A DNA stretch of 64,000 nt from Marivita lacus. Its GTDB lineage: Bacteria; Pseudomonadota; Alphaproteobacteria; Rhodobacterales; Rhodobacteraceae. The notes under the pieces were generated by a model. It was not told the origin of the DNA and ran no database searches. It saw only the letters and a list, made by a program, of their open reading frames with translations. Location: contig NZ_BMFC01000012.1 in assembly GCF_014637725.1 (NCBI RefSeq), forward strand, positions 1 to 64,000, given 5' to 3'. Both the position numbers and the translations under genes were made by a program. Of this stretch, positions 1-64,000 are shown one piece after another. Each line of letters opens with the position of its first letter. The stretch's first letter is position 1.

Positions 1-2
1 AA

Positions 3-248
3 TACCATCGCGGCTTTCTGGTGCTCGACATCTTCCCCGTGTTTTCAAAGCTGTCGGATGCGGCACGCTCCGAGTTGAGCAGGCTTGGATCGCGGGCCTT
101 CTGGACCGCCGAACAGGGCCTCGTGCACCTCGTGCAGGAGCGCGTGGGGCCCGACCATTTCGCCTACATTGCCGTCGCCCGGCCCAAGCCCAAAGCTGCC
201 GCCATTTCTCTGTCGGCACTTCTGCTGGCCGAGCAGGAGGCCGCGTGA
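3..248 (+). CDS. Partial hypothetical prophage protein (5' end outside window)
   Basis: The reading frame is open from the first complete codon to the stop at 246-248, so this is probably the C-terminal part of a longer protein. A GTG at 21 could be a start but has no convincing ribosome-binding site. The visible 81 residues are mildly basic and end in an Ala-rich helix; I recognise no domain. The stop overlaps the next reading frame (TGATG), so it belongs to the rightward early prophage operon. Function unknown. Confidence 0.55.
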   Translation, partial: YHRGFLVLDIFPVFSKLSDAARSELSRLGSRAFWTAEQGLVHLVQERVGPDHFAYIAVARPKPKAAAISLSALLLAEQEAA

Positions 249-292
249 TGACCGCATTTCAATCCCTTTTTGCTGATCATGGAGACCCATTC

Positions 293-781
293 ATGCCGTT
301 CCCCACGAACACTCCCACTGTCGACGATCTGCCGGGCCTCGGCTTGCGGGACATCGCGCAGCTGCCCGTCGAACTGCTGGCCATCCTGCAACGCGACGTC
401 GATGAGCGCATGGCGCGGACCAAGGTCGCGAAGGCTCGCCTCGATGGCGCGCTGACGGTCCGCTACGCCACCCGCGCCGCCGAGGAACGGCAGGCGGCGG
501 GCAAGGACACCGGCACGATCCGGCTCATTGACGGCGATTTCACCGTGGTCGCTGATCTGCCGAAACGGGTCGATTGGGATCAGGATCGCCTCGCCGCCAT
601 GGTCGAGCGCATCCGCGTGGCCGGTGACGATCCCGCCCAGTATGTCGACATCGCCTTCAAGGTGCCCGAGCGCAAATACGCCGCCTGGCCCGACGCCATC
701 CGCGCCGGTTTCGAACCCGCGCGCACCGTCCGTCCCGGCACGCTGAAGATCGAGATCGTCCCGCAGGGGGGCGATCAATGA
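293..781 (+). CDS. Hypothetical early prophage protein
   Basis: A 162-residue acidic protein with no domain I recognise. I prefer the ATG at 293 because GGAG lies 8 bases upstream; the frame is also open from a GTG/ATG pair at 245/248 that overlaps the previous stop, giving up to 178 residues. The middle is charged and helical, with a beta-rich C-terminal half. It overlaps the next gene by 4 bases (ATGA), as expected for translational coupling in an early phage operon. It lies a few genes before the recombination and replication genes, so a role in DNA metabolism or its control is possible but only inferred from position. Confidence 0.6.
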   Translation: MPFPTNTPTVDDLPGLGLRDIAQLPVELLAILQRDVDERMARTKVAKARLDGALTVRYATRAAEERQAAGKDTGTIRLIDGDFTVVADLPKRVDWDQDRLAAMVERIRVAGDDPAQYVDIAFKVPERKYAAWPDAIRAGFEPARTVRPGTLKIEIVPQGGDQ

Positions 782-1557
782 GTCTGATCACCCCCGTGTC
801 GGGTCCGCCAAAGGACCTTCCCAGCCTGATCGACCGCGCGTCGACGATGCTGGCCGGTGCCAAATCCGCCGCGGAAGTTCTCGAGGCGCGTGATATGGCC
901 GGATTTGCTTACGATGTCGCCAAACGCATGGCCCGTCTTCACAGTGCCAAGGCTGCGCATGACGATCTCGTGGCTGCTGCCCACCGTGCACAGGCGGATG
1001 CTCTGGAAATCGAGGCCGCTGCAAAGCGCCGGCTCGCCGATGAATATGACGCCGCACAGGCGCGCGGCGAGGTCGCAAGGGGGTCTGTTCGCACAGACAT
1101 CGTTGGGACCGACAACGATGTTCGTCCTGCCACGGCGGCAGATATCGGTCTTCGCAGGGACCAAATCCATGAAGCCCGCCAGATACGCGGCGCCGAAGCA
1201 GCCGATCCCGGCATTGTCCGCCGCACGCTGGATGAAAAGCTGGAGCATGGCGAGGAGCCAACGCGCGCGGCTTTGCGCAAGATGGTGGCGAATGCCGCCA
1301 TGCGCGGGCTGCGCCCGCAGCGCCGGCCCAGCCGCCGGAACCCGCTCCATGTTCCGCCAACACCTGCGCAAGCGGCCTGGCAGCATGTGACCGGCACGTT
1401 CCGCGCATTTGCCGAATGGGCCACGGACGAGAACCTCGCCCATGCACGCAAGGGCATGCGCGAGGCGCAGAATGCCCCGTTTCACGGCCTCGATGCCAAG
1501 GCGATCGCCGAAGGGTCGGCAGTTTTCACAAAAATCAAGGAGTGGTTTGATGCTTGA
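778..1557 (+). CDS. Hypothetical early prophage protein, helical
   Basis: A 259-residue protein with a long helical, Ala/Arg/Glu-rich N-terminal half (about residues 15-110) that could form a coiled coil, and a basic, Pro-rich linker near residue 180. The C-terminal 40 residues look like a compact helical domain. No catalytic motif is visible and I cannot name a family. It is coupled to the upstream gene by an ATGA overlap and overlaps the next gene by 8 bases. Codon use matches its neighbours. Confidence 0.6.
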   Translation: MSLITPVSGPPKDLPSLIDRASTMLAGAKSAAEVLEARDMAGFAYDVAKRMARLHSAKAAHDDLVAAAHRAQADALEIEAAAKRRLADEYDAAQARGEVARGSVRTDIVGTDNDVRPATAADIGLRRDQIHEARQIRGAEAADPGIVRRTLDEKLEHGEEPTRAALRKMVANAAMRGLRPQRRPSRRNPLHVPPTPAQAAWQHVTGTFRAFAEWATDENLAHARKGMREAQNAPFHGLDAKAIAEGSAVFTKIKEWFDA

Positions 1558-2047
1558 TAGCCAATCAGCGGCATTTGCCGAACGCGTCTGGGATCACGCG
1601 TCCCGTCTGGGTAACAACGCCCCCAGGATCGCAGATGAGATGATGGAGGCGGCTTTCCCGCTGACCTGCACGCAGGCTCGGCAGGAAGGGGCGCTGCGCA
1701 TGCTGCGTACGGGCATCATTTCGGAGGTCAAGCGCATCCTGCGCAACCGCGACGACAGGGGGCACCAGGCGGATTTCGCAGAGGTTTGTGCGGCCTTCGC
1801 GCCGCTGGTCAAGGACCTGCGCTCGAAATCCTACTTCGTCGAGAGCGCGGCGGAATATGTCTCTGTCCCTGACATGATCACTGAGCCCGAGCTGCTCGAT
1901 GACGCGCGGCGGTTCATGCGTCGCAAGGGTATCGAATGCGTGGCGGAGGCGGATCGTCTTGATGCGCTTTTTGCGGCCGTGACCGCAGCGCCGGCGATCC
2001 AGCCGCTCCCCAATCCCGATTTTAATCTTGGAAAAAGAGTTCACTGA
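1550..2047 (+). CDS. Hypothetical early prophage protein
   Basis: A 165-residue protein. I chose the ATG at 1550, which has an AAGGAG-like site just upstream inside the previous gene; the frame stays open further upstream only as a shadow. It is helical, contains a basic patch around residues 52-65, and has no motif I recognise. The stop overlaps the start of the Sak4-like recombinase gene by one base, so the two are probably translated together. It may be an accessory recombination protein, but this rests only on position. Confidence 0.6.
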   Translation: MLDSQSAAFAERVWDHASRLGNNAPRIADEMMEAAFPLTCTQARQEGALRMLRTGIISEVKRILRNRDDRGHQADFAEVCAAFAPLVKDLRSKSYFVESAAEYVSVPDMITEPELLDDARRFMRRKGIECVAEADRLDALFAAVTAAPAIQPLPNPDFNLGKRVH

Positions 2048-2793
2048 TGGCCATCTCTCTTGCATCTCTGCGCACCACCTCGGCACTCCAACCGCCACGC
2101 ATCCTGATGCATGGCGTGGCCGGTGTCGGCAAATCCACCTTTGCCGCCGATGCGGACCGGCCCGTGTTCGTCATGACCGAGGACGGGCTTGGCAAGCTGC
2201 AGGTTCCGCATTTTCCGCTGGCAATCAGTTATGCCGAAGTGGCGGAGGCGCTCGACGCGCTTCTGGATGAGGATCACGACTATGGCACCGTCGTCGTCGA
2301 CAGCGTCGACTGGCTGGAGCCGCTGATCTGGGCCGAGGCGTGCAAGCGCAACGGCTGGCAGTCGATCGAAACCCCGGGCTTTGGCAAAGGCTATGCCGAG
2401 GCGCTGACCGTCTGGCGCGAATATCTCGACAAGCTGAACGCGCTACGCGACCGGAAGGGCATGGTGGTCATCCAGATTGCCCACACCGATATCAAGCGTT
2501 TCGACAGCCCCGAGCACGAACCCTACGACCGGTATGTGATCAAGCTGCAGACCCGTGCCTCGGCGCTGCTGCAGGAGCATTCCGATGTGGTGCTCTTCGC
2601 GAACTACCAGATCTCGGTCGCCAAATCCGATGTCGGTTTCAACAAGAAGGTGACCCGGGCGCTCGGGTCCGGCGCGCGTGTCATGCACACCGAAGAGCGT
2701 CCCGCCTTCCTCGCCAAGAACCGTTACGGCCTGCCGGACACCCTGCCGCTCGAGTGGTCGGAGTTCCTCGCAGCCATGCCCCAATCCGCTTAA
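2047..2793 (+). CDS. Sak4-like RecA-fold phage recombinase (AAA_24 ATPase)
   Basis: A 248-residue P-loop ATPase of the RecA/AAA_24 type that phages use for single-strand annealing or strand-exchange recombination. The Walker A motif GVAGVGKST is at residues 23-31, and the Walker B strand TVVVDS is at 81-86. The length and the absence of other domains fit Sak4 rather than host RecA. The next gene encodes a DUF669 protein, which often sits beside Sak4 and behaves like its ssDNA-binding partner, and a Cas4-like nuclease follows two genes later. Together these resemble a complete phage recombination module. The alternative is a generic phage nucleotide-binding protein. Confidence 0.8.
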   Translation: MAISLASLRTTSALQPPRILMHGVAGVGKSTFAADADRPVFVMTEDGLGKLQVPHFPLAISYAEVAEALDALLDEDHDYGTVVVDSVDWLEPLIWAEACKRNGWQSIETPGFGKGYAEALTVWREYLDKLNALRDRKGMVVIQIAHTDIKRFDSPEHEPYDRYVIKLQTRASALLQEHSDVVLFANYQISVAKSDVGFNKKVTRALGSGARVMHTEERPAFLAKNRYGLPDTLPLEWSEFLAAMPQSA

Positions 2794-2812
2794 GCCTTGA
2801 AAGGATAAGACC

Positions 2813-3328
2813 ATGGCACGTTTTGACACGTCCTTTGACGCGACCAGCGTCGAACCCACCACTCCCTACGAGCTGCTGCCCGCTGGCAAATACCGTGCAC
2901 AGATCGTGGAAAGCGAGATGCGCGTCACGCGCAACGGCATGGGCCAGTTTCTCTGGCTCATGCTCGATATCCTCGATGGTGAACACAAGGGCCGGAAGAT
3001 CTTTGATCAACTGAACCTGGTGAACCCGAACCCGACCACCGTGGAAATCGCGCAGCGCACGCTGTCGGCCATCTGCCACGCGACGGGCCGGATGCATGTC
3101 AGCGACAGCGAGGAGTTGCACCTGATCCCGATGACGATCCAGGTGAAGATCAAGCCGCCGAAGAATGGCTACGGCGAAAGTAACGCCATTGCCTATCTAC
3201 CGCCCGAACAGGTGGGAGCTCCGGCACGCGCTGCCAAGCCTGCTGCAATCCCCGCAGCACCGCCAATAACGCAGGCTGCTGCCGCCCCGCCCAAGATGGC
3301 CACCGCACCCTGGAACAAAAAGAGCTGA
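2813..3328 (+). CDS. DUF669 family protein, likely ssDNA-binding partner of Sak4
   Basis: A 171-residue protein. Residues 1-125 match the DUF669 pattern as I know it: an N-terminal FDTSF segment, a YELLPAGKY motif and an OB-like beta-rich core. The tail from about residue 130 is rich in Ala and Pro and ends in basic residues, like the flexible tail of an SSB. The start is an ATG after a strong AAAGGA site; the same AAGGA-type leader recurs before 3394, 21098 and 21494. Placement directly after the Sak4-like gene supports a role in coating single strands during recombination. The function is inferred from family and context. Confidence 0.75.
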   Translation: MARFDTSFDATSVEPTTPYELLPAGKYRAQIVESEMRVTRNGMGQFLWLMLDILDGEHKGRKIFDQLNLVNPNPTTVEIAQRTLSAICHATGRMHVSDSEELHLIPMTIQVKIKPPKNGYGESNAIAYLPPEQVGAPARAAKPAAIPAAPPITQAAAAPPKMATAPWNKKS

Positions 3329-3334
3329 GGCACA

Positions 3335-3369
3335 GCGCTGCCCTGTCCCACTGAGCGACGGGGCAGCGC
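3335..3369 (+). other. Intercistronic hairpin
   Basis: A perfect 9-bp stem (GCGCTGCCC at 3335-3343 with GGGCAGCGC at 3361-3369) lies between the DUF669 stop and the next gene. Its inner part can pair further (GTC with GAC). No T-run follows, so it is not an intrinsic terminator; an mRNA-stability or processing element is more likely. Confidence 0.45.
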
Positions 3370-3393
3370 CCAAACCCATCTAAGGATATTCCC

Positions 3394-3756
3394 ATGACTG
3401 ACCTGCAAAACACAGCCCCTGTGGCTGTGACCACTCCCGGTTTGCCTGATGACCAGCGCCGCTTGATCGACCTCGACGACGATATAGCGAAGATCCGCAC
3501 GCAGATCGCAACCGCCGATCTGGCACGCCAGCGTGGCCACAAGCCCATCGATCCCGACTGGTTCCACCGCGCGCGGACCGCCCTGCGCCACCTGTGCCGT
3601 GAACGGGCGGAACTGCTTGCAGAAGGCACCGGCCGCCGTCGCCGCGAAAAGCTGAAAGACGCCCTGATCGGCGTGCTGCGTGAACGACATGATCCTGCGA
3701 CCTGGGACGGCATTCTGACCGAGGCACAGGCCCGCAGCGAACGGGAGGGGTTGTGA
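3394..3756 (+). CDS. Hypothetical early prophage protein
   Basis: A 120-residue, strongly charged and mostly helical protein, with possible coiled-coil segments at about residues 22-45 and 60-90. The ATG follows an AAGGA site in the leader shared with several other genes of this phage. The stop overlaps the start of the nuclease gene (TGATG). I recognise no family. It lies between a likely ssDNA-binding protein and a likely exonuclease, so a part in recombination is possible. Confidence 0.6.
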   Translation: MTDLQNTAPVAVTTPGLPDDQRRLIDLDDDIAKIRTQIATADLARQRGHKPIDPDWFHRARTALRHLCRERAELLAEGTGRRRREKLKDALIGVLRERHDPATWDGILTEAQARSEREGL

Positions 3757-4700
3757 TGGCTGATCTTCCCGCACCGCCAACGCCGACGCTCGCGGCGATC
3801 TATGCGTCCTATGAAGCCCGGCAGGGTGATGGTTTCCGTGACCATCTTGGCGCGTCGATCATCGGCAAATCCTGTGCCCGCGCTCTCTGGTATGATTTCC
3901 GCTGGATTACGCCCTCGCGCCATTCCGGTCGCCTGCTGCGCCTCTTTGAGACCGGGCAGTTGGAAGAGGACCGACTGGTCCGCAACCTGCGCGCCACCGG
4001 CGCAACCGTGCTTGATGTCGATCCGGACACTGGCCGCCAATTCCGTGTCGAGGCTCATGGCGGGCATTTCGGAGGCTCGCTCGATGGTGTGGCGCTCTGC
4101 CTGCTGGAGGCCCCGAAAACCTGGCATGTGCTCGAGTTCAAGACTCATGGGGTAAAGAGCTTCAGCGAGCTGACCGCCAAAGGTGTGGTGCAGGCCAAGC
4201 CCCAGCATGCCGCGCAGATGCAGATCTACATGCACCTGACGGGCATCACGCGCGCGCTTTACATGGCGGTGTGCAAGAACACCGACGCGCTGCATATCGA
4301 GCGCGTCGAGGCCGACGGCGCGATGGCAGAACGCCTGCTCGAGAAAGCCGGTCGGGTCATCTTCGCCCAGCACCCCCCGGCGCGGATCAGCGAGGACCCG
4401 GCATGGTTTGAATGCCGGTTCTGCGATCACCGTGCTGCCTGCCACGAAGGTGGCGGTGCCGCCGTGACTTGTCGGTCCTGCCTGCATTCCACCGCAGTCG
4501 ATGGCGGGTGGCATTGCGCCCGGCACGATCGAATGCTGGCCCCGATCGAGCAGCGTGCGGCCTGCAGCAAACATCTTTTCATCCCCGATCTCGTGCCGGG
4601 TGAGGTCATCGATGCGGGCGAGGACATTGTCTCTTACCGCCTGGCCGATGGCTCCACCTGGACAAACGACGCCCGCACTCCGGAGGCCTCTGCATGCTGA
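3756..4700 (+). CDS. Cas4/RecB-like PD-(D/E)XK nuclease
   Basis: A 314-residue nuclease of the PD-(D/E)XK superfamily. The metal-binding Asp is in GSLDG (about D110) and the E-x-K pair is in LEFKTH (E127, K129). One Cys near residue 40 and a C-terminal FECRFC...AAC cluster fit the four-Cys iron-sulphur arrangement of Cas4 and AddB-type nucleases. A further CRSC...C group suggests an extra zinc or Fe-S site. I use the ATG that overlaps the previous stop; an in-frame GTG one codon earlier is possible. It probably makes the single-stranded ends used by the Sak4-like protein. It overlaps the helicase gene by 7 bases. Confidence 0.8.
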   Translation: MADLPAPPTPTLAAIYASYEARQGDGFRDHLGASIIGKSCARALWYDFRWITPSRHSGRLLRLFETGQLEEDRLVRNLRATGATVLDVDPDTGRQFRVEAHGGHFGGSLDGVALCLLEAPKTWHVLEFKTHGVKSFSELTAKGVVQAKPQHAAQMQIYMHLTGITRALYMAVCKNTDALHIERVEADGAMAERLLEKAGRVIFAQHPPARISEDPAWFECRFCDHRAACHEGGGAAVTCRSCLHSTAVDGGWHCARHDRMLAPIEQRAACSKHLFIPDLVPGEVIDAGEDIVSYRLADGSTWTNDARTPEASAC

Positions 4701-6433
4701 CCCTGCGCCCCTATCAACAGGCCGCGATCACCGCGATCTACGGCTATTTCCAGAACAGCAACGGCAATCCGCTGGTGGTCATTCCGACGGCGGGCGGCAA
4801 GAGCCTGGTGATGGCCGCCTTCATCGAGGGCGTGCTGAAGGCCTGGCCCGATCAGCGCATCCTGATCGTCACCCATGTCCGCGAACTGATCGCCCAGAAC
4901 CATGCCGAGATGATCGGCCTTTGGCCTGACGCGCCAGCGGGCATCTATTCGGCGGGTCTGGGCAAGCGCGAGGCGCAGGCGCGCGTCTTGTTCGCAGGTA
5001 TCCAGTCGATCCATCGCCGGGCCCGCGAAATCGGCCATACCGATCTGGTGCTGATCGACGAGGCGCATCTGATCCCGGGCAACTCCAGCACCATGTATCG
5101 CCGCTTTCTCGACGGGCTGGCCCAGATTAACCCGGCGCTGAAGGTGATCGGACTGACCGCCACGCCATTCCGTGTGGATTGCGGCATGCTCCATGAAGGC
5201 AAGAACGCACTCTTCACCGACATCGCCTTTGAAGCGCCTGTGCGCGATCTGATCGATCAGGGCTATCTCAGCCCGCTGGTTTCCAAGCAGCCTGCCACGC
5301 GGCTGGATGTGTCGAAGGTTGGCACCCGTGCTGGTGATTTCATCGCCCGCGATCTGGCGGCTGCGGTCGATCAGGAGGCTATCACCCGCGCAGCTGTCGA
5401 CGAGATCATTGAGTACGGGAAAGTTCGCAAGTCCTGGCTGGCTTTCTGTTCGGGGGTCGAACATTCCCGTCATGTTGCAGAGGAATTCCAGCGCCGGGGC
5501 ATCAGCTGCAGCACGATCTTTGGCGACACGCCCAAGGACGAGCGCGATGCAATCATCGCGGCCTTCAAGCGCGGCGAAATACGCGCGCTGGCCTCAATGG
5601 GCGTGCTGACGACCGGCTTCAACGCACCCGGCGTCGATCTCATCGCGCTCTTACGCCCCACCAAATCAGCCGGGCTTTATGTCCAGATGGTGGGTCGCGG
5701 CACGCGGCTCAGCGCTGGCAAGGAAAACTGCCTTGTTCTGGATTTTGCGGGCAATGTCCGTCGCCATGGTCCGATCGATCTGGTGCGGCCCAAACGCCCT
5801 GGTGAGGGCGGTGGGGGCGAGGCACCCACAAAGGTCTGCCCCATGTGCGAGAGCATCATCGCGCTCTCTGCCACTGAATGCCCGGATTGCGGATACGAAT
5901 TCCCAGCCCTTGAGGTGAAAATCGCCCCCACCGCTGCCGCATTGCCAATTCTATCGCCAAAAACACCGCAATGGCTGCCGGTGCATGGCATCTCCTATAG
6001 CCGCCACGACAAGCTGGGCGGGCTGCCCTCGCTTAAGGTCACCTATAGCTGCGGGCTCACGCCCTATAGCGAATGGGTCTGCATCGAGCATCAGGGCTAC
6101 GCCCGCCAGAAGGCAACGGACTGGTGGCGCAAGCGCGCGCCGGGTTTGCCCGTTCCGCTCAGCGTCAATGAGGCGATTGCGCAAACAGGCCGTCTTGCAT
6201 GCCCCAGCGACATCTCGGTCCGCCCCTCGGGTCGCTATTTTGAAATCTCCGGATACAGGTTCGATCCATGCGCCAAACCCACCCCGGCCTCTGCGCCGTC
6301 TGCCACCGGCAACCTCTCGGCTTTGGCTGGTTCGACGCAGGTTTCCGCATCTCGGACCAGCGGCGGGATGCAAGTCGGCAGCACCTCTGCTCCCGCGCCT
6401 GCCAGGACATCTGCCACAGGAGGAAGGGCATGA
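4694..6433 (+). CDS. SF2 DEAH-box helicase with C-terminal zinc ribbon
   Basis: A 579-residue superfamily 2 helicase. Visible motifs: the Q-like N-terminus LRPYQ, Walker A PTAGGKS (31-37), DEAH (122-125), motif III LTATPFR, and motif VI QMVGRGTR near residue 335. A zinc ribbon (CPMC...CPDC) at about 385-405 is followed by a beta-rich extension. The family includes type III restriction-like and phage replication/recombination helicases. Position beside the nuclease and before the primase suggests a replication or recombination helicase. Its last 166 bases overlap the next gene. Confidence 0.85.
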   Translation: MLTLRPYQQAAITAIYGYFQNSNGNPLVVIPTAGGKSLVMAAFIEGVLKAWPDQRILIVTHVRELIAQNHAEMIGLWPDAPAGIYSAGLGKREAQARVLFAGIQSIHRRAREIGHTDLVLIDEAHLIPGNSSTMYRRFLDGLAQINPALKVIGLTATPFRVDCGMLHEGKNALFTDIAFEAPVRDLIDQGYLSPLVSKQPATRLDVSKVGTRAGDFIARDLAAAVDQEAITRAAVDEIIEYGKVRKSWLAFCSGVEHSRHVAEEFQRRGISCSTIFGDTPKDERDAIIAAFKRGEIRALASMGVLTTGFNAPGVDLIALLRPTKSAGLYVQMVGRGTRLSAGKENCLVLDFAGNVRRHGPIDLVRPKRPGEGGGGEAPTKVCPMCESIIALSATECPDCGYEFPALEVKIAPTAAALPILSPKTPQWLPVHGISYSRHDKLGGLPSLKVTYSCGLTPYSEWVCIEHQGYARQKATDWWRKRAPGLPVPLSVNEAIAQTGRLACPSDISVRPSGRYFEISGYRFDPCAKPTPASAPSATGNLSALAGSTQVSASRTSGGMQVGSTSAPAPARTSATGGRA

Positions 6434-6654
6434 TCGATCCCACCCCGAATGAGAGCGAGGCCATGACCGTCGGCGGTTGCCAGGGCGGCGAATACCTCGA
6501 AAGCATCGACAAATCCGATCTCGCCACCCTGACCGAGACCGAGTGGGACCGCTTCATAGACGCGGTTGTCACCGGATATTGCGACCACCGGCGCGCGCTT
6601 GCGTCCAAGGACCTTGCCCGGCTCGACGCCATGACCCCCGAGGTGCCCTTCTGA
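6268..6654 (+). CDS. DUF6511-like cysteine-rich protein
   Basis: A 128-residue protein in a different frame from the helicase whose 3' end it overlaps. The N-terminal 50 residues contain a C-x2-C...C-x3-C pattern (CAVC and CSRAC), probably a zinc site. This combination resembles the small DUF6511 proteins of alphaproteobacterial phages as I remember them. The C-terminal half is helical and acidic. The stop overlaps the start of the primase gene (TGATG). The long overlap is unusual, but the Cys pattern and coupling support a real gene. Function unknown. Confidence 0.65.
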   Translation: MRQTHPGLCAVCHRQPLGFGWFDAGFRISDQRRDASRQHLCSRACQDICHRRKGMIDPTPNESEAMTVGGCQGGEYLESIDKSDLATLTETEWDRFIDAVVTGYCDHRRALASKDLARLDAMTPEVPF

Positions 6655-8933
6655 TGGCTGACACATCCTGGATGGCGCGCTTTGGCGCGCGGCTCGTCAC
6701 CAACGGTTATGCCATTCTGCCGATCGGCCCGGGCACGAAAAAGCCCGGGCAGTTCAAGCGGGGTGCATGGACCGATTACCCGGAATGGAACCGCCACACT
6801 GAGCGCGCCACCACGGATGTGGAGGTCTCGACATGGTCCAGCTGGCCCGATTGCGGGATCGGTATTGTTGGCGGCGCGGTGGCGGCGGTCGATATCGATA
6901 TCGTCGAGGATGCCGAACTGGCCCTGCATATCGAGCGTCTGGCGCGCGCCCGACTTGGCGATACGCCCGCCTTGCGCATCGGCAGGGCCCCGAAACGGAT
7001 GCTGGTCTATCGCGCTGCGCAGCCGTTTCGCGGGATCAAGCGTCATCCGCTAGAAATACTGTGCCTCGGGCAGCAGTTCCTGGCCTATGCCACCCACCCC
7101 GATACCGGTGCGCCCTATGTCTGGCCAGATGAGGCGCTGGCCGACATCGACATCAGCGATCTGCCGGAGATCACGGCCGAAGCGGCTTCAGCCTTCCTCG
7201 ACGAGGCCTACCCGCTGCTGCCCGAGGCCCTGCGACAGCGCGGGCTGGCCGTCATTTCGCCATCGGCGGAGGCCTCACGCAGCCACAGTCAGATCGGCAC
7301 CTTGCCCGCGATAGAGGCGGCCCTCGCGTGGCTGCCCAATGCCGAGCTCGACTATGACAGCTGGATGCGCATCGGCATGGCGCTAAAGGGCGCACTCGGG
7401 GACGCTGGCGCCGATCTCTTTGCCGAGTGGTCCGCGCAGGCTGCCAAGGACATGCCCGCGACCACGGCCAAAGCCTGGGCCAGCTTCAAGCCCGACCGGA
7501 TCGGCGCGGGCACGATCTACCATCTCGCCATGGAGCGCGGCTGGCAGCCGGACCCTGCGCTACGCCTCGATGGCAGCGTGATGGAGGCAACCGAGCACCC
7601 TGCGGCGGGGCTCCTGTCGCGGCTGGACGTCGCGACCGTAGAACCTGCGCTGCCCACACCGGCGCCAGCCTATTCGCTGATCATCCCAGACGGTCTGGTG
7701 GGAAATCTGACCGATTTCATGCTGACCACCGCCCGGCGTCCGCAGCCATTGCTGTCGCTCGGGGCAAGCCTCTGCGCCATCGGCGCGCTGATGGGCCGAC
7801 AGTACCGGACGGAGAGCAACTTGCGCTCGAACCTCTACGTCGTGGGCATTGCCGACAGCGGGTCGGGCAAGAACCACGCCCGCGAGATCATCAACGAGAC
7901 CTTCTTCGAGGCCGGTCTGGCCCACCATCTCGGGGGCAACAAGATCGCCTCCGGTGCAGGGCTTCTGACCGCGCTGCATCGCCAGCCCGCGATCCTGTTC
8001 CAGATCGACGAGTTCGGCATGTTCCTCGCGGCTGCCGCCGACCGCAAGCGCAGCCCCCGCCACATCACCGAGATCCTCGACAACATGACCGAGCTCTTCA
8101 CGGCCGCAGGCGGCATCTTCCTTGGTGCGGAATACGCCAACCGCGACGGCTCGAACGAGCGGCGCGACATCGTCCAACCCTGCCTCTGCGTCTACGGCAC
8201 CACGACCCCGCTGCACTTCTGGGGCGCATTGCAGGGGGCAAACGTGGTCGACGGCTCGCTTGCCCGCTTCCTGATCCTGCCCAGCGACGAGGATTACCCG
8301 GACGAGAACATCACCGTGGGAATCCGGCAGGCGCCACCCGCGCTGATCCAAGGACTGCAACTGATCGCCGCCGGCGGTGGGGTCAGGAAAGGCAACCTGA
8401 CCGGCAAGACCGCCGATCAGAACACCGCCGTGAACCCGATGATCGTGCCGATGAACGACGACGCCCGTGCCCGGTTTCGCCAACTCAGCATCGAGCTGAC
8501 CGAAGAATTGCGGGCCGCGGCTGGCACGGCCTATACGTCAATCCTGGCCCGCATCGGCGAAAATGCCCTGAAGCTCGCGCTCATCGTGGCTGTAGGGCGT
8601 GATCCGACCCGACCTGAGATCGAGATCACGGTGGCGGAGTGGGCCATTACCTTCGTGCGGCACTATGCACAGCGCACGATGGAGGCGGTCGAGCGGCATG
8701 TCGCGGACACCGAGACCGAGGCCCACCTGAAACGGCTCAAGGAGATCATCCGGGCTGCTGGGGCCAAGGGCATCACCAAATCCGAGATCACCCGAGTCTC
8801 GCAGTGGCTGAAATCGCGCGACCGGGACGAAATCCTGCTCACCTTGATCGAGAGCGGGGACATCACGACCGGCATGCGCGGGTCATCGACCAAGCAGGCC
8901 ATGGTCTACAGGATGGCGCGGTGGGGTGGCTGA
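6654..8933 (+). CDS. Bifunctional primase-polymerase / helicase replication protein
   Basis: A 759-residue replication protein. Residues 1-185 form a prim-pol domain: the metal-binding DID motif is at about 80-82 and RIGRAPKRML follows in the active-site region. A PriCT-2-like helical segment (WLPNAELDYDSWMRIGMAL) lies near 225-270. From about residue 345 there is a DUF3987-like/SF3-type ATPase with Walker A (GSGKN) and an FQIDEFG Walker B segment. The C-terminus looks winged-helix. Such fusions prime and unwind phage or plasmid DNA. I place the start at the ATG overlapping the previous stop. The iteron-rich gap immediately downstream supports an initiator role. Confidence 0.85.
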   Translation: MADTSWMARFGARLVTNGYAILPIGPGTKKPGQFKRGAWTDYPEWNRHTERATTDVEVSTWSSWPDCGIGIVGGAVAAVDIDIVEDAELALHIERLARARLGDTPALRIGRAPKRMLVYRAAQPFRGIKRHPLEILCLGQQFLAYATHPDTGAPYVWPDEALADIDISDLPEITAEAASAFLDEAYPLLPEALRQRGLAVISPSAEASRSHSQIGTLPAIEAALAWLPNAELDYDSWMRIGMALKGALGDAGADLFAEWSAQAAKDMPATTAKAWASFKPDRIGAGTIYHLAMERGWQPDPALRLDGSVMEATEHPAAGLLSRLDVATVEPALPTPAPAYSLIIPDGLVGNLTDFMLTTARRPQPLLSLGASLCAIGALMGRQYRTESNLRSNLYVVGIADSGSGKNHAREIINETFFEAGLAHHLGGNKIASGAGLLTALHRQPAILFQIDEFGMFLAAAADRKRSPRHITEILDNMTELFTAAGGIFLGAEYANRDGSNERRDIVQPCLCVYGTTTPLHFWGALQGANVVDGSLARFLILPSDEDYPDENITVGIRQAPPALIQGLQLIAAGGGVRKGNLTGKTADQNTAVNPMIVPMNDDARARFRQLSIELTEELRAAAGTAYTSILARIGENALKLALIVAVGRDPTRPEIEITVAEWAITFVRHYAQRTMEAVERHVADTETEAHLKRLKEIIRAAGAKGITKSEITRVSQWLKSRDRDEILLTLIESGDITTGMRGSSTKQAMVYRMARWGG

Positions 8934-9014
8934 CCGGAGAACCTTCAAACCCGCTGAACCTCATCTTGAAGCATCGCATAGGGTCAAACTCATGCGATAA
9001 AAGGAAAAAACGAG

Positions 9015-9201
9015 ATCCTTCAAATCTTTCAATCTTTCAAGAGGACCCCTTATCCCTGTACGCGTGCGCGCGCGCCTTAAATATTAGGAGAGAGGTATCT
9101 ATTGAAGTATTGAATAATTAAAAGATTATATATTACTTATATAAGACAAACACTTAGGGGCGGTAATCTTTCAAGAGACCCCTCTGAAGGTTTTGAAAGA
9201 T
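9015..9201. repeat. Iteron-like repeats and AT-rich stretch; candidate replication origin
   Basis: The 390-bp gap 8934-9323 holds no gene. It has four ATCYTTCAA units: 9015-9023, 9024-9032, 9032-9040 and 9166-9174, plus an exact inverted copy (TTGAAAGAT) at 9193-9201. The units starting at 9032 and 9166 share a longer match reaching into a GAGGACCCC/GAGACCCC segment. Between the two groups, about 9077-9155 is the most AT-rich stretch of the prophage, preceded by an alternating CG/TG run at 9061-9075. Iterons around an AT-rich unwinding region next to a primase-helicase gene are what a phage origin looks like. A promoter/operator region is the alternative. Confidence 0.55.
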
Positions 9202-9323
9202 CTGCCGGGCGACCCGCTCGCCCGCGCCTGACATGACCAGACCACCCTTCGGGGCCTGGCGAGACCGCAGCCTTCACCGGCCAGCCCTCCCGCCACGCTC
9301 GCTAAAGCGTAGAGGAGGTCGGC

Positions 9324-9812
9324 ATGGCCGAACCCACACACAACCCGCGCACCATCCTTGCGCTCGATCTTGGAACAACCACCGGCTGGGCCCTGCGCGG
9401 CTATGACAGTCTGATCACCAGCGGCACGGTGAGCTTCCGACCGGGCCGCTTCGACGGTGGCGGGATGCGCTATCTGCGCTTCACTGGCTGGCTGACCGAG
9501 ATCGACCGGCTGTCGGGGCCCGTCGCCGCGATCTGGTTCGAGGAGGTCCGCCGCCACGCGGGCACCGACGCGAGCCACATCTACGGCGGGCTCATGGCCA
9601 CGCTGACCGCATGGGCCGAGCTGCGCGGCGTGCCCTACGAGGGCGTCCCGGTCGGCACGATCAAGCGTCACGCCTCGGGTAAGGGCAACGCCGACAAGGC
9701 CGCCATGGTCGCCGCCGTCCGTGCCCGCGGCTTCAGCCCGGCCGATGACAACGAGGCCGACGCCATTGCCATCCTGCTTTGGGCGATCGAGACGAACGGG
9801 GGTGTCGCATGA
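9324..9812 (+). CDS. RuvC-like Holliday junction resolvase
   Basis: A 162-residue RNase H-fold nuclease of the phage RuvC type. Acidic residues that should bind the two metals are visible: D15 in LALDLGTTTGWA, E73/E74 in WFEEV, and the DDNEADA motif at 141-147. A Lys/Ser-rich SGKGNADK segment matches the conserved region before the last motif. It would cut branched DNA made during replication and recombination before packaging. It starts with an ATG after a good GAGGAGG site, after the origin-like gap, so it may have its own promoter there. It overlaps the next gene by 4 bases. Confidence 0.85.
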   Translation: MAEPTHNPRTILALDLGTTTGWALRGYDSLITSGTVSFRPGRFDGGGMRYLRFTGWLTEIDRLSGPVAAIWFEEVRRHAGTDASHIYGGLMATLTAWAELRGVPYEGVPVGTIKRHASGKGNADKAAMVAAVRARGFSPADDNEADAIAILLWAIETNGGVA

Positions 9813-10009
9813 GATGGCATCCACACGGCTACGGCGGTCGGCGCCGGGATCCCGAACAGGTCAAGCGTGAGGGCTGGCGAGAACAGGGCGTCCTCGCGGT
9901 CTCCGCCGATGACGACCGCCTCACCTGGCCGGAGCGTGAACTGGTCCGCCAGCTCGGCGAGAAGCTCTACGGCCCGCGCCCTTCCGACAGGGAGGCGCGT
10001 CATGGCTGA
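9809..10009 (+). CDS. Small hypothetical prophage protein
   Basis: A 66-residue, Arg-rich, highly charged protein whose ATG overlaps the resolvase stop (ATGA); the frame is also open from an upstream GTG but the coupled start is more likely. No domain is recognised. It overlaps the next gene by 8 bases, so it is embedded in a coupled operon. It may be a small regulator or nucleic-acid-binding protein. Confidence 0.55.
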   Translation: MRWHPHGYGGRRRDPEQVKREGWREQGVLAVSADDDRLTWPERELVRQLGEKLYGPRPSDREARHG

Positions 10010-10379
10010 TCGCGAATGGACCGCCGACTGCGTCGCCGATCATTTCGAGGAGGCGTTCCGCACCCTGCGCAAGCTGCCGCCGGTGAAGGCGCAGGGCTAC
10101 TTCAACACCTGGCCCGACATCGTGCGGACCAGCCGCGAGATCGCGGCGATGGAACCGCAGCCGATGCGGGTATGGCCCTCGGCCGCTGCGATCACCCGGC
10201 TTGAGCAGACCTTCGACTGGGTGCTCTGGATCGAGGAGGCGGAGCGCAAGCTCGTGTGGTCGCGCGCGGCCCGTGTGCCGTGGAAGCAGATCAGCGGGGA
10301 ACTCGGCTGCGACCGCACGACGGCATGGCGTCGCTGGCAGCTGGCGCTGACCAAGATTGCCTCAAGGCTGAATGCTTAG
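10002..10379 (+). CDS. DUF6362-like helix-turn-helix protein
   Basis: A 125-residue protein that ends in a clear helix-turn-helix (about residues 90-120: VPWKQISGELGCDRTTAWRR) and resembles the DUF6362 family of alphaproteobacterial phages. The N-terminal part contains the DHFEEAFRTLRKLP segment typical of that family. The start has a GGAGG site inside the preceding gene. It is the last gene of the early transcription unit: a good intrinsic terminator follows 70 bases later. This placement and the HTH suggest a late-gene activator or a terminase-like DNA-binding protein, by analogy only. Confidence 0.7.
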   Translation: MADREWTADCVADHFEEAFRTLRKLPPVKAQGYFNTWPDIVRTSREIAAMEPQPMRVWPSAAAITRLEQTFDWVLWIEEAERKLVWSRAARVPWKQISGELGCDRTTAWRRWQLALTKIASRLNA

Positions 10380-10389
10380 CGACTCCAAT

Positions 10390-10425
10390 GTGTTGCAACA
10401 CTTTTGTGTTCGACACATGCAACAT
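10390..10425 (+). repeat. Palindromic site and inverted repeat
   Basis: GTGTTGCAACAC (10390-10401) is a perfect 12-bp palindrome. TGTTGCA at 10391-10397 is also repeated inverted as TGCAACA at 10418-10424. The element lies between the DUF6362-like gene and its terminator. It could be an operator for a dimeric repressor. Confidence 0.4.
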
Positions 10426-10450
10426 ATCCGTGCTATCCGTTAGGCATGAT

Positions 10451-10490
10451 GGGGAGAGTGCGTCGGAAGACGGCTCGCCCCGTCCTTTTT
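10451..10490 (+). terminator. Intrinsic terminator of the early operon
   Basis: GGGG.GAG..GTC (10451-10464) pairs with GAC..CTC.CCCC (10469-10481) around a GGAA tetraloop, followed by a five-T run at 10486-10490. It lies about 70 bases after the stop at 10379 and probably closes the rightward early transcript. Confidence 0.7.
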
Positions 10491-10793
10491 AGTGGATACC
10501 GGCATGGATTCCTGGCTTCAGCCGGGCATCCAGTCGGCTAATCCACTGATTTCTGGTTCCTTCCTGGCGATATTCGTATGCTGGCGGGCGAAGCGCGCAA
10601 TGTCGCCAGCGTCAGGGCCCGTTTTTTGGGAAGCCACCCCAGCGGGTATCCACCCGCGACCTGCTGAAAACCACAACAAAACAAACTCTTGGAGCCGAAT
10701 ACGTCCTGTGGCCGCTGGATTCTTTGCGGAGTCCAGGCTGGCTGCCGGTGTCCGGAATCCAAGGTCCCACCGCATAGAAGCGAACCGATCATC
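10491..10793. other. Non-coding stretch with strong hairpins
   Basis: About 300 bases without a convincing gene; weak open frames on both strands lack ribosome-binding sites and motifs. Two strong stem-loops are visible: 10505-10532 (TGGAT...GGCT/AGCC...ATCCA) and 10715-10736 (CTGGATTC/GAGTCCAG with one wobble pair). The GGATTCC/GGAATCC composition is like interspersed REP-type palindromes or the leader of a structured RNA. A promoter for the methyltransferase gene is expected here but no clear -35/-10 pair stands out. Confidence 0.45.
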
Positions 10794-12122
10794 ATGACCC
10801 TGAGCTTTGCCCCGGACGCGATCCAGACCTTGCCGCTATCCAAGCTCCAGCCTTACGCGAAAAACGCGAAAACGCATGGCGCGGACCAGATCGCCAAGAT
10901 CGCCGCCAGCATGGCCGAGTTCGGCTGGACCGTGCCCTGCCTCGTTGGCGAGGATGGCGAACTGATCGCAGGCCACGGGCGCGTGCTGGCCGCCACGCAG
11001 CTCGGGCTGACCGAAGCGCCGGTGATCGTGCTTGGCCATCTGACCGAGGCGCAGCGCCGCGCCTACCGGATCGCCGACAATAAATTGACCGAACTCGGAA
11101 CATGGAATGAGGCGCTGCTGTCGGCGGAACTGAACGATTTACTGGCCGAGGATTTCGACTTGTCGCTGGTCGGATTTTCCGATGGTGAACTGGACAAGCT
11201 ACTGGCCTTCGTGCCGGACGGGGACGGCGACGAAGATGGTGCTAGCGGCTCCGTGCCACCGGTGACCATCCCCGAACCGCCTCGCAATCCGGCGTCGCGG
11301 ACGGGCGACCTCTGGATCCTTGGCGACCACCGTCTGCTCTGCGGCGACAGCACTAGCGCGGCCGATGTGCGCCGCCTGATGAATGGCGAGCGGGCGATCC
11401 TGTTCGCGACCGACCCGCCGTATCTCGTCGACTACGACGGCTCGAACCATCCGACCCGCAACAAGGACTGGTCCGCGTCCTATGGCACGACCTGGGACGA
11501 CAGCAGCCAAGGGTCGGAACTCTACGACGGCTTCATCGCAGCGGCCGTGGCCGAAGCCATCACCGAGGACGCTGCCTGGTACTGCTGGCACGCCTCGCGC
11601 CGTCAGGCGATGCTGGAAGCTTGCTGGGAGAAAGCCGGCGCCTTCGTCCATCAGCAGATCATCTGGGTGAAGGACCGCGGGGTTCTGACCCGGTCGCACT
11701 ACCTCTGGAAGCACGAGCCCTGCTTCATGGGCTGGCGCCGCCCCAATCGGCCGCCGAAGGTGGCCGAGGAAACGCTGCCATCGACATGGGCGCTGCCGAG
11801 TTTCGCCAAGGATGACCGGCCCGACCACCCGACGCCGAAACCGCTCGACGCCTTCGGCATCCCGATGCGCCAGCATGTGGCGCGGGGCGGGCTTTGCTAC
11901 GAGCCGTTCTCCGGCTCCGGCTCACAGATCATGGCGGGCGAAGCCAATGGCCGCCGCGTCTTCGCGATGGAGATCAGCCCGGCCTACATCGACGTCGCCG
12001 TGGAGCGCTGGCAGGTCGAAACCGGTCGCGAGGCGATCCTCGATGGTGACGGTCGGACCTTCGCAGAGTCCAAAGTCGAGCGGCTGGGCCAGCCCGCGAA
12101 GGACGAGGAAGCGGCCGCATGA
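10794..12122 (+). CDS. ParB-domain / adenine-type DNA methyltransferase fusion
   Basis: A 442-residue fusion. Residues 1-110 are a ParB/Srx-like domain with the nucleotide-binding IAGHGR motif (58-63). Residues 165-410 are an amino-methyltransferase with DPPY at 207-210 and, near residue 370, an FSGSG SAM-binding motif. Motif IV thus precedes motif I, which is the beta-class (N6-A or N4-C) order. Such fusions are common in alphaproteobacterial prophages and may protect phage DNA or regulate it. There is no partner restriction enzyme nearby. The ATG at 10794 lies after a hairpin-rich leader. It overlaps the next gene by 4 bases. Confidence 0.85.
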   Translation: MTLSFAPDAIQTLPLSKLQPYAKNAKTHGADQIAKIAASMAEFGWTVPCLVGEDGELIAGHGRVLAATQLGLTEAPVIVLGHLTEAQRRAYRIADNKLTELGTWNEALLSAELNDLLAEDFDLSLVGFSDGELDKLLAFVPDGDGDEDGASGSVPPVTIPEPPRNPASRTGDLWILGDHRLLCGDSTSAADVRRLMNGERAILFATDPPYLVDYDGSNHPTRNKDWSASYGTTWDDSSQGSELYDGFIAAAVAEAITEDAAWYCWHASRRQAMLEACWEKAGAFVHQQIIWVKDRGVLTRSHYLWKHEPCFMGWRRPNRPPKVAEETLPSTWALPSFAKDDRPDHPTPKPLDAFGIPMRQHVARGGLCYEPFSGSGSQIMAGEANGRRVFAMEISPAYIDVAVERWQVETGREAILDGDGRTFAESKVERLGQPAKDEEAAA

Positions 12123-12340
12123 AACAGTCCCGCCTCATGTCGCTGGTCGAGGCCGTCGCCAACGTGGCTGTCGGCTACGGAGTCGCGGTCGTCACGCAGA
12201 TCCTGATCTTCCCGATCTTCGGGCTGCACGCGACGCTGGCGCAGAACCTGAAGCTGGGCCTGATTTTTACCCTAGTCTCGCTTGGTCGCAGCTATGCCTT
12301 GCGACGGGTGTTCGAAGCGATACGGGTGTGGACAAATTGA
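12119..12340 (+). CDS. DUF7220-like small membrane protein
   Basis: A 73-residue protein with two hydrophobic helices (about 14-32 and 40-58) around a short polar turn and an Arg-rich end (SLGRSYALRR). This pattern resembles the DUF7220 phage proteins as I remember them. It is coupled to the methyltransferase gene (ATGA). A role at the inner membrane is likely; the function is not known. Holin activity is possible but the lysis genes are 26 kb away. Confidence 0.65.
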   Translation: MKQSRLMSLVEAVANVAVGYGVAVVTQILIFPIFGLHATLAQNLKLGLIFTLVSLGRSYALRRVFEAIRVWTN

Positions 12341-12448
12341 CCAGAAAAGTGACGCGAGGATCCTGTTTCGCTGTATGCTGAGCGCTGTTCGGACCTGCCG
12401 TCCTCCATGTGACCGCGAGAGGTCCGACGCTGCAGATGAGGTGAACCA

Positions 12449-13120
12449 ATGGATCATAAACGGGCAAATGGCATGGCCTTCCCTGGGCGCGCTGCTGCAC
12501 AGGTGCTCTTGATCGGGCTGTTTCTTGGAGTGGCCGCGCCAGCGGTGGCAACGCAGGAATACATCCTGCCCACGTTGTTCGATGTTACAGGAGTTGCTGC
12601 AAACGACGTGCTGAACATCCGGGCGGCGCCCAATGCCGGTGCTGAAATCATCGGGACGCTCGAACCGAACGCTCGCGATATCGAAGTCGTGGGACATGAT
12701 GCGACCGGACAATGGGCCCGGATCAACACGGGTGAACGCACGGGTTGGGCTGCTCTGCGCTTCCTTTCCTATCAGGTCGATGTCTGGACCCCCGGAACCT
12801 TGCCGCAGAGCTTGCAGTGCGTTGGGAATGAGCCGTTCTGGTTGTTCCGGCCTCAGGGAGACGACGTGGTGTTCTCGACGCCGGACAGGCATGGAGCCGT
12901 AATGCGGATCGAAAAGGTGGTTTCGAGTGGCATTTTTCGGGATCCGCGTAGATCGCTATCGGTACAGAGCGAATCCCGCCGCATGACGGCGGTGATCGTG
13001 CCCATGGCTTGTTCGGATGGGATGTCCGACCGCAGTTACGGCCTCGACGTTACTCTGATCCTTGTGGAGGGCGACGAGGCGCAGATGCTGACAGGCTGCT
13101 GTTCCATCGCTACGCGTTGA
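12449..13120 (+). CDS. Exported SH3b-domain protein (accessory gene)
   Basis: A 223-residue protein with a signal peptide (hydrophobic core about residues 19-32, cleavage probably after APAVA). A bacterial SH3 domain (about 40-108) carries the typical DVLNIRAAPNAGAEIIGTL and WARI segments. The C-terminal half (NEPFWLF onward, with paired Cys) resembles the COG3650-type extracytoplasmic domain. It has its own ribosome-binding site (GAGGTG) and a 108-base leader, so it is probably transcribed separately from the phage operons. It may modify the lysogen's envelope. Confidence 0.7.
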   Translation: MDHKRANGMAFPGRAAAQVLLIGLFLGVAAPAVATQEYILPTLFDVTGVAANDVLNIRAAPNAGAEIIGTLEPNARDIEVVGHDATGQWARINTGERTGWAALRFLSYQVDVWTPGTLPQSLQCVGNEPFWLFRPQGDDVVFSTPDRHGAVMRIEKVVSSGIFRDPRRSLSVQSESRRMTAVIVPMACSDGMSDRSYGLDVTLILVEGDEAQMLTGCCSIATR

Positions 13121-13289
13121 ACGCCGTTTGCGGTTGCGCACGCGACTGCCGCCGCTCGGACGGGGCGGACATGGGTCGACGAGCTGTTTGGAAAAGGAGT
13201 TTGAAAAGCACTTCGGGCTGGCACCGCCGGGTTTCTTGCAATACGTCGCACGGGCCTGACGTCTTGAGCGAAAACACTGCCAGCGGAAC

Positions 13290-13664
13290 ATGAACATGAG
13301 AAACCCGAAAGAGAACGATTTCCAGGGTCGCCGCAGTGCTGCTGCCGATGCCAAAGCGGCCCTGCTTCAATCCCACCGTGCTGCCAAGGAAGCTGCCGAA
13401 CCGACCCGCATTGCACGGGATGAGGAACGTCTGGCGACGGCTGCGGCCAGGGAGGCACGGCAGACGGAGCGAGCACGGATAAAGCTCGAAGAGCAGGAGC
13501 GTGTTCAGAGTGATGCTTTGGCTGCAGAAGTTGCAGCCAAAGCCGAGGCGGAAGCGCGTGAGACGATCAAGAAAGACCGGAGCTCCCGCGTCGCCAATGA
13601 TGAAGCCGCCCAAAAAGCCGAACGCGACCGGCGCTACGCCAACCGAAAAGCGAAACGGCGGTAG
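13290..13664 (+). CDS. DUF6481-like coiled-coil protein
   Basis: A 124-residue, almost entirely helical and charged protein. The N-terminal DFQGRRSAAADAKAALL segment matches the DUF6481 family pattern as I remember it. The rest is a long Ala/Glu/Arg coiled coil ending in a basic RKAKRR tail. A second Met at residue 3 is an equally possible start. It is convergent with the next gene, with only 3 bases between the stops, and is a typical accessory gene of alphaproteobacterial prophages or chromosomes. Function unknown; the basic tail suggests nucleic-acid or ribosome contact. Confidence 0.6.
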   Translation: MNMRNPKENDFQGRRSAAADAKAALLQSHRAAKEAAEPTRIARDEERLATAAAREARQTERARIKLEEQERVQSDALAAEVAAKAEAEARETIKKDRSSRVANDEAAQKAERDRRYANRKAKRR

Positions 13665-13667
13665 CGC

Positions 13668-14228
13668 TCAGGCTACGATACGGTAGCATCGTCCTCTGCC
13701 ATCGACCTTCTCCGATGTCACCTCGAGCGAGAGCTTCTTCTTGAGCGCGCCGGCGAAGGCTCCCCTGATAGTGTGTGGTTGCCACTGAGTAGCGGCGGCG
13801 ATCTCTTCAATCGTGGCGCCGTCGGGTCGCCGGAGCATCTCGATCAGTTTCGCCTGCTTGGTGCCCTCGCGCGACGTGCGCGTCTTGGGAACGTCCCCGG
13901 TTTCGGTGGGGCTGTCCGGCGCGGGCTCCTTGATCGGCGCGTCCGCAGGCGCGGGGTTCGCGTCCTCGGGCTCGATCCCGATGGCGGCGAGGCCTGCGTC
14001 GGTGGCGACCAGCGTGACGCCGTGGCCGTCGCCGGTCTCGCGCCAGACGGGCTCGCCCTTGCGCATGTCCGCGTCGACCTCTTCGAGGAAGCCCTTGGCG
14101 AGCATCGCGCCGACCACCTTGGCGGCGACCCCGCCGCGCAGGCTCTCGGGCAGCGGCAGGGCGATGTTCTCGGGCCGCTGGGTGGCGGCGCTCAGGATCA
14201 GGGCTTGGGTGTCGGAAAGCTTGGTCAT
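13668..14228 (-). CDS. DUF3489 domain protein
   Basis: A 186-residue protein on the minus strand. The C-terminal 70 residues match DUF3489: KQAKLIEMLRRPDGATIEE, then a winged-helix-like ATQWQPHTIRGAFAGALKKK segment and a final RCYRIVA strand. The N-terminal half also looks like a winged helix, joined by a Pro-rich linker (about 90-115). Phage copies are thought to bind DNA, but no function is established. It heads the distal end of a leftward cluster of small genes (15082 to 13668). Confidence 0.8.
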   Translation of the reverse strand: MTKLSDTQALILSAATQRPENIALPLPESLRGGVAAKVVGAMLAKGFLEEVDADMRKGEPVWRETGDGHGVTLVATDAGLAAIGIEPEDANPAPADAPIKEPAPDSPTETGDVPKTRTSREGTKQAKLIEMLRRPDGATIEEIAAATQWQPHTIRGAFAGALKKKLSLEVTSEKVDGRGRCYRIVA

Positions 14229-14281
14229 CGTCGTCTCCTGTATCGGGGCGCGCGGGATGCGGGCCCTTCTACGAGGTCAAG

Positions 14282-14301
14282 CCCGCCAGTCGACGGGCGG
14301 G
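14282..14301 (-). terminator. Hairpin downstream of the 14319-14543 gene
   Basis: CCCGCC (14282-14287) pairs with GGCGGG (14296-14301), 17 bases beyond the stop of the minus-strand gene. No clear T-run follows in the minus direction, so it may only slow transcription or protect the mRNA end. Confidence 0.35.
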
Positions 14302-14318
14302 ACCGGGAGCGGGTCGTC

Positions 14319-14543
14319 TCACTCGGCGTGTTCGCCTTCGTTGAAGGCCATGTCGGTGATCTCGCGCAGCTTGGCGCGGTAGTGGTTCAGGGTGCCGACG
14401 TGGCCCCAGTTGATCTCGTCGGGGTGGGTCTCGAAATGGTCCGCGCTGAGCGCGGCGAGCCGCTCCAGCATCGCGTCGATCTCGGTCTTCGCAGCGATAA
14501 AGGCGTCGAGGGCTTTCGTGTTGTCGGTCGCGCGGCGGGTCAT
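14319..14543 (-). CDS. Small hypothetical protein with coupled leader ORF
   Basis: A 74-residue acidic, helical protein. The ATG at 14543 is preceded by AAGGAG and overlaps the stop of a 9-codon leader ORF (ATGA). It contains the segment EINWGHVGTLNHYRAKL and ends acidic; similar small proteins occur in Rhodobacteraceae prophages. Its leader is nearly identical to that of the gene at 14882-15082, so the two are probably controlled the same way. Function unknown. Confidence 0.6.
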   Translation of the reverse strand: MTRRATDNTKALDAFIAAKTEIDAMLERLAALSADHFETHPDEINWGHVGTLNHYRAKLREITDMAFNEGEHAE

Positions 14544-14569
14544 TGGGGTGGCTCCTTGGTGAGTTGCAT
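14540..14569 (-). CDS. Leader ORF MQLTKEPPQ
   Basis: A 9-codon frame whose TGA overlaps the ATG of the gene at 14543. The Shine-Dalgarno site of the downstream gene (AAGGAG) lies inside this frame. An almost identical frame occurs at 15105-15079 before another small gene, with one residue changed (Lys to Thr). Conservation of both the peptide and the overlap suggests translational coupling, but the DNA leader may be what is conserved. Confidence 0.4.
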   Translation of the reverse strand: MQLTKEPPQ

Positions 14570-14653
14570 CGTCCTTGTGCAATCAGAATCGCTCTGCCGG
14601 GCTGGAAAGTGTAGGCAATTCAGAGGCATATGATTGCTTTCTGATCGCTGCGA

Positions 14654-14869
14654 TCAGATCAGCCCAATCTCGGTCAACGCCGTACTGGCGGTGACGAGCT
14701 GCGCGGTTGGCAGTTCGATTTTGAGATGCGAAATCACGTCCGAAACCTCGGCCGCGATCCCGTCCTCCCGCAGGGCGGCCTCGATCACCTCGGCGACGGC
14801 GTCGGGGCGGCTGCGGTCGAAATGGTCCGGGAGGGCTGCGTGATCAATGCGGATTGTGGTGGTGCTCAT
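14654..14869 (-). CDS. Small hypothetical protein
   Basis: A 71-residue protein starting after an AAAGGA site. It has an N-terminal TTTIRID strand followed by helices and is Ala/Ile-rich, without motifs I know. It lies in the leftward cluster of small genes. Codon use resembles the neighbours. Function unknown; a small regulator is possible. Confidence 0.5.
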   Translation of the reverse strand: MSTTTIRIDHAALPDHFDRSRPDAVAEVIEAALREDGIAAEVSDVISHLKIELPTAQLVTASTALTEIGLI

Positions 14870-14881
14870 GGTGAGGTCCTT

Positions 14882-15082
14882 TCAGGATTGGCTGGCGGCG
14901 CGCCGCCCGGCTTCAAATGCCTCTTCGAGCGCGTCACGGATCGCCCAGACGGCGACATCATGAAAGTCGAGGCGATCCGAGTTCCGGGTTTCGAGCGTCT
15001 CCAGAGAAAAGCGGCGCTGCGCGATCTCGAGGATCAGGGCATTGCGGGCAGCGGCGAGGTCGGTCTTGCGGCAGGTCATCAT
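14882..15082 (-). CDS. DUF6900-like small protein
   Basis: A 66-residue protein with the segment LETLETRNSDRLDFHDVAVW and a C-terminal helix LEEAFEAGRRAA. This is close to the DUF6900 pattern as I remember it from phages and plasmids. The start is one of two adjacent Met codons, the first after a CGGAG site, and it overlaps the stop of a leader ORF. It is the promoter-proximal gene of the leftward cluster and is divergent from the terminase genes. Function unknown. Confidence 0.65.
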   Translation of the reverse strand: MMTCRKTDLAAARNALILEIAQRRFSLETLETRNSDRLDFHDVAVWAIRDALEEAFEAGRRAASQS

Positions 15083-15105
15083 GGTGGCTCCGTGGTGAGT
15101 TGCAT
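15079..15105 (-). CDS. Leader ORF MQLTTEPP
   Basis: An 8-codon frame with the same first four codons and the same overlap with the downstream start as the leader ORF at 14569-14540. The two leaders share about 33 bases (15083-15115 and 14547-14579) with only two mismatches, while the sequences beyond diverge quickly. This suggests a copied expression leader. Confidence 0.4.
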   Translation of the reverse strand: MQLTTEPP

Positions 15106-15190
15106 CGTCCTTCTGAACTGACGTTCGCTCCGCTGGCGACGCTTATCAACTCGATAAGCACATGAATCTGAATGATAATCGGAGCTGTCG

Positions 15191-15751
15191 ATGCAGGGTA
15201 TGAGCGAGCGCCAGTACGCCGCCCATGTCGGGCTGTCGCGCGGCGCGATCCAGAAGGCGAAGACGGCCGAGCGGCTTGTCCTCTATCCAGACGGCAGCAT
15301 CAACGCGGCGGCCAGCGACGCGCGCCGGGCAGAAACGACGGACCCGTCGAAGACGAGGAAGCCGCCCGCGCCGAAGCTGAAACCCGTCCCCGAGGCGGCG
15401 GTGGCCGCCGTCGGTGACACGCTGCGCGAACAGGGGCTGGCGGTCCCGGCCGTCGGCGGCGGCACGACGTTCCTGCAGGCGAAGACCGCGAACGAGGTGC
15501 TGAAGGCGCAGGAACGGCGCATCCGGCTCCAGAAGCTGAAGGGGGAGTTGATCGAGCGGGCCCGCGCGCTGGCGCTGGTGTTCCGGCTGGCGCGGGAGGA
15601 ACGGGACGCATGGGTGAACTGGCCCGCGCGTGCGGCGGCGCTGATGGCGGCCGAGCTGGGAGTCGAGCCAGCCACGATGCAGAAGGTCCTTGAGAAACAT
15701 GTCCGTGCCCACCTCATTGAGCTCGCCGAGGTCCGGCCCGACTTCCGATGA
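15191..15751 (+). CDS. Terminase small subunit
   Basis: A 186-residue protein. The N-terminus carries a helix-turn-helix of the Nu1 type (about residues 4-35: MSERQYAAHVGLSRGAIQKA) that would bind the packaging site. A basic, Ala/Pro-rich linker follows, then a long helical region (95-180) expected to mediate oligomerisation and contact with the large subunit. The ATG at 15191 has GGAG 6 bases upstream. It overlaps the large-subunit gene by 53 bases in another frame, a common terminase arrangement. It starts the rightward late operon. Confidence 0.85.
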   Translation: MQGMSERQYAAHVGLSRGAIQKAKTAERLVLYPDGSINAAASDARRAETTDPSKTRKPPAPKLKPVPEAAVAAVGDTLREQGLAVPAVGGGTTFLQAKTANEVLKAQERRIRLQKLKGELIERARALALVFRLAREERDAWVNWPARAAALMAAELGVEPATMQKVLEKHVRAHLIELAEVRPDFR

Positions 15752-17693
15752 GAGCGGCGATGGCCTGACGGACTTCGACGGCGCGGGCGAGATCCTGCGC
15801 GCCTGGGGCAACGGGCTGCGGCCCGACCCGGACCTGACCGTCTCGGAATGGGCGGACCGGCACCGGATGCTCTCGGGCCGCGCCTCGGCCGAACCGGGGC
15901 GGTATCGCACGGTGCGCACGCCCTACATGCGCGAGATCATGGACCGGCTGTCGCCCGGCGATCCCACGCAGCGGATCGTGTTCATGAAGGCCGCACAGGT
16001 CGGCGCGACGGAAGCCGGGAACAACTGGATCGGGTTCGCCATCCACCAGGCACCGGGCCCGATGCTGGCGGTCCAGCCGACGGTGGACCTGGCCAAGCGC
16101 AACTCGCGGCAGCGGATCGACCCGCTGATCGACGAGAGCCCGGAGCTGCGGGAGCGGGTCAAACCGGCTCGGTCGCGCGACGCGGGCAACACGATGCTGT
16201 CCAAGGAATTCGCGGGCGGCATCCTGATCATGACGGGTGCCAACTCGGCAGTCGGGCTGCGCTCGACCCCGGCACGGTACATCTTCCTCGACGAGGTCGA
16301 CGCCTATCCGGCCTCGGCTGACGAGGAAGGCGATCCGGTCACGCTGGCGGAAGCGCGGTCTCTGACGTTCGCGCACCGGCGCAAGGTGTTTCTCGTCTCG
16401 ACGCCTACCATCCGAGGGCTAAGCCGCATTGAGCGGGAATACGAGGCGAGCGACCAGCGCCGGTTCTTCGTGCCGTGCCCGCATTGCGGCGCGATGCAGT
16501 GGCTGAAGTTCGACCGGCTGCGCTGGCAGAAGGGCCGCCCCGAGGCGGCGGAGTATCACTGCGAGGGCTGCGACGCGGCAATCGCGGAGCATCACAAGAC
16601 AGCGATGCTGGAGGGGGGCGAATGGCGCGCGACGGCCGTCGCCGCCGATCCGACCACGGTCGGGTATCACCTCTCGGCGCTCTACTCGCCGATCGGCTGG
16701 CTGAGCTGGGAGCGGATCGTGCGGGCATGGGACGCGGCACAGGGGTCGGACGAGGCGATCAAGGCGTTCCGCAACACCACCCTCGGCGAGACATGGGTCG
16801 AAACTGGCGAAGCGCCGGACTGGCAGCGGCTGGCCGACCAGCGCGAGACCTGGGATGGAGGGACTGTTCCAGAGCGCGGCTTGTTCCTGACAGCCGGCGC
16901 CGACGTGCAGAAGGACCGGATCGAGGTCGATGTCTGGGCGTGGGGCAGGGGACTTGAGTCCTGGCTGATCGGTCACCTGGTCATCGAGGGTGGACCCGGC
17001 GATCCGGCGTGCTGGCAGCAGCTGAGCAATTTTCTCGGCCAGACATGGGCGCATGTTTCTGGTCAGAAGATGACGATCGCCAAGCTGGCGATCGACACCG
17101 GCTACGAGACGAGCGCCGTCTATGCCTGGTCGCGTCAGGTCGGCTTCGCGCAGGTGGCGCCGGTCAAGGGCGTCGAGGGGTTCAACCGCTCGAGCCCGGT
17201 GACTGGCCCGACCTATGTGGACGCGACCATCGCCGGCAAACGGCTCCGGCGCGGGGCCCGGCTCTGGACGGTCGCCACGTCGACTTTCAAGACCGAGACC
17301 TATCGCTATTTGCGCCAGGCCAGGCCGACGCGGGAAGACATCGAGGCTGGTCAGCCTTGTCCGCCCGGAACGATCCATCTGCCAAGCTGGGCGGACGGAG
17401 AGTGGTTGAAGCAATTCACGGCCGAACAACTGGTCACGGTCGCGACCCGCCGCGGCTTTGCCCGGCTCGAATGGCAGAAGCTGCGCGAGCGGAACGAGGC
17501 GCTGGATTGCCGGGTCTATGCGCGCGCAGCTGCGTGGATTGCCGGGGCAGACCGGTGGTCGGACGCCAAGTGGCAGGAGCTGGAGCGGCAGTTGGTGGTG
17601 GACACAGGGACGTCCGCACAGGACGCGGCGTTGATTGCGCCGTCCATGCCGTCAGCGCGGCGGCGGACAGTTCGTTCGAGTTATATGGGGTAA
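15699..17693 (+). CDS. Terminase large subunit, GpA family
   Basis: A 664-residue packaging motor of the lambda GpA family. The Walker A-like KAAQVGAT is at about 97-104, and Walker B with catalytic Glu (YIFLDEVD) at about 194-201. A zinc ribbon (CPHC...CEGC) at about 260-290 is typical of GpA. The C-terminal part (from about 395) has the LTAGADVQKDR nuclease start and the IAKLAIDTGYETSAVYAW motif. ATP hydrolysis drives DNA into the prohead and the nuclease makes the ends, so cohesive-end (cos) packaging is likely. The ATG at 15699 is preferred over a TTG at 15690. Confidence 0.92.
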   Translation: MSVPTSLSSPRSGPTSDESGDGLTDFDGAGEILRAWGNGLRPDPDLTVSEWADRHRMLSGRASAEPGRYRTVRTPYMREIMDRLSPGDPTQRIVFMKAAQVGATEAGNNWIGFAIHQAPGPMLAVQPTVDLAKRNSRQRIDPLIDESPELRERVKPARSRDAGNTMLSKEFAGGILIMTGANSAVGLRSTPARYIFLDEVDAYPASADEEGDPVTLAEARSLTFAHRRKVFLVSTPTIRGLSRIEREYEASDQRRFFVPCPHCGAMQWLKFDRLRWQKGRPEAAEYHCEGCDAAIAEHHKTAMLEGGEWRATAVAADPTTVGYHLSALYSPIGWLSWERIVRAWDAAQGSDEAIKAFRNTTLGETWVETGEAPDWQRLADQRETWDGGTVPERGLFLTAGADVQKDRIEVDVWAWGRGLESWLIGHLVIEGGPGDPACWQQLSNFLGQTWAHVSGQKMTIAKLAIDTGYETSAVYAWSRQVGFAQVAPVKGVEGFNRSSPVTGPTYVDATIAGKRLRRGARLWTVATSTFKTETYRYLRQARPTREDIEAGQPCPPGTIHLPSWADGEWLKQFTAEQLVTVATRRGFARLEWQKLRERNEALDCRVYARAAAWIAGADRWSDAKWQELERQLVVDTGTSAQDAALIAPSMPSARRRTVRSSYMG

Positions 17694-17771
17694 TTTGACC
17701 TGCATCTTTGCCCGGTATCGCTTCGGACGAAGCCGATCCGACGGGTCTGCCAACTCACATTGAGGCGATGC

Positions 17772-18044
17772 TCAACGGAAGATCAGCTGCGCAATTACCA
17801 GAACCAAAACAGCCCCGACCAGCGCCAGAATTACGATCAGCATCAAACCGCCCGCGGCAAGCGCGCCCGCTGCGGCCAGCGCCACCAAAAAAGGCAGCAG
17901 CAGCGCGCCGACAACGCCGATTGCGACGTTCCGGGGCTTGTTGCGCCCTCCCTGAAGCATGGACGCGATCAACCCGGCTATTACGCCAGCCGCAAGCAAG
18001 ATGAGAAACCCGACCGTTCCCAGCGCCTGAAAGAATTGTTCCAT
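17772..18044 (-). CDS. Small multi-pass membrane protein, GlsB/YeaQ-like
   Basis: A 90-residue, very hydrophobic protein with three predicted membrane helices (about 9-27, 41-62, 66-86), a Gly/Ala-rich first helix, and a basic RNKPRN loop. This resembles the GlsB/YeaQ/YmgE stress-associated family in size and layout. It lies antisense within the rightward late operon, between terminase and head-tail genes, so it is an accessory insertion with its own promoter. The first 89 bases at its 5' end, including the start, are tandemly duplicated upstream. The family name is tentative. Confidence 0.6.
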   Translation of the reverse strand: MEQFFQALGTVGFLILLAAGVIAGLIASMLQGGRNKPRNVAIGVVGALLLPFLVALAAAGALAAGGLMLIVILALVGAVLVLVIAQLIFR

Positions 18045-18085
18045 TCTGTTTCCCGCCTCTGCAAACGATCATCTCCATACCCCAA

Positions 18086-18175
18086 CAAGATGAGCAACCT
18101 GACCGTTCCCCAGCGCCTGAAAGAACTGTTTCATACTGCTCCCAGTCCACCCAGACAATCATCAACCAAACCCCG
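18086..18175 (-). pseudogene. Decayed tandem copy of the membrane-gene start
   Basis: This segment repeats 17997-18085 (start codon, first 15 or so codons and upstream leader of the membrane gene) with roughly 75-80 percent identity by eye. The copy begins MKQFFQALG at 18134 where the intact gene has MEQFFQALG. One extra C in the CCCC run shifts the frame, so it cannot encode the same protein. It looks like an old tandem duplication, perhaps leaving a second promoter or leader. Confidence 0.55.
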
Positions 18176-18240
18176 ATACGTCCCGCCGCAAGGGTGGTGG
18201 ATAGCCTGAGAAAATGACGAACCGGGTTGAGCGGACCAGC

Positions 18241-18456
18241 ATGACTGACATCACCGACCTGCGCACCCGCCGCGACGCCCTGTCTGCACAACGTTCCTCT
18301 GGCGTGGCGCGTGTCAGCTACGACGGAAAGACGGTGGACTATCGCAGCGTGGCCGAAATCGACCGGGCCATCGAGGCACTGGATCGCGAGATCGCAGCCG
18401 TGGAGGGACGGCGCATTGTCCGCCATGTGCGCATCTCCACATCCAAGGGGCTGTAG
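18241..18456 (+). CDS. Head-tail joining protein, gpW-like
   Basis: A 71-residue protein lying exactly where lambda-type phages encode gpW, between the terminase and the portal. It has an N-terminal helical hairpin (TDLRTRRDALSAQRSSG), a short beta hairpin (ARVSYDGKTVDYRS) and a C-terminal helix, which matches the gpW fold. The ATG at 18241 fits the usual gpW length; another ATG at 18214 would add nine residues. It would close the head after packaging and make the tail attachment site. Three bases separate it from the portal gene. Confidence 0.75.
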   Translation: MTDITDLRTRRDALSAQRSSGVARVSYDGKTVDYRSVAEIDRAIEALDREIAAVEGRRIVRHVRISTSKGL

Positions 18457-18459
18457 TTC

Positions 18460-19983
18460 ATGGGGCTGTTCGACCGGTTTCGCCGCCCCGAAAGGGGCGG
18501 TCCTGCCGCCGTGCGTGCGCGCCTGGAAGGGGCGATGTCGAAGCGCCGACTACGGGCCTGGAACCCACCGCTGGAAAACATCAACTCGCTGGTGGCCTCG
18601 GGCGGGCCAAAGCTGCTGGCCCGTGCGCGGGAACTGGTGGTGACCAATGGCTATGCGGCCAATGCCTGCGAGGCCTTCGCGTCCAACATGGTCGGCGATG
18701 GCATCAAGCCGTCCTCGTTGATCGAGGATGCAAGCTTGCGCGACCGGGTCCAGCGGCTCTGGCTCGCCTGGACGGACGAGGCGGATGCCGACGGGCTGAC
18801 CGACTTCTACGGCCTGCAGGCCATGGTGGCGCGGGAGATGTTTGTCGCGGGCGAGTGTTTCGTGCGAATGCGTCCGCGCCGGGCCGAAGATGGTCTGCTG
18901 GTCCCGTTGCAAATGCAGCTTCTCCAGTCCGAAATGCTGCCCTTCGAGAAGACCGAGACGGCGGCAAACGGCAATCGCATCCGCTGCGGGATCGAGTTCG
19001 ACGTGATCGGGCGGCGCGTGGCGTATCATTTCCGCCGCAGTCATCCGGGAGACAGCACCGATCAGCGGGTGGCGGTGCCAGAGACGGTGCGCGTGCCCGC
19101 CGAGGACGTGCTGCACATCTACCGCCCCATCGATGCGGGGCAAATTCGCGGCCTGCCGCATGTGGCCCCAGCCATGGTGCGGCTGTTCCTGCTCGATCAG
19201 TACGACGATGCCGAGTTGGACCGGAAGAAGACCGCGGCGATGTTCGCGGGCTTCATCATCAAGACCGCACCGGAAGACCCGATGATGGGGGAGAGCGAGG
19301 CCGATCTTGATGGCACAGCCATCGCCAGCCTCGAGCCCGGCACCATGCAGGTGCTGCTGCCGGGTGAGGATGTGAAGTTCTCCAGCCCCGCCGATGTCGG
19401 CGGCGGCTATGAGGCATTCCAGTATCGCACATTGCTGGCGGTCTCGGCTTCGCTGGGGCTGCCGTATCATCTGGTCACAGGCGATGTGCGGCAGGCGAAC
19501 TATTCCAGCCTTCGGGCAGAGCTGGTGGAATTCCGCAGACGCGTGCAGCAACTCCAGCATGGCGTGATCGCGCATCAGCTCTGCCGCCCCGTCTGGGCAC
19601 GCTGGCTGGAGACGGCGCAACTGGCAGGCCGTCTGGACCTTCCTGATCCGGTTGCTGCGCGGATGGTGCAGTGGATTCCGCCACGCTGGGACTGGGTCGA
19701 CCCATTGAAGGACATCCAGGCGCAGGTGCTGGCGATGGAGGCAGGCATCACCTCGCGCCGCAAGGTGGTCGAGGCCACCGGCTACGATGTCGAGGAGGTC
19801 GATCGCGAAAACGCGGCCGATGCCGTGCGGACCAAGCAGCTGGGGCTCAGGTACAGAACCAGCCCCGGAGAAACGCAGGGTGCCCGCGCGACGCCCGCAA
19901 CACGGCCGGGTCCCGGCGACGGGGCAGAGGGCGACAAGGACGACGACGCGGCCATGAGCGACCGCGCCACCAATCGGGAGTAA
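18460..19983 (+). CDS. Portal protein, lambda gpB family
   Basis: A 507-residue portal of the lambda family. Recognisable segments include ARELVVTNGYAANACEAFAS near residue 65 and QMQLLQSEMLP near 150. An H-I-Y-RPIDAGQIRGLPHVAP segment lies near 215-235, and GDVRQANYSSLRAELVEFRR near 340. The dodecameric ring is the DNA entry and exit channel and the docking site for terminase. The last 45 residues are disordered, Asp/Gly-rich and acidic. Position between gpW-like and ClpP-like genes is the canonical order. Confidence 0.92.
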   Translation: MGLFDRFRRPERGGPAAVRARLEGAMSKRRLRAWNPPLENINSLVASGGPKLLARARELVVTNGYAANACEAFASNMVGDGIKPSSLIEDASLRDRVQRLWLAWTDEADADGLTDFYGLQAMVAREMFVAGECFVRMRPRRAEDGLLVPLQMQLLQSEMLPFEKTETAANGNRIRCGIEFDVIGRRVAYHFRRSHPGDSTDQRVAVPETVRVPAEDVLHIYRPIDAGQIRGLPHVAPAMVRLFLLDQYDDAELDRKKTAAMFAGFIIKTAPEDPMMGESEADLDGTAIASLEPGTMQVLLPGEDVKFSSPADVGGGYEAFQYRTLLAVSASLGLPYHLVTGDVRQANYSSLRAELVEFRRRVQQLQHGVIAHQLCRPVWARWLETAQLAGRLDLPDPVAARMVQWIPPRWDWVDPLKDIQAQVLAMEAGITSRRKVVEATGYDVEEVDRENAADAVRTKQLGLRYRTSPGETQGARATPATRPGPGDGAEGDKDDDAAMSDRATNRE

Positions 19984-19987
19984 GACC

Positions 19988-21091
19988 ATGAACAGCTGGT
20001 ACACGATCCGCGCCCGGGCAACGGGCGCGGAAGTGCTGATCTATGACGAAATCGGTGCTTATGGCGTCTCGGCCAAGGGCTTTCTGGCCGAACTGGGCGC
20101 GCTGCCGGATGATGCGCCCATCGATTTGCGGCTCAACAGTCCTGGTGGCTCGGTTTTTGACGCCGTCGCCATTTACAATGCGCTGAGCCGTCATGCGGGC
20201 ACTGTCACGGTCTGGATCGACGGCATCGCCGCGTCGGCGGCAAGCTATATCGCCATGGCGGGTGACGAGATCGTCATGCCGGAGAATGCTTTCCTGATGA
20301 TCCATGATCCCTCCGGGCTGGTCATGGGCACGGCGGCAGACATGCGCGACATGGCAGGAACGCTGGACAAGATCGCGGCCAGCATGATGCGCGGCTATGC
20401 GGCCAAGTCCGGCAGACCGGAGGAGGAAATCGCGTCACTGCTGGCGGCCGAGACATGGTTCGACGCCAAGGACGCTCTTGAGGCGGGGCTTGCCACACGT
20501 ATTGCAGAGCCGGTGCGGATTGCGGCCGGTTTTGATATCGCGCGGTTCCGCAATGCCCCGCCTGAACTGGTCGAAGCAGTCGAGGCCATCGAGCCGGAAC
20601 CTGCAACTACAGCCGAGGACATCGTTGGAGACGACTACGATGTTGCAGGGTGTGACATTCCTCCGACCGCACCTGATCCCGCGACCAATGTTCCCGCCGG
20701 GAACGTTGCTCCGATGGATACAACCGACGATCCATCGCGTTCAAATGGTCAGAGCGAGGGTGTTGCAGATGGGAACACCCACCCAACCGTCGCACTCCGA
20801 GAGAGCAGTGTTGCTGTCGCAAACACTGCGCCGGACGCCGGGGCCATTCGCTCCGAGGCCATCGCCCATGCGCGTGCGGTGATCGACCTTTGCCGCCTCG
20901 CAGGTCAGCCGCAGATGGCAGGGCGGTTTTTGGAAGAGGACGCCGGTCTGGATGCGGTCCGCGCACAGCTACTGGCCGCCAAGGCCGAGGCTGATCCCCA
21001 GATCAACCCGCATCATCCACAACCCGGGCGCAGTTCCACCACACGCCCTTGGGGCGACGTCATCGCCCGAACTTTCAAGCTGAAAGGATAA
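19988..21091 (+). CDS. ClpP-like prohead maturation protease with scaffold-like tail
   Basis: A 367-residue protein. Residues 1-185 are a ClpP-fold serine protease: NSPGGSV at 50-56, the nucleophile in GIAASAAS (S83) and the His in MIHDPS (H106). Residues 195-300 are acidic and low-complexity. The last 70 form a helical segment, as expected for a protease fused to scaffold-like sequence. It would assemble in the prohead, cut itself and other head proteins, and leave before packaging. It is followed by the decoration and capsid genes, as in lambda-type heads. The ATG follows GAGTAAG. Confidence 0.88.
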   Translation: MNSWYTIRARATGAEVLIYDEIGAYGVSAKGFLAELGALPDDAPIDLRLNSPGGSVFDAVAIYNALSRHAGTVTVWIDGIAASAASYIAMAGDEIVMPENAFLMIHDPSGLVMGTAADMRDMAGTLDKIAASMMRGYAAKSGRPEEEIASLLAAETWFDAKDALEAGLATRIAEPVRIAAGFDIARFRNAPPELVEAVEAIEPEPATTAEDIVGDDYDVAGCDIPPTAPDPATNVPAGNVAPMDTTDDPSRSNGQSEGVADGNTHPTVALRESSVAVANTAPDAGAIRSEAIAHARAVIDLCRLAGQPQMAGRFLEEDAGLDAVRAQLLAAKAEADPQINPHHPQPGRSSTTRPWGDVIARTFKLKG

Positions 21092-21097
21092 ACCAGA

Positions 21098-21469
21098 ATG
21101 ACCACGCTATCCGAGCTCAAACACGCGGGCGGCTTCCTCGTCTGGGAAGTTCTGCGCGACTACACCCGCGAAACCGTCACGCTCGCGTCTGGTGCCGGCA
21201 AGCTCGCGCCCGGCACCGTGCTGGGAAAGATCACCACGGGCGGCAAATACACGATCCTTGCGCCGGCTGCCTCCAACGGCAGCCAGACTGCCGCCGGCAT
21301 CCTCTGGGCCGAGGTTGATGCGGCAAGTGCCGATGCACCGGGCGTCGTTCTCCTGCGCGGGCCGGCCATCGTGAATCGTCACGAGATCAGCTTCCCCGAG
21401 GATGCCACCGAGGGGCAGATCACCACCGCCACCACGGCTCTGGCAGCCCTCGGCATCATTCTGCGCTGA
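21098..21469 (+). CDS. Head decoration protein, gpD-like
   Basis: A 123-residue protein with the size, beta-rich composition and position of the lambda gpD family. Recognisable segments are the RDYTRETVTLASGAGKLAPGT start, LGKIT...YTILAP, and AAGILWAEVD. Trimers sit on the capsid three-fold axes and stabilise it against internal DNA pressure. It lies between the protease and the major capsid gene and starts after the strong AAAGGA leader used by other well-translated genes here. Confidence 0.88.
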   Translation: MTTLSELKHAGGFLVWEVLRDYTRETVTLASGAGKLAPGTVLGKITTGGKYTILAPAASNGSQTAAGILWAEVDAASADAPGVVLLRGPAIVNRHEISFPEDATEGQITTATTALAALGIILR

Positions 21470-21493
21470 GCCAGAAACTGAAAGGACATTCCC

Positions 21494-22507
21494 ATGGCCA
21501 CCATGGACATCTTCGAAGGCGACGCCTTCTCCATCATCGAGCTGACCCGCGCGCTCGAAAACATCCCCTTCAAACCGGCAATCCTTTCGGGCGCGGCGCT
21601 CTTTGGCAGTCGCGGCGTGCGAGCGCGCACCGTGATGATCGAAAGCCGGGATGGCACGCTGTCGCTGATCCCGTTCTCCGAACGCGGCTCTGCCTTCGAG
21701 TCCCAGATCCCCGAGCGCCGCGAGATGCGCGCGTTCGTGTGCCGCCAATTCAAGAAGCAGGACGTGCTCTGGGCCTCGGAAATCCAGGCGATCCGCGACT
21801 TCGGCTCGGAGACCGCCGTGCAGCAGGTCCAGACAGAGGTGGCCCGCAAGATGGGTCGTTTGCGCAACGACGCCGAGGCCACTTTCGAGTTCCACCTCTT
21901 CAACGGCATTCAGGGCGTGGTGAAGGACCCCAGGGACGGCGCCACGGTGATCAACTATTACACCGAGTTCAACATCACCCCGGCTGCAGAGGTCGACTTC
22001 GATCTGGACAATGCCACCCCGGCCTCGGGCGCATTGCGCAAGCGCTGCCAGGCGATGATCGAAAGCGTCGAGGACACGCTGGGTGGGCTGGCCGCCGGGC
22101 AGGTGCAGCTGCGCGCCGAATGTGGCTCGGCCTTCTTTGCCGATCTGGTCGCCCACAAGGAGGTGCGCGAGACCTATCTCAACACCGCTGCTGCCGCCGA
22201 TCTGCGGGGCAGGGTGGGTGAAGAGGTCAGTTTTGGCGGCATCACCTTCCGCCGCTATCGGGGCGGGCTGGGCTTCGGCGTGCCGACCGACAAGGCGTAT
22301 TTCTATCCCGAGGGCGTCGAGGGTCTGTTCGAGATTTACTACGCTCCCGCCGACACCTTCGAGACGGTCAACACCGTCGGCCTGCCGCTTTATGCGCGCA
22401 TGATCCCCGATCGGGATCGCGACGAATGGGTGCGCCTCGAGATCGAGAGCAACCCGCTGCCGATCTGCACCCGGCCGCAGGTGCTGCGCTCTGCACGGCG
22501 CACCTGA
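21494..22507 (+). CDS. Major capsid protein, gpE family
   Basis: A 337-residue protein of the lambda gpE family. Diagnostic segments are FSIIELTRALENIPFKP near the N-terminus, LSLIPFSERGS near 60, and FEFHLFNGIQGVVKD near 140. The E-loop/A-domain region GEEVSFGGITFRRYRGG lies near 240 and the C-terminus carries a PLYARMIPDRDRDEWVRLEIESNPLPIC-type ending. It has the HK97-like fold and forms the shell. The leader AAAGGACATTCCC is the strong site seen before several late genes. The stop overlaps the next start (TGATG). Confidence 0.93.
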   Translation: MATMDIFEGDAFSIIELTRALENIPFKPAILSGAALFGSRGVRARTVMIESRDGTLSLIPFSERGSAFESQIPERREMRAFVCRQFKKQDVLWASEIQAIRDFGSETAVQQVQTEVARKMGRLRNDAEATFEFHLFNGIQGVVKDPRDGATVINYYTEFNITPAAEVDFDLDNATPASGALRKRCQAMIESVEDTLGGLAAGQVQLRAECGSAFFADLVAHKEVRETYLNTAAAADLRGRVGEEVSFGGITFRRYRGGLGFGVPTDKAYFYPEGVEGLFEIYYAPADTFETVNTVGLPLYARMIPDRDRDEWVRLEIESNPLPICTRPQVLRSARRT

Positions 22508-22818
22508 TGAATGCCGTCGCCATGGCGCTGGACGCGCTGTTCGCCGATGGCAATATCGGGGTCGATGCCGTCTACATGCCAGAAGGTGAGACGCCCGTTC
22601 TTGTCCGTGTGGTCACGCGCCGCGCGGACGATATTACGAGTTTCGGCGATGCACGGCTTTGGTCGGAAACCACGCGGCTCGACCTGCGCGTGGCCGAAGT
22701 GGCGAACCCGCGCTCCGGCGACCGGATTGAGATCGATGACGAGGCCTTCATCATTCAGGGCGAGCCCGTCCGTGACCGTGAGCGGCTGGTCTGGACCGTC
22801 GATCTGAGGCCCGCGTGA
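22507..22818 (+). CDS. Head-tail attachment protein, gpFII-like
   Basis: A 103-residue beta-rich protein with the size and position of the lambda FII family (Phage_attach). It begins helical (MNAVAMALDALFAD), then carries alternating strands such as PVLVRVVTRR and DRIEIDDEAFIIQGEP. It would sit under the gpW-like protein to form the tail-docking surface. It overlaps the capsid stop and the next start, showing tight coupling. Confidence 0.78.
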   Translation: MNAVAMALDALFADGNIGVDAVYMPEGETPVLVRVVTRRADDITSFGDARLWSETTRLDLRVAEVANPRSGDRIEIDDEAFIIQGEPVRDRERLVWTVDLRPA

Positions 22819-23468
22819 TGGCCATGAAACTGAAGCTCGACATTGATCCCGACATCGATCCCGACATCGTCGCGATGATGGCGGCGGAGGTGGCGGCCGG
22901 GGAGCGCGCCGTCACCGCCGCCATGCGCGAGGCCGGGTCCGGGCTGAAGAGCGCATGGCGGTTGCAGATCACTGGCGCGGGGCTCGGCACACGGCTGGCC
23001 AACTCGATCCGGAGCCAGAACTTCCCGAGGTCGGGCGAAAGCCTGGAAGCCGCGGCGCTGGTCTGGTCGAAGGCGCCGGTCATCGTGGGCGCGCACGACA
23101 CCGGCCCGCTGATCCGCTCGAAGGATGGGTTCTGGCTGGCGATTCCCCTGCCAGCCGCAGGCAAGTCCCTGCGGGGGCGCAGGATCACGCCCGGTGAATG
23201 GGAACGCCGTCGCGGGCTGCGCCTGCGGTTCGTCTATCGCCGGACGGGCCCGAGCCTGCTGGTAGCGGAGGGACGGCTGAACACGAAGGGCCAAGCGGTG
23301 GTGTCGCGGTCGAAGACCGGGCGCGGCAAGGTCACCGCGCCGATCTTCCTGCTGGTGCCGCAGGTGAAGCTGCCGAAGCGGCTCGACCTGGCGCGGGATG
23401 CCAACCGTGCGTTGGACAGCGTGCCGGGACTGATCGTGGCGAACTGGGTGGATGGGAGGATCGTTTGA
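22818..23468 (+). CDS. DUF6441-like minor tail / tail completion protein
   Basis: A 216-residue basic protein. The N-terminus is Asp-rich (DIDPDIDPDI) and is followed by a long helix. The central region has the WRLQITGAGLGTRLANSIR and LIRSKDGFWLAIPLP segments that I associate with the DUF6441 family of Rhodobacteraceae phages. Its place between the attachment protein and tail terminator is that of the lambda Z tail-completion protein, so that role is likely. The start overlaps the previous stop (TGATG). A foreign toxin-antitoxin pair follows and splits this operon. Confidence 0.72.
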   Translation: MAMKLKLDIDPDIDPDIVAMMAAEVAAGERAVTAAMREAGSGLKSAWRLQITGAGLGTRLANSIRSQNFPRSGESLEAAALVWSKAPVIVGAHDTGPLIRSKDGFWLAIPLPAAGKSLRGRRITPGEWERRRGLRLRFVYRRTGPSLLVAEGRLNTKGQAVVSRSKTGRGKVTAPIFLLVPQVKLPKRLDLARDANRALDSVPGLIVANWVDGRIV

Positions 23469-23624
23469 ACGGCAGCAACCCGCGCTTTTGCTTTCGTCCG
23501 ACGAATGTCGGCTTCAGGTACCTCTTCGCCTCATTTTTCACTGGTAGACCTACGAGGTCGCTACTGGCCCAAGCGGTGGCTTTCGCGTATCAAGAAATGA
23601 CAAAACTAACGAAAATGGAACACC

Positions 23625-24155
23625 ATGACAGTCGACGACTTCATCGCATTGATCAAGAAGAGTGGACAGCATGATTGTCTATACCATTTCACTGACGAGA
23701 GCAATTTTGAGCAGATCGACAAACTAGGATTGGTTTCTAAAGAGCGAATGCGCAAAGAGGGTTGGTGGCCCAACACAACTGGTGGCAATGAATGGAGCCA
23801 CGACCAAGACAGAGCCCGTGGTATTGATCCATTTGTCAGCCTATGCCTTACTTCAAATCATCCAATGAAGTATCTGGCACAAAAGGATGGGCGCCTACCC
23901 AATCCAAGGTATCTGGTGATTTCTCCAGACATACTGATAATTCCGGACGTGCACATTGCGTTTGGCGTGGCCAATGCGAATGAAACCTCGATCTTGCCGC
24001 TTTCAGACGCGTTGGCTCACCTTGACGTAGAGGTAATTTACACGAGGACAAACTGGTCTGACCCTGACGTTCAGGCTCGCTTGCGTGCCGCAGAGAAAAT
24101 GGAATTACTCGTACCGAACGGCGTTCCTAGAAATCTAATATTGGGGTATCGATAG
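23625..24155 (+). CDS. darT: DarT1-type DNA ADP-ribosyltransferase toxin
   Basis: A 176-residue protein of the DarT (DUF4433) family, which uses NAD to ADP-ribosylate bases of single-stranded DNA and so blocks replication. Visible motifs are the NAD-binding LYHFTDESN (H21), the R-x-RGIDPF segment (64-70) and the C-terminal AEKMELLVP, whose Glu (E160) is the likely catalytic residue. The partner gene overlaps by one base. The pair is plainly AT-richer than the flanking tail genes, and a 156-base non-coding gap before it can hold its own promoter. It interrupts the phage tail operon. DarTG acts against infecting phages, so this is likely a prophage-carried defence gene. Confidence 0.85.
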   Translation: MTVDDFIALIKKSGQHDCLYHFTDESNFEQIDKLGLVSKERMRKEGWWPNTTGGNEWSHDQDRARGIDPFVSLCLTSNHPMKYLAQKDGRLPNPRYLVISPDILIIPDVHIAFGVANANETSILPLSDALAHLDVEVIYTRTNWSDPDVQARLRAAEKMELLVPNGVPRNLILGYR

Positions 24156-24799
24156 TGGCCAGCCGCCCTGTATTTCTGCCTGCTTTCAGCGGACCGCAAT
24201 TGGTGCAAGAGCGTTCGTTCGATTTCCCTTGGGCTCCAGGCTTCGCTGAAGTCCAGAAAAAGAAAAATGTTGCAGCCCTACATAGCGCCGCAAGAAGGAA
24301 CGGTATCGAAAAAGTTTTAGAAATTTCATCGAAATCCGAAGAGGAGCTCGGGAAAAGGTTGAGCGCTTTTAGCCTAAACGTGCTATTGAATACCGGCAAG
24401 TTCCCGCTTGAGAGCGTCTACCAAGGTTCGAAAACCTTTGAGCGGCGCGGGCCATTTCCGGAAATATTTCGGATGGCGCCGCGCGAAGCTAAGCGCTTTA
24501 TTCGAGAAGTAGATGCTGGGAATCTTGTTCGGTTTGAACTGGAGGGAGATTACTTTCCACTATCGCCCAAGAATGCTTTTTATGACTGGCTGTACATCCG
24601 ATCGCTGGTAGAGCACGCTGACTGGATCGAGAAGAACGTTCATTATGATGGTTTCACAGACATCGAGTTTAATCCTGCCAAGCAGGTAAACTGTCAGGCA
24701 CGGGCTTTTGCCGAATTTCTAAGCTTGCTGAGCCGATCTAAGCTGAAAGAGGCTGCGGGTGATTTCTATGTGTTCGCAGACATGCTGAACGTAGTGTGA
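24155..24799 (+). CDS. darG: DarG1-type NADAR antitoxin
   Basis: A 214-residue protein matching the NADAR-domain antitoxins paired with DarT1. Family segments are the FPWAPGFAEVQKKKN start, VLEISSKS near 50, SVYQGSKTFERRGPF near 88, FYDWLYIRSL near 145 and FTDIEFNPAKQVNCQA near 170. The NADAR fold removes ADP-ribose from DNA and so undoes the toxin. It begins with GTG one base into the darT stop (TAGTGG), so the two are translationally coupled. This form lacks the macrodomain of DarG2. A 100-base gap separates it from the next tail gene. Confidence 0.85.
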   Translation: MASRPVFLPAFSGPQLVQERSFDFPWAPGFAEVQKKKNVAALHSAARRNGIEKVLEISSKSEEELGKRLSAFSLNVLLNTGKFPLESVYQGSKTFERRGPFPEIFRMAPREAKRFIREVDAGNLVRFELEGDYFPLSPKNAFYDWLYIRSLVEHADWIEKNVHYDGFTDIEFNPAKQVNCQARAFAEFLSLLSRSKLKEAAGDFYVFADMLNVV

Positions 24800-24899
24800 T
24801 GCACTCGCAATTTCCCACGACTGGGACCAACGTTCCACCAGGGCTCTTGTTTCGGCTCCTTTCGGACCTCCTTCGCACCTGCAACTTGATAAACACCAG

Positions 24900-25319
24900 A
24901 TGCCCACCCCACGCGAAACCATCCTGACCGCGCTGCACGCGCGGCTAGCGGCGCTGCCCGCCACCGCTCTCCGCGGCGAGGTGCTTCCTGAACGCGTGCC
25001 GGCCGGTGGCCTTCTGATCCTGCGCGACGGCGAGCCGGGAGAGCCCGAGGTGACGCTATCGCCGCTATGCTACCACTACCAGCACCGCGCCGAGGTCGAA
25101 GCGGTTGTGCAGGGTGCCGACCGTGACACCGCCTTCGACACGCTGACCGCCAGCATCGGCACGGCGCTCGCCGCGGATCGAACGCTGGGCGGGCTCTGCG
25201 ACTGGGTCGAGGCGGAAGCGCCGCGTCCGGTCGATCTGCCAGTCGAGGGCACGGCCAACCTGAAGGCCGCCGTGATCTCGGTCGTCCTGCATTATTCTGC
25301 ATCGGATGCGCTTGGCTGA
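24900..25319 (+). CDS. Tail terminator protein, gpU-like
   Basis: A 139-residue protein with the size and order of a siphovirus tail terminator. It has an N-terminal helix PRETILTALHARLAALP, strands GLLILRDGE and HRAEVEAVVQGAD, and a C-terminal strand AAVISVVLHYS. It would stop tail-tube growth and join head to tail. In phages without the DarTG insertion this gene would directly follow the DUF6441-like gene. A minus-strand membrane gene follows. Confidence 0.72.
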   Translation: MPTPRETILTALHARLAALPATALRGEVLPERVPAGGLLILRDGEPGEPEVTLSPLCYHYQHRAEVEAVVQGADRDTAFDTLTASIGTALAADRTLGGLCDWVEAEAPRPVDLPVEGTANLKAAVISVVLHYSASDALG

Positions 25320-25337
25320 AAAAGCATTGAGCCTTTG

Positions 25338-25652
25338 TCATTTCGACGAGCCGCGATGTCGCCACACGTCCATCCGACGGCGCGCGCGTATCATCATGGA
25401 AGATGTCATCGGCTGCAGGCGTGGAATATCCACGGCCAGCAGAAGGAGCCCGAGCGGCAGCATCCAAAACCCAAAGATCGGAAGTACGGCAAAAAAACTG
25501 CCAATGATGAGCGCGCACGCGATCGGGATTCGGAACTTGCGCAGACGCCCGTGCAAGAGCGGATCGATGACCCTGCGGGTCGCCGGCACTCGTCGCGACA
25601 TTGCTTCGAACTGACGATGCAGTCTGTTTTGTTCGTCAATCTTCTTGGACAC
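25338..25652 (-). CDS. Small membrane protein, antisense accessory gene
   Basis: A 104-residue protein with one or two close hydrophobic helices (about 42-60 and 63-78, including LPIFGFWMLPLGLLLLAVDIP) between basic ends. The pattern of RVIDPLLHGR followed by two helices and an Arg-rich tail occurs in small alphaproteobacterial membrane proteins. It lies on the opposite strand inside the tail operon, between terminator and tube genes, so it probably has its own promoter in 25653-25752. It may be expressed in the lysogen. Function unknown. Confidence 0.6.
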   Translation of the reverse strand: MSKKIDEQNRLHRQFEAMSRRVPATRRVIDPLLHGRLRKFRIPIACALIIGSFFAVLPIFGFWMLPLGLLLLAVDIPRLQPMTSSMMIRARRRMDVWRHRGSSK

Positions 25653-25752
25653 TCCAAGCCTCCTCTGGAGGAAAGGCAGTCACCTGCTGCCTGAACAATA
25701 ACACCGCAAGAGAGCAGCGGTTTCCTTTTGAATTAGACCGGAGGACATCACC

Positions 25753-26709
25753 ATGGCACGAGCCCAAGGGGCGCGGGCGCTGATGGCGCTTGCGTTCGAG
25801 ACGACCTATGGAACGCCGCCTGTCAGCGGCTTCACCCGCATGCCCTTCGCCAGCACCTCGCTCGGCGCGGAGCAGCCGCTCCTCAACTCGGAGCTTCTCG
25901 GCTACGGCCGCGATCCGCTGGCGCCGATCAAGGATGCGGTGACGTCGGACGGCGATGTCGTGGTACCGCTCGATGCCGAGGCTTTCGGCTTCTGGCTGAA
26001 GGCGGCCTTCGGCACGCCCACGACCACGGGCGCGGAGGCCCCCTACAGCCACGAGTTCCAGTCGGGGTCCTGGACGCTGCCCAGCATGTCGATCGAGACC
26101 GGCATGCCGGAGGTGCCGCGCTATGCGATGTATTCCGGCTGCGTGCTGGACCAAATCACCTGGCAGATGCAGCGCTCGGGTCTGCTGACCGCCACCGCAA
26201 TGCTGGTGGCGCAGGGCGAGACGGTGGGCACGACGACCAGCGCGTTCGGCGTACCCGCCTCACCCCCCGCCGCGCTGGAGCTGAAGCGTTTCGGCCATTT
26301 CAACGGCGCGATCACGCGTAATGGCTCGGCCCTCGGCAACGTGGTCTCGGCCGAGATCACCTATGCCAACAACCTCGACCGGATCGAGACCATTCGCTCG
26401 GACGGGCGCATCGACGGCGCGGACCCGTCCATCGCGGCGCTGACCGGCCGGATCGAGGTCCGCTTTGCCGACCAGACGCTGGTGACGCAGGCGATCAACG
26501 GCGAGGCCTGCGAGATGGAATTCGCCTACGTCCTGCCCTCGGGCGAAAACTTCACCTTCACCACACATGCCGTCTATCTGCCCCGTCCGCGCATCGAGAT
26601 CTCCGGACCGCAGGGCGTGCAGGCGACCTTCGACTGGCAGGCCGCCCGCGACAGCGTCGTCGGCCGGATGTGCACCGCAACCCTCGTGAACGATGTGGAG
26701 ACCTATTGA
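25753..26709 (+). CDS. Major tail tube protein
   Basis: A 318-residue, beta-rich protein with the features of the large siphovirus tube family: ALAFETTYGTPP near the start, a central DGDVVVPLDAEAFGFWLKAAFG segment, and a C-terminal Ig-like half (LPRPRIEISGPQGVQATFDWQA). Hexameric rings stack to form the tail tube. The ATG follows a strong GGAGG site after the antisense gene. It overlaps the chaperone gene by one base. Confidence 0.85.
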   Translation: MARAQGARALMALAFETTYGTPPVSGFTRMPFASTSLGAEQPLLNSELLGYGRDPLAPIKDAVTSDGDVVVPLDAEAFGFWLKAAFGTPTTTGAEAPYSHEFQSGSWTLPSMSIETGMPEVPRYAMYSGCVLDQITWQMQRSGLLTATAMLVAQGETVGTTTSAFGVPASPPAALELKRFGHFNGAITRNGSALGNVVSAEITYANNLDRIETIRSDGRIDGADPSIAALTGRIEVRFADQTLVTQAINGEACEMEFAYVLPSGENFTFTTHAVYLPRPRIEISGPQGVQATFDWQAARDSVVGRMCTATLVNDVETY

Positions 26710-27146
26710 TGCTGACGCTTGATTTGACGAACGCGCCGCGCTGGCATGACCTCGCGCCCGGCGTGCGGGTGCAGCTGCGCCCGCTGACCACCGCACTGAT
26801 GGTGGCGACACGCAGCGATCCGGCCGTCGAGGCGGTGCCCGAGGAGGCCTCCGACGAGGAGCGCGCCGTCGCCTTCGCCAAGGCGCTGGCGCGGCGGGCG
26901 GTGCTCGCCTGGGAGGGCATCGGCGACGCCGACGGCAATCCCATCGATCCAAGCCCGGAGGCCATCGACGCGCTGCTCGATGTCTGGCCGATCTTCGAGG
27001 CCTTCCAGCTGACCTACGTCTCGAAGGGCCTGCTGCTGGAACAGGAAAAAAACGTCTCCGCGCTCTCGCCGAATGGTCCTTCGGCGGGGGCGAGCGATAC
27101 TGCCAAGCCTGCACGCAAGCCTGCCCGGACTGCCCGGCGCGGCTGA
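26709..27146 (+). CDS. Tail assembly chaperone, gpG-like (zero-frame product)
   Basis: A 145-residue protein lying between tube and tape-measure genes, where tail chaperones are found. It is helical (VAFAKALARRAVLAWEGI; EAIDALLDVWPIFEAFQLTYVSKG) and ends in a basic Ala/Pro-rich tail (residues 115-145). The tail is encoded after a consensus slippery sequence at 27047-27053, so part of the ribosomes are expected to shift to the -1 frame and make a longer GT-type protein. The short form should be the more abundant. Confidence 0.8.
   Translation: MLTLDLTNAPRWHDLAPGVRVQLRPLTTALMVATRSDPAVEAVPEEASDEERAVAFAKALARRAVLAWEGIGDADGNPIDPSPEAIDALLDVWPIFEAFQLTYVSKGLLLEQEKNVSALSPNGPSAGASDTAKPARKPARTARRG
27047..27096 (+). 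promoter_or_regulatory. Programmed -1 ribosomal frameshift signal
   Basis: The heptamer A-AAA-AAC (27047-27053) is in the correct phase with the gpG-like frame (codons GAA AAA AAC). Seven bases later a stem-loop begins: outer stem CGCTC/GAGCG (27061-27065 with 27092-27096) and inner stem CGCCGAA/TTCGGCG (27067-27073 with 27080-27086), loop of six. Slippery site, spacer and stem match known -1 signals. Confidence 0.8.
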
Positions 27147-27373
27147 ACCGTCTCGAAACGCCGGAGGGTTGGCAGGTCTGGGACCTCGTCGGTCGTCTCG
27201 GCGGCCAACTGCGCGTCCTGCCTGGCGCCGTGATCGGCTGGGACATGTCGGCGGCGCTGGCGCTCGGCGACGCGCTCGGCGTGCCGCCGCTCGCCATGGC
27301 CGAACTGCTGCCCGTCATCGAGGCGGTGATGGTCGCCAAACTCAACGAACAGATGGATCACTCCCATGGCTGA
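27053..27373 (+). CDS. gpT-like extension made by -1 frameshift (fusion spans 26709-27373)
   Basis: After a -1 shift at 27053 the frame stays open for 106 codons to the TGA at 27371. The extension has a four-Cys cluster (CQACTQACPDC) that may bind zinc, then a helical region (GWDMSAALALGDALGVPPL and LLPVIEAVMVAKLNEQ). It lacks a start codon with a ribosome-binding site, so it should be made only as a fusion with the first 115 residues of the gpG-like protein, as in lambda gpGT. The fusion would recruit tube protein to the tape measure. It overlaps the tape-measure start by 8 bases. Confidence 0.75.
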   Translation, partial: RLRALAEWSFGGGERYCQACTQACPDCPARLNRLETPEGWQVWDLVGRLGGQLRVLPGAVIGWDMSAALALGDALGVPPLAMAELLPVIEAVMVAKLNEQMDHSHG

Positions 27374-29783
27374 GAAGAGGGTCAGCGTCCGCCTCGCGGC
27401 CGTGGGCGGACGGCAGGTGCGCGCCGAGCTGGAAGGCGTGGGCGAGGCCGGGTCGCGCGGTTTCGGGCGGCTGAGCCGGGAGATGGAGGCCGCAAACGCC
27501 CGGCTCGCGGCCTTCTCGCGGCGAGTGCGGATAGCGGCCGCCGCCGCAGTTGCAGCCGCTGCCGCCGCTGGTGTGGCGATGGTCCGGTCCGGCCTGAAGA
27601 CGGTCGATGCACAGGCCAAGCTTGCACAGTCGCTGGGGACCACGGTGTCCTCGATTCAGACGCTCGAGCGCGCGGGCGAGCTGGCGGGCGTGTCGATGTC
27701 CGGCATCGAGCAGGCGACCAAGGATCTGACGCGTCGGCTCAGCCAGGCGGCCGCCGGGACCGGCCCTGCCGCCGACGCGCTGGACCGGCTGGGGCTCTCG
27801 GCCAGCGAGCTGATCGCCCTGCCGCTGGACCAGCGCGTGGGCGCGATCAACGCGGCGATCGAGAGCTTCGTGCCTGCCGCCGAGCGCGCGGCCGTCGCGG
27901 GCCAGCTCTTCGGCGAGGAAGGTTCCATCGCCATGTCGCGGATCGACACCGCGACGCTGCGCCAGGCGACGGAGGATGTCCTCGCCTTCGGCGTCGTCGT
28001 CTCCGAGCAGGATGCCGACCAGATCGAGCGGACGAACGATGCGATCTCCCGGCTGGGGTTGATCTGGCGCGGGCTGTCGAACCAGCTCGCCGTCGCAGCA
28101 GCCCCTGCGCTCGAAGCCGTCGCCAACGCCATGGCGGCAGTCGCCAGCCGCACCGGCCCGCTCGGCATCGCGATCCACGGCCTCTTCGACAACATCGGCC
28201 GCCTGACGACCTATGCCGCCACCTTCGCCGCGTTCCTCGCGGGACGCTGGGTCGCGGGCATGGCCGCTGCTGCGTTCTCGGTCCGTGGCCTCGCCACAGC
28301 GCTCGTCCTTCTGCGCGGCGCACTGATCCGCACCGGTATCGGAGCCCTGATCGTCGGCGCGGGCGAGCTCGTCTATCAGTTCACCCGTCTCGTCTCCGGA
28401 GCGGGCGGCTTCGGCGAGGCGATGTCGCTCCTGAAGGACGTCGCGGTCGAGGTCTGGGAGCGGATCAGAATGGGCGCGGCTGCGGCGGGCGCCGCCGCCA
28501 CGGCGATGTTCTTCGACCTGAAGGCCGACGCCGCGTCGGGCATGCAGAGCGCCATCGAGAGCGTCGTTGCCTTCGGCAACACGGCGGCGAACACGTTTGA
28601 GGGCGCCTACGAGGCGATCAAGGCGATCTGGGGTCTGCTGCCCGCCGCCATCGGCGATCTGGCGTTCCAGGCGGCCAACAGCCTGGTTGACGGCGTGGAG
28701 GCGATGCTGAACGGCGTGGTCTCGCGCATCAACGGTTTCATCGGCGGCATCAACCAAGGGCTCGAAGCGCTCGGGTCGGAGCGCCGCATCACGCTGGTGC
28801 CCGACCTCGACCTCGGCGAGATCGAGAACCGCTTCGAGGGCGCGGCCAGTGCGGCCACGACGGCGGCGCAGGCGGCCTTCGATCGGGCCTTCGAGGACAA
28901 CCCGCTCACCGCGCCCGATCTCGGCCTGACCGAGGCGGCGAACCGGGCGCTCGAGTCCGCGAACCTTTACCGCGGCGCGGCGCGCGATCTCGCCGAAAGA
29001 GCCCGCGCGCCGCTGGAAAGCTGGCAAGCGCTGCGCGACGCGGTGCGCGGTACCGACGAGGCCAGTGCCGATGCGCTGACCGAGGCCACTGGTGCTGCCG
29101 AGCGGCTGGAGACGGCGCTTGGTGAAGCCGGGCGCGCTGCGACAGGTGCGGGCGCAGCCGCCGGAGCTGCAGCCGCTGCGGCAGAGCCCGCAACCGAGGC
29201 GGCCGTCACCGGCTGGCAGGCGGTCGCCACCGCGCTGTCCGACTACGCCAGCAAGGCCCGCGAAATCGGCGGCGATATCGGCCAGAGCCTCGTCGGCGCT
29301 TTCCAGTCGGCCGAGACGGCCGTGGGCAACTTCGTGAAGACCGGCAAGCTGAACTTTCGCGACCTCGTCACCTCGCTGCTGGCCGATCTCGCCCAGCTCG
29401 CGGCGCGCCGCTTCATCCTCGGGCCGATCTCCAATGCGCTCTCCGGCGTGTTCTCCGGCGCGGGCGGCATCTTCGCCAACGTTTTGCATGCGGGCGGGAT
29501 GGTCGGATCGGCCGGACCCTTGCGGATTGTCCCGGCCATGGCCTTCGCCGCTGCCCCCCGGATGCACGGTGGCGGCATGGCCGGGCTTCGCCACGACGAG
29601 GTGCCCGCAATCCTGCAGCGCGGTGAGCGGGTGCTGTCGCGACGCGAGGCGCAGAGCTACGGCGCGGGTGGCGGGGTCAACGTTACCATCATGGCCCGGG
29701 ATTCCGAGAGCTTCCGGCAGTCCCGCACGCAGGTCGCGGCGGACATCGCTAGGGCGGTGTCGCTCGGGCGGAGGGGCATGTGA
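27366..29783 (+). CDS. Tail tape measure protein
   Basis: An 805-residue protein, long, helical and Ala-rich, located after the chaperones. It starts with a basic AEKRVSVRLAAVGGRQVRAELEGVG segment, has hydrophobic, possibly membrane-inserting stretches (about 55-75, 245-330), a central coiled region (470-600) and a C-terminal domain with HAGGMVG...LRHDEVPAILQRGERVL. This last segment is typical of tape-measure C-termini. Its length sets tail length (roughly 120 nm by the usual 0.15 nm per residue rule). It would also help DNA enter the host. Confidence 0.9.
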   Translation: MAEKRVSVRLAAVGGRQVRAELEGVGEAGSRGFGRLSREMEAANARLAAFSRRVRIAAAAAVAAAAAAGVAMVRSGLKTVDAQAKLAQSLGTTVSSIQTLERAGELAGVSMSGIEQATKDLTRRLSQAAAGTGPAADALDRLGLSASELIALPLDQRVGAINAAIESFVPAAERAAVAGQLFGEEGSIAMSRIDTATLRQATEDVLAFGVVVSEQDADQIERTNDAISRLGLIWRGLSNQLAVAAAPALEAVANAMAAVASRTGPLGIAIHGLFDNIGRLTTYAATFAAFLAGRWVAGMAAAAFSVRGLATALVLLRGALIRTGIGALIVGAGELVYQFTRLVSGAGGFGEAMSLLKDVAVEVWERIRMGAAAAGAAATAMFFDLKADAASGMQSAIESVVAFGNTAANTFEGAYEAIKAIWGLLPAAIGDLAFQAANSLVDGVEAMLNGVVSRINGFIGGINQGLEALGSERRITLVPDLDLGEIENRFEGAASAATTAAQAAFDRAFEDNPLTAPDLGLTEAANRALESANLYRGAARDLAERARAPLESWQALRDAVRGTDEASADALTEATGAAERLETALGEAGRAATGAGAAAGAAAAAAEPATEAAVTGWQAVATALSDYASKAREIGGDIGQSLVGAFQSAETAVGNFVKTGKLNFRDLVTSLLADLAQLAARRFILGPISNALSGVFSGAGGIFANVLHAGGMVGSAGPLRIVPAMAFAAAPRMHGGGMAGLRHDEVPAILQRGERVLSRREAQSYGAGGGVNVTIMARDSESFRQSRTQVAADIARAVSLGRRGM

Positions 29784-30409
29784 TGGCGTTTCACGAGGTC
29801 CGGTTTCCCGACAACATCAGCCGCGGCGCGCGGGGCGGGCCGGAGCGCCGCACGCAGATCGTCGAGCTCGCCTCAGGCGACGAAGAGCGCAACGCCAGCT
29901 GGGCCAACTCGCGCCGCCGCTACGATGTCGCCTACGGCATTCGCCGCGCGGACGATCTGGCGGCGGTCGTCGCCTTTTTCGAAGCACGCAATGGCCGCCT
30001 GCACGGCTTCCGGTTCAAGGACTGGGGCGATTACAAATCCACCCTGCCTTCGCAGGCTGTTGTCCCAACCGACCAGATCATTGGCACCGGCGACGGCGAG
30101 ACGACCGCGTTCCAGCTGGAGAAGCGCTATGTCTCTGGGGCACAATCCTGGTCGCGCGCTATCGCCAAGCCGGTGACCGGAACCGTGCGCATCGCGCTCG
30201 CCGGGGTCGAGCAGCCCTCCGGCTGGTCCGTCGACGCAACGACCGGCGTCGTCACGTTCAGCGCCGCGCCGGGCTCCGGCGTCGTGATCACCGCGGGCTT
30301 CGAGTTCGACGTGCCGGTCCGCTTTGACACCGACGTGCTCGACGTGACCCTCGACATCGAGAGGCTGGGCTCGATTACCTCCATTCCGCTGCTGGAACTG
30401 CGCCGTTGA
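29783..30409 (+). CDS. DUF2460 / TIGR02217 distal tail protein (GTA ORF12-like)
   Basis: A 208-residue protein of the family found at the tail tip of the Rhodobacter gene transfer agent. Segments are FHEVRFPDNISRGARGGPERRT, the RRRYDVAYGIRRADDLAAVVAFFEARNG motif and GFRFKDWGDYKS. The C-terminal half ends VRFDTDVLDVTLDIERLG. It is the distal-tail ring adaptor between tube and hub. The ATG overlaps the tape-measure stop. A 310-base gap with a minus-strand ORF separates it from the next GTA-like gene. Confidence 0.87.
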   Translation: MAFHEVRFPDNISRGARGGPERRTQIVELASGDEERNASWANSRRRYDVAYGIRRADDLAAVVAFFEARNGRLHGFRFKDWGDYKSTLPSQAVVPTDQIIGTGDGETTAFQLEKRYVSGAQSWSRAIAKPVTGTVRIALAGVEQPSGWSVDATTGVVTFSAAPGSGVVITAGFEFDVPVRFDTDVLDVTLDIERLGSITSIPLLELRR

Positions 30410-30458
30410 AGGGAAGTCGAAGCAAGACGGACACCATCTGCGCCAAGGACGCGATCCA

Positions 30459-30644
30459 CTACCTGGTCGGAGGCAGAGTGCGGATCGGTATCACATTGTT
30501 ATCATGTCTTGGGGTGGCGTTTTTCAAGGCGTCCAGAAACGCCTCCAGTGAGACAACATCGAGGATCACCTGGTCCCCAACAAGATCGTTCCCGGCTGGC
30601 GGTTCACGGTCGGTTTGGTATCCGTCAGTCACCTTGAGTGTCAT
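30459..30644 (-). CDS. Small hypothetical protein, antisense
   Basis: A 61-residue acidic protein on the minus strand in the gap between two tail genes. Its start has GAGGGG 8 bases upstream. The sequence (VTDGYQTDREPPAGNDLVGDQVILDVVS) looks protein-like rather than random, and rightward frames here lack ribosome-binding sites. It may be an accessory gene like the other antisense genes of this operon, but a non-coding insertion is possible. Function unknown. Confidence 0.45.
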   Translation of the reverse strand: MTLKVTDGYQTDREPPAGNDLVGDQVILDVVSLEAFLDALKNATPRHDNNVIPIRTLPPTR

Positions 30645-30719
30645 GAAAATGCCCCTCTGCCATCACCTCACCTTGCCGACCGTGATGGCGCAAAGTTCCG
30701 AATCCATCAAGTAAATATC

Positions 30720-31604
30720 ATGAAAACCCTCGATCCCGATCTGCAGGCCCATCTTGACGAGGGCACGACGACGCTTGCCTGGTGCTGGCGGATCGCCCGC
30801 GCCGATGGGCTGGCATTTGGCTTCACCGACCACGACCGGACGCTTAGCTTCGACGGGACTGACTTCGAACCCGAGAGCGGACTCACGGCGTCCGAGGTGC
30901 GCTCGGGCTCGGACCTGTCGGTCGATGCGCAGGATGCAGAGGGCGTGCTGACCTCGGACCGGATCACCGAGACCGACATCCTGGACGGCCGTTGGGACAA
31001 CGCGGAGGTTGAGGTCTGGCGGGTGAACTGGGCCGACGCGGGCCAGCGCGTGCTGATGCGGCGCGGGGCGATCGGGCAAATCAGGCGCGGGAGGCTGGCC
31101 TTCGTCGCCGAGGTGCGCTCGCTCGCCCATGTGCTGGGCCAGACGGTCGGGCGGACGTTCCAGGCGAACTGCGATGCCGCTCTCGGCGATGCCCGCTGCG
31201 GCGTTGATCTGGAGGACCCGTCCGTCAAGGGCACCGGTACCGTCATCGATCTGCTGCGTGACCGAGCCTTCACCGCCTCGGGGCTCGGCGGCTTCGTCTC
31301 AGGCTGGTTCACCTCCGGCATCGTCGAATGGACCAGTGGCGCGAACACCGGGCGGCGCACAGAAGTGCTGGGCCATGACGTCACCGACGGCGTTGCGGTG
31401 CTGACGCTGCTGGAACCGCCAGTGCGGACCATCACCGAAGGCGACACCTTCACCATCCGCGCGGGCTGCGACAAGCGCATGGAGACCTGCGGCGCGAAGT
31501 TCGCGAACACCGTGAACTTTCGCGGTTTCCCGCACATCCCCGGCCAGGATGCCGTGCTGCGCTACGCCACCAGGGACGGTGGACACGAGGGCGGCGTGTT
31601 GTGA
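30720..31604 (+). CDS. DUF2163 tail protein (GTA ORF13-like)
   Basis: A 294-residue protein matching the DUF2163 family of GTA-like tails. It has LAWCWRIARADGLAFGFTDHD near the start, a central FQANCDAALGDARCGVD motif with paired Cys, and a C-terminal AGCDKRMETCGAKFANTVNFRGFPHIPG segment. These Cys clusters may bind an iron-sulphur centre or zinc. It forms part of the hub below the distal tail ring. The ATG at 30720 gives the family-typical start; its ribosome-binding site is weak. It overlaps the next gene by 4 bases. Confidence 0.87.
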   Translation: MKTLDPDLQAHLDEGTTTLAWCWRIARADGLAFGFTDHDRTLSFDGTDFEPESGLTASEVRSGSDLSVDAQDAEGVLTSDRITETDILDGRWDNAEVEVWRVNWADAGQRVLMRRGAIGQIRRGRLAFVAEVRSLAHVLGQTVGRTFQANCDAALGDARCGVDLEDPSVKGTGTVIDLLRDRAFTASGLGGFVSGWFTSGIVEWTSGANTGRRTEVLGHDVTDGVAVLTLLEPPVRTITEGDTFTIRAGCDKRMETCGAKFANTVNFRGFPHIPGQDAVLRYATRDGGHEGGVL

Positions 31605-32080
31605 ACGCCGATCCGGACAGGGTGATCGCAGCGGCGCGGTCCTGGCTCGGAACGCCCTACCACGACCAGGCCAGCCTTCGGGGCGTCGGCTGCGACTGCC
31701 TCGGGTTGGTCCGAGGCGTCTGGCGCGAGGTGGTCGGCCCCGAGCCGTTCCCGATCCCGTCCTACAGCCGGGATCTGGGCTTGGTCGCCGGTCGCGAAGG
31801 AATCAATCGCTCCAGTGGAGCGATGGAAGGCGGACAAGGCCCGATAGGGCTAGTCGATGGCGCCCGGCGCATGATGATCGAGATTGCCTCGTTCGACGCC
31901 GATCCCGGAGCGCTGGTGCTGTTCCGCATGAGGCCCCGCGCGACGCCCAAGCATGTCGGGATCCTGACCACTCCCGACACCTTCCTCCACGCCCACGAGC
32001 GGCTCGGAGTGATCGAGGAACCGCTCACGCAATCCTGGCGACGGCGCATCGCCTACGCCTTTCTCTTTCCGCAACGCTGA
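31601..32080 (+). CDS. NlpC/P60 cell-wall peptidase (GTA ORF14-like)
   Basis: A 159-residue cysteine peptidase. The catalytic Cys is in GCDCLGLV (C33) and the His in PKHVGIL (H118); the ARSWLGTPYHDQ segment before the Cys is typical. In GTA-like tails this protein sits in the tip and opens the peptidoglycan during DNA entry. Compared with GTA homologues the loop after residue 58 (GREGINRSSGAMEGGQGPIG) looks longer. It begins with GTG overlapping the previous stop. Confidence 0.87.
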   Translation: MNADPDRVIAAARSWLGTPYHDQASLRGVGCDCLGLVRGVWREVVGPEPFPIPSYSRDLGLVAGREGINRSSGAMEGGQGPIGLVDGARRMMIEIASFDADPGALVLFRMRPRATPKHVGILTTPDTFLHAHERLGVIEEPLTQSWRRRIAYAFLFPQR

Positions 32081-32090
32081 GATCCCGAAC

Positions 32091-35000
32091 ATGGCCACAC
32101 TCGTTCTCGGCGCGGCCGGTGCCGCCCTTGGCGGCAGCATAGGCGGCGCAATCCTCGGCGTCAGCGCGGCCACGATCGGCGGCTTTGTCGGCTCCACCGT
32201 CGGTTCGGTTGTCGACAGCTGGATCATCTCGTCGCTGGCGCCCACGCAACGCATCGAGGGCGCGCGGCTCGACAGCTTGCGCATCACCTCGGCCACCGAA
32301 GGAGCCGTGATTCCGCGCCTTTACGGCCGGATGCGCATCGGGGGCAACATCATCTGGGCCACGGATTTCCGCGAGGACACCAGCACCACGACCCAAGGCG
32401 GCGGCAAGACCGGAGGCGGCAAGGTCAAGACCACCGAGTATCTGTACTACGCCAGTTTTGCGGTTGCCTTGTGCGAGGGCCCGATCACCGGCATCGGGCG
32501 CATCTGGGCCGACGGCAAGCCGATGGACCTCACGGGCGTCACCTGGCGCTGGTATCCGGGCGACGAGGCGCAGACGGCCGATCCGTTCATCGCCGCGAAG
32601 ATGGGCGCGGCGAGCACACCCGCCTATCGCGGCACGGCCTATGTGGTCTTCGAGGAGCTGGCGCTTTCCACCTATGGCAACCGCATCCCGCAGCTGAGTT
32701 TCGAGGTGTTCCGGCCGCTGGCTGACCCCGACACGGCCGAGGGGCTCACGCAGGCCGTCACCATGATCCCGGCCTCAGGCGAGTTCACCTATGCAACGAC
32801 AGCGATCCGCAAGGGCGCGGCGGGCGCGCAGGTTCCGGAAAACCTGAACGCGCTAGCCGACTCCACCGACATGGTGGAGGCGCTGGACCGGTTGCAGGCG
32901 ATGGCACCCAAGGTCGAGAGCATCAGTCTTGTCGTCGCCTGGTTCGGCGACGATCTACGGGCGGGATCGTGCAAGGTGCAGCCCGGCGTCGAGGTTCCGG
33001 AGAAGACCACCGACCCGCTGATCTGGAGCGTGAACGGTGTCGTCCGCGCCAACGCCTTCCTCGTCAGCCGCGACGATCAGGACCGCCCCGTCTATGGCGG
33101 CACGCCCTCCGACTTCGCAGTGGTCGAGGCGATCCGGGAGATGAAGGCGCGCGGTCTGCGCGTGACCTTCTACCCGTTCCTCCTGATGGATGTGCCACCC
33201 GGCAACACGCTACCGAACCCGTATTCGAACAACGCCGCCGAGACAGGTCAGCCAGCCTTCCCCTGGCGGGGGCGGATCACCTGTTCGCCTGCAGCGGGGT
33301 TCGCTGGATCGGTGGACAAGACCGCCACGGCCGCGGCGCAGGTCGCTTCGCTGTTCGGGCACGCCAGCCCCTCGGACTTCGCGGTCTTGGAGGACACGGT
33401 GTCCTGGACCGGCATTGCAGAGGACTGGGGTCTGCGCCGCATGGTGCTGCACTATGCCCATCTTTGTGCGGCGGCGGGCGGCGTCGATGCCTTCCTGATC
33501 GGCACCGAGATGCGCGGGCTGACCACGATCCGCTCGGACGCGTCCACCTATCCAGCGGTGCAGGCGCTCCGCGATCTGGCGGGAGATGTGCGCGCGATCC
33601 TCGGCGCAGGCACCGCCATCAGCTATGCGGCCGACTGGTCGGAGTATTTCGGCCACCAGCCGGGCGACAGCAGCAATGATGCCCTCTTCCACCTCGACCC
33701 GCTCTGGGCCGATCCGGCGATCGATTTCATCGGCATCGACAATTACATGCCGATCTCCGACTGGCGCGACGGGTTTGAACACTCGGATGCGAACGAGGGC
33801 TGGCCCGCGATCCATGACCGCGCCTATCTGCAGGCCAACATCGCGGGCGACGAAGGCTTCGACTGGTTCTATGCCAGCGGGGTGGACCGTTTCACGCAGA
33901 TGCGCACCGCGATCACCGATGGCGCTTACGGGGAGCCGTGGGTGTTCCGCTACAAGGACCTGCGCAGCTGGTGGTCGGAGCCGCATCACGATCGCCCCGG
34001 CGGCGTGCGCCGGGCGCTGCATCCGGATGCGGCACAGCCCGACACATGGGTGCCGATCGTCGGCGCATCGGTCCTGTCCGAACCCGGCATCGTTCTCGAC
34101 CGCTACGTCCATGCCGCCCGGATTGTCTCGAGCGGCAATGCAGGCGGACGGGCGCGGCTGAATACCAACCTCACCGTGACAGACGGCACGCGCTATCGCG
34201 TGACCGCCTGGTGCCAGCAGGGCAGCAGCTCCTCGGCGCGCATCCTGCTGGAACATCCCGGCGGCTACGCGGGGTTTCGGTATTATTTCAACGATCAGGT
34301 CATCCTGACACAAGGCCCGCACCCGATCACCGACATTGCGGTCAGGACGCATGGCAGCGCCGGGGATGTGTTCGAGCTTGCCTTCACCGTGGTGTTTCTG
34401 GGGGACGCAATCGTGCCAACGAGCTTTGGCCCGGTCTCGGCTGTGGCGGGAGAGATGGTCATTGCCCTGGCGCTCGATGTGCACGAGATCGGGGTCTCCA
34501 CCACCGACTGGGTGCCGCAGTCCAAGCCGATCTGGTTCACCGAGCTGGGCTGTCCTGCCATCGACCGGGGCACCAACCAGCCGAATGTCTTTTACGATCC
34601 CAAATCGTCGGAAAGTCTCACACCGCATTTCTCGCGGGGCTGGCGCGACGACGCGATCCAGCGCGCTTATCTCGAGGCAACGTATCTCTGGTGGGGCGAT
34701 GCCGCGAACAACCCGCTGTCCTCGGTCTACGGCGGCCGGATGGTCCACGTTCCTGAATGCGCCGCCTGGACATGGGATGCGCGGCCCTATCCGTTCTTCC
34801 CGGCGCTGACCGATGTCTGGACCGACGGCGCGAACTGGCGGCTCGGCCACTGGCTGACCGGTCGGTTGGGCGCGGTGTCGCTGGCAGCACTGGTCCGCCA
34901 CCTCTGTCTGCGCGCCGGATTGCCCGAGGCGCGGATCGACGTCACCGGGCTCTGGGGCGCGGTGGAGGGTTACATCATCACCGCTCTCGAGAGCCCGCGC

Positions 35001-36533
35001 GCCTCGATCACCACGCTGTCGCGGCATTTCGGCTTCGACGCCGTCGAGACCGAGGGCGTGATCCGCTTCGTGATGCGCGGGAGGGCCTCCGTCGCCACAC
35101 TCGCGCCTGACGAACTGGTGGCCGCGCGCGAAGGTGATGTGATCGAGCTCTCGCGCGGGCAGGAAACCGAACTGCCGCAGGCGCTGAAGTGGCAGGTCGC
35201 CCGGGCCGATGAGGATTACGACGCGGCACAGGTCGAGGCGCGGCGCATCACCGTGGATACGACCCGCGTCGCTCTGGAGAGCTTCCCGATGGCGGTGCCG
35301 CCCGAAGAAGCCGAGCGCCGCTGCCGCCGGGCGCTGATGGAGGCGTGGGTGGGGCGCGAAACGGCGGCATTCCGATTGCCGCCCTCGCGCCTGGCGCTCG
35401 ATCCGGCGGATGTCGTCCGGCTTGATCATGACGGGCGGCTGGTCGATCTGCGGCTGGTCTCCATCGCCGACGCCGGGGCGCGCAGCATCGAGGCGGTGCG
35501 CCAGGACCGCGCGGTCTATGATCTGCCGCCCGGCGACGCCCGCCCGGTCTCGCTCTCACGCGCCGTGGTGTTCGGCGCGCTGGACGCGCTTCTGATGGAC
35601 CTGCCGCAGCTGACCGAGGACCAGCCCGCGCATCGGCCGCTGGTCGCGGCGCATGCCGTGCCGTGGCCCGGCGAGATGGCGGTGTTCCGCAGCCCCGCGA
35701 CCGATGGGTTCGAGTTGCTGACAACGGCTCAGTCCCGCGCCAGGATCGGCACGCTGGTCTCGGACTTCTTCGCGGGGCCGACGTCGCGCTTCGATCTCGG
35801 CAATGCGCTGGTGGTCGATCTGCTCACCGGCACGCTGGAAAGCGTCACGGACCTGACCCTGTTCGGCGGGGCGAACGCGCTGGCCGTCGAGAGCGCGGCG
35901 GGCGTCTGGGAGATCGTGCAGGCGGGTGCGGCGGAACTGCTGGCGCCCGGCCGGTATCGACTGACACGCCTGCTGCGCGGCCAGCGCGGGACAGAAGGCG
36001 CGATGGGGAACCCTACACCTGCTGGCGCGCGGGTCGTCGTGCTGGACAGCACTCTCGCGTCCCTGCCGATTGCCGAGGCCGATGTCGGCATCCCGTGGAA
36101 CTGGCGCATCGGCCCGGCCAGCCGCCCGGTGAGCGACGAGACCTATGTGGCGCAGACCTTCACGGCTGAGGGCGTTGGGCTGCGGCCGTTCTCCGTCGCC
36201 CATGTGGAGCAGCCGTGGCGCAAGGCGCGCAGTCCCGGCGATCTGACAATCCGCTGGACGCGTCGGTCCCGGTCGCTCGCGGCCGACAGCTGGGGCGGGC
36301 TCGAGGTGCCGCTTGGAGAAGAGCTCGAAGCCTACGAGGTCGAGATCCTCGACGGCGCGACGATGAAGCGGGTGTTGAGCGCGATCACGACCAGCGCGGT
36401 CTACACGGCCGCTCAGCAGATCGCCGACCGGGGCGCGCCGCTCGACCCCGGCGATACGCTCGACATCCGCATTTTCCAGCTCTCCGCCCTCGTCGGTCGG
36501 GGCACGCCGAAAACCGTCACGCTCAAATTCTGA
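32091..36533 (+). CDS. Multidomain tail hub / host-specificity protein ('megatron', GTA ORF15-like)
   Basis: A 1480-residue baseplate protein. The N-terminus is hydrophobic and Gly-rich (GAAGAALGGSIGGAILGVSAA). It is followed by the hub region (TEGAVIPRLYGRMRIGGNIIWATDF) and a GTA TIM-barrel-like domain at about 440-830 (ISYAADWSEYFGH, DFIGIDNYMPISDWRDG, PIWFTELGCPAIDRG). The usual block is interrupted by an inserted beta-rich module near 660-800 that may bind carbohydrate. The C-terminal third has tail-hub repeats and an FN3-like end. It would contact the cell surface and may trim polysaccharide. The next gene lies 13 bases downstream. Confidence 0.88.
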   Translation: MATLVLGAAGAALGGSIGGAILGVSAATIGGFVGSTVGSVVDSWIISSLAPTQRIEGARLDSLRITSATEGAVIPRLYGRMRIGGNIIWATDFREDTSTTTQGGGKTGGGKVKTTEYLYYASFAVALCEGPITGIGRIWADGKPMDLTGVTWRWYPGDEAQTADPFIAAKMGAASTPAYRGTAYVVFEELALSTYGNRIPQLSFEVFRPLADPDTAEGLTQAVTMIPASGEFTYATTAIRKGAAGAQVPENLNALADSTDMVEALDRLQAMAPKVESISLVVAWFGDDLRAGSCKVQPGVEVPEKTTDPLIWSVNGVVRANAFLVSRDDQDRPVYGGTPSDFAVVEAIREMKARGLRVTFYPFLLMDVPPGNTLPNPYSNNAAETGQPAFPWRGRITCSPAAGFAGSVDKTATAAAQVASLFGHASPSDFAVLEDTVSWTGIAEDWGLRRMVLHYAHLCAAAGGVDAFLIGTEMRGLTTIRSDASTYPAVQALRDLAGDVRAILGAGTAISYAADWSEYFGHQPGDSSNDALFHLDPLWADPAIDFIGIDNYMPISDWRDGFEHSDANEGWPAIHDRAYLQANIAGDEGFDWFYASGVDRFTQMRTAITDGAYGEPWVFRYKDLRSWWSEPHHDRPGGVRRALHPDAAQPDTWVPIVGASVLSEPGIVLDRYVHAARIVSSGNAGGRARLNTNLTVTDGTRYRVTAWCQQGSSSSARILLEHPGGYAGFRYYFNDQVILTQGPHPITDIAVRTHGSAGDVFELAFTVVFLGDAIVPTSFGPVSAVAGEMVIALALDVHEIGVSTTDWVPQSKPIWFTELGCPAIDRGTNQPNVFYDPKSSESLTPHFSRGWRDDAIQRAYLEATYLWWGDAANNPLSSVYGGRMVHVPECAAWTWDARPYPFFPALTDVWTDGANWRLGHWLTGRLGAVSLAALVRHLCLRAGLPEARIDVTGLWGAVEGYIITALESPRASITTLSRHFGFDAVETEGVIRFVMRGRASVATLAPDELVAAREGDVIELSRGQETELPQALKWQVARADEDYDAAQVEARRITVDTTRVALESFPMAVPPEEAERRCRRALMEAWVGRETAAFRLPPSRLALDPADVVRLDHDGRLVDLRLVSIADAGARSIEAVRQDRAVYDLPPGDARPVSLSRAVVFGALDALLMDLPQLTEDQPAHRPLVAAHAVPWPGEMAVFRSPATDGFELLTTAQSRARIGTLVSDFFAGPTSRFDLGNALVVDLLTGTLESVTDLTLFGGANALAVESAAGVWEIVQAGAAELLAPGRYRLTRLLRGQRGTEGAMGNPTPAGARVVVLDSTLASLPIAEADVGIPWNWRIGPASRPVSDETYVAQTFTAEGVGLRPFSVAHVEQPWRKARSPGDLTIRWTRRSRSLAADSWGGLEVPLGEELEAYEVEILDGATMKRVLSAITTSAVYTAAQQIADRGAPLDPGDTLDIRIFQLSALVGRGTPKTVTLKF

Positions 36534-36546
36534 AGGAGAGCGCCCC

Positions 36547-37623
36547 ATGTCCGACGCAACGATCCATCTCCTGCTGCCCTACATACTCGCTGCACAGGCC
36601 CAGAAGCACGTCACCCACAATGAGGCGCTGCGGCTCATCGATGGGCTTGTCCAGCTCTCCGTCCTCGACCGGGACCTGACCGCGCCGCCCGGCAGCCCCG
36701 CCGATGGCGACCGCTACATCGTTGGGTCGGGCGCGACCGGCGACTGGGCGGGGTGGGACCTGAACGTGGCGCTCTGGACGGACGGGGTGTGGCTGCGTCT
36801 GCCACCGAGGACCGGCTGGCGCGCGTGGGTCGAGGACGAGGGCCTGCTGCTGGTCTACGATGGTTCCAGCTGGGTCGGGACCACGCCGGCCGCGCTGCAG
36901 AACCTTGCGCTGCTTGGGCTCGGCACCACGGCCGATGCGTCGAACCCGTTCTCGGCCAAGCTGAACGCCGCGCTCTGGACGGCGAAGACCGCGGCCGAGG
37001 GTGGCACCGGCGATCTGTTCTACACCATGAACAAGGAGGCTGCGGGCGACGATCTCGGCCTCACGCTTCAGACCGGCTTCATCACGAAGGCGCTCGTCGG
37101 GCTCTTCGGCTCCGACCGCTTTCGCCTCGCGGTCTCAGCTGACGGCAGCACCTTCTTCGACGGGCTGAGCGTCGACAACGCCACCGGCATCGTCGACCAG
37201 CCCCGGCTGCCGCGGTTCAAGGCTTACAGCAACTACGACAATTACGTCGGCGTCGGGACCTGGACGAAGATCGGTCTGAACAACACCGACTATAACGATC
37301 AGGGGGCGTTCGACGCCGCGAACAACCATTTCGTGGCCCCGGTCGACGGCACCTACCTCTTCGGCGCGACGCTGCTCTACAAGGCGGGCGCCAGCACAAC
37401 GGCCCGCATGCGCGGGCGACTTGTGCTGAACGGTTTGAGCGAAATCCGCGGCTCGCTGGGAGAAATCAGCGGCGATCACGTCTCGCTCGCCACCGCGCTC
37501 TGGCTGCAGACCATGATGCCGCTCAGCGCGGGCGACACCGTCGAGCTGCAGGGGGATTTCCGGGTCACAGACGGCTACTTCGCCGCCGATCAGACGTCCT
37601 TCTGGGGCTGCAAGGTCGGCTGA
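36547..37623 (+). CDS. DUF2793 tail fibre protein with C1q-like tip
   Basis: A 358-residue protein. Residues 1-120 match DUF2793: the LLPYILAAQAQKHVTHNEALR opening and PPGSPADGDRYIVG. The middle is a thin linker region. The last 135 residues resemble a C1q/TNF-like jelly roll: FKAYSNYDNYVGVGTWTKI, NNHFVAPVDGTYLFGATLLY, and a terminal FWGCKVG strand. Such trimeric tips are receptor-binding domains, so this is a strong candidate for the adhesin. The ATG follows a GAAGGAG site. Confidence 0.82.
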   Translation: MSDATIHLLLPYILAAQAQKHVTHNEALRLIDGLVQLSVLDRDLTAPPGSPADGDRYIVGSGATGDWAGWDLNVALWTDGVWLRLPPRTGWRAWVEDEGLLLVYDGSSWVGTTPAALQNLALLGLGTTADASNPFSAKLNAALWTAKTAAEGGTGDLFYTMNKEAAGDDLGLTLQTGFITKALVGLFGSDRFRLAVSADGSTFFDGLSVDNATGIVDQPRLPRFKAYSNYDNYVGVGTWTKIGLNNTDYNDQGAFDAANNHFVAPVDGTYLFGATLLYKAGASTTARMRGRLVLNGLSEIRGSLGEISGDHVSLATALWLQTMMPLSAGDTVELQGDFRVTDGYFAADQTSFWGCKVG

Positions 37624-37642
37624 GCGGCAGAGGGAGGATCCG

Positions 37643-37933
37643 ATGACACCACCCAGATCAGACCAAGGCTTCGTGCGCATGCCCGACGACGAGTTCGAGG
37701 CCATGCTGGCTCGTGCGGCCGAGAAAGGCGCCAAACGCGCGCTGGCCGATGTCGGGCTCGACGGCGACGAAGCCGCTCTCGATATCCGCGACCTACGCTC
37801 GATGCTGGATCTTCTCCGGCTGGTGCGCCGCACCGCCGTGCAGACGGTGGTCCGTGCGGTGACCACGGCGGTTCTGCTTGCCCTCCTTGCTGGCATCGCC
37901 ATCAAGATGAAAGTCTTCGGTGGCAGCCCGTAG
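37643..37933 (+). CDS. DUF6127-like membrane protein, possible holin
   Basis: A 96-residue protein resembling the DUF6127 family. It has a soluble N-terminus (FVRMPDDEFEAMLARAAEKGAKRALADVGL) and a single membrane helix near the C-terminus (about 70-90, TAVLLALLAGIAIKMKVF). It lies directly before the endolysin gene, separated by a terminator-like hairpin. The location and single helix make it a candidate holin; no family evidence settles that. Confidence 0.65.
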   Translation: MTPPRSDQGFVRMPDDEFEAMLARAAEKGAKRALADVGLDGDEAALDIRDLRSMLDLLRLVRRTAVQTVVRAVTTAVLLALLAGIAIKMKVFGGSP

Positions 37934-37966
37934 CCGCGCCCCATACCCACTCATCACTCCAACCGC

Positions 37967-37989
37967 ACCCGCCCTCGAGGCGGGTTTTT
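37967..37989 (+). terminator. Intrinsic terminator before the endolysin gene
   Basis: ACCCGCC pairs with GGCGGGT around a short CTCGA loop, followed by a five-T run (37985-37989). It ends 17 bases before the endolysin start, so part of late transcription may stop here, or antitermination may control lysis. Confidence 0.7.
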
Positions 37990-38006
37990 CGTTTTCGGAG
38001 GACCCC

Positions 38007-38681
38007 ATGACCACGACCTTCCACCTCCATTGGCGCGACGTGCCGGAAAGCGCCTGGCGCTGGACCAATTTTTCGCCCGCCGAGATCGCCTGTCGCGGTA
38101 CCGGCAAGCTGCTCATCAACGCACCCGCCCTCGACAAGCTGCAGGCGCTGCGCGACCGGCTGGGCAAACCGCTGATCGTGCGTTCCGCCTATCGCAGCCC
38201 CGAGCACAACCGCGCCGTCGGTGGGGCAGGGCGGTCCAAGCATCTCGACGGTGCCGCCTTCGATATCGCAATGTCGAACCACGACCCGGTCGTGTTCGAG
38301 GCGGCGGCACGCGAAGTCGGGTTCCTCGGCTTCGGCTTCTATCCGCGCTCGGGGTTCATCCATGTCGATCTTGGCCCCGCGCGCCAGTGGGGCGAGCGGT
38401 TCCCGGTACGGGCAACTGCCTTCGCCGATGACGCGCCACCCGCGCGCGAAGTGCTGGCGGACAGTCGCACAATGAAGGGCGGCGGGGCAGCAGGAGTGGC
38501 CACGCTTGGCGCGGCCGGGGTCGAGGTGGTCCATAGCGTTATGGCCGAGACGCAGACCGCCATCCTGCCGCTGGTGCCATATTTTGACACACTCCGCTGG
38601 GTGTTCATCACCGTGGCGCTCGGGGGGATCGCAGTCACGATCTACGCCCGGCTTGACGATTGGAAGCGGGGGCGGCGGTGA
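38007..38681 (+). CDS. M15 peptidase endolysin with C-terminal membrane anchor
   Basis: A 224-residue protein. Residues 1-130 are a peptidase M15A domain with zinc ligands H79 and D86 (SKHLDGAAFD) and H119 (GFIHVDLG), plus the YRSPEHNRAVGG motif. After a flexible linker there is a membrane helix at about 193-215 (WVFITVALGGIAVTIYA) and a basic end. It would cleave peptide cross-links of the cell wall. No signal peptide is present; a C-terminal anchor is unusual for an endolysin. Start: ATG after GGAGGA. Confidence 0.85.
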   Translation: MTTTFHLHWRDVPESAWRWTNFSPAEIACRGTGKLLINAPALDKLQALRDRLGKPLIVRSAYRSPEHNRAVGGAGRSKHLDGAAFDIAMSNHDPVVFEAAAREVGFLGFGFYPRSGFIHVDLGPARQWGERFPVRATAFADDAPPAREVLADSRTMKGGGAAGVATLGAAGVEVVHSVMAETQTAILPLVPYFDTLRWVFITVALGGIAVTIYARLDDWKRGRR

Positions 38682-38935
38682 TCGCCGGGCTTCTTACCGG
38701 GATCGCCGCCACACCATGGGCGAGGGCAGCTCTTCGCTACGCTGCGATCTCTCTCACCGTCGTCCTGTTCCTGCTGTCGATCCGCCGCTCTGGCGAGCGC
38801 GTCGGACGCTTAGCGGAACGTCTCGAAACCACGGAGAAAAGCAATGAAACGCAACGCCGGATGCTGGAGGCGGCGGCTCGTCGTCCTCACAATCGCGACG
38901 AGCTGGGTGAGCGGCTGCGCGACGGAGAGTTTTGA
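38678..38935 (+). CDS. Rz-like inner-membrane spanin
   Basis: An 85-residue protein with an N-terminal membrane helix (about 16-37, ALRYAAISLTVVLFLLSI) and a charged coiled-coil region (SGERVGRLAERLETTEKSNETQRRML). I place the start at the GTG overlapping the endolysin stop; an in-frame ATG at 38660 is possible. The next gene, a small lipoprotein, starts inside this gene in the +1 frame, which is the classical overlapping i-spanin/o-spanin arrangement. The pair would fuse inner and outer membranes in the last step of lysis. Confidence 0.72.
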   Translation: MIAGLLTGIAATPWARAALRYAAISLTVVLFLLSIRRSGERVGRLAERLETTEKSNETQRRMLEAAARRPHNRDELGERLRDGEF

Positions 38936-39095
38936 ACCAAACGGCGTGGCACTATGTCCGCCAGTTGTGGAATACAGCCGCAAGTTTCAGGCGCAGGCAG
39001 CCGAGGAACTGGAACTGTTGCCAAATGGCTCGGCCGTAGTCGAGATAATGCGTGATTACGCCGTGATGCGGGGCCAGGCGAGAGCGTGTCGATGA
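38844..39095 (+). CDS. Rz1-like outer-membrane lipoprotein spanin
   Basis: An 83-residue protein beginning within the Rz-like gene (92-base overlap, different frame). The signal sequence (RRRLVVLTIATSW) ends in a lipobox VSGC with the Cys at about residue 25, so the mature form is a lipoprotein of about 59 residues. It would pair with the Rz-like protein across the periplasm. This is the last prophage gene seen on the plus strand; the first BREX gene ends 25 bases away on the other strand. Confidence 0.72.
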   Translation: MKRNAGCWRRRLVVLTIATSWVSGCATESFEPNGVALCPPVVEYSRKFQAQAAEELELLPNGSAVVEIMRDYAVMRGQARACR

Positions 39096-39120
39096 TAATG
39101 ACAGCGTGCTAGCTGGCAGT

Positions 39121-41205
39121 TTAGACCTTATAAATATCAACCTTGGTTTCCAAGCATTTTCGTAGGCTTAGATCATGCACCCCAACCTCAAACCAACTCA
39201 TGGGACGCTGATAAAAATCAAGACCCCGGCCAATTTTAATGACCCAGCCGTTGTCTAGCCGAATTTCACGATCATGCATATTTGCGTTGAGTTTGACATC
39301 AAGAATGACATCCACTTCCAGCAAGCTTTGCTTCAAGTCATCAAGTTTCTCCTGTATTTCCGCGAGCTGTGTCCGATCATCATATCCGGTGACGAGCTCA
39401 ATCTTCTTTACCGTTCCAGATTTAAGTACTGTCTCGCAGAACCTGACGAAATTTTGGATTTGATGCTGGAGTCGGATATAGGGATCTTCTATCACCACGG
39501 CCTTCGCACCGAAAAGGTATGGTCCAATAATCGACTCGTAACTGTGCCCCGTGTCTCCATACATTATCGTGAAGTGCTGTTCGTGAGCCCGGGGCTGACT
39601 GGAACTTGTTTCGCTTGGCGCTGCTGGTGTTTGGCTATTCGAAACTTCAGGGGTGTGGTTGCTCGGTGCTTCTTTTTCATCGGGTTGAGCTTCAGGCTGC
39701 ACAGAAACGTTCAGCCTTCTCCTTGTTGGCTCCTGGGTAGCTGCCGCGTCTTTCGACTCCGGACAGTACACAACCACTTCTGATCCATCAGAAGTAAAGT
39801 AGGAGAGATTAATCAAGGCGAACTCATCATCTGGTTTGCGCTTGTTCATCTGTTCCTTCACCCGACGACGGCATTCGGTGGCATACGCTACATACTCTTC
39901 GAATTCCTGATTGCTCGGCATACCGTTCGGATGAAGTATTTTCAGAAACGCTGCTACTGTTTTCTTGATGCCCTTCTCGTCACGCCCCTCAACAGCTTTG
40001 CCAAGGCGAATGCGGCGGTTCACCTCTTCATATCTGTTCGTATGCTTGAATTGATAGTGAAATGCCTCAGCAAGGTAGTCGGTGATAAATCCATATCGGC
40101 TGGTCAAAAATGAGCTGCTGTTCTTAGGAAACTCCCAGCCTGGGATATATGCTGCGAACCGATCCATGATCGCCAGATCAAGTTCAGGTGGTAGCGGTTG
40201 AAAAAGGTCGTATTCTGTCGAATTAACGACCTGGCTCACTGACAGGTCGATGTTGCCTACAAAACTGAGACTCGCATCCGCAATGACTTCCGCGCCACGC
40301 GAAAACCGTCCATTCGCCATGAAGTCCTTCATGATTTGGATCGTATCCGGATCACGGACCTTGATCCCTCCAACTTCGTCAAATGCAACGGTGTCCCAGT
40401 AACCGACCAAGCCAACTTTGCGACGAGCGTTGTTATAGAAGAGCGTTGCTTTTGTTGCCTGGCCGCCAGATATGAGCGTGGCGTAGGGCGAGAATTCACT
40501 GAAGAAATAAGACTTTCCGGTTCCGCGAGGGCCCAACTCGATATAGTTGTAGTTGGGCTCTACAAGCGGAGCCAACCGAGCCACGAAGTGCATTTTAACC
40601 CGTTGAGAAAGCTTGGACGGTTCCAGACCGACCGATCTCATGATGATGTTGATCCAATCGTCTCGCGTGAATTCGCTGCGGCCATTTGTGTACTGCTGGA
40701 AGTCGAAGCGTGAGAGCTGAATTGGGCGCAGGTCTTCTATATAGAACGCGTAATCATCTTCTTCGATGTCGTTATGTGAAAGTGTAACCTCGGCCCAGAT
40801 TCCGCCCTCTAGAAGCCTCTCATTGTCACGATAGAATTTTTCGCCTATTGCAATCCTCTGTGAATTGAAGTTTTCCAGTGATGCCCAGTGCCTTTTTTCC
40901 TTTTCAACGTATCTGACATGAACCTTGTCAATGAAACGGTGTTTGCCCTTAGTCGCAACTTTAGACTGCGCAGCATTGGCTTCATCGGGCCTTACATAAT
41001 TGTCCTGAAGCGTTGCAAGCACGGCCTCCATGCCCGCGTCCATTTCCGCCTGATCGTCGCTTGCACAATAACGAGCCAACAGAAACTCAAGCACGAATGT
41101 GGGTACGTTTGTCCCCTTCTTGATCCGATGAAGCAGGTCTTTTCGCACCACCTTTCCATCGAATGTTGACGTGAGGCGCTGATCCAGTTCGTCCATGTCG
41201 TTCAT
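39121..41205 (-). CDS. brxL: BrxL, AAA+ protein of BREX
   Basis: A 694-residue protein. An AAA+ core carries Walker A GPRGTGKSYFF (about 225-235) and Walker B VAFDEVGG (about 272-279), and the N-terminal region matches BrxL (DELDQRLTSTFDGKVVRKDLL). The C-terminal 160 residues (YGDTGHSYESIIGPYLFGAKAVVIEDPYIR) resemble the MIT_C/PLD-like domain I know from BrxL; I see no clear Lon Ser-Lys dyad. A Pro/Ser-rich linker (about 480-540) joins the parts. BrxL forms rings on DNA and is needed for defence but not methylation in type I BREX. It is the last gene of the operon, overlapping pglZ by 4 bases, and is the most AT-rich of the set. Confidence 0.9.
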   Translation of the reverse strand: MNDMDELDQRLTSTFDGKVVRKDLLHRIKKGTNVPTFVLEFLLARYCASDDQAEMDAGMEAVLATLQDNYVRPDEANAAQSKVATKGKHRFIDKVHVRYVEKEKRHWASLENFNSQRIAIGEKFYRDNERLLEGGIWAEVTLSHNDIEEDDYAFYIEDLRPIQLSRFDFQQYTNGRSEFTRDDWINIIMRSVGLEPSKLSQRVKMHFVARLAPLVEPNYNYIELGPRGTGKSYFFSEFSPYATLISGGQATKATLFYNNARRKVGLVGYWDTVAFDEVGGIKVRDPDTIQIMKDFMANGRFSRGAEVIADASLSFVGNIDLSVSQVVNSTEYDLFQPLPPELDLAIMDRFAAYIPGWEFPKNSSSFLTSRYGFITDYLAEAFHYQFKHTNRYEEVNRRIRLGKAVEGRDEKGIKKTVAAFLKILHPNGMPSNQEFEEYVAYATECRRRVKEQMNKRKPDDEFALINLSYFTSDGSEVVVYCPESKDAAATQEPTRRRLNVSVQPEAQPDEKEAPSNHTPEVSNSQTPAAPSETSSSQPRAHEQHFTIMYGDTGHSYESIIGPYLFGAKAVVIEDPYIRLQHQIQNFVRFCETVLKSGTVKKIELVTGYDDRTQLAEIQEKLDDLKQSLLEVDVILDVKLNANMHDREIRLDNGWVIKIGRGLDFYQRPMSWFEVGVHDLSLRKCLETKVDIYKV

Positions 41206-43727
41206 ACGGTATAGTCCGTCTCAAGATTAAGCGTGCTTAGGCTCGCTAAAGTTGTTGGGTTCAAGGCCTTTATCGAGAATTTTCCCTCAAAGTCGGGATC
41301 CATTCGCAGTGCAATCTGTTTCCGCTGTCCCGGCGTTAGGGTGATTGTACGTGTGGCGGGATTTACATCACCGCCCGCTCGCGGCTCACCAACCACATTT
41401 CCTTTTCCGTTTTGGGCTTCAATTAGAACCTCAACGCTTTCTTCTTGAGAAAACATATCGTCAGAAACCAAGGCAATTTCCACAACGGGTACTCGCGTCG
41501 TAATTCGTTTCGCGCCATTTTTGTATTTGAGCTCGACGGTCATCTTGGTTGCGCTCGAATGTTCTTTACTATCTAGGCGCGCGACAATCACAGGTACAAC
41601 TGACTCCGCCAAGGAGGCTCCGCCGTGGAAGTAAAGGTGGCCTGCCCTGTAGGGAGCCATGCTCTTGGGCAGAGCAACCTGGGCGAAGCTGCCTCGGATG
41701 CCCAGCTTCTCCGAGTTCAAAACAACACTATGAGAGTCGCTGTTTCCGTTCCCAAGCAGGGCTCTATCATGCGCATTAACCGGCCAATTCCCTTGTGGCT
41801 TAGTGCAAACGTCCCCGGCTGCAGCATGACCATTGAGAAAAAAGCCATGGTCTGTGACGATCACGGCCTCTTTGAATCCCATTCCACGCAGCTTGTGCAG
41901 GGCAACACGAATGAGCTTCAATGTGCTGGGTATCAAGCCGAGGGTGGTCTCAGGATTGCTCTCGAGCTGACTGTCGATCTCGGTTGATCGCAGCACTAGA
42001 AGATCAACGGTGGTCGTTATCTTTGGCTTTCCGCGAACAAAGTCGCTCAGTGGCATCTCCTGAAACCGATCACCAAGCTTCTTTCGAAGCACGTCCATGC
42101 GCTGGCTGACGTTCCCAACCTTGGCCGTTCCCAGTTTTGGCGCCAGCGCCTCGCCTTCCATCTCGAGCGACAGCTGTGTTCTGGCTCCAGGAAGAAGGCT
42201 GGCCATACCGACAAGGGTTATCGTCGGCAATTGGGCGTAGGCCGCCTGCAGCTCAACTGGCCCGTCTTCAGACAGCTGCTTTTCAAGCGTTACGCCGAGC
42301 TCGTACCGCAGGGCGTCGACCATGAGATAAGCAACTTTTCTTCCATTTTCTTTCAGACGGTCAGCCAGTATTCGGTCATAGACGTCTGCATTTGCCAATC
42401 TGCCTTCCGGAGGCCAACCGGCGTCCTCAATATGCCTAATGAAGATTGCCTGGACCTTTTCAGCCAGGCGACGATACCGGGATCGGGCTTGGTCAATGAC
42501 TTCGTGCATGATGCCGTGGGAGTCGAGAAAGTCGCCAACCGCCTGTTCAAATTCGCGTTGAAGACGGTCCGCTTCTCGCAGGCTTCCTAGGTAGAAATCC
42601 AGCAAATCAGCTTGTGATCGGGCGTGTTCTGGTAGCTGGCGTTCGTTGTCGTCGCAGCATTCGATCAGCGCTAGGCCGGTGCGGATCAACTCCCACTGCG
42701 CCTGGCTTTCGCCTTTGCCCAGCCAGACAGAATCCTTATGGCGGCTTATGATGCTGCGGGTCGTATCCGTCTCGTTGGTCGAGATGCCCTTGATTGCTGC
42801 CTTGAGGAAGGTGCGCTCCTCGAATGGGAACGTGTCGCGATCACCAAGGTCATCGATGTCGCGGCACTGCTCCGGAAGAGCGAGTTCAAGCTCAATTGCC
42901 TCTGCGCGCTCAATGTAGGTGTCACGAGTTGCAGGATTGGTGCGGAGGCGATCGCACACATCCTCGATGATCGGCTTCGCTTCGATTGGCGAGTGTGGAA
43001 CGCCCTTGAGTGATTCAGGCAGGGGAACCGGCAGATCAAAGACAAACTCGCTGAAGAGAACGAAACGCCAGAGTTCATCGGCGATCGACGTCCAGGTCTT
43101 GCCTCGTGTTTTGACGCTCATCCCCAGGGTCGCGCGCAGGAACTCCCTGGCTTCGTCACTCCAGCCTTCTTGCGACTTGAGGGCGTCGGCTTGCTTGGCG
43201 CTCGGCGACAGAAGCGCCGTTAGGATTTCGCGGCCCGACTCGACCCGAAGCGCGGCCCGGAGCTGCGGCCAGCTGGCGCCGCCGCCAATCGCATCGATCA
43301 CAGAAAAAGACGGGCCATTGGGCGAGCCTGCGAAGATGCGGCGAATTTCGGTCGCATGGTCCGGCTTCGCGCGCAGGCAAAGGCTCAGGTAGTCGTCACC
43401 ATCGTCCTGGGGAAAGACCGCTCCACTTTGTGCATAGATTGAGAAGGGGTCAGCCTGCTTTTCTTCATCGGATTCCGTGCGCCGCTGCGGAACATAGACC
43501 ACCAGCGCGTCAATCTCACGCGTGGTCTTGCCGACTTCACGCAGAGCCATGATCGCTTCCTGGCGGCTCTCGATACTGCTTTCAGAGGCGTCGATCACAC
43601 GGATGCGGTCATCGCCAAGTCCCAAGCACAGGTCGTGGTACCGGTGATCAGGGTCGTAGACGACCATGCAGCCCGCCTTAAGAAGGCGTTCGCGCATAAC
43701 GTCACGGATGAAGGCGGCAATACTCAT
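41202..43727 (-). CDS. pglZ: PglZ, alkaline-phosphatase-fold BREX protein
   Basis: An 841-residue protein with a PglZ domain from about residue 460. Metal-site segments are AYLMVDALRYE, the PTITLVGMASLLPG strand with the Thr, IVTDHGFFLN, and YFHGGASLAESVVPVIV. The first 450 residues are helical; the last 150 are a beta-rich domain. It is essential for both methylation and exclusion in BREX and interacts with BrxB; its hydrolytic role is not settled. The gene lies 3 bases after pglX and overlaps brxL by 4. Confidence 0.92.
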   Translation of the reverse strand: MSIAAFIRDVMRERLLKAGCMVVYDPDHRYHDLCLGLGDDRIRVIDASESSIESRQEAIMALREVGKTTREIDALVVYVPQRRTESDEEKQADPFSIYAQSGAVFPQDDGDDYLSLCLRAKPDHATEIRRIFAGSPNGPSFSVIDAIGGGASWPQLRAALRVESGREILTALLSPSAKQADALKSQEGWSDEAREFLRATLGMSVKTRGKTWTSIADELWRFVLFSEFVFDLPVPLPESLKGVPHSPIEAKPIIEDVCDRLRTNPATRDTYIERAEAIELELALPEQCRDIDDLGDRDTFPFEERTFLKAAIKGISTNETDTTRSIISRHKDSVWLGKGESQAQWELIRTGLALIECCDDNERQLPEHARSQADLLDFYLGSLREADRLQREFEQAVGDFLDSHGIMHEVIDQARSRYRRLAEKVQAIFIRHIEDAGWPPEGRLANADVYDRILADRLKENGRKVAYLMVDALRYELGVTLEKQLSEDGPVELQAAYAQLPTITLVGMASLLPGARTQLSLEMEGEALAPKLGTAKVGNVSQRMDVLRKKLGDRFQEMPLSDFVRGKPKITTTVDLLVLRSTEIDSQLESNPETTLGLIPSTLKLIRVALHKLRGMGFKEAVIVTDHGFFLNGHAAAGDVCTKPQGNWPVNAHDRALLGNGNSDSHSVVLNSEKLGIRGSFAQVALPKSMAPYRAGHLYFHGGASLAESVVPVIVARLDSKEHSSATKMTVELKYKNGAKRITTRVPVVEIALVSDDMFSQEESVEVLIEAQNGKGNVVGEPRAGGDVNPATRTITLTPGQRKQIALRMDPDFEGKFSIKALNPTTLASLSTLNLETDYTV

Positions 43728-43730
43728 GCG

Positions 43731-46700
43731 TTACCCATTCTTCTTGCGGCCGCGGGCCTTTGTGGGTTTGGGGTCTGGCTCGACGTAGAGGTGTTCCAGA
43801 TCGTGGGCGATGGCCAGCGACTTGTCGGTCTTGCACTTTTCACGCACGCGGTCGGGCCAGTAGGCCAGGGCGAGGTGGGCCCAGTCGTAGTCGCCTTTTT
43901 CCAGCTTGGCCCAGGTGTCTTTCAGGATCTTCTGCCAGGGTTTGTGGCGGAAGAGCTGCCAGAGCGGGGCGGCGGTGATCTGGACGCCGTCGTCGTGGTT
44001 CGGGCGATAGGTCGGGGCGATGGTCAACAGGGTGTCGCGCAGCTCGATCAGTTCGAGCTCGAGGGTCTGGAGCGCCTCGAAGGTTTTCTCGTCGTCGCGG
44101 GACCGGGCGCTCCCTATGGAGCGCAGGGCGGCAACGTCCTGGCCGACCTGCTTCAGCTTCGGCTCGATGAAGTCGTTGACGGCGCTGAAGAGGGTCTGGT
44201 CGGTCAGGCTGGGGTAGTAGAGCCACAGAGTGTAACTGCCCGAACTGGTTGAGACCGGCCAGTAGATCGGGGCCTTGCGACGTGCGATCGAGTATTTTGC
44301 CAAATGGGATTTAAAGAAATCTCTTTGCATCCAGCGACGTACATCAGCTGGCACAGGGACAGCGACGAGAGCAAGCACTTCCTCGATCAAGCGAGCGAGA
44401 TCATGTCTGTGCCCCTGGTCGTCGACCAGGATGCCAAAATATGGATGGTACTGTTCCGCACCACTTGGCAACATGCCCGGACTTGTAGAGGGCACTTCCC
44501 CAAAGAGATCTGGCTCCCGGGGGATCTCCCTTTCCCCAGTAGCTAAACGAAAGTCAAACCGTCCAAATACTACTCCGGCCGCCCACATTCGTGTATCCTC
44601 GCTTGAAGGAACATATGGAACCGGTAGAGCTGGGTCATCGAGCCATTGTTCCACCTCCGCACTTAGAGATATTGCAGTGCGAACCGTTTTTTCTATCTCC
44701 GCCACTAACCTTTCAATTTCATCACTGTCTACCTCTTCGTAGAGCGGATTTATCTCTGAGGGGAGAATGAAATATCTCGATGACTCATCCGAAAAATGGG
44801 TTCGTCTTGTTCGTATAGCTATCTTCTGAGCTCTTTCCCCTAGAAAGATTTTTTTCTCGACGTCAAACTTCGGAATTGGAATGGAGCCGATCGCTTTCCC
44901 TTGCTTGTGAAGGCCGCAAGTATCCCTGACAATCGACCCAATAAGTCCAGAGTTCAGAATGGCTATCATTGGCAAAAGATCGTTTTCAGAATCAAGGAGA
45001 ACGGCTTTGCCTTCGCGAGTTGGCACATAGCCACTCGGCAATGGAGAAACATGGAATCGTGACGACTGCTTTGGAAACGACAACCCTTTCAAAAAATACT
45101 GGTCTGTTCCAGATTGATCGTACGGGCGCCAAGGGTCTGACGAAGTCATATCTGTCCATTGGAATCCGTTTGTTGCTCGCCAATCGGCAACGCCCAGGTC
45201 TTCGCGCCAAAAAGGAGAAAAATCACCTCCGTTGGCTAAGCAAACCCAACGTCCATCTGGTCCAGTATCCTCGGGGAGAACCTCCACCCACGCACGGAAG
45301 GTTCGTTCCGCTTTGTTAGACCCCAACCCTCTTGGCAGAACTGACATTGCATCTAGGGGGTCACATGCTCGGTACAGCTCAAGAATTTCGTTTGGAATTG
45401 AATATGCAAGTACTTGCTTCGGCAGGCGCCCGAAGGTTTCTCGTGTGCGCCAAAGCCACTGATTTGACTGAGGCAGAATGGCCGATGCTTTGTCTTCTAC
45501 TTCCCGTGCGTCGACAAAAGCGCACATTTCAATCGGATTGGGCCCGGTTGCAAATGCACACACTTGGACGTTCGCGTCCAGCACACCCCATCCTAGATCC
45601 GCAAGCGCACTGATGGGTGTCTGTGAGTTAATTAGACACTCTCTGAAGGCCTCGAATGTTGGCTGGACTACAAATGTTCGATCAGTAATAGCTCCAATAA
45701 ATGGAATTCCCATAGAGCTCAATCGGTCAAAAAACGCGGTATAAAGGTTCGAAATCGAGTACGCCGCGCCGTATGATGAGTACGTTGGTGGCGGCGCTCC
45801 GAACGGGGGATTCATTACTGCAACGTCAAATTGTAGATCAGATAAATCCACCAACCTTAGACCTTGTAAAGCGTCGCCCGCGAATAGTCGATCTTGGTAG
45901 GAGGTATTAGCAGAGCTCGTAAACTCAGCTAGGGCCTCGCGCAACCGAGCCTCCGCTTTTTGCCATTGGTCGGTGTCTGTCTCGCGAAACAGCTCGCCAT
46001 GCTCACCAAACACTGTGCGCACGAGGGCAGGCAACTCGTTTTCAACCTGCAACAGCACCCCAAGCTCTGGCAGGCCCTTGAGCAGGAACAGCGTCTTTTC
46101 GAACAGCTCTGCATCCAAGGGATCAAGCTCTTCCATGAACCGCTTGCGCAGGTCCACCTCGGCCGGGGGCGCGACCGCCGCCACCACATGCCCACGCCCC
46201 ACCTGGGGCCGGTCCTTGGCCTTGACGCCCGCCTCATGCCAGGCGCGCTGCGCCCGCAGCCACAGCGCCAGCGACGCGATCTGCGCCGCGCGCGGGTCGA
46301 TATCGACGCCATAGATGTTGTGCTCGATGATCAGCCGCGGCACGTCGTGCAGGAACGTGTCCTGGTCAGCATAGGTCTGGCTGAGCGGTTTCAGATCCGC
46401 GCTGCCGCCGGTCTCGGTATCCAGGCAGCCGGGGCCATGGGTCTGCTCCCACGCCCAGGCCTCACGGTAAATCTCCAGGAATAGATCAAAGGCGTAGAGC
46501 CCGAAATGCATCGACCCGCAGGCCGGATCGAGCAGCTTGATCGTGCGGGGGTCGCGTAGGCGTTTGGCGGGTTCGGGTTGTTCGTCCGGTTTCACCAGCA
46601 GATATTGGCAGCGATCGCGCAGGCCGGTCTGCCCGCCCGTCCAGTTGAACCAGAGCCGCCCCAGCGTGTTGTCGACCAGGAATTCCACCACATAGCGCGG

Positions 46701-47402
46701 GGTGAAGAACTGGTTGCGCACCGCCAACTCGCGGCTGTTGCGCGGCGCCTGGGAGGCATCGCGCATCTTTTTGCGCTCTTCCTTCGAGTTGAAGTACTGG
46801 TAGATCCAGCCGATCGTCTCATCCTCGGCCCAGAGCGGTTCGATCTCGCCGTGGTTGATGAGGGTGAGGACCTGGATGAGTGCTGACTCACGCGGAAACA
46901 GCCGACCCTGGGGCGAGAAGCGGTCGAAGAGCCCGGGCAGATCCTGTGACAGCTCGTCAAAGACGCTCTGGAGGTAGATGCGGTAGGCGTCGCCGGTTTC
47001 ACCCAGGCCGGTACCTGCTAGGCGGATGTAGAGCTGGAACCCCTTGGCCTGGTATCCGTTGCCGACGGATTCCATGAGCAGCCCGCGGGCCTCGGCCATC
47101 CTGAGGGCCGCGAGACGGTTCAGGACGGTGAAGGCCTGTTCGCGCACGATGCGGTCGAGCCCAGCCTTTGTGTCGGTGTCCGCGCTGGCGCAGTAGTGAG
47201 CCAGCGTGTCGCGCAGGATCCGAGCCGTCTCGCGCTGTTGGTCGTTGATGTGGCGCAGGCTTTCGAGCGGGGAGGCCGTGCCGGAAATCGGATCCAGCCC
47301 GTAATCATTTTGGAGCTGACGGGTGAATTCTTCTTCCAGCGTGCGGCGTACGTCGGTGACGAAGCGTTGGAGGCGGTTACGTGTGGACTGATCAAACGCC
47401 AT
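43731..47402 (-). CDS. pglX: PglX, BREX adenine methyltransferase
   Basis: A 1223-residue N6-adenine methyltransferase. The SAM motif LLDPACGSMHFGLYAF lies near residue 290-305 and the catalytic NPPFG motif near 545. The N-terminal 250 residues and the region after about 1040 are conserved in type. The middle part (about 490-1035), expected to include the target-recognition domain, is clearly AT-richer than the flanks, which suggests a swap. PglX marks host DNA and sets the specificity of BREX. It is intact. It follows brxC by 2 bases. Confidence 0.93.
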   Translation of the reverse strand: MAFDQSTRNRLQRFVTDVRRTLEEEFTRQLQNDYGLDPISGTASPLESLRHINDQQRETARILRDTLAHYCASADTDTKAGLDRIVREQAFTVLNRLAALRMAEARGLLMESVGNGYQAKGFQLYIRLAGTGLGETGDAYRIYLQSVFDELSQDLPGLFDRFSPQGRLFPRESALIQVLTLINHGEIEPLWAEDETIGWIYQYFNSKEERKKMRDASQAPRNSRELAVRNQFFTPRYVVEFLVDNTLGRLWFNWTGGQTGLRDRCQYLLVKPDEQPEPAKRLRDPRTIKLLDPACGSMHFGLYAFDLFLEIYREAWAWEQTHGPGCLDTETGGSADLKPLSQTYADQDTFLHDVPRLIIEHNIYGVDIDPRAAQIASLALWLRAQRAWHEAGVKAKDRPQVGRGHVVAAVAPPAEVDLRKRFMEELDPLDAELFEKTLFLLKGLPELGVLLQVENELPALVRTVFGEHGELFRETDTDQWQKAEARLREALAEFTSSANTSYQDRLFAGDALQGLRLVDLSDLQFDVAVMNPPFGAPPPTYSSYGAAYSISNLYTAFFDRLSSMGIPFIGAITDRTFVVQPTFEAFRECLINSQTPISALADLGWGVLDANVQVCAFATGPNPIEMCAFVDAREVEDKASAILPQSNQWLWRTRETFGRLPKQVLAYSIPNEILELYRACDPLDAMSVLPRGLGSNKAERTFRAWVEVLPEDTGPDGRWVCLANGGDFSPFWREDLGVADWRATNGFQWTDMTSSDPWRPYDQSGTDQYFLKGLSFPKQSSRFHVSPLPSGYVPTREGKAVLLDSENDLLPMIAILNSGLIGSIVRDTCGLHKQGKAIGSIPIPKFDVEKKIFLGERAQKIAIRTRRTHFSDESSRYFILPSEINPLYEEVDSDEIERLVAEIEKTVRTAISLSAEVEQWLDDPALPVPYVPSSEDTRMWAAGVVFGRFDFRLATGEREIPREPDLFGEVPSTSPGMLPSGAEQYHPYFGILVDDQGHRHDLARLIEEVLALVAVPVPADVRRWMQRDFFKSHLAKYSIARRKAPIYWPVSTSSGSYTLWLYYPSLTDQTLFSAVNDFIEPKLKQVGQDVAALRSIGSARSRDDEKTFEALQTLELELIELRDTLLTIAPTYRPNHDDGVQITAAPLWQLFRHKPWQKILKDTWAKLEKGDYDWAHLALAYWPDRVREKCKTDKSLAIAHDLEHLYVEPDPKPTKARGRKKNG

Positions 47403-47404
47403 CC

Positions 47405-50400
47405 TTACTCCTCACTGCCGAAGCTGAACGAGACTTCGATCTCGTCGTAGAGCGCGAGCTGAGCTTTGATCTCGTTGAGTTTGAGGATGAGCGCGTCCAG
47501 GTCTGCGGGCGATGTCATTTTGGTGGGCACAGAAATCGCCTGCTCGAACTTGGCCGGGCCCTTCTTACCCTTCTCTGCGCGCTCGTCCTCGATCCGCTGA
47601 CGGATGCGTTCCTGGCCTTGTCGCTGGATCGAGCGCCGAAGCTCCTCGATCGTGCTGCTGATGTCATAGTCACGGGCAAGCAGCTTGCGCAGGCCCACAA
47701 GGTCGTGGGTCGCCGTCAATTCAAGTCCGTCCAGCTGGCCGATGGCGCTGCCGCGCTCTTCCTGGGTCAACTCTCCCCATTCAGGCACGCGCTGAAGCTC
47801 CTCCGCACCTTCCTTGATGCGCTGCTTTTGCTGGTCTGAAAGCAAGATCACAGCCTCACGGACGCGGCCTTTGACGTGCGTCAGCAGCGAGTTGAAGTCT
47901 GCGCTGTGCTTGAAGAAGTCCTCAGTTTTCAGGCGGTTGGAGAGTACCGACAGGTCTTCGCTTAATTCATTCCGCAGTTCACCTGGCACGCCTGTATCAG
48001 GGAGCGCTTCAATATCTTGGCGATGCGACTGGAGTTCGCGCAGAGTTCCATCAAGGCCATTGTCCAGCGCACGCTTCACCTCAAGCGCCCATTTGAGGTT
48101 ATCGGACAGAGCAGACGTCTCCGCGCCGAGGCGCTGTGGCGCTTCTGACGCGTCTGTGAACAAGACGTCCGCAAGCTCTTGGTTCATCACTCGGACACGG
48201 TCGCCTCCAGCAAGTCCTAACCCGCTGAGCTTCTCTCCCAGTGAGCCGTAGTCGTGCTGGAAACGAGGAAAATGCTTTGCCGCGGCTTTGCTGATCTCCT
48301 GTTCAAGCGGAATGACAACGTCGCCAATCAATTCCGTCAGACGGTCTGCTGCGCGGCCAAGCGTTTCGTTGGACGGCCGCTCATCCCGAAGGGCAACGCC
48401 AATCTGCTTGAACGAATTGTTTGTCTTGAGCGCGTCGATGGCCTGCTGCCCAGCGGCGGTCACTTCTCGACCAGAGACCTTCAATTTGATCTCTCCAGCC
48501 ATCAGCATGGCAGCAAGAATGTAACGGGTCGTGTCAGGTGACCATCCGAAAGGATCGGTACTGAAGTCGTCGAGCAGCCGCTTCCCATCTACCGTGCCGC
48601 GTTTGTCGATGTAGTCCCGAATGCTTATCATCGCCTTGTGGTCGGTCTTGAACGACGCTCGACCGGAGGTGGTTTGAACGAGGCTAAGCGGATCAATCCC
48701 GCTACTTATCGCAGCGGGATTGGCCACCTTCAGGAATTTCTCGGCAGTATCGGTACCTGCACGCACAGGAGCCTCGACATATCGATCGAAAACCTGCGTC
48801 GCCACATCATTCAAGAGCTTCCTGGCCGCATCCAGTAGATTGGGATCAAGCGCAGACACAGCCGTCGCCTGTCCGCGAAAGACGAACGATCCAGCTTGGA
48901 GCGTTTGCTTGATCTTGCTTTGAAGTTGCGTGGCCAGCTTGGCCGCCCTGTCCAATTGGCCAGAGCAGTAGTCACGGACCTCCTGGTCGGGTTCGTTCCG
49001 ATGAAGTTCAGCAATGCGTTGGCACCGATAGATTTCGTTTGCTAGGTCATCCAATTCCGGATTGGAGCGCGCAAGCAGGCCGATAATGTTCCGACCAGTA
49101 CGGCTGCGAGACTCGTCGACCATCCTGTTGCGTGCTGCGTCATAGTCGGTGGCAGCCACCAACTCCAGGACAGTTTGGACGGTGTTCTGGTCTCCGGCAA
49201 GGCTTGTCACCGCGCTGCCAGATTGGACCTTGATACCGGATGCAACGGCCAACGTTCCATGAAGACTGACTCTTGGCAAAGGGTCGAACACTTCACGTAC
49301 AGAGTCGCTGAAGATCCGCCGGACATCAACGGAGCGAAGCGCGAGGGCACCGCGTTCTTGCTCGATGTCGCGAAGTTTCTCACTCAAGAAGACAAGGTTC
49401 CCGTCCTTCTCTCCAAGCGGAACCAGCACGTCACCCAGCATCTCATCAACAGCTTCCTTCACCTCGTCGAGTTGGGACGCTGAGGTGATCGAAGGGTGCA
49501 TCAAGCTTACGACATTCTGTACGCTAACTGGTAAATTCCCGAGAATCTGGAGAACCGCGACTGATTTCGCAATATCTTGATGGAGGTCGCCATCTGGGAA
49601 ACGGATGAGCACCTTGCCGACAGCCTGATGTACAGACGGGAAAGCTCGTCGAATGTCCTTCTCAAGTTCGTCATAAAGCGTAACGGTCGTCGCGAGCCAG
49701 CCAACTGGCTGATCTGCCATGGCGGTTGTTCCGCCTTCACCCTTCAATACATCCTGGACCACCTTGATAGCCGATCGAAGGCCAATGCCGCCAGTCGACT
49801 TGGCCAGTGCACCAAGCAAGTGGAGAAGAATGTCAAAGTGAGCGGGGAGAAACGGGTATAGATTTATGAACGTCTGCCGGCTGAAGTCAGCATCATAGTA
49901 TTTTGCGTCTTGAAGCCTCGTGTTGTGTCGCAACGCTTGACCATGCGCGTCAAACAGCTTCCCGAGCTGCTTTTCACCACTAGGGGATTTTCCGAGCAGT
50001 CGCCGATAGCAGATTTCCTTAATATCGCTTGATTCCAGGTCGATCTGAATCGGAAAGCGATCCTTAAGCTTGTAAAGCTTGTCTGAGTTGAGTGCGGCCC
50101 GCGGATCGTCTTCGGTGAGTGTTTGTTGGGCCGTTGAAATGATCCAGACTTTGCCATCTCCGAGGCGTTTCAGGTTCTTGGCAAGACCATCCAGGTTTAG
50201 AATAAGGTTGTCGCGCGAGGCAACATACTGACCGACTTCATCGACGATAAAGATGATGTTCTGCTTGCCGCTCTTGGAGCGCACAATGTCGATCATTTCC
50301 TGAACGCGTTGATCTTCGAACTGGAAGAACCCGTCTGTGCTCGAAGAGAAGCTTTTTGCTTCTGGGAATAACGCTGGATACATTTCGTGCGCGATTTTGG

Positions 50401-51031
50401 GGATCAGGCCATCAATGGCGAGAGGATTGTTCTGTACGCGATCCCATGTCGCTCCTGGCAACGCTTCTGCGACGAGTCGATGTAGTTCCTCGGTACGGCC
50501 ATCTTTTTCGACCATACGCTCAAATGCCGCAACCTTGAGGTTGCGAGAGTAGCCAGCCCACTGGAGCACCTTAAAATACAGGACGGTGGACACTTCTTCC
50601 ATCGTCGCGCCTGCCAGCATCTCACTTGCCAGATCGAGCATCACAACGGCTGCCGGGAATCGCTGCGCAACTGTGTTCAGCAGGGCTTTGGTTTGGGGCT
50701 TATGAAGTCGATCTTGCAGATACTTGATGAACGGCGTTCCATCGATCGTGCGCTTGTCATCGAATGCAAGACCCAAATACTTCGTGAAAGAGCTCTTGCC
50801 AGATCCATAAAAGCCTGAGACCCACACGCCCACTTCGTTCTCGCCACCCGATTCCATTGCGAGCTGCATGCGATCGAGAAGCTGTCTGAACTGCTCCTCG
50901 ATGCTTTCAGTCACAATGTATTCGGCAATTTCCGACTTCAGGCGGTCTTCCTGGGCAGCGCCATACGTAATGACCTTCTCGATGGTCCTGTAGATGTCCT
51001 TGCTCGGATCGAAGAGAGATCTAATGCTCAT
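47405..51031 (-). CDS. brxC: BrxC, large BREX ATPase
   Basis: A 1208-residue P-loop ATPase. Walker A GFYGSGKSS is at residues 73-81 and the Walker B strand NIIFIVDEVGQYV near 255-267. The N-terminal SIRSLFDPSKDIYRTIEKV segment and long helical C-terminal half fit BrxC (DUF499-like relatives). It is required in all BREX types and probably organises the complex on DNA. The gene follows brxB by 27 bases with its own ribosome-binding site. Confidence 0.92.
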   Translation of the reverse strand: MSIRSLFDPSKDIYRTIEKVITYGAAQEDRLKSEIAEYIVTESIEEQFRQLLDRMQLAMESGGENEVGVWVSGFYGSGKSSFTKYLGLAFDDKRTIDGTPFIKYLQDRLHKPQTKALLNTVAQRFPAAVVMLDLASEMLAGATMEEVSTVLYFKVLQWAGYSRNLKVAAFERMVEKDGRTEELHRLVAEALPGATWDRVQNNPLAIDGLIPKIAHEMYPALFPEAKSFSSSTDGFFQFEDQRVQEMIDIVRSKSGKQNIIFIVDEVGQYVASRDNLILNLDGLAKNLKRLGDGKVWIISTAQQTLTEDDPRAALNSDKLYKLKDRFPIQIDLESSDIKEICYRRLLGKSPSGEKQLGKLFDAHGQALRHNTRLQDAKYYDADFSRQTFINLYPFLPAHFDILLHLLGALAKSTGGIGLRSAIKVVQDVLKGEGGTTAMADQPVGWLATTVTLYDELEKDIRRAFPSVHQAVGKVLIRFPDGDLHQDIAKSVAVLQILGNLPVSVQNVVSLMHPSITSASQLDEVKEAVDEMLGDVLVPLGEKDGNLVFLSEKLRDIEQERGALALRSVDVRRIFSDSVREVFDPLPRVSLHGTLAVASGIKVQSGSAVTSLAGDQNTVQTVLELVAATDYDAARNRMVDESRSRTGRNIIGLLARSNPELDDLANEIYRCQRIAELHRNEPDQEVRDYCSGQLDRAAKLATQLQSKIKQTLQAGSFVFRGQATAVSALDPNLLDAARKLLNDVATQVFDRYVEAPVRAGTDTAEKFLKVANPAAISSGIDPLSLVQTTSGRASFKTDHKAMISIRDYIDKRGTVDGKRLLDDFSTDPFGWSPDTTRYILAAMLMAGEIKLKVSGREVTAAGQQAIDALKTNNSFKQIGVALRDERPSNETLGRAADRLTELIGDVVIPLEQEISKAAAKHFPRFQHDYGSLGEKLSGLGLAGGDRVRVMNQELADVLFTDASEAPQRLGAETSALSDNLKWALEVKRALDNGLDGTLRELQSHRQDIEALPDTGVPGELRNELSEDLSVLSNRLKTEDFFKHSADFNSLLTHVKGRVREAVILLSDQQKQRIKEGAEELQRVPEWGELTQEERGSAIGQLDGLELTATHDLVGLRKLLARDYDISSTIEELRRSIQRQGQERIRQRIEDERAEKGKKGPAKFEQAISVPTKMTSPADLDALILKLNEIKAQLALYDEIEVSFSFGSEE

Positions 51032-51058
51032 TTTTGTATCCCTAAAACCTTTCTGCCT

Positions 51059-51634
51059 CTAGCCGCCAACGTGGACAGAGCGGTAATTGCCATCTTCGGG
51101 GTAGAATCCGAGAAACTTTAGACGCGTCTTTCCGGTACGAACCCCCGGATAGAGAAAGACTGTAGGCACATGAAACTTGCCTTGTAGCTGGCTCTCGATC
51201 GCGCCAATTCGAAGAAAAGGATGCAGCGCCTCGAGGTCTGTGACCAAAAGTAACGCGCTCTGGTTACCCTCAAGGGGCTTCAGAGCGTTCTCCAGCCTTC
51301 GCAAAAGGCCGCCACCATTCGCAACGATATCTGCCAGCGCCAGGTTTGTTCGGGCCCAATCATCTGGAGAGGCTTTGTCTTGTTGAACGCACAGTGACCA
51401 GAAGGGGTCTTCCTGCAGCAGTTCCCACAGATTTTCGGCCACCGAGAAGACGTGCACGTCCCATCCTTCTTGGTGTAACTTTGCCTCCCAAGCGGGCGTC
51501 TGCCGTTTAACTTCCAAAACCTGTTCCGGAGAAAAGATGAGGTAGTAGATCGGCTCAAAGCTCGCGTGCCCGAGTTCGCGGCCATGCCGAATCCTCTCAC
51601 GAAGTTCGTCAAAATCAGCCCTTAGCGAGGACAT
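51059..51634 (-). CDS. brxB: BrxB (DUF1788)
   Basis: A 191-residue protein with DUF1788 hallmarks: FEPIYYLIFSPEQVLEVKR near residue 30, GWDVHVFSVAENLWELL near 62, and the end RLKFLGFYPEDGNYRSVHVGG. I start it at the ATG at 51634, whose product matches the family start; upstream in-frame codons overlap brxA. BrxB bridges other BREX proteins, probably PglZ. It overlaps brxA by 20 bases. Confidence 0.88.
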   Translation of the reverse strand: MSSLRADFDELRERIRHGRELGHASFEPIYYLIFSPEQVLEVKRQTPAWEAKLHQEGWDVHVFSVAENLWELLQEDPFWSLCVQQDKASPDDWARTNLALADIVANGGGLLRRLENALKPLEGNQSALLLVTDLEALHPFLRIGAIESQLQGKFHVPTVFLYPGVRTGKTRLKFLGFYPEDGNYRSVHVGG

Positions 51635-52400
51635 CGCAAAGCTCCTCCATGTCGTGTTGCTTCCAGCCGACCCGCACGACATCTCCCGCGGATTGGATAA
51701 TGATGAGACCTTTCAGCGAAAGACGCTTCATCTCTTCAAGAACGTCGTCCCGCTCCAACCCAAAGAGCTTCCAGTCATCATGGTTCAGGACGGCATTGTC
51801 GCCAACTCCGCGGAAATGGAGCTCGTATGCCAGATATGCGCTTGTCGTGGCTGAAATCCGAAATGGAAGAATGCGCCGACTTGACCGTAACCCGCGTCCA
51901 AGTAAACCGTAGTCTGCACAGCATCCGGTTAGATATGCCGACACTCGTCGGATCGTCGATTCAGACCACCGTTTCGATGTCTTCCCATCGTCAATTCCCC
52001 GCTCCACGAACGCCCGTGCGTCTTCGCTGGAGATCTCTTGGTAGCCGCCCGCGTAACGCGCCCAATAGACGTCACGAATAAAGTCGCCAAGAATGGGATT
52101 CGCCCGGCTTGTAAAAACGAGCATAAGCTGAATTAGCTCAGATGCGGGGAGTTCGGCGGACAGTTTCTTCAAATGCAGCGCTGGTTCGCCATCGGCCGTC
52201 AGATAGCGCGGCGCAAAGCATTCTGAGACAATGTTTCGTAGGCGTCGCGCAGTAATCTCCGGAAATCTCCCAGATTTCAGGGCAATGTCATGCAACTGGC
52301 TCGCCGACATGCCCGGTGACCACAACTCGAGAAGAGCTCTGGTCTCGTTCACAAGACCAAGCCCTGCCTGCAACTGAGTTGTGTATAGAGCCCGTTCCAT
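51615..52400 (-). CDS. brxA: BrxA (DUF1819)
   Basis: A 261-residue helical protein with the DUF1819/BrxA pattern. It has an N-terminal TRALLELWSPGMSASQLHDIAL and a central RLRNIVSECFAPRYL. It also has SKRWSESTIRRVSAYLTGCCADYGLLG near residue 140. BrxA binds DNA in characterised type I systems. The first base of the start overlaps the brxE stop; the end overlaps brxB. It is somewhat longer than the ~200 residues of enteric BrxA. Confidence 0.82.
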   Translation of the reverse strand: MERALYTTQLQAGLGLVNETRALLELWSPGMSASQLHDIALKSGRFPEITARRLRNIVSECFAPRYLTADGEPALHLKKLSAELPASELIQLMLVFTSRANPILGDFIRDVYWARYAGGYQEISSEDARAFVERGIDDGKTSKRWSESTIRRVSAYLTGCCADYGLLGRGLRSSRRILPFRISATTSAYLAYELHFRGVGDNAVLNHDDWKLFGLERDDVLEEMKRLSLKGLIIIQSAGDVVRVGWKQHDMEELCDVLAKG

Positions 52401-52912
52401 TATGCGACTAAGTAAGGAAGAGCTTGTGTGTTGGACGACAGCGCCATCTGGTAGATCGCGCCGATTTTGTCCAAAAGAGAGGATGCGCGGAGTTCGTCGA
52501 TCTTTCCAACCTGCACAGGTCCGACCACCTCATCAGCCGTTGCATTGCTGACTTTGGAAAGAGCGTTCAGAGCGGACGCCTGATCCACGATCAAGCTGGG
52601 ATCAAAGAGCTCGAGTTGCTCTGCCTGCACCATTTCGTGCAGGTCTTGTTCGATCTCTTCTGGAAGCCGGAAAATATGGAATGACCCCACGCTCAAGTTT
52701 TCGTCGTGGAACCGACGTGCCGCTTCCACTGCGCCATGGTACTGTGCCAGCGGAGCTGTTCGCGAAAAAACCGGTTCGAGAAAGCGAATGCTTGAAGCCT
52801 CGTAAAACGATGTTGGCCACCAATTACACTGTGACTTCTCGCCGAGGAATCCGACAAGATATCGAAGTTTTATTATTCGCCGCATTAGATCAGACTGCTC
52901 ACGAGGAACCAT
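52400..52912 (-). CDS. brxE: BrxE family protein
   Basis: A 170-residue protein matching the BrxE family as I know it: REQSDLMRRIIKLRYLVGFLGE at the start, NWWPTSFYEASSIRFLEP near 30, and GSFHIFRLPEEIEQDL near 75. The biochemical role is not known. It stands between brxR and brxA with no spacing on either side, so it is expressed with the BREX genes. BrxE was defined in type VI systems (with brxD and brxHI), whereas this operon ends in brxL. Confidence 0.85.
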   Translation of the reverse strand: MVPREQSDLMRRIIKLRYLVGFLGEKSQCNWWPTSFYEASSIRFLEPVFSRTAPLAQYHGAVEAARRFHDENLSVGSFHIFRLPEEIEQDLHEMVQAEQLELFDPSLIVDQASALNALSKVSNATADEVVGPVQVGKIDELRASSLLDKIGAIYQMALSSNTQALPYLVA

Positions 52913-53791
52913 CTAGCCCTCTCTTTCTATAGAACTGCCCGGTGCCAGGCCTGCAATTGGGGACACCAAGACAATTTGCTGTTCTTGGGGAGGGCGGGTT
53001 TTAGCGTTGTTGTCGAGCCCGAGTTTTTTGAGTGCGTAATAGAGAAGCGCCCTGCGCACTTGGATCTTTGCTTTGCCTTCTCGCATTCCATAATCGAGTG
53101 CGATCACTTTCTTCTGGCTTTCGGACAGCTCTGGGTGGGGGCCGATCTCAAGCGTGACATGCTCTTGCCAGTCCGCATCGGCGGCATCCGTGACCTCACT
53201 GGCTTCAACGCTGCGTGTCGAGATGATGCGAGAGAGCAGGAAGTCCTTGAACACCTCGTCCATCTGACAGTAGGCCCGCGTGTGCCACCGGAAGCCATCG
53301 AACCCGATGGCATGGGGCGCGATCCACCGCCAACACGGCTCAGGGCGTGACAGGGACTGATACTTCACCTCAATGGCCTCTGAACGGCGGATAGCGGCGA
53401 CAACGGATCGCAGAATGACAGGGTTTACACCGCGGGCGGGCGTTGGTGCAGCATCGTAGGTTGGCAGTTCTGCGATCCAGGTATCGTCGCTGTCCATAAT
53501 GCCGTCCGCCAACGACCGCAGCTGCGCGAGGTAGCGGCTGGCGTCAGGCTTCAGGAAGTGTGGGGCATAGTCGGGGCCACGTACATACGTCCGCGCACTC
53601 TTGTCGTAGACCATGTTGTCCGGTGCGAAACCAAGATAGCGGTTCAGGTCAGCGGACGCTTGGTTCACCGACAGCCCGAATTGCTCCATCAAGTCGCTGC
53701 GGTTCACATGCCCCTCCCAAAACAATCGGAACTCGATGAACTCGAGGCGCTGCGCGACCCCCCAACGAAGCTCCGATTTATCGTTTTCCAC
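52913..53791 (-). CDS. brxR: BrxR, WYL-domain repressor of BREX
   Basis: A 292-residue regulator. An N-terminal winged helix (about 10-60, RLEFIEFRLFWEGHVNRSDLM...NQASADLNRY) is followed by a WYL domain (about 125-205) with the FRWHTRAYC segment in place of the WYL triad, and a C-terminal WCX-like part. BrxR dimers bind inverted repeats upstream of their own genes and repress until a ligand, perhaps a DNA fragment or nucleotide, is sensed. The GTG start is preceded by GGGAG. It is the first gene of the BREX operon, and 220 bases of non-coding DNA lie upstream. Confidence 0.88.
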   Translation of the reverse strand: MENDKSELRWGVAQRLEFIEFRLFWEGHVNRSDLMEQFGLSVNQASADLNRYLGFAPDNMVYDKSARTYVRGPDYAPHFLKPDASRYLAQLRSLADGIMDSDDTWIAELPTYDAAPTPARGVNPVILRSVVAAIRRSEAIEVKYQSLSRPEPCWRWIAPHAIGFDGFRWHTRAYCQMDEVFKDFLLSRIISTRSVEASEVTDAADADWQEHVTLEIGPHPELSESQKKVIALDYGMREGKAKIQVRRALLYYALKKLGLDNNAKTRPPQEQQIVLVSPIAGLAPGSSIEREG

Positions 53792-53811
53792 TTCGCACTC
53801 CCGACCCGGTA

Positions 53812-53830
53812 CGCACGATTAATATGCGCG
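53812..53830 (-). promoter_or_regulatory. Candidate -10 / operator region of the BREX operon
   Basis: About 25-40 bases before the brxR start lies an ATTAAT-centred, partly symmetrical site (CGCA-N9-TGCG) that includes a TATTAAT -10-like hexamer on the minus strand. The -35 box is not clear. BrxR-type repressors bind near their own promoter, so this is a reasonable operator candidate. Confidence 0.3.
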
Positions 53831-53940
53831 CCCATTTTTTGTGCTGTCTGCACGCTAGCGGGGAGGCCCTAAGTGTTCAATCGAAATGCTGCGTGATTTC
53901 TGGAGTTTGTTGGGCTGGACTCGTTTTCGTAAGAACCAAC

Positions 53941-54004
53941 GGGAAGTCAAGTAGGCGTGCCGAGCTGCACCGTCCCCGGAACGCCTGCAAATATCGCAAC
54001 CACA
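53941..54004. repeat. Hairpin-bearing direct repeat, copy 1
   Basis: A 64-bp segment that recurs at 58401-58465 with about 75 percent identity. Best conserved are AGGCGTGCCGAGC and ACGCCTGCAA with CGCAACCACA. In this copy the inverted arms (AGGCGTGCC / GGAACGCCT) have one mismatch. It lies between mcrC and brxR, about 150 bases before the brxR start. Confidence 0.7.
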
Positions 54005-54011
54005 GCATCGG

Positions 54012-55331
54012 CTAAATTGCAGGAGGCAAGTCATGGGTGCATCCGGAGGGGCGCCTTGCTGCGTGCAACGACGTCTGCTTCCCGTACCGTTCACTCGGGA
54101 TCATCCCTGCAAGGCCCGCAGGAATCCCGCTGCCGAAAGCGAGCTCGCGAACATCCACGGCGACGACCTCCAAAACCGGCTGCTCTTCCGTTCTGAGCAC
54201 GAACTCCGTGATCTTTCCTGGCGGGCAGTCCACCGAGGCCGGGTAGACGAGCGCCAGACGATTGCATCGGTAGCGGCTGGCATACGCGTTCATCTGATAA
54301 GCGTCGCCGCTCGAAACGCCTGAGTTCGACATGCTCACATCAAGACGCTTCCATTTCGCATCAATGATGGCGACGCTCTCGTTGCCGTTCTGAATGGTGA
54401 TGTCGGGTCGAAGCTGGAAACCCGATGTGGCGAGGTTTTTCATCGGACTTTGTAGTCCGACAGAAATGCGATTACCCGCGCTCGCCTGACACGCATGCCG
54501 GATGCGCAGTCCGAGCACCATCTCGAAGAGCTTTTCCATGTTAAATAGCAGCGCCGAGCCAGCTGCGTTGCCGGTGCGGACATCAGGAAAGAGACCTGCC
54601 AGAAGCCACCGGGCTCGTACGAACACTGGCTCCCAGTTCCGGATTGTGCGGTCAAGGTGGAGCGCGTCAACTTCGCGGATCGTGATCCTTCGGTCCCTTA
54701 CCTCGTCGAAGCGATGGAGGAATGCCGCCACCATCGCTCGGGTGCTTGGACTCAGCGCGAACCCAAGCAGAAGCCGGATGACTCCCTTGAGCGCTTGATT
54801 ATAGGGGTTGTCGATGCTGCGTTCGTCGAAACGGCATAGCAGGTGAGAACGGTCGAATGCGTTCGCGCGCAGATGGTCGGTTAGCTTGAGCCGTCCGCGG
54901 ATGGCGTTTAGGTTCTCCGTCCTCTCGGAGTATCGAGCGATGGCCCCGCCTCGTAGCGCGGATTTCACCTGGTTGCAGAAATCCTCGATGAAAACGTCTA
55001 GGAGGTGACTGTGCTGGTGCCCGAGACCAGCGTCGCCCACCCGCTTTGATCCAAGTTCACCTGCACGCGCAAGCATGGCCACCAGAAGTCCCCGCATTTC
55101 CTCGCTGCTATCGCTGCCATGGTCGATCTTGGGAAGTATCTCGATCGCCAACTGCCCGGTCTGCAAGACCCCACAGAACGGCCCAAACTTCAGCGCGCGG
55201 TGACCCCATGCGAGGGTACCGGGGGGCAGACGCCCGGCAAGTTTTGCGATGCCTTCCGCCTCCAGTTCGCTGATTTCACCGGTCGAGCCAATGCTGATGC
55301 TCTCCCTCTCGCGGAAGGTCAGGCGCCTCAT
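54012..55331 (-). CDS. mcrC: McrC, nuclease subunit of the McrBC-type restriction system
   Basis: A 439-residue protein of the McrC family. The N-terminal barrel (LTFRERESISIGSTGEISELEAEG) would plug the McrB ring. The C-terminal half has PD-(D/E)XK residues in LRPDITI (D) and IIDAKWKRLD (D-x-K) near 325-350. It starts with ATG overlapping the mcrB stop by 4 bases. With McrB it cuts DNA carrying modified bases, so it targets phages with cytosine modification. It is normal in length and looks intact. Confidence 0.9.
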   Translation of the reverse strand: MRRLTFRERESISIGSTGEISELEAEGIAKLAGRLPPGTLAWGHRALKFGPFCGVLQTGQLAIEILPKIDHGSDSSEEMRGLLVAMLARAGELGSKRVGDAGLGHQHSHLLDVFIEDFCNQVKSALRGGAIARYSERTENLNAIRGRLKLTDHLRANAFDRSHLLCRFDERSIDNPYNQALKGVIRLLLGFALSPSTRAMVAAFLHRFDEVRDRRITIREVDALHLDRTIRNWEPVFVRARWLLAGLFPDVRTGNAAGSALLFNMEKLFEMVLGLRIRHACQASAGNRISVGLQSPMKNLATSGFQLRPDITIQNGNESVAIIDAKWKRLDVSMSNSGVSSGDAYQMNAYASRYRCNRLALVYPASVDCPPGKITEFVLRTEEQPVLEVVAVDVRELAFGSGIPAGLAGMIPSERYGKQTSLHAARRPSGCTHDLPPAI

Positions 55332-57583
55332 TCAGGTGGCTCGTAGATCTTGCGGATCGCGTTCGGGGTGATGTCGTCTTCTCGAATAATCTCGAACGCC
55401 TCACCGTCACTGATTTCGGTCGGGTCCGCTTTAGGAAAGAGCAAAGCGGCGCTTTGCATACGCGCCCGGACGAGTTGCAGTTCCTCCTCCACCGCTTGGT
55501 CGGCAAGGATGTATCTGATCTGCCGCCAGTCATCGTAGAACGCCTCTTGCAGGAAGGGCAAAATTTCCTGTGCAAAGACCCGGCGCAGCTCGTCGAACGA
55601 TTTCACATGATAAAAGTAGCTGTGGCCGAGAGTCTGGTCGCGATGCAGCAGGCGAGACAGGCGGGCATTCATAGCCTGCAGTAATTGCCGCAGGTCGATC
55701 GTGTTGCCCTCGCCATCGTCAATCGATTCAAGCAGTTCAGGTTTCGGCGTGAGTTCTTCAAACCGGAACCGGCGCCGCAAGGCGCTGTCGAGCAGGGCGA
55801 TCGAGCGGTCCGCGGTGTTCATGGTGCCGATCACATCTACATTCGCCGGCACTCCAAAACGCTCACCGGAGTAAGGGAGCGTCACTTCCAAGCCCTTGCA
55901 GCTCGCCAATCGGATTCCGGTGGTATCGGTGCGAATACGCTTGTCTACCTCAACCAGCGTGATGAGCTCGCCGAAGACTTTGGCGACATTCCCGCGATTG
56001 ATCTCGTCGATGAAGAGGGCGAAACGCATATCCGGCGCGCGCCGGGCCCGCTCGCAGAGCCGCTTCAGCACACCCGACCGAACCTCGTATGTGACGGTGC
56101 CGTCTTCCGTGACAGGACGAATCCCTTCGACGAAATCCTCGTACGCATAGCTCTGATGGAACGTGACGAACTCGAAACGATCTCCGGCCTCATCCTCGTA
56201 ACGCGGCAGATAATCGTTCTTCAGACGATAAGTCTTCCCGGTGCCTGGAGGACCGTAGATAATGAGATTCAGCGGCGGTGCGGCTTTCTTCGGCAATGCT
56301 TCTCCAGATCCCTTACCGCCCTGTGGCGCAGTTGTGCCTGTTGCAGCCAGTGGCAGCGCCTTCCAGAGGCGCTCCAAGGTCCTGGCCGCCTTGTTCTTGA
56401 TCTCGATCCCAGAAGACTGCGGGTTCCATTCTTGGCTGGGTTCGCGGCTCTGAAGTTCTTCTAGGGGGACAATCTCGTCCATTGTTGCGTCGCGGACGGA
56501 GTCGAATGCCAGGTCAATGAAGCGCGTCATCTCTCCGGCATCGGCGCGGGCCCGTTCCCAGTGCTCTGCGTCGTAGGGCGCGCGCGTAACCTTGCCCACA
56601 CCCACGATGCCCTTCGGAGGACTGCCGGTCCGGATCAGAAAAACGCGGTCACCCTCGCGCGGCTTGCTCGAGCTGCAGCGCCAGCGGCTGTCGGCCTTCT
56701 CACCGCTGATGGTCATGGCGCGGTCGGCAGCGAGTGTATCCCAGTTCCATCTGGATGGGTTCCAGCTGAGGAGCCAGTTCTTTGTCTGCGTCTTCCATTG
56801 GGACTCAAATTCTTCTTGGTAGAAATCGATGTCCGCGCCGTGCTCCTGTTCCAGACGACGGCGCAGGTCCAGTAAAGCGCGGTCAATCTCGATAGTGCTC
56901 CACTTACGAATTTCCTTCTCCGGCGTGTCACTGAAGCCTGCGAGGATCAGGCGCTTATCGCCTTCGGAGCTGATCCGCTCGAAGGTGTCAGGAAACAGCA
57001 GGTGTGGAAGGATGTGGATCAATTGCCTGTTTCGAGCCTCTGGGAGGCCGCTCAGCCAGCCGGAGAATGCCCAGGGATCAGAGGCGATCTGCTCGCGATC
57101 GGAGACATCGCGAGCCTTGAAGTCGCGCATGGCACCGATCAGAAAGACCAACTCGCGCCACCGATGCGTGTTGTAAGCAGTTCCAGCGGAACCGATGCCC
57201 TTGAGGACAGCATCATTTAGAAGAGGATGCATCCCGTCCAAAACTTCCCCCGACCAGGACCAGATTTCCAAAACGTTCTCCCGCTTTTTGGCGGCGCCCA
57301 CGTTTGAAGGAAAGAGAAGCAACAGCCACAGGCTCTCGGCCATCAGCTGCCGGCAATTAGAAGAGCCTTCTGAAAGCTGCACTCTCAGTTTAGAGAGAAA
57401 ATCACCTTCACCGGCGTCGAGGTTCTGGACGAAGCGCTGGTCAAGTTCGTTCAAAAGCGCGTTCGTCCAAAGTTTCTTGCCTTCAGAAAAGATCGAATGT
57501 TCGGCGATCAGAGATCTTTCACGCCACTGCCCCGCAGCGTCGTAAATTGGTTTGACATGGTGGCTAGGACTAAACTTTGACAC
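55328..57583 (-). CDS. mcrB: McrB-type AAA+ GTPase with EVE-like reader domain
   Basis: A 751-residue protein. The C-terminal AAA+ module has Walker A GPPGTGKT (about 450-457), the Walker B FIDEINRGN near 540, and the McrB signature MNTADRSIALLDSALRRRF near 610. Residues about 265-390 (WNPSRWNWDT...GDRVFLIRTGSPPKGIVGVGKV) look like an EVE domain, a PUA-fold pocket that reads modified cytosine. The first 250 residues form another helical domain I cannot name. It is the first gene of the mcrBC pair. Confidence 0.9.
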   Translation of the reverse strand: MSKFSPSHHVKPIYDAAGQWRERSLIAEHSIFSEGKKLWTNALLNELDQRFVQNLDAGEGDFLSKLRVQLSEGSSNCRQLMAESLWLLLLFPSNVGAAKKRENVLEIWSWSGEVLDGMHPLLNDAVLKGIGSAGTAYNTHRWRELVFLIGAMRDFKARDVSDREQIASDPWAFSGWLSGLPEARNRQLIHILPHLLFPDTFERISSEGDKRLILAGFSDTPEKEIRKWSTIEIDRALLDLRRRLEQEHGADIDFYQEEFESQWKTQTKNWLLSWNPSRWNWDTLAADRAMTISGEKADSRWRCSSSKPREGDRVFLIRTGSPPKGIVGVGKVTRAPYDAEHWERARADAGEMTRFIDLAFDSVRDATMDEIVPLEELQSREPSQEWNPQSSGIEIKNKAARTLERLWKALPLAATGTTAPQGGKGSGEALPKKAAPPLNLIIYGPPGTGKTYRLKNDYLPRYEDEAGDRFEFVTFHQSYAYEDFVEGIRPVTEDGTVTYEVRSGVLKRLCERARRAPDMRFALFIDEINRGNVAKVFGELITLVEVDKRIRTDTTGIRLASCKGLEVTLPYSGERFGVPANVDVIGTMNTADRSIALLDSALRRRFRFEELTPKPELLESIDDGEGNTIDLRQLLQAMNARLSRLLHRDQTLGHSYFYHVKSFDELRRVFAQEILPFLQEAFYDDWRQIRYILADQAVEEELQLVRARMQSAALLFPKADPTEISDGEAFEIIREDDITPNAIRKIYEPPE

Positions 57584-57710
57584 GAAAACACGCTTTCTCG
57601 GTTGTTTTACGGGGCGCGGTGGATGCCAGACGTCTGGCCCGGAGGCCTTTGCGGCTCAAAGCCACAGTAGTTGCGGCTTTGCTTGCAGGCGTTGACAGGG
57701 CCGTCGGAAT

Positions 57711-58103
57711 TTATCTGTGAAATCCTTCTCTTGCATCGAGGGCAACAGAAATCTTCGCATGGTTCGTTTTTGCGATCACAATATCAGATAGAATTAATGC
57801 TGATCGAACAACACCATTGGCGCTCGGTTCTCGGCCTCGTAGCGTGATAAACGGTCGTTGGACGCGGTGCTTGGCGTAAACATGGTCGTGGAATTCGGAC
57901 TGACTTGAAAATACCGATGCGCAAAAGGGGCAGGAAAAGCTTGATTCACTGGGCAGACTGAGATCAGGCGTCCTTTCGGTGCCTTCATACAAGGCATCAA
58001 GGTGATCTTCACGGATCCAGCCGACAGTGGGCATATTGACCTCCCAAGTCGCGACAGTCCTCGTTATGCCGTCGGCGTGTCGAACCCACCCATCCAGCTT
58101 CAT
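57711..58103 (-). CDS. Small C2H2 zinc-finger protein, perhaps truncated
   Basis: A 130-residue protein with one clear C2H2 finger (CPFC-x12-H-x4-H near residues 55-77) and a beta-rich region before and after. The start MKLDGWVRHADG...TVGWIREDHLDALY looks like an intact protein N-terminus, but the end (DAREGFHR) stops abruptly in the middle of a strand. It may be a remnant of a longer protein or a short adaptor. It lies 128 bases upstream of mcrB in the same direction. No ribosome-binding site is evident. Function unknown. Confidence 0.5.
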   Translation of the reverse strand: MKLDGWVRHADGITRTVATWEVNMPTVGWIREDHLDALYEGTERTPDLSLPSESSFSCPFCASVFSSQSEFHDHVYAKHRVQRPFITLRGREPSANGVVRSALILSDIVIAKTNHAKISVALDAREGFHR

Positions 58104-58400
58104 CAATCAACATCAATGAAATAAGCGTAACAGCTAGCATTTCCGCGAACAAGCGGATTGACAGAAATGACGGGCGATGGACCGGCCATGTTCGCCGATG
58201 GTGTGACCTTCATTCAGGCAATTTCGAAGGCGCGCATGGACCTCGATTTCAACTCGACCTCTTGCTCCTGCAGCACACCGATGTTCTCCCCTTTAAAGAC
58301 CTGCTGCAATTCATTTTCCTCCCTTCAAATCGGTCGGGACACAAGCATGCAGTAGATGAGAAACGAAAGGCCAGACTGGCAAAACTTCAAGGGCAATATC

Positions 58401-58465
58401 GGGACGTAATGCAGGCGTGCCGAGCCTCACCACTTACCGGCACGCCTGCAATTTTCGCAACCACA
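58401..58465. repeat. Hairpin-bearing direct repeat, copy 2
   Basis: The second copy of the 53941-54004 element. Here the arms are a perfect 12-bp inverted repeat (GCAGGCGTGCCG at 58411-58422 and CGGCACGCCTGC at 58437-58448) with a 14-base loop. It lies in a 522-bp non-coding stretch (58104-58625) that otherwise shows only a weak GGTCGG/CCGACC hairpin near 58480-58502. Confidence 0.7.
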
Positions 58466-58625
58466 TGCGCGGTTACGCGGTCGGCGAAACCTCGGCCGAC
58501 CTGGTGGGCTCCGAACGGGTTCGCCGTCATCCCCACCTCCGCGCTTGATCCGCCCCACAGTGCGGCGTCTCCTGCGGTCCCCGCGCTTGTCGGGTCCGGG
58601 TCCCCATCAGTTCTGGCCGCCTTGG

Positions 58626-59543
58626 CTAGTCCGCTTCCGGCGGCGGGGCGGAGGCCATCTCAGTGATGACTTGGAATTCTGCCAGAAACTCAGGTCGATG
58701 CTGCATCAGGTACCGGACGATCCGGGCGTTTCCGAGCAGCTTTCCCAGATAGCCCTTGATGACGGTCAGCTGCAGGTGGTCTTGGCCATAGGAGTCTTGA
58801 ATCGATGTGATCCCTTCCTGAAGCCGTGCCAGCTCTCGCTCCATGCGGGCCATGGCCTCGGGGGTAATGCCCTTCATCTTCTTGGGCTTCTTGGAGTCCA
58901 CCAGCTGTGCTTGGGGCGTTCCTGCGAGGATCGCGGAGATGTAAGCTGGAGAATAATTGTTTGCGTTCATCATCAGCTCGGCTGCCTCGATCTGGCGCAT
59001 GGCTTTCATCTTACGCAGGATTTCGAACACAGCGGTCGCGCATTGTTTGTCCTTCAGGATGCTGACAGCTTCTCCGCAGATCCCGTCGAGGAGTTTTGCC
59101 TTTCGCACAATGCTGCGCGGATGGAGGTCGAGCGCCAGGGCTATCTTTTCTTCGGAGACACCTCGCTCAATGGCCTTGAGGATCATTTTGTGCTCTTGGA
59201 TGGGCGCAAGGCGGCTGATCCGCTTGTTGTAGGTGAAGGCCTCGTCGTCCGTGGAGATCAGACATTCGACCCGTTCGATGCCGAGATCCTTCAGCACCTC
59301 GATCCGGATATGTCCATCCAGCAGCATATAGGTCTCGTCCTCACCGGTGGATCGCGTAACGACTGGTGGCTCGACCAGGCCAACCTCTTTGATGGATGCG
59401 GTGATCTGGCGATACTTGCGGCTGGATTTGACCGATGCGCTGAGCGCGCGCACCGGCAGGACGGCCTCAACCGGCACAGTGACGCAATCGCTTTCGAAGC
59501 CAAGCGCCACCGCGTCCGGGGATTTGCGCTTGCCACGGCTCAT
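58626..59543 (-). CDS. RepB/ParB-like protein 2 of recombinase operon
   Basis: A 305-residue protein. The N-terminal ParB-like domain (about 20-130) has LLDGHIRIEVLKDLG in place of the canonical GERR box, and the helix-turn-helix follows (GVSEEKIALALDLHPRSIVRKAKLL, about 128-152). The C-terminal half is helical, with a basic KKPKKMKG stretch, and fits the RepB C-terminal family. It overlaps the gene upstream by 4 bases. No ParA or replication gene is present, so partition of a plasmid is not its obvious role. Confidence 0.82.
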   Translation of the reverse strand: MSRGKRKSPDAVALGFESDCVTVPVEAVLPVRALSASVKSSRKYRQITASIKEVGLVEPPVVTRSTGEDETYMLLDGHIRIEVLKDLGIERVECLISTDDEAFTYNKRISRLAPIQEHKMILKAIERGVSEEKIALALDLHPRSIVRKAKLLDGICGEAVSILKDKQCATAVFEILRKMKAMRQIEAAELMMNANNYSPAYISAILAGTPQAQLVDSKKPKKMKGITPEAMARMERELARLQEGITSIQDSYGQDHLQLTVIKGYLGKLLGNARIVRYLMQHRPEFLAEFQVITEMASAPPPEAD

Positions 59544-60451
59544 TCTGTTGCTCCCGAATCCAGTGACTGCCCGAGATAGGTGGGCAGGGTGTCCAGCCCC
59601 TCCGCCCGCAAGAGCGTCAGGAAGTGGTCATCGTCGCGCAGCGTGCGAAACGCCTCCACGACGAACATCAAACGGCCCTGCGTCAGCTCGGCCTTCTTGA
59701 TCAGCACCTTCTGGCGTTTTGCTTCCTGCTGATATGCGCGCACTAGCGCGTCGCTGGTCAGGGGACGCTTGGTGCCGTCGCTTCTGCCATATCGGTTTCG
59801 ATGAAGGTGCGGACCTTGAGCATCGCGCTGCTGGATAAGACGGCGCACCGCGGCGAGTTTCTTACCGCGCAACTTTTTCTGGGTGTAGGCATCCATCAGA
59901 GCGCGCTGCCCGCCCTCGGCATCTGTCTTTGAAATGTCGATGGCGAGGTTCAGCGGCAGAAGGCCGGTTTCTACGGCCGAGACCAGCCGTTCTTCCCCGC
60001 GCTCCAGAAGCCCCGCGATCATGCCGACATAGTCTGGCGTGACGCCGATCTTGTTTGCGATCTGGCGATCATTGTAGCCGCGTTTGCGCAGGTTGCCGAT
60101 TTCGCGCATCAGGTCGATGGGGTTGTGCTGGCGACGTGCACAGTTTTCCACGAGGCTCATGACAAGGCAGTCGCTCTCATCGGCGTCGATGATGATGGCC
60201 GGGATGGCATCCTGCTGAAGCTCCATGAACGCCTCGAGCCGACCTTGGCCGCATACGAGATCATATTCCGCAGGGTCTGTCCCGACGCGTTGCGCCACGG
60301 TGATCGGTCGCTTCAGACCGATCTTTGCGATGTTTTCGACCATTTCCTCGAAATTGCGGCGGTTGCGTACACGGGGATTGAGGATGCGAATGCGGTCGGT
60401 GGGGATGAGTGTGATATGCTTCTGTGCAGTGTCGTGATCGTCGTCATGCAT
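59540..60451 (-). CDS. RepB/ParB-like protein 1 of recombinase operon
   Basis: A 303-residue protein with a ParB N-terminal domain (LNPRVRNRRNFEEMVENIAKIG, VCGQGRLEAFMEL, SLVENCARRQHNPIDLM) and an HTH (NDRQIANKIGVTPDYVGMIAGLL, about 128-150). The rest is helical and matches RepB C-terminal-type proteins. The GERR CTP-binding box is changed to GQGR. It overlaps the recombinase stop by one base and the second ParB gene by 4, so all three are one operon and probably act together on DNA. Confidence 0.83.
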   Translation of the reverse strand: MHDDDHDTAQKHITLIPTDRIRILNPRVRNRRNFEEMVENIAKIGLKRPITVAQRVGTDPAEYDLVCGQGRLEAFMELQQDAIPAIIIDADESDCLVMSLVENCARRQHNPIDLMREIGNLRKRGYNDRQIANKIGVTPDYVGMIAGLLERGEERLVSAVETGLLPLNLAIDISKTDAEGGQRALMDAYTQKKLRGKKLAAVRRLIQQRDAQGPHLHRNRYGRSDGTKRPLTSDALVRAYQQEAKRQKVLIKKAELTQGRLMFVVEAFRTLRDDDHFLTLLRAEGLDTLPTYLGQSLDSGATE

Positions 60452-62025
60452 CAGGCGGCCTCCGTGATCCGGGCCCGGCCAGCGAGCGCATAAAAATAGT
60501 CGAGCGTGTCAAAACGATAGGCGTCCAGCGACAGTCCGTTCTGCTCGGCCAACTTCAGCCTGCTCATGGTCATGTCGATGCTCGGAAGCAGGTAATAATC
60601 GCGTGGGCCGCTGTTCAACGCGTCCATCCGCACGGCGATCGTGATGTCGGGTACCAGGTCAGTATCGAGGCGGATGCGCCATCGCAGGGAGCCGCCCTGC
60701 GTCTCGAAACATCGGGCCAACACCACCGACGCCGTGAACTCGTCGTTGATGCGGATCAGGTCGGTGTCTGGATCTTGGAAAGCATGGCCGCCGCGTTCGC
60801 CGATACCTTCAAGTATCTGGGCTACGATGCCGGGGTGGGCCTGCCGTAACACCCTGTTAATCTCGACGTAGCGATAGTCGCGCTCCGGCTCGTAACCGAT
60901 CATCTGGTAGGCGCGCAGCAGGCTGCCGAAGCGGCTCCGAAAGGCGCTGGACGACGGTACGTTGTCCTGTTCATCGATGATCAATCCGGACAGCACGCCT
61001 TTCTGTTTCAGAACGGTGCGAAGCGCTTCGAGCAGTTCGGCGTCCGTGAAATGCTGGCTGCGTGCGTCGATGATTTCGCGTGCACGCAGAAACAGCGCCT
61101 CGTCCACAATTGCGGGGTAGGCGCCTACGGCCCGGATCCACATCTCGCGCGGATTCACCACCCGGCGCTGTTTCAGCTTGAAGGACACCTTGTTGTAGAC
61201 GTTGTTGCCGATGTATTTCTCGTTGGTCAGGACCTGGTGCACCGATGCCCGGGACCATGGCCGCTCAAGATCGGTCAGATGCCCTTCGGCATTCAGGGTT
61301 TCCGCAATCTTGCGCTCCGAATGGCCATCCTCGACGAACATCCGATACATCCGGCGCACAATGTCCTGTTCCTGCTCAGGGCCTGGAACAAGCACGACAC
61401 GGTCGGTCTGAAGGCTCTTCTGCTCACCGCGGGATAACGCGCCCTTCGGGTTGCCGTGTTCGTCGATCAGCACCCGGCGCAGGCCATAACCTGCCGCACC
61501 GCCTTGGCGGAACCCAAGCTCTACCAGGCGACATTGCCCCGCGAACACCTTCACGGAAAGCTCGCGGCTGTACTCGCCCGCCATGACCCGCTTGACGGTT
61601 TTCAGCAGGTTGGAGCCGATGCTGCCGTCGTTTTCGAATTGCTCGCCGCAATAGTGGACGCGGATCCCGGCACGAGAGCAGACATGCTCGTGGTAGGCCC
61701 CTTCATCGGCATCCTGAAAACGGCCCCAGCGGCTGACGTCATAGACCAGAATGGCCTTGAAATCCGCTTGGCCTGTTCGGACCTCGGCCATCAGGTTCAG
61801 CAGCGCTTCGCGGCCGTCCAACCGCAACCCGGACCGACCGGAGTCCTCGAACACCCGCAGGATCTGCAGACCCCGGGCGTTGGCGTAATGTCGAATGACG
61901 TCCAGCTGGTTCTCGGTCGAGTACTTCTGGTGATCGGTCGACATCCGCACATAGGCGACAGCCGGCACATCTGTTTCCGGTGGCTCGTCGTTCCTGTTCG
62001 AATGGGTCGCTGATCGACCGGTCAA
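60451..62025 (-). CDS. Large serine recombinase
   Basis: A 524-residue site-specific recombinase. The catalytic domain has the Ser nucleophile S29 in YVRMST, the DSGRSG motif (61-66) and the D-x-SRWGR motif (96-102). The recombinase domain (about 185-300) contains GYGLRRV and ERPWSRASVHQVLTNEKYIG. The C-terminal part lacks the CxxC zinc ribbon of many phage integrases. It could integrate or excise the island. It is divergent from the HTH gene at 62120, with a 94-bp shared promoter region. Confidence 0.9.
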   Translation of the reverse strand: MTGRSATHSNRNDEPPETDVPAVAYVRMSTDHQKYSTENQLDVIRHYANARGLQILRVFEDSGRSGLRLDGREALLNLMAEVRTGQADFKAILVYDVSRWGRFQDADEGAYHEHVCSRAGIRVHYCGEQFENDGSIGSNLLKTVKRVMAGEYSRELSVKVFAGQCRLVELGFRQGGAAGYGLRRVLIDEHGNPKGALSRGEQKSLQTDRVVLVPGPEQEQDIVRRMYRMFVEDGHSERKIAETLNAEGHLTDLERPWSRASVHQVLTNEKYIGNNVYNKVSFKLKQRRVVNPREMWIRAVGAYPAIVDEALFLRAREIIDARSQHFTDAELLEALRTVLKQKGVLSGLIIDEQDNVPSSSAFRSRFGSLLRAYQMIGYEPERDYRYVEINRVLRQAHPGIVAQILEGIGERGGHAFQDPDTDLIRINDEFTASVVLARCFETQGGSLRWRIRLDTDLVPDITIAVRMDALNSGPRDYYLLPSIDMTMSRLKLAEQNGLSLDAYRFDTLDYFYALAGRARITEAA

Positions 62026-62119
62026 TTGCCTATCTCCTCACAATTCCAGGCAAATCCATCGCTCCCGCCGGAATCAACGGTTGAAGTCTTCGCATCCATG
62101 TAAAGCGAAGGAGTGTGGA

Positions 62120-62518
62120 ATGTCGTTTCCGAAAAAGGGCAAGTTCTTTCCAAAAGAAAACGGATATAATGGGAAAGACGATCATCAGACGAATGGATGC
62201 TTTGTCGACGAAATCGCATCGGCGTTAAAGCGGTCGCTCGGCGACAGTCGGGCGGGTGTCAAAACCGTGGCGGCCTGGACGGGTGCCAACGAAAAGACGG
62301 TGAAGAACTGGTTCTCGGGCACCTACGGTCCGAGTGGGGCGCACCTGATCGCGCTGTCGCGGCATTCTGACGAGGTGCTGGGTACCTTCTTGGCCATGGC
62401 AGGGCGCGAGGATCTGATGGTGGCTATCAAGCTCGCGGCTGCCGAGGACGCTATTGCGGAGCTTCTGATGGCGGTGCGGGAGCTAAATCGACACGACCAG
62501 ACAGGTTCCGATACCTGA
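62120..62518 (+). CDS. Helix-turn-helix protein, likely regulator of the recombinase operon
   Basis: A 132-residue protein. The N-terminal 30 residues are basic (SFPKKGKFFPKENGY), followed by an HTH-like segment (about 60-85, KTVAAWTGANEKTVKNWFSG) and an acidic helical C-terminus. I start it at the ATG at 62120, which has AAGGAG 6 bases upstream. Divergent placement next to the recombinase suggests it controls that promoter. The family is not recognised. Confidence 0.65.
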   Translation: MSFPKKGKFFPKENGYNGKDDHQTNGCFVDEIASALKRSLGDSRAGVKTVAAWTGANEKTVKNWFSGTYGPSGAHLIALSRHSDEVLGTFLAMAGREDLMVAIKLAAAEDAIAELLMAVRELNRHDQTGSDT

Positions 62519-62555
62519 CGTAGGGCCTGCCGCTAGAACGATAACCGATTGACTG

Positions 62556-62582
62556 GCCCGACGATCGGGGTGATCGTCGGGC
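62556..62582 (+). other. Strong hairpin upstream of the AvcD gene
   Basis: A perfect 11-bp stem (GCCCGACGATC / GATCGTCGGGC) with a 5-base loop lies between the HTH gene and the deaminase gene. No T-run follows. It may terminate the HTH transcript or be part of a regulatory RNA; AvcD systems are known to carry an inhibitory RNA (AvcI) next to the deaminase gene. Confidence 0.5.
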
Positions 62583-62622
62583 AGCTCACGCGGGCGCGGA
62601 AATCGATCATTCGGGGAATATT

Positions 62623-64000
62623 TTGTCAAAAGTTGTCGAAAAGATATCTGGTAAGGCCAAAATTTTAGGAATTAAAGATTCCAAGGAAGTAATTTCGCAA
62701 AACAGATCAAGCGAAATGTTCTTCGCTGTTGTTGGTCCTGTGGGCGCAGGCGGGTCTAGAGTGATTGAGTCGCTCAAGCGCGCTTGCGAAGAGTCCGGGT
62801 ATAAAACAGAGTGGATTAAAGCCAGTACTCTAATCAGCCAATGGCATGAGGATAACGATAGTCCACTGCCGTCTTCAACAGAGAAGACACTCGAACTCGT
62901 TGAGGCATACCAGGATGCTGGGGACAAGATGCGCAAACGAGATGCGGCCGAAGTTGCACGTGAGGTATTGCGCGAAATTGCTAGGCGGCGAGCTGAAGCT
63001 ACCGATGTTGCATATGTGCAGGGCGAGCCAGTTAGGCCAAATAATGAGCGACGTGCCTATCTGATTGATTCGATTAGGCACCCGGCTGAAGTTAGTTTAC
63101 TCCGTCGTACCTACGGCAGTGCATTCGCGCTGGTAGGCGTTGTTTGTGAGGAAGGCAGGAGAGAGAAACGAATACTCGAAAAGTATTTCCGAAAACCACG
63201 TCATCATGATCAAGAAGTAAAAGATCAGGTCCTGCGCTTTATGCAGCGCGATTCCGACGATGCTGGTAACAAAAGAGGACAGCACGTTGCGGAGGCGTTT
63301 TTCGAGGCCGATTATTTTGTTGATAACTCGGAAGATGACCCAGAAGGAAATAAATTCGCCCTTGATGAGCCATTAGGTCGCTTGGTGAATATCGTTGCGC
63401 ACGACCAGGTCATTCGCCCGACTATGGAAGAAACGGCAATGCATCATGCCCATTCTGCAAGAGTTAGGAGCGCCTGCTTGTCTCGGCAGGTGGGTGCTGC
63501 TCTGGTTGACAGCGACGGGACAGTCGTTGCCACCGGCGTCAACGAAGTGCCGGCTGCAGGGGGTGGCGTGTATGGCGAAGGATTTGGCCTCCCGCATGAT
63601 CATGAAGATCATCGATGCGCTTTTCGCGAGACCAAGTTCTGTAGCAGCAACAGGCAACAGAATAAAATCATTGATGAACTGATCGTTGCGTTGCCTGAAC
63701 TGGCTACGGTAGGGGACAAACTTGACCTCGCTGCGAGAATTAGGAAGACCCGCCTTGGAGGTCTCATCGAGTTTAGCCGCGCTGTGCACGCTGAAATGGA
63801 TGCATTGCTGTCTGCGGGTCGGGAGGGCGTCTCGACGGTTGGAACGCGGCTGTTCGTTACTACCTTCCCGTGTCACTACTGCGCCAGACACATCGTCGGT
63901 GCAGGTGTGTATGAGGTTCAGTACATTGAACCTTACCCCAAAAGCCTCGCAATTGAGCTGCATAGTGATGCCATCGAGACCAACCCGTTTGAGTGGATGC
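62623..64000 (+). CDS. avcD: AvcD-type anti-phage dCTP/dCMP deaminase (3' end outside window)
   Basis: The first 459 codons of a two-domain protein. The N-terminal region has a P-loop-like GPVGAGGSR (38-46) of the nucleotide-kinase type. The C-terminal domain is a zinc-dependent cytidine deaminase: H389-x-E391 (VHAEMDALL) with the catalytic Glu, and C417/C420 in FPCHYC. The family lowers dCTP and dCMP during phage infection. The TTG start is preceded by GGGGA; no better start is seen, though the frame is open upstream. The usual length is about 530 residues, so some 70 are missing. The gene is AT-richer than its neighbours. Confidence 0.87.
   Translation, partial: MSKVVEKISGKAKILGIKDSKEVISQNRSSEMFFAVVGPVGAGGSRVIESLKRACEESGYKTEWIKASTLISQWHEDNDSPLPSSTEKTLELVEAYQDAGDKMRKRDAAEVAREVLREIARRRAEATDVAYVQGEPVRPNNERRAYLIDSIRHPAEVSLLRRTYGSAFALVGVVCEEGRREKRILEKYFRKPRHHDQEVKDQVLRFMQRDSDDAGNKRGQHVAEAFFEADYFVDNSEDDPEGNKFALDEPLGRLVNIVAHDQVIRPTMEETAMHHAHSARVRSACLSRQVGAALVDSDGTVVATGVNEVPAAGGGVYGEGFGLPHDHEDHRCAFRETKFCSSNRQQNKIIDELIVALPELATVGDKLDLAARIRKTRLGGLIEFSRAVHAEMDALLSAGREGVSTVGTRLFVTTFPCHYCARHIVGAGVYEVQYIEPYPKSLAIELHSDAIETNPFEWM

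Follow-up and report, generated by a model that had tools for sequence, protein, structure and literature searches.

A repeated hairpin beside a BREX island of Marivita lacus: probable 3' end of a recombinase-linked structured RNA and mark of an mcrBC insertion

The attC sites of integrons are hairpins conserved in structure, which stand in direct orientation right after a gene and carry the cores GTTRRRY and RYYYAAC, and the omega-RNAs of TnpB have been linked to serine-recombinase transposons. As far as the accessible parts of the two sources go, the nearest precedents of the locus described here are the TIGR-TasA loci with the ParB-like gene tasParB (PMC12045711), in which a ParB-like gene lies in an operon tied to a noncoding RNA, and the IS110 bridge RNA (PMC11208158), a noncoding structured RNA beside the recombinase gene of a mobile unit. 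In the available portions of two further sources, the omega-RNA of TnpB elements is found at the 3' ends of genes carried by mobile elements (PMC10278001) and the R-BOX of BrxR is made of inverted repeats upstream of brxR, with 11-bp arms and a 5-bp spacer (PMC9122601).

We analysed a 64,000-nt stretch of the Marivita lacus genome (contig NZ_BMFC01000012.1, positions 1 to 64,000), referred to as the window, and we assigned gene content by Pfam and PADLOC. The first-pass annotation had reported a repeat at 53941-54004 and 58401-58465 in the same orientation, and both copies are present there. One side of the pair is occupied, on the minus strand, by the gene of a serine-type recombinase (60451-62025; Resolvase PF00239 and Recombinase PF07508 in Pfam) followed by two RepB-family genes, the former at 59540-60451 (PF07506 and ParB_N PF02195) and the latter at 58626-59543 (PF07506). 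On the other side, also on the minus strand, lies the gene of a WYL-domain regulator (52913-53791) ahead of the BREX genes, named brxR from its position before brxA; likewise, the name pglZ (41202-43727) was assigned by position alone. The block between the copies had been described as exactly mcrC, mcrB and a C2H2 gene, and these are there on the minus strand at 54012-55331, 55328-57583 (EVE and AAA_5) and 57711-58106 (a C2H2-like gene, with a zf-Di19 match under the Pfam cut-off), respectively, but the block also holds a truncated divergent xre with its promoter and about 150 bp of other DNA.

From the comparisons below, we think it very likely that the repeat is the 3'-terminal hairpin of a structured RNA linked to the recombinase, and that its second copy marks an insertion of mcrBC before BREX. 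The known systems differ from the module formed by the recombinase gene, the two RepB genes and the RNA. IS110 has another recombinase, whereas the module combines a serine recombinase with two RepB proteins, and in 39 loci we found no guide-like match of the module RNA to the module flanks (its exact matches to its own flanks, which may not be the true targets, were no longer than those to the flanks of other loci). Unlike in TIGR-TasA, the three proteins of the module match only the recombinase, RepB and ParB_N families, and there is a single RNA with a conserved fold. There is no TnpB among the three genes, unlike in the omega-RNA elements, and, unlike the R-BOX, the hairpin is not the feature conserved upstream of brxR. 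It shares with attC the conservation of structure, the direct orientation and the place right behind a gene, but no attC core was seen by eye in its arms, the adjoining recombinase is of the serine type and no cassette array was seen in 56 RNA loci. We found no description of a recombinase-RepB-RepB-RNA module in the literature, bioRxiv preprints and most subscription journals being outside our coverage, and the RNA is apparently undescribed so far.

A candidate structured RNA behind the recombinase operon

The candidate RNA, about 195 nt long, runs from 58605 to 58411 on the minus strand and begins 20 nt past the end of the second RepB gene, the last of the recombinase-RepB-RepB operon. It consists of a core (58605-58476), a variable stem and a terminal hairpin. 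The repeat copy at 58401-58465 (copy 2) holds the intact 3' end, with a stem of 12 perfect pairs at 58411-58449, the 16 nt ahead of the stem and about 10 nt behind it. The conserved element of which this copy forms the end extends to 58605, beyond the coordinates given in the earlier annotation.

We folded the core from an alignment of 38 sequences (A1), picked by DNA similarity, which partly accounts for their mean identity of 86%. The A1 structure has 34 pairs in seven helices, with 92.1% of the cells paired and 13 pairs changed on both sides, and none of 500 shuffles was as high; the structure, however, was chosen from the sequences themselves, and kinship among them inflates covariation counts. 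We then imposed it on a second alignment (A3), made by MAFFT with the window as guide and composed of the window and 46 new rows from viral contigs and genomes, 10 of which were at least 95% like an A1 row (one was identical). In A3, 94.8% of the cells were paired and 18 pairs had double changes, with the caveat that the pattern by which the viral rows were fetched had fixed part of helices 3, 4 and 6. The third alignment (A4) comprised the window and 32 rows less than 95% alike to A1 and to one another. Here 92.6% of the cells were paired, double changes occurred in 18 pairs and 78 cells, and the covariation score was 0.273 versus 0.133 in the shuffles, none of 500 being as high. When the partners were slid by 1-3 columns, pairing fell to 32-49%.

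Across loci the terminal hairpin stands at roughly the same place and remains paired, but its sequence changes, with arms such as GCAGGCGTGCCG, GGGCGTGCCGGAG, GCGGGCGCATT and GTCTGCGCGCACC in different loci. Of 55 loci, 43 have a stem with a score of at least 10 after the core and the other 12 score below 10; in the controls such a stem was found in 9 of 165 shuffles and in 9 of 161 stretches taken at random from these loci. The 39 distinct terminal hairpins, collected by a finder blind to wobble, contain 19 G-T and no A-C mispairs, which points to an RNA read from the operon strand. In the core, all drawn pairs except columns 33-73 gave 41 G-T versus 28 A-C mispairs, and a bias of 24 versus 2 was obtained only after also dropping pair 38-68, together with helix 7, where the alignment is poor. 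The helices with compensatory changes and the wobble pairs, whose signal is weaker in the core, indicate that the segment is a structured RNA, and it is presumably transcribed. A known RNA family was ruled out, as Rfam release 15 gave no match at the gathering score in the window and, at a relaxed threshold, only chance-level matches in 58380-58640 and in nine relatives.

Insertion of mcrBC between the RNA and brxR

The two copies of the repeat are identical at 53 of 66 columns in a local alignment of 58465 to 58400 with the copy at 54004, and the 13 differing columns are more than a recent duplication would give. The words quoted earlier as common to them occur in both, and copy 2 does hold a perfect 12-bp inverted repeat (13 bp with the outer T/A). 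The second, decaying hairpin (copy 1; 53941-54004, minus strand), which lies between mcrC and the brxR promoter, has lost 2 of the 12 stem pairs and keeps 10. Allowing at most 3 mismatches, the 28-base 3' part CGGNACGCCTGCAANNNTCGCAACCACA was found twice in the window and never in 100 shuffles.

An empty site with one copy was sought among the relatives (loci are written as L with a number). In L012, L014, L017, L026 and L150, brxR follows 336-356 nt after the RNA start, with no mcrBC between them and with one hairpin, placed between the RepB gene and brxR. L150 was taken as the empty site, with its single hairpin between the RNA core and the brxR promoter. The left flank of the window could be aligned with L150 as far as 58400 (216 of 247 columns), and the right flank starting at 54004 (411 of 481 columns); one 66-bp stretch of L150, holding the hairpin, was matched at both ends of the window insert. 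Hence we define the insert as 58399 to 54005 (4395 bp), missing from L150, and these alignments support an insertion footprint. The first-pass annotation had proposed a recombination footprint by which defence modules are added as cassettes. What stands of it is an insertion marked by repeats, but not a general boundary of defence cassettes.

We searched for a second copy in 56 RNA loci, a set that includes the wrongly anchored L161 (this locus is outside the ORF set and the RepB count given below). Four of them showed a repeat, precisely the window, L009, L013 and L188, and a second full hairpin was present in the window only. In L188 the repeat is a 28-nt match outside the hairpin. In L009 and L013 it is a half hairpin running into the brxR promoter; mcrBC lies at the same junction in both, and the repeat spans from mid-hairpin to the region of the brxR ribosome-binding site, hence mcrBC follows a copied brxR promoter and operator there. 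In L009, the left copy was identical to the empty L012 at 342 of 352 positions. In the window, L009 and L013 alike, the hairpin attached to the RNA has stayed intact and the other one is damaged or half lost. No second copy was found in L166, L170 and L181, which have the RNA and mcrBC farther behind.

Within the insert, the region from 58251 to 58121 matched 97 of 132 columns of the region upstream of mcrB in L204, where a divergent xre begins. We considered this region to hold the promoter of mcrBC and the initial codons of xre (plus strand, from about 58188, truncated), which are all that the window recognisably keeps of that gene. The search for the mcrB family gave 9 of 248 genomes at E <= 1e-60. 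The loci L202-L205, which belong to the mcrBC family of the window (76-86% identity), lack a window-like hairpin, the RNA core and any BrxR-type site scoring above 14. These loci rule out that the element is the end of an mcrBC cassette, although the pattern would miss hairpins with quite different arms. Also the C2H2 gene was rejected as a fixed partner of mcrBC: homologues occur in 3 of 248 genomes, that of the window included, and no mcrB was found in the DNA around the others (1.7-3.4 kb per locus).

In the ancestral state, brxR with its promoter and operator would have come directly after the hairpin of the RNA, an order that relatives still show. The junction between RNA and brxR would then have received a 4.4-kb cassette made of mcrBC and its promoter, the cut-off xre and the C2H2 gene, with a hairpin left on each side, and the copy detached from the RNA would have decayed. 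The most likely route, we infer, is recombination between two related islands at junctions that carried the hairpin; the limited likeness of the copies (80%) would then be explained. Such a sequence of events would account for the place of an McrBC cassette ahead of BREX and, in two relatives, downstream of a copied BrxR operator.

Other readings of the repeated hairpin

The first-pass annotation had also suggested that both copies may be operators, and, in fact, both are followed by minus-strand genes of the island, and binding of BrxR to inverted repeats is described in the parts of PMC9122601 and PMC9122589 that could be consulted. However, the BrxR sites published there have arms of 10-11 bp and a gap of 5 bp, versus the 12-bp arms and 13-15 bp gap of the hairpin, and a window-like hairpin occurs in 7 of 80 brxR loci, one of them probably by chance (the pattern misses other arms). 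The relatives show instead a different conserved site nearer to brxR. Upstream of 80 brxR genes (79 loci and the window) we found the conserved block GCCCAGAAAATGGGCGCGCATAGTTA.CGTGCGCA, and we described it as a 36-column profile, in which its own sites score 13-60 (median 49). In the window the profile scores 49.6 at 53845-53810 (minus strand), immediately upstream of brxR as in the relatives, and no other site of the window scores above 16, none being at either hairpin. L009 and L013 each have a second profile site, before mcrB. The likely BrxR operator is thus the site at 53845-53810, and it is very improbable that the hairpins are operators of BrxR or of another regulator. Even less credible, to the point that we give it practically no weight, is a dispersed REP-like repeat that stands twice near defence genes by chance. 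A short GC-rich intergenic palindrome could suggest it, but in the 4.77-Mb genome the strict hairpin pattern occurs only at these two places (the third row of that search is the palindrome read from the opposite strand), BLAST of the genome with a 215-bp query of RNA and hairpin gave 2 matches, and the position behind RepB is against it too; this copy number excludes the ordinary REP family that the earlier annotation had named as the outcome contrary to its proposal.

Two further explanations were considered. It could be a recombination site, at which the neighbouring serine recombinase or another enzyme inserts defence cassettes. The recombinase gene is next door, the insert borders coincide with a direct repeat of about 65 bp that is single in the empty site, and mcrBC is also between RNA and brxR in L009 and L013, where the break points are different, one of them being inside the hairpin. 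Nevertheless, the arms vary strongly with pairing kept and with G-T but no A-C mispairs, as expected of an RNA fold and not of a double-stranded site, the second full copy is confined to 1 of 56 loci (with half copies in 2), and the dyad upstream of the recombinase, conserved in sequence, is a better candidate for the site, so that we consider this reading quite unlikely; the hairpin may also be a site that works in a folded single-stranded DNA form. Finally, the hairpin could be nothing more than a terminator for the recombinase operon, the conserved stretch ahead of it being a passive 3' UTR. This would agree with its place as the final structured element of the RNA, right after the operon and, in several relatives, ahead of the next promoter, but there is no T-run after the window hairpin (a terminator scan did not list this hairpin, which has no bearing, as loops of 3-8 only were allowed). 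Moreover, compensatory changes and a mean column identity of 67-86% (in alignments whose rows were picked by similarity) would hardly be expected of a passive UTR while the identity of the second RepB falls to 40-50%, hence we regard this explanation as unlikely. Our preferred reading is the terminal hairpin of a structured RNA, with a second copy left by the mcrBC insertion.

Distribution of the RNA and its neighbouring genes

In the search with the BrxR protein, the best 80 of 110 relatives were kept. Recombinase or RepB genes of the module are carried by 11 of these brxR loci, and in each of the 11 the second RepB is followed by a conserved segment, which has a GC-rich hairpin at its end. 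At E <= 0.001 the DNA search matched 43 of the 295 genomes from the family; 34 of these matches reached 2e-13 or better and nine were weak. The RNA model R1 matched 15 of 385 genomes of the class and 12 of 378 genomes of the phylum, six of the latter outside the class, and the RNA is present in several alphaproteobacterial orders. For the RepB count we considered 97 loci, including the window and with near-copies kept. Nine were without the strict pattern, and 2 of the 88 left did not have the required 150 nt or more of upstream DNA. Of the resulting 86 loci, 79 have a RepB end upstream of the RNA at a distance of at most 150 nt, as do 27 of 32 viral contigs (34 stretches were fetched for the viral set).

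The recombinase, in turn, is not always accompanied by a detectable form of the RNA, since the plasmid recombinase loci L120-L130 (n = 11) gave no convincing match to the RNA model (best E 1). In the recombinase tree the rows with and without RNA were clustered but did not form two clades, with 6 changes versus a shuffled mean of 10.1 and none of 500 shuffles as low; no conclusion was built on this tree, because RNAs that have diverged may escape detection.

About 120 nt upstream of the recombinase there is a 35-bp dyad, GGAAAG..TTGCCC..GGAAACGAC..TTCC (62117-62151, minus strand), which we considered as a candidate site of the recombinase or of RepB. It was found at 33 places in the loci searched, 19 of them with at most 4 mismatches. 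Where the RNA follows, its distance from the dyad is mostly 3.5 kb; shorter distances occur in L156 (1.4 kb) and L014 (1.9 kb), where the RepB and recombinase genes are incomplete. In L237 the distance is 57 nt and no genes lie between.

We also considered the first three ORFs of at least 150 aa behind the RNA in 42 RNA-defined loci, obtaining 117 ORFs from 40 of them. The 25 commonest families include WYL regulators (7), McrBC-family proteins (4) and defence families of DISARM and helicase type; this set was without a control set, hence the counts are no measure of enrichment.

An RNA that keeps its fold beside a diverging RepB, near a serine recombinase and two ParB-family proteins, points to an RNA-linked module for recombination or maintenance and, standing in a number of loci ahead of defence genes, would offer an account of how such islands are anchored. 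The RNA, read from the operon strand, could work together with the recombinase and RepB proteins of the module, a possibility that we put slightly short of an even chance; otherwise, it may control read-through into the genes behind, or their expression. A wider proposal, which we regard as doubtful, is that the recombinase, its two RepB partners and the RNA make up one ribonucleoprotein recombination system, that is, an RNA-dependent mobile module building and moving defence islands, in which the dyad and the RNA would be the two ends and the gene-less dyad-RNA remnants such as L237 non-autonomous copies.

No RepB gene was found beside the RNA in L084, L168 (on a short contig), L226, L231, L233, L237 and L246, and further RNA loci without an adjoining RepB gene are L089, L011 and L210-L212. 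The blastn search of phage records gave no match for the RNA of the window or for that of L211. Some of the solitary RNAs lie near phage tail genes, which encode a tail protein in L211, a tape measure protein in L212 and a tail spike in L226 (1e-7).

McrBC genes near the RNA

Two related loci carry mcrBC behind a duplicated promoter and operator of brxR, the WYL-domain regulator gene that precedes the BREX genes (L009, positions 5771-10001, and L013, positions 5690-10001), a duplication that would place McrBC under BrxR control. More distant McrBC genes were observed in L166 and L181, where they are convergent to the candidate structured RNA and lie a few hundred bp beyond it.

The window also holds a truncated gene for an xre regulator, divergent from mcrBC, whose initial codons lie at 58188-58251 on the plus strand. 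Between brxR and brxA lies a 170-aa gene (52400-52912), without match in Pfam or PADLOC and with 86-89% identity to its counterparts in L004, L005 and L006.

The recombinase and RepB genes in related loci

The recombinase and RepB proteins of L013 are 94-96% like their window counterparts, and its downstream junction, unlike this window-like part, resembles that of L009 and L012; by these comparisons, L013 is a mosaic. The recombinase of L127, whose record is named as a Lactiplantibacillus plantarum plasmid, is 58% identical to the proteobacterial one of the window, and the assignment of this record to that species may be wrong.

The RNA apart from the RepB genes

A conserved 35-bp dyad is located about 120 nt upstream of the window recombinase (62117-62151). 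In L237 the dyad (332-366) stands 57 nt before the RNA and all three genes (the recombinase and both RepB genes) are absent between the two, an arrangement that would resemble a non-autonomous remnant.

The RNA was also present with no adjoining RepB genes in L210, L211, L212 and L226; phage tail genes adjoin it in L211 and L212 and, weakly, in L226. In L210-L212 a motif like GGATTCCC...GGGTCGAGTCC directly precedes the RNA and recurs within its terminal hairpin.
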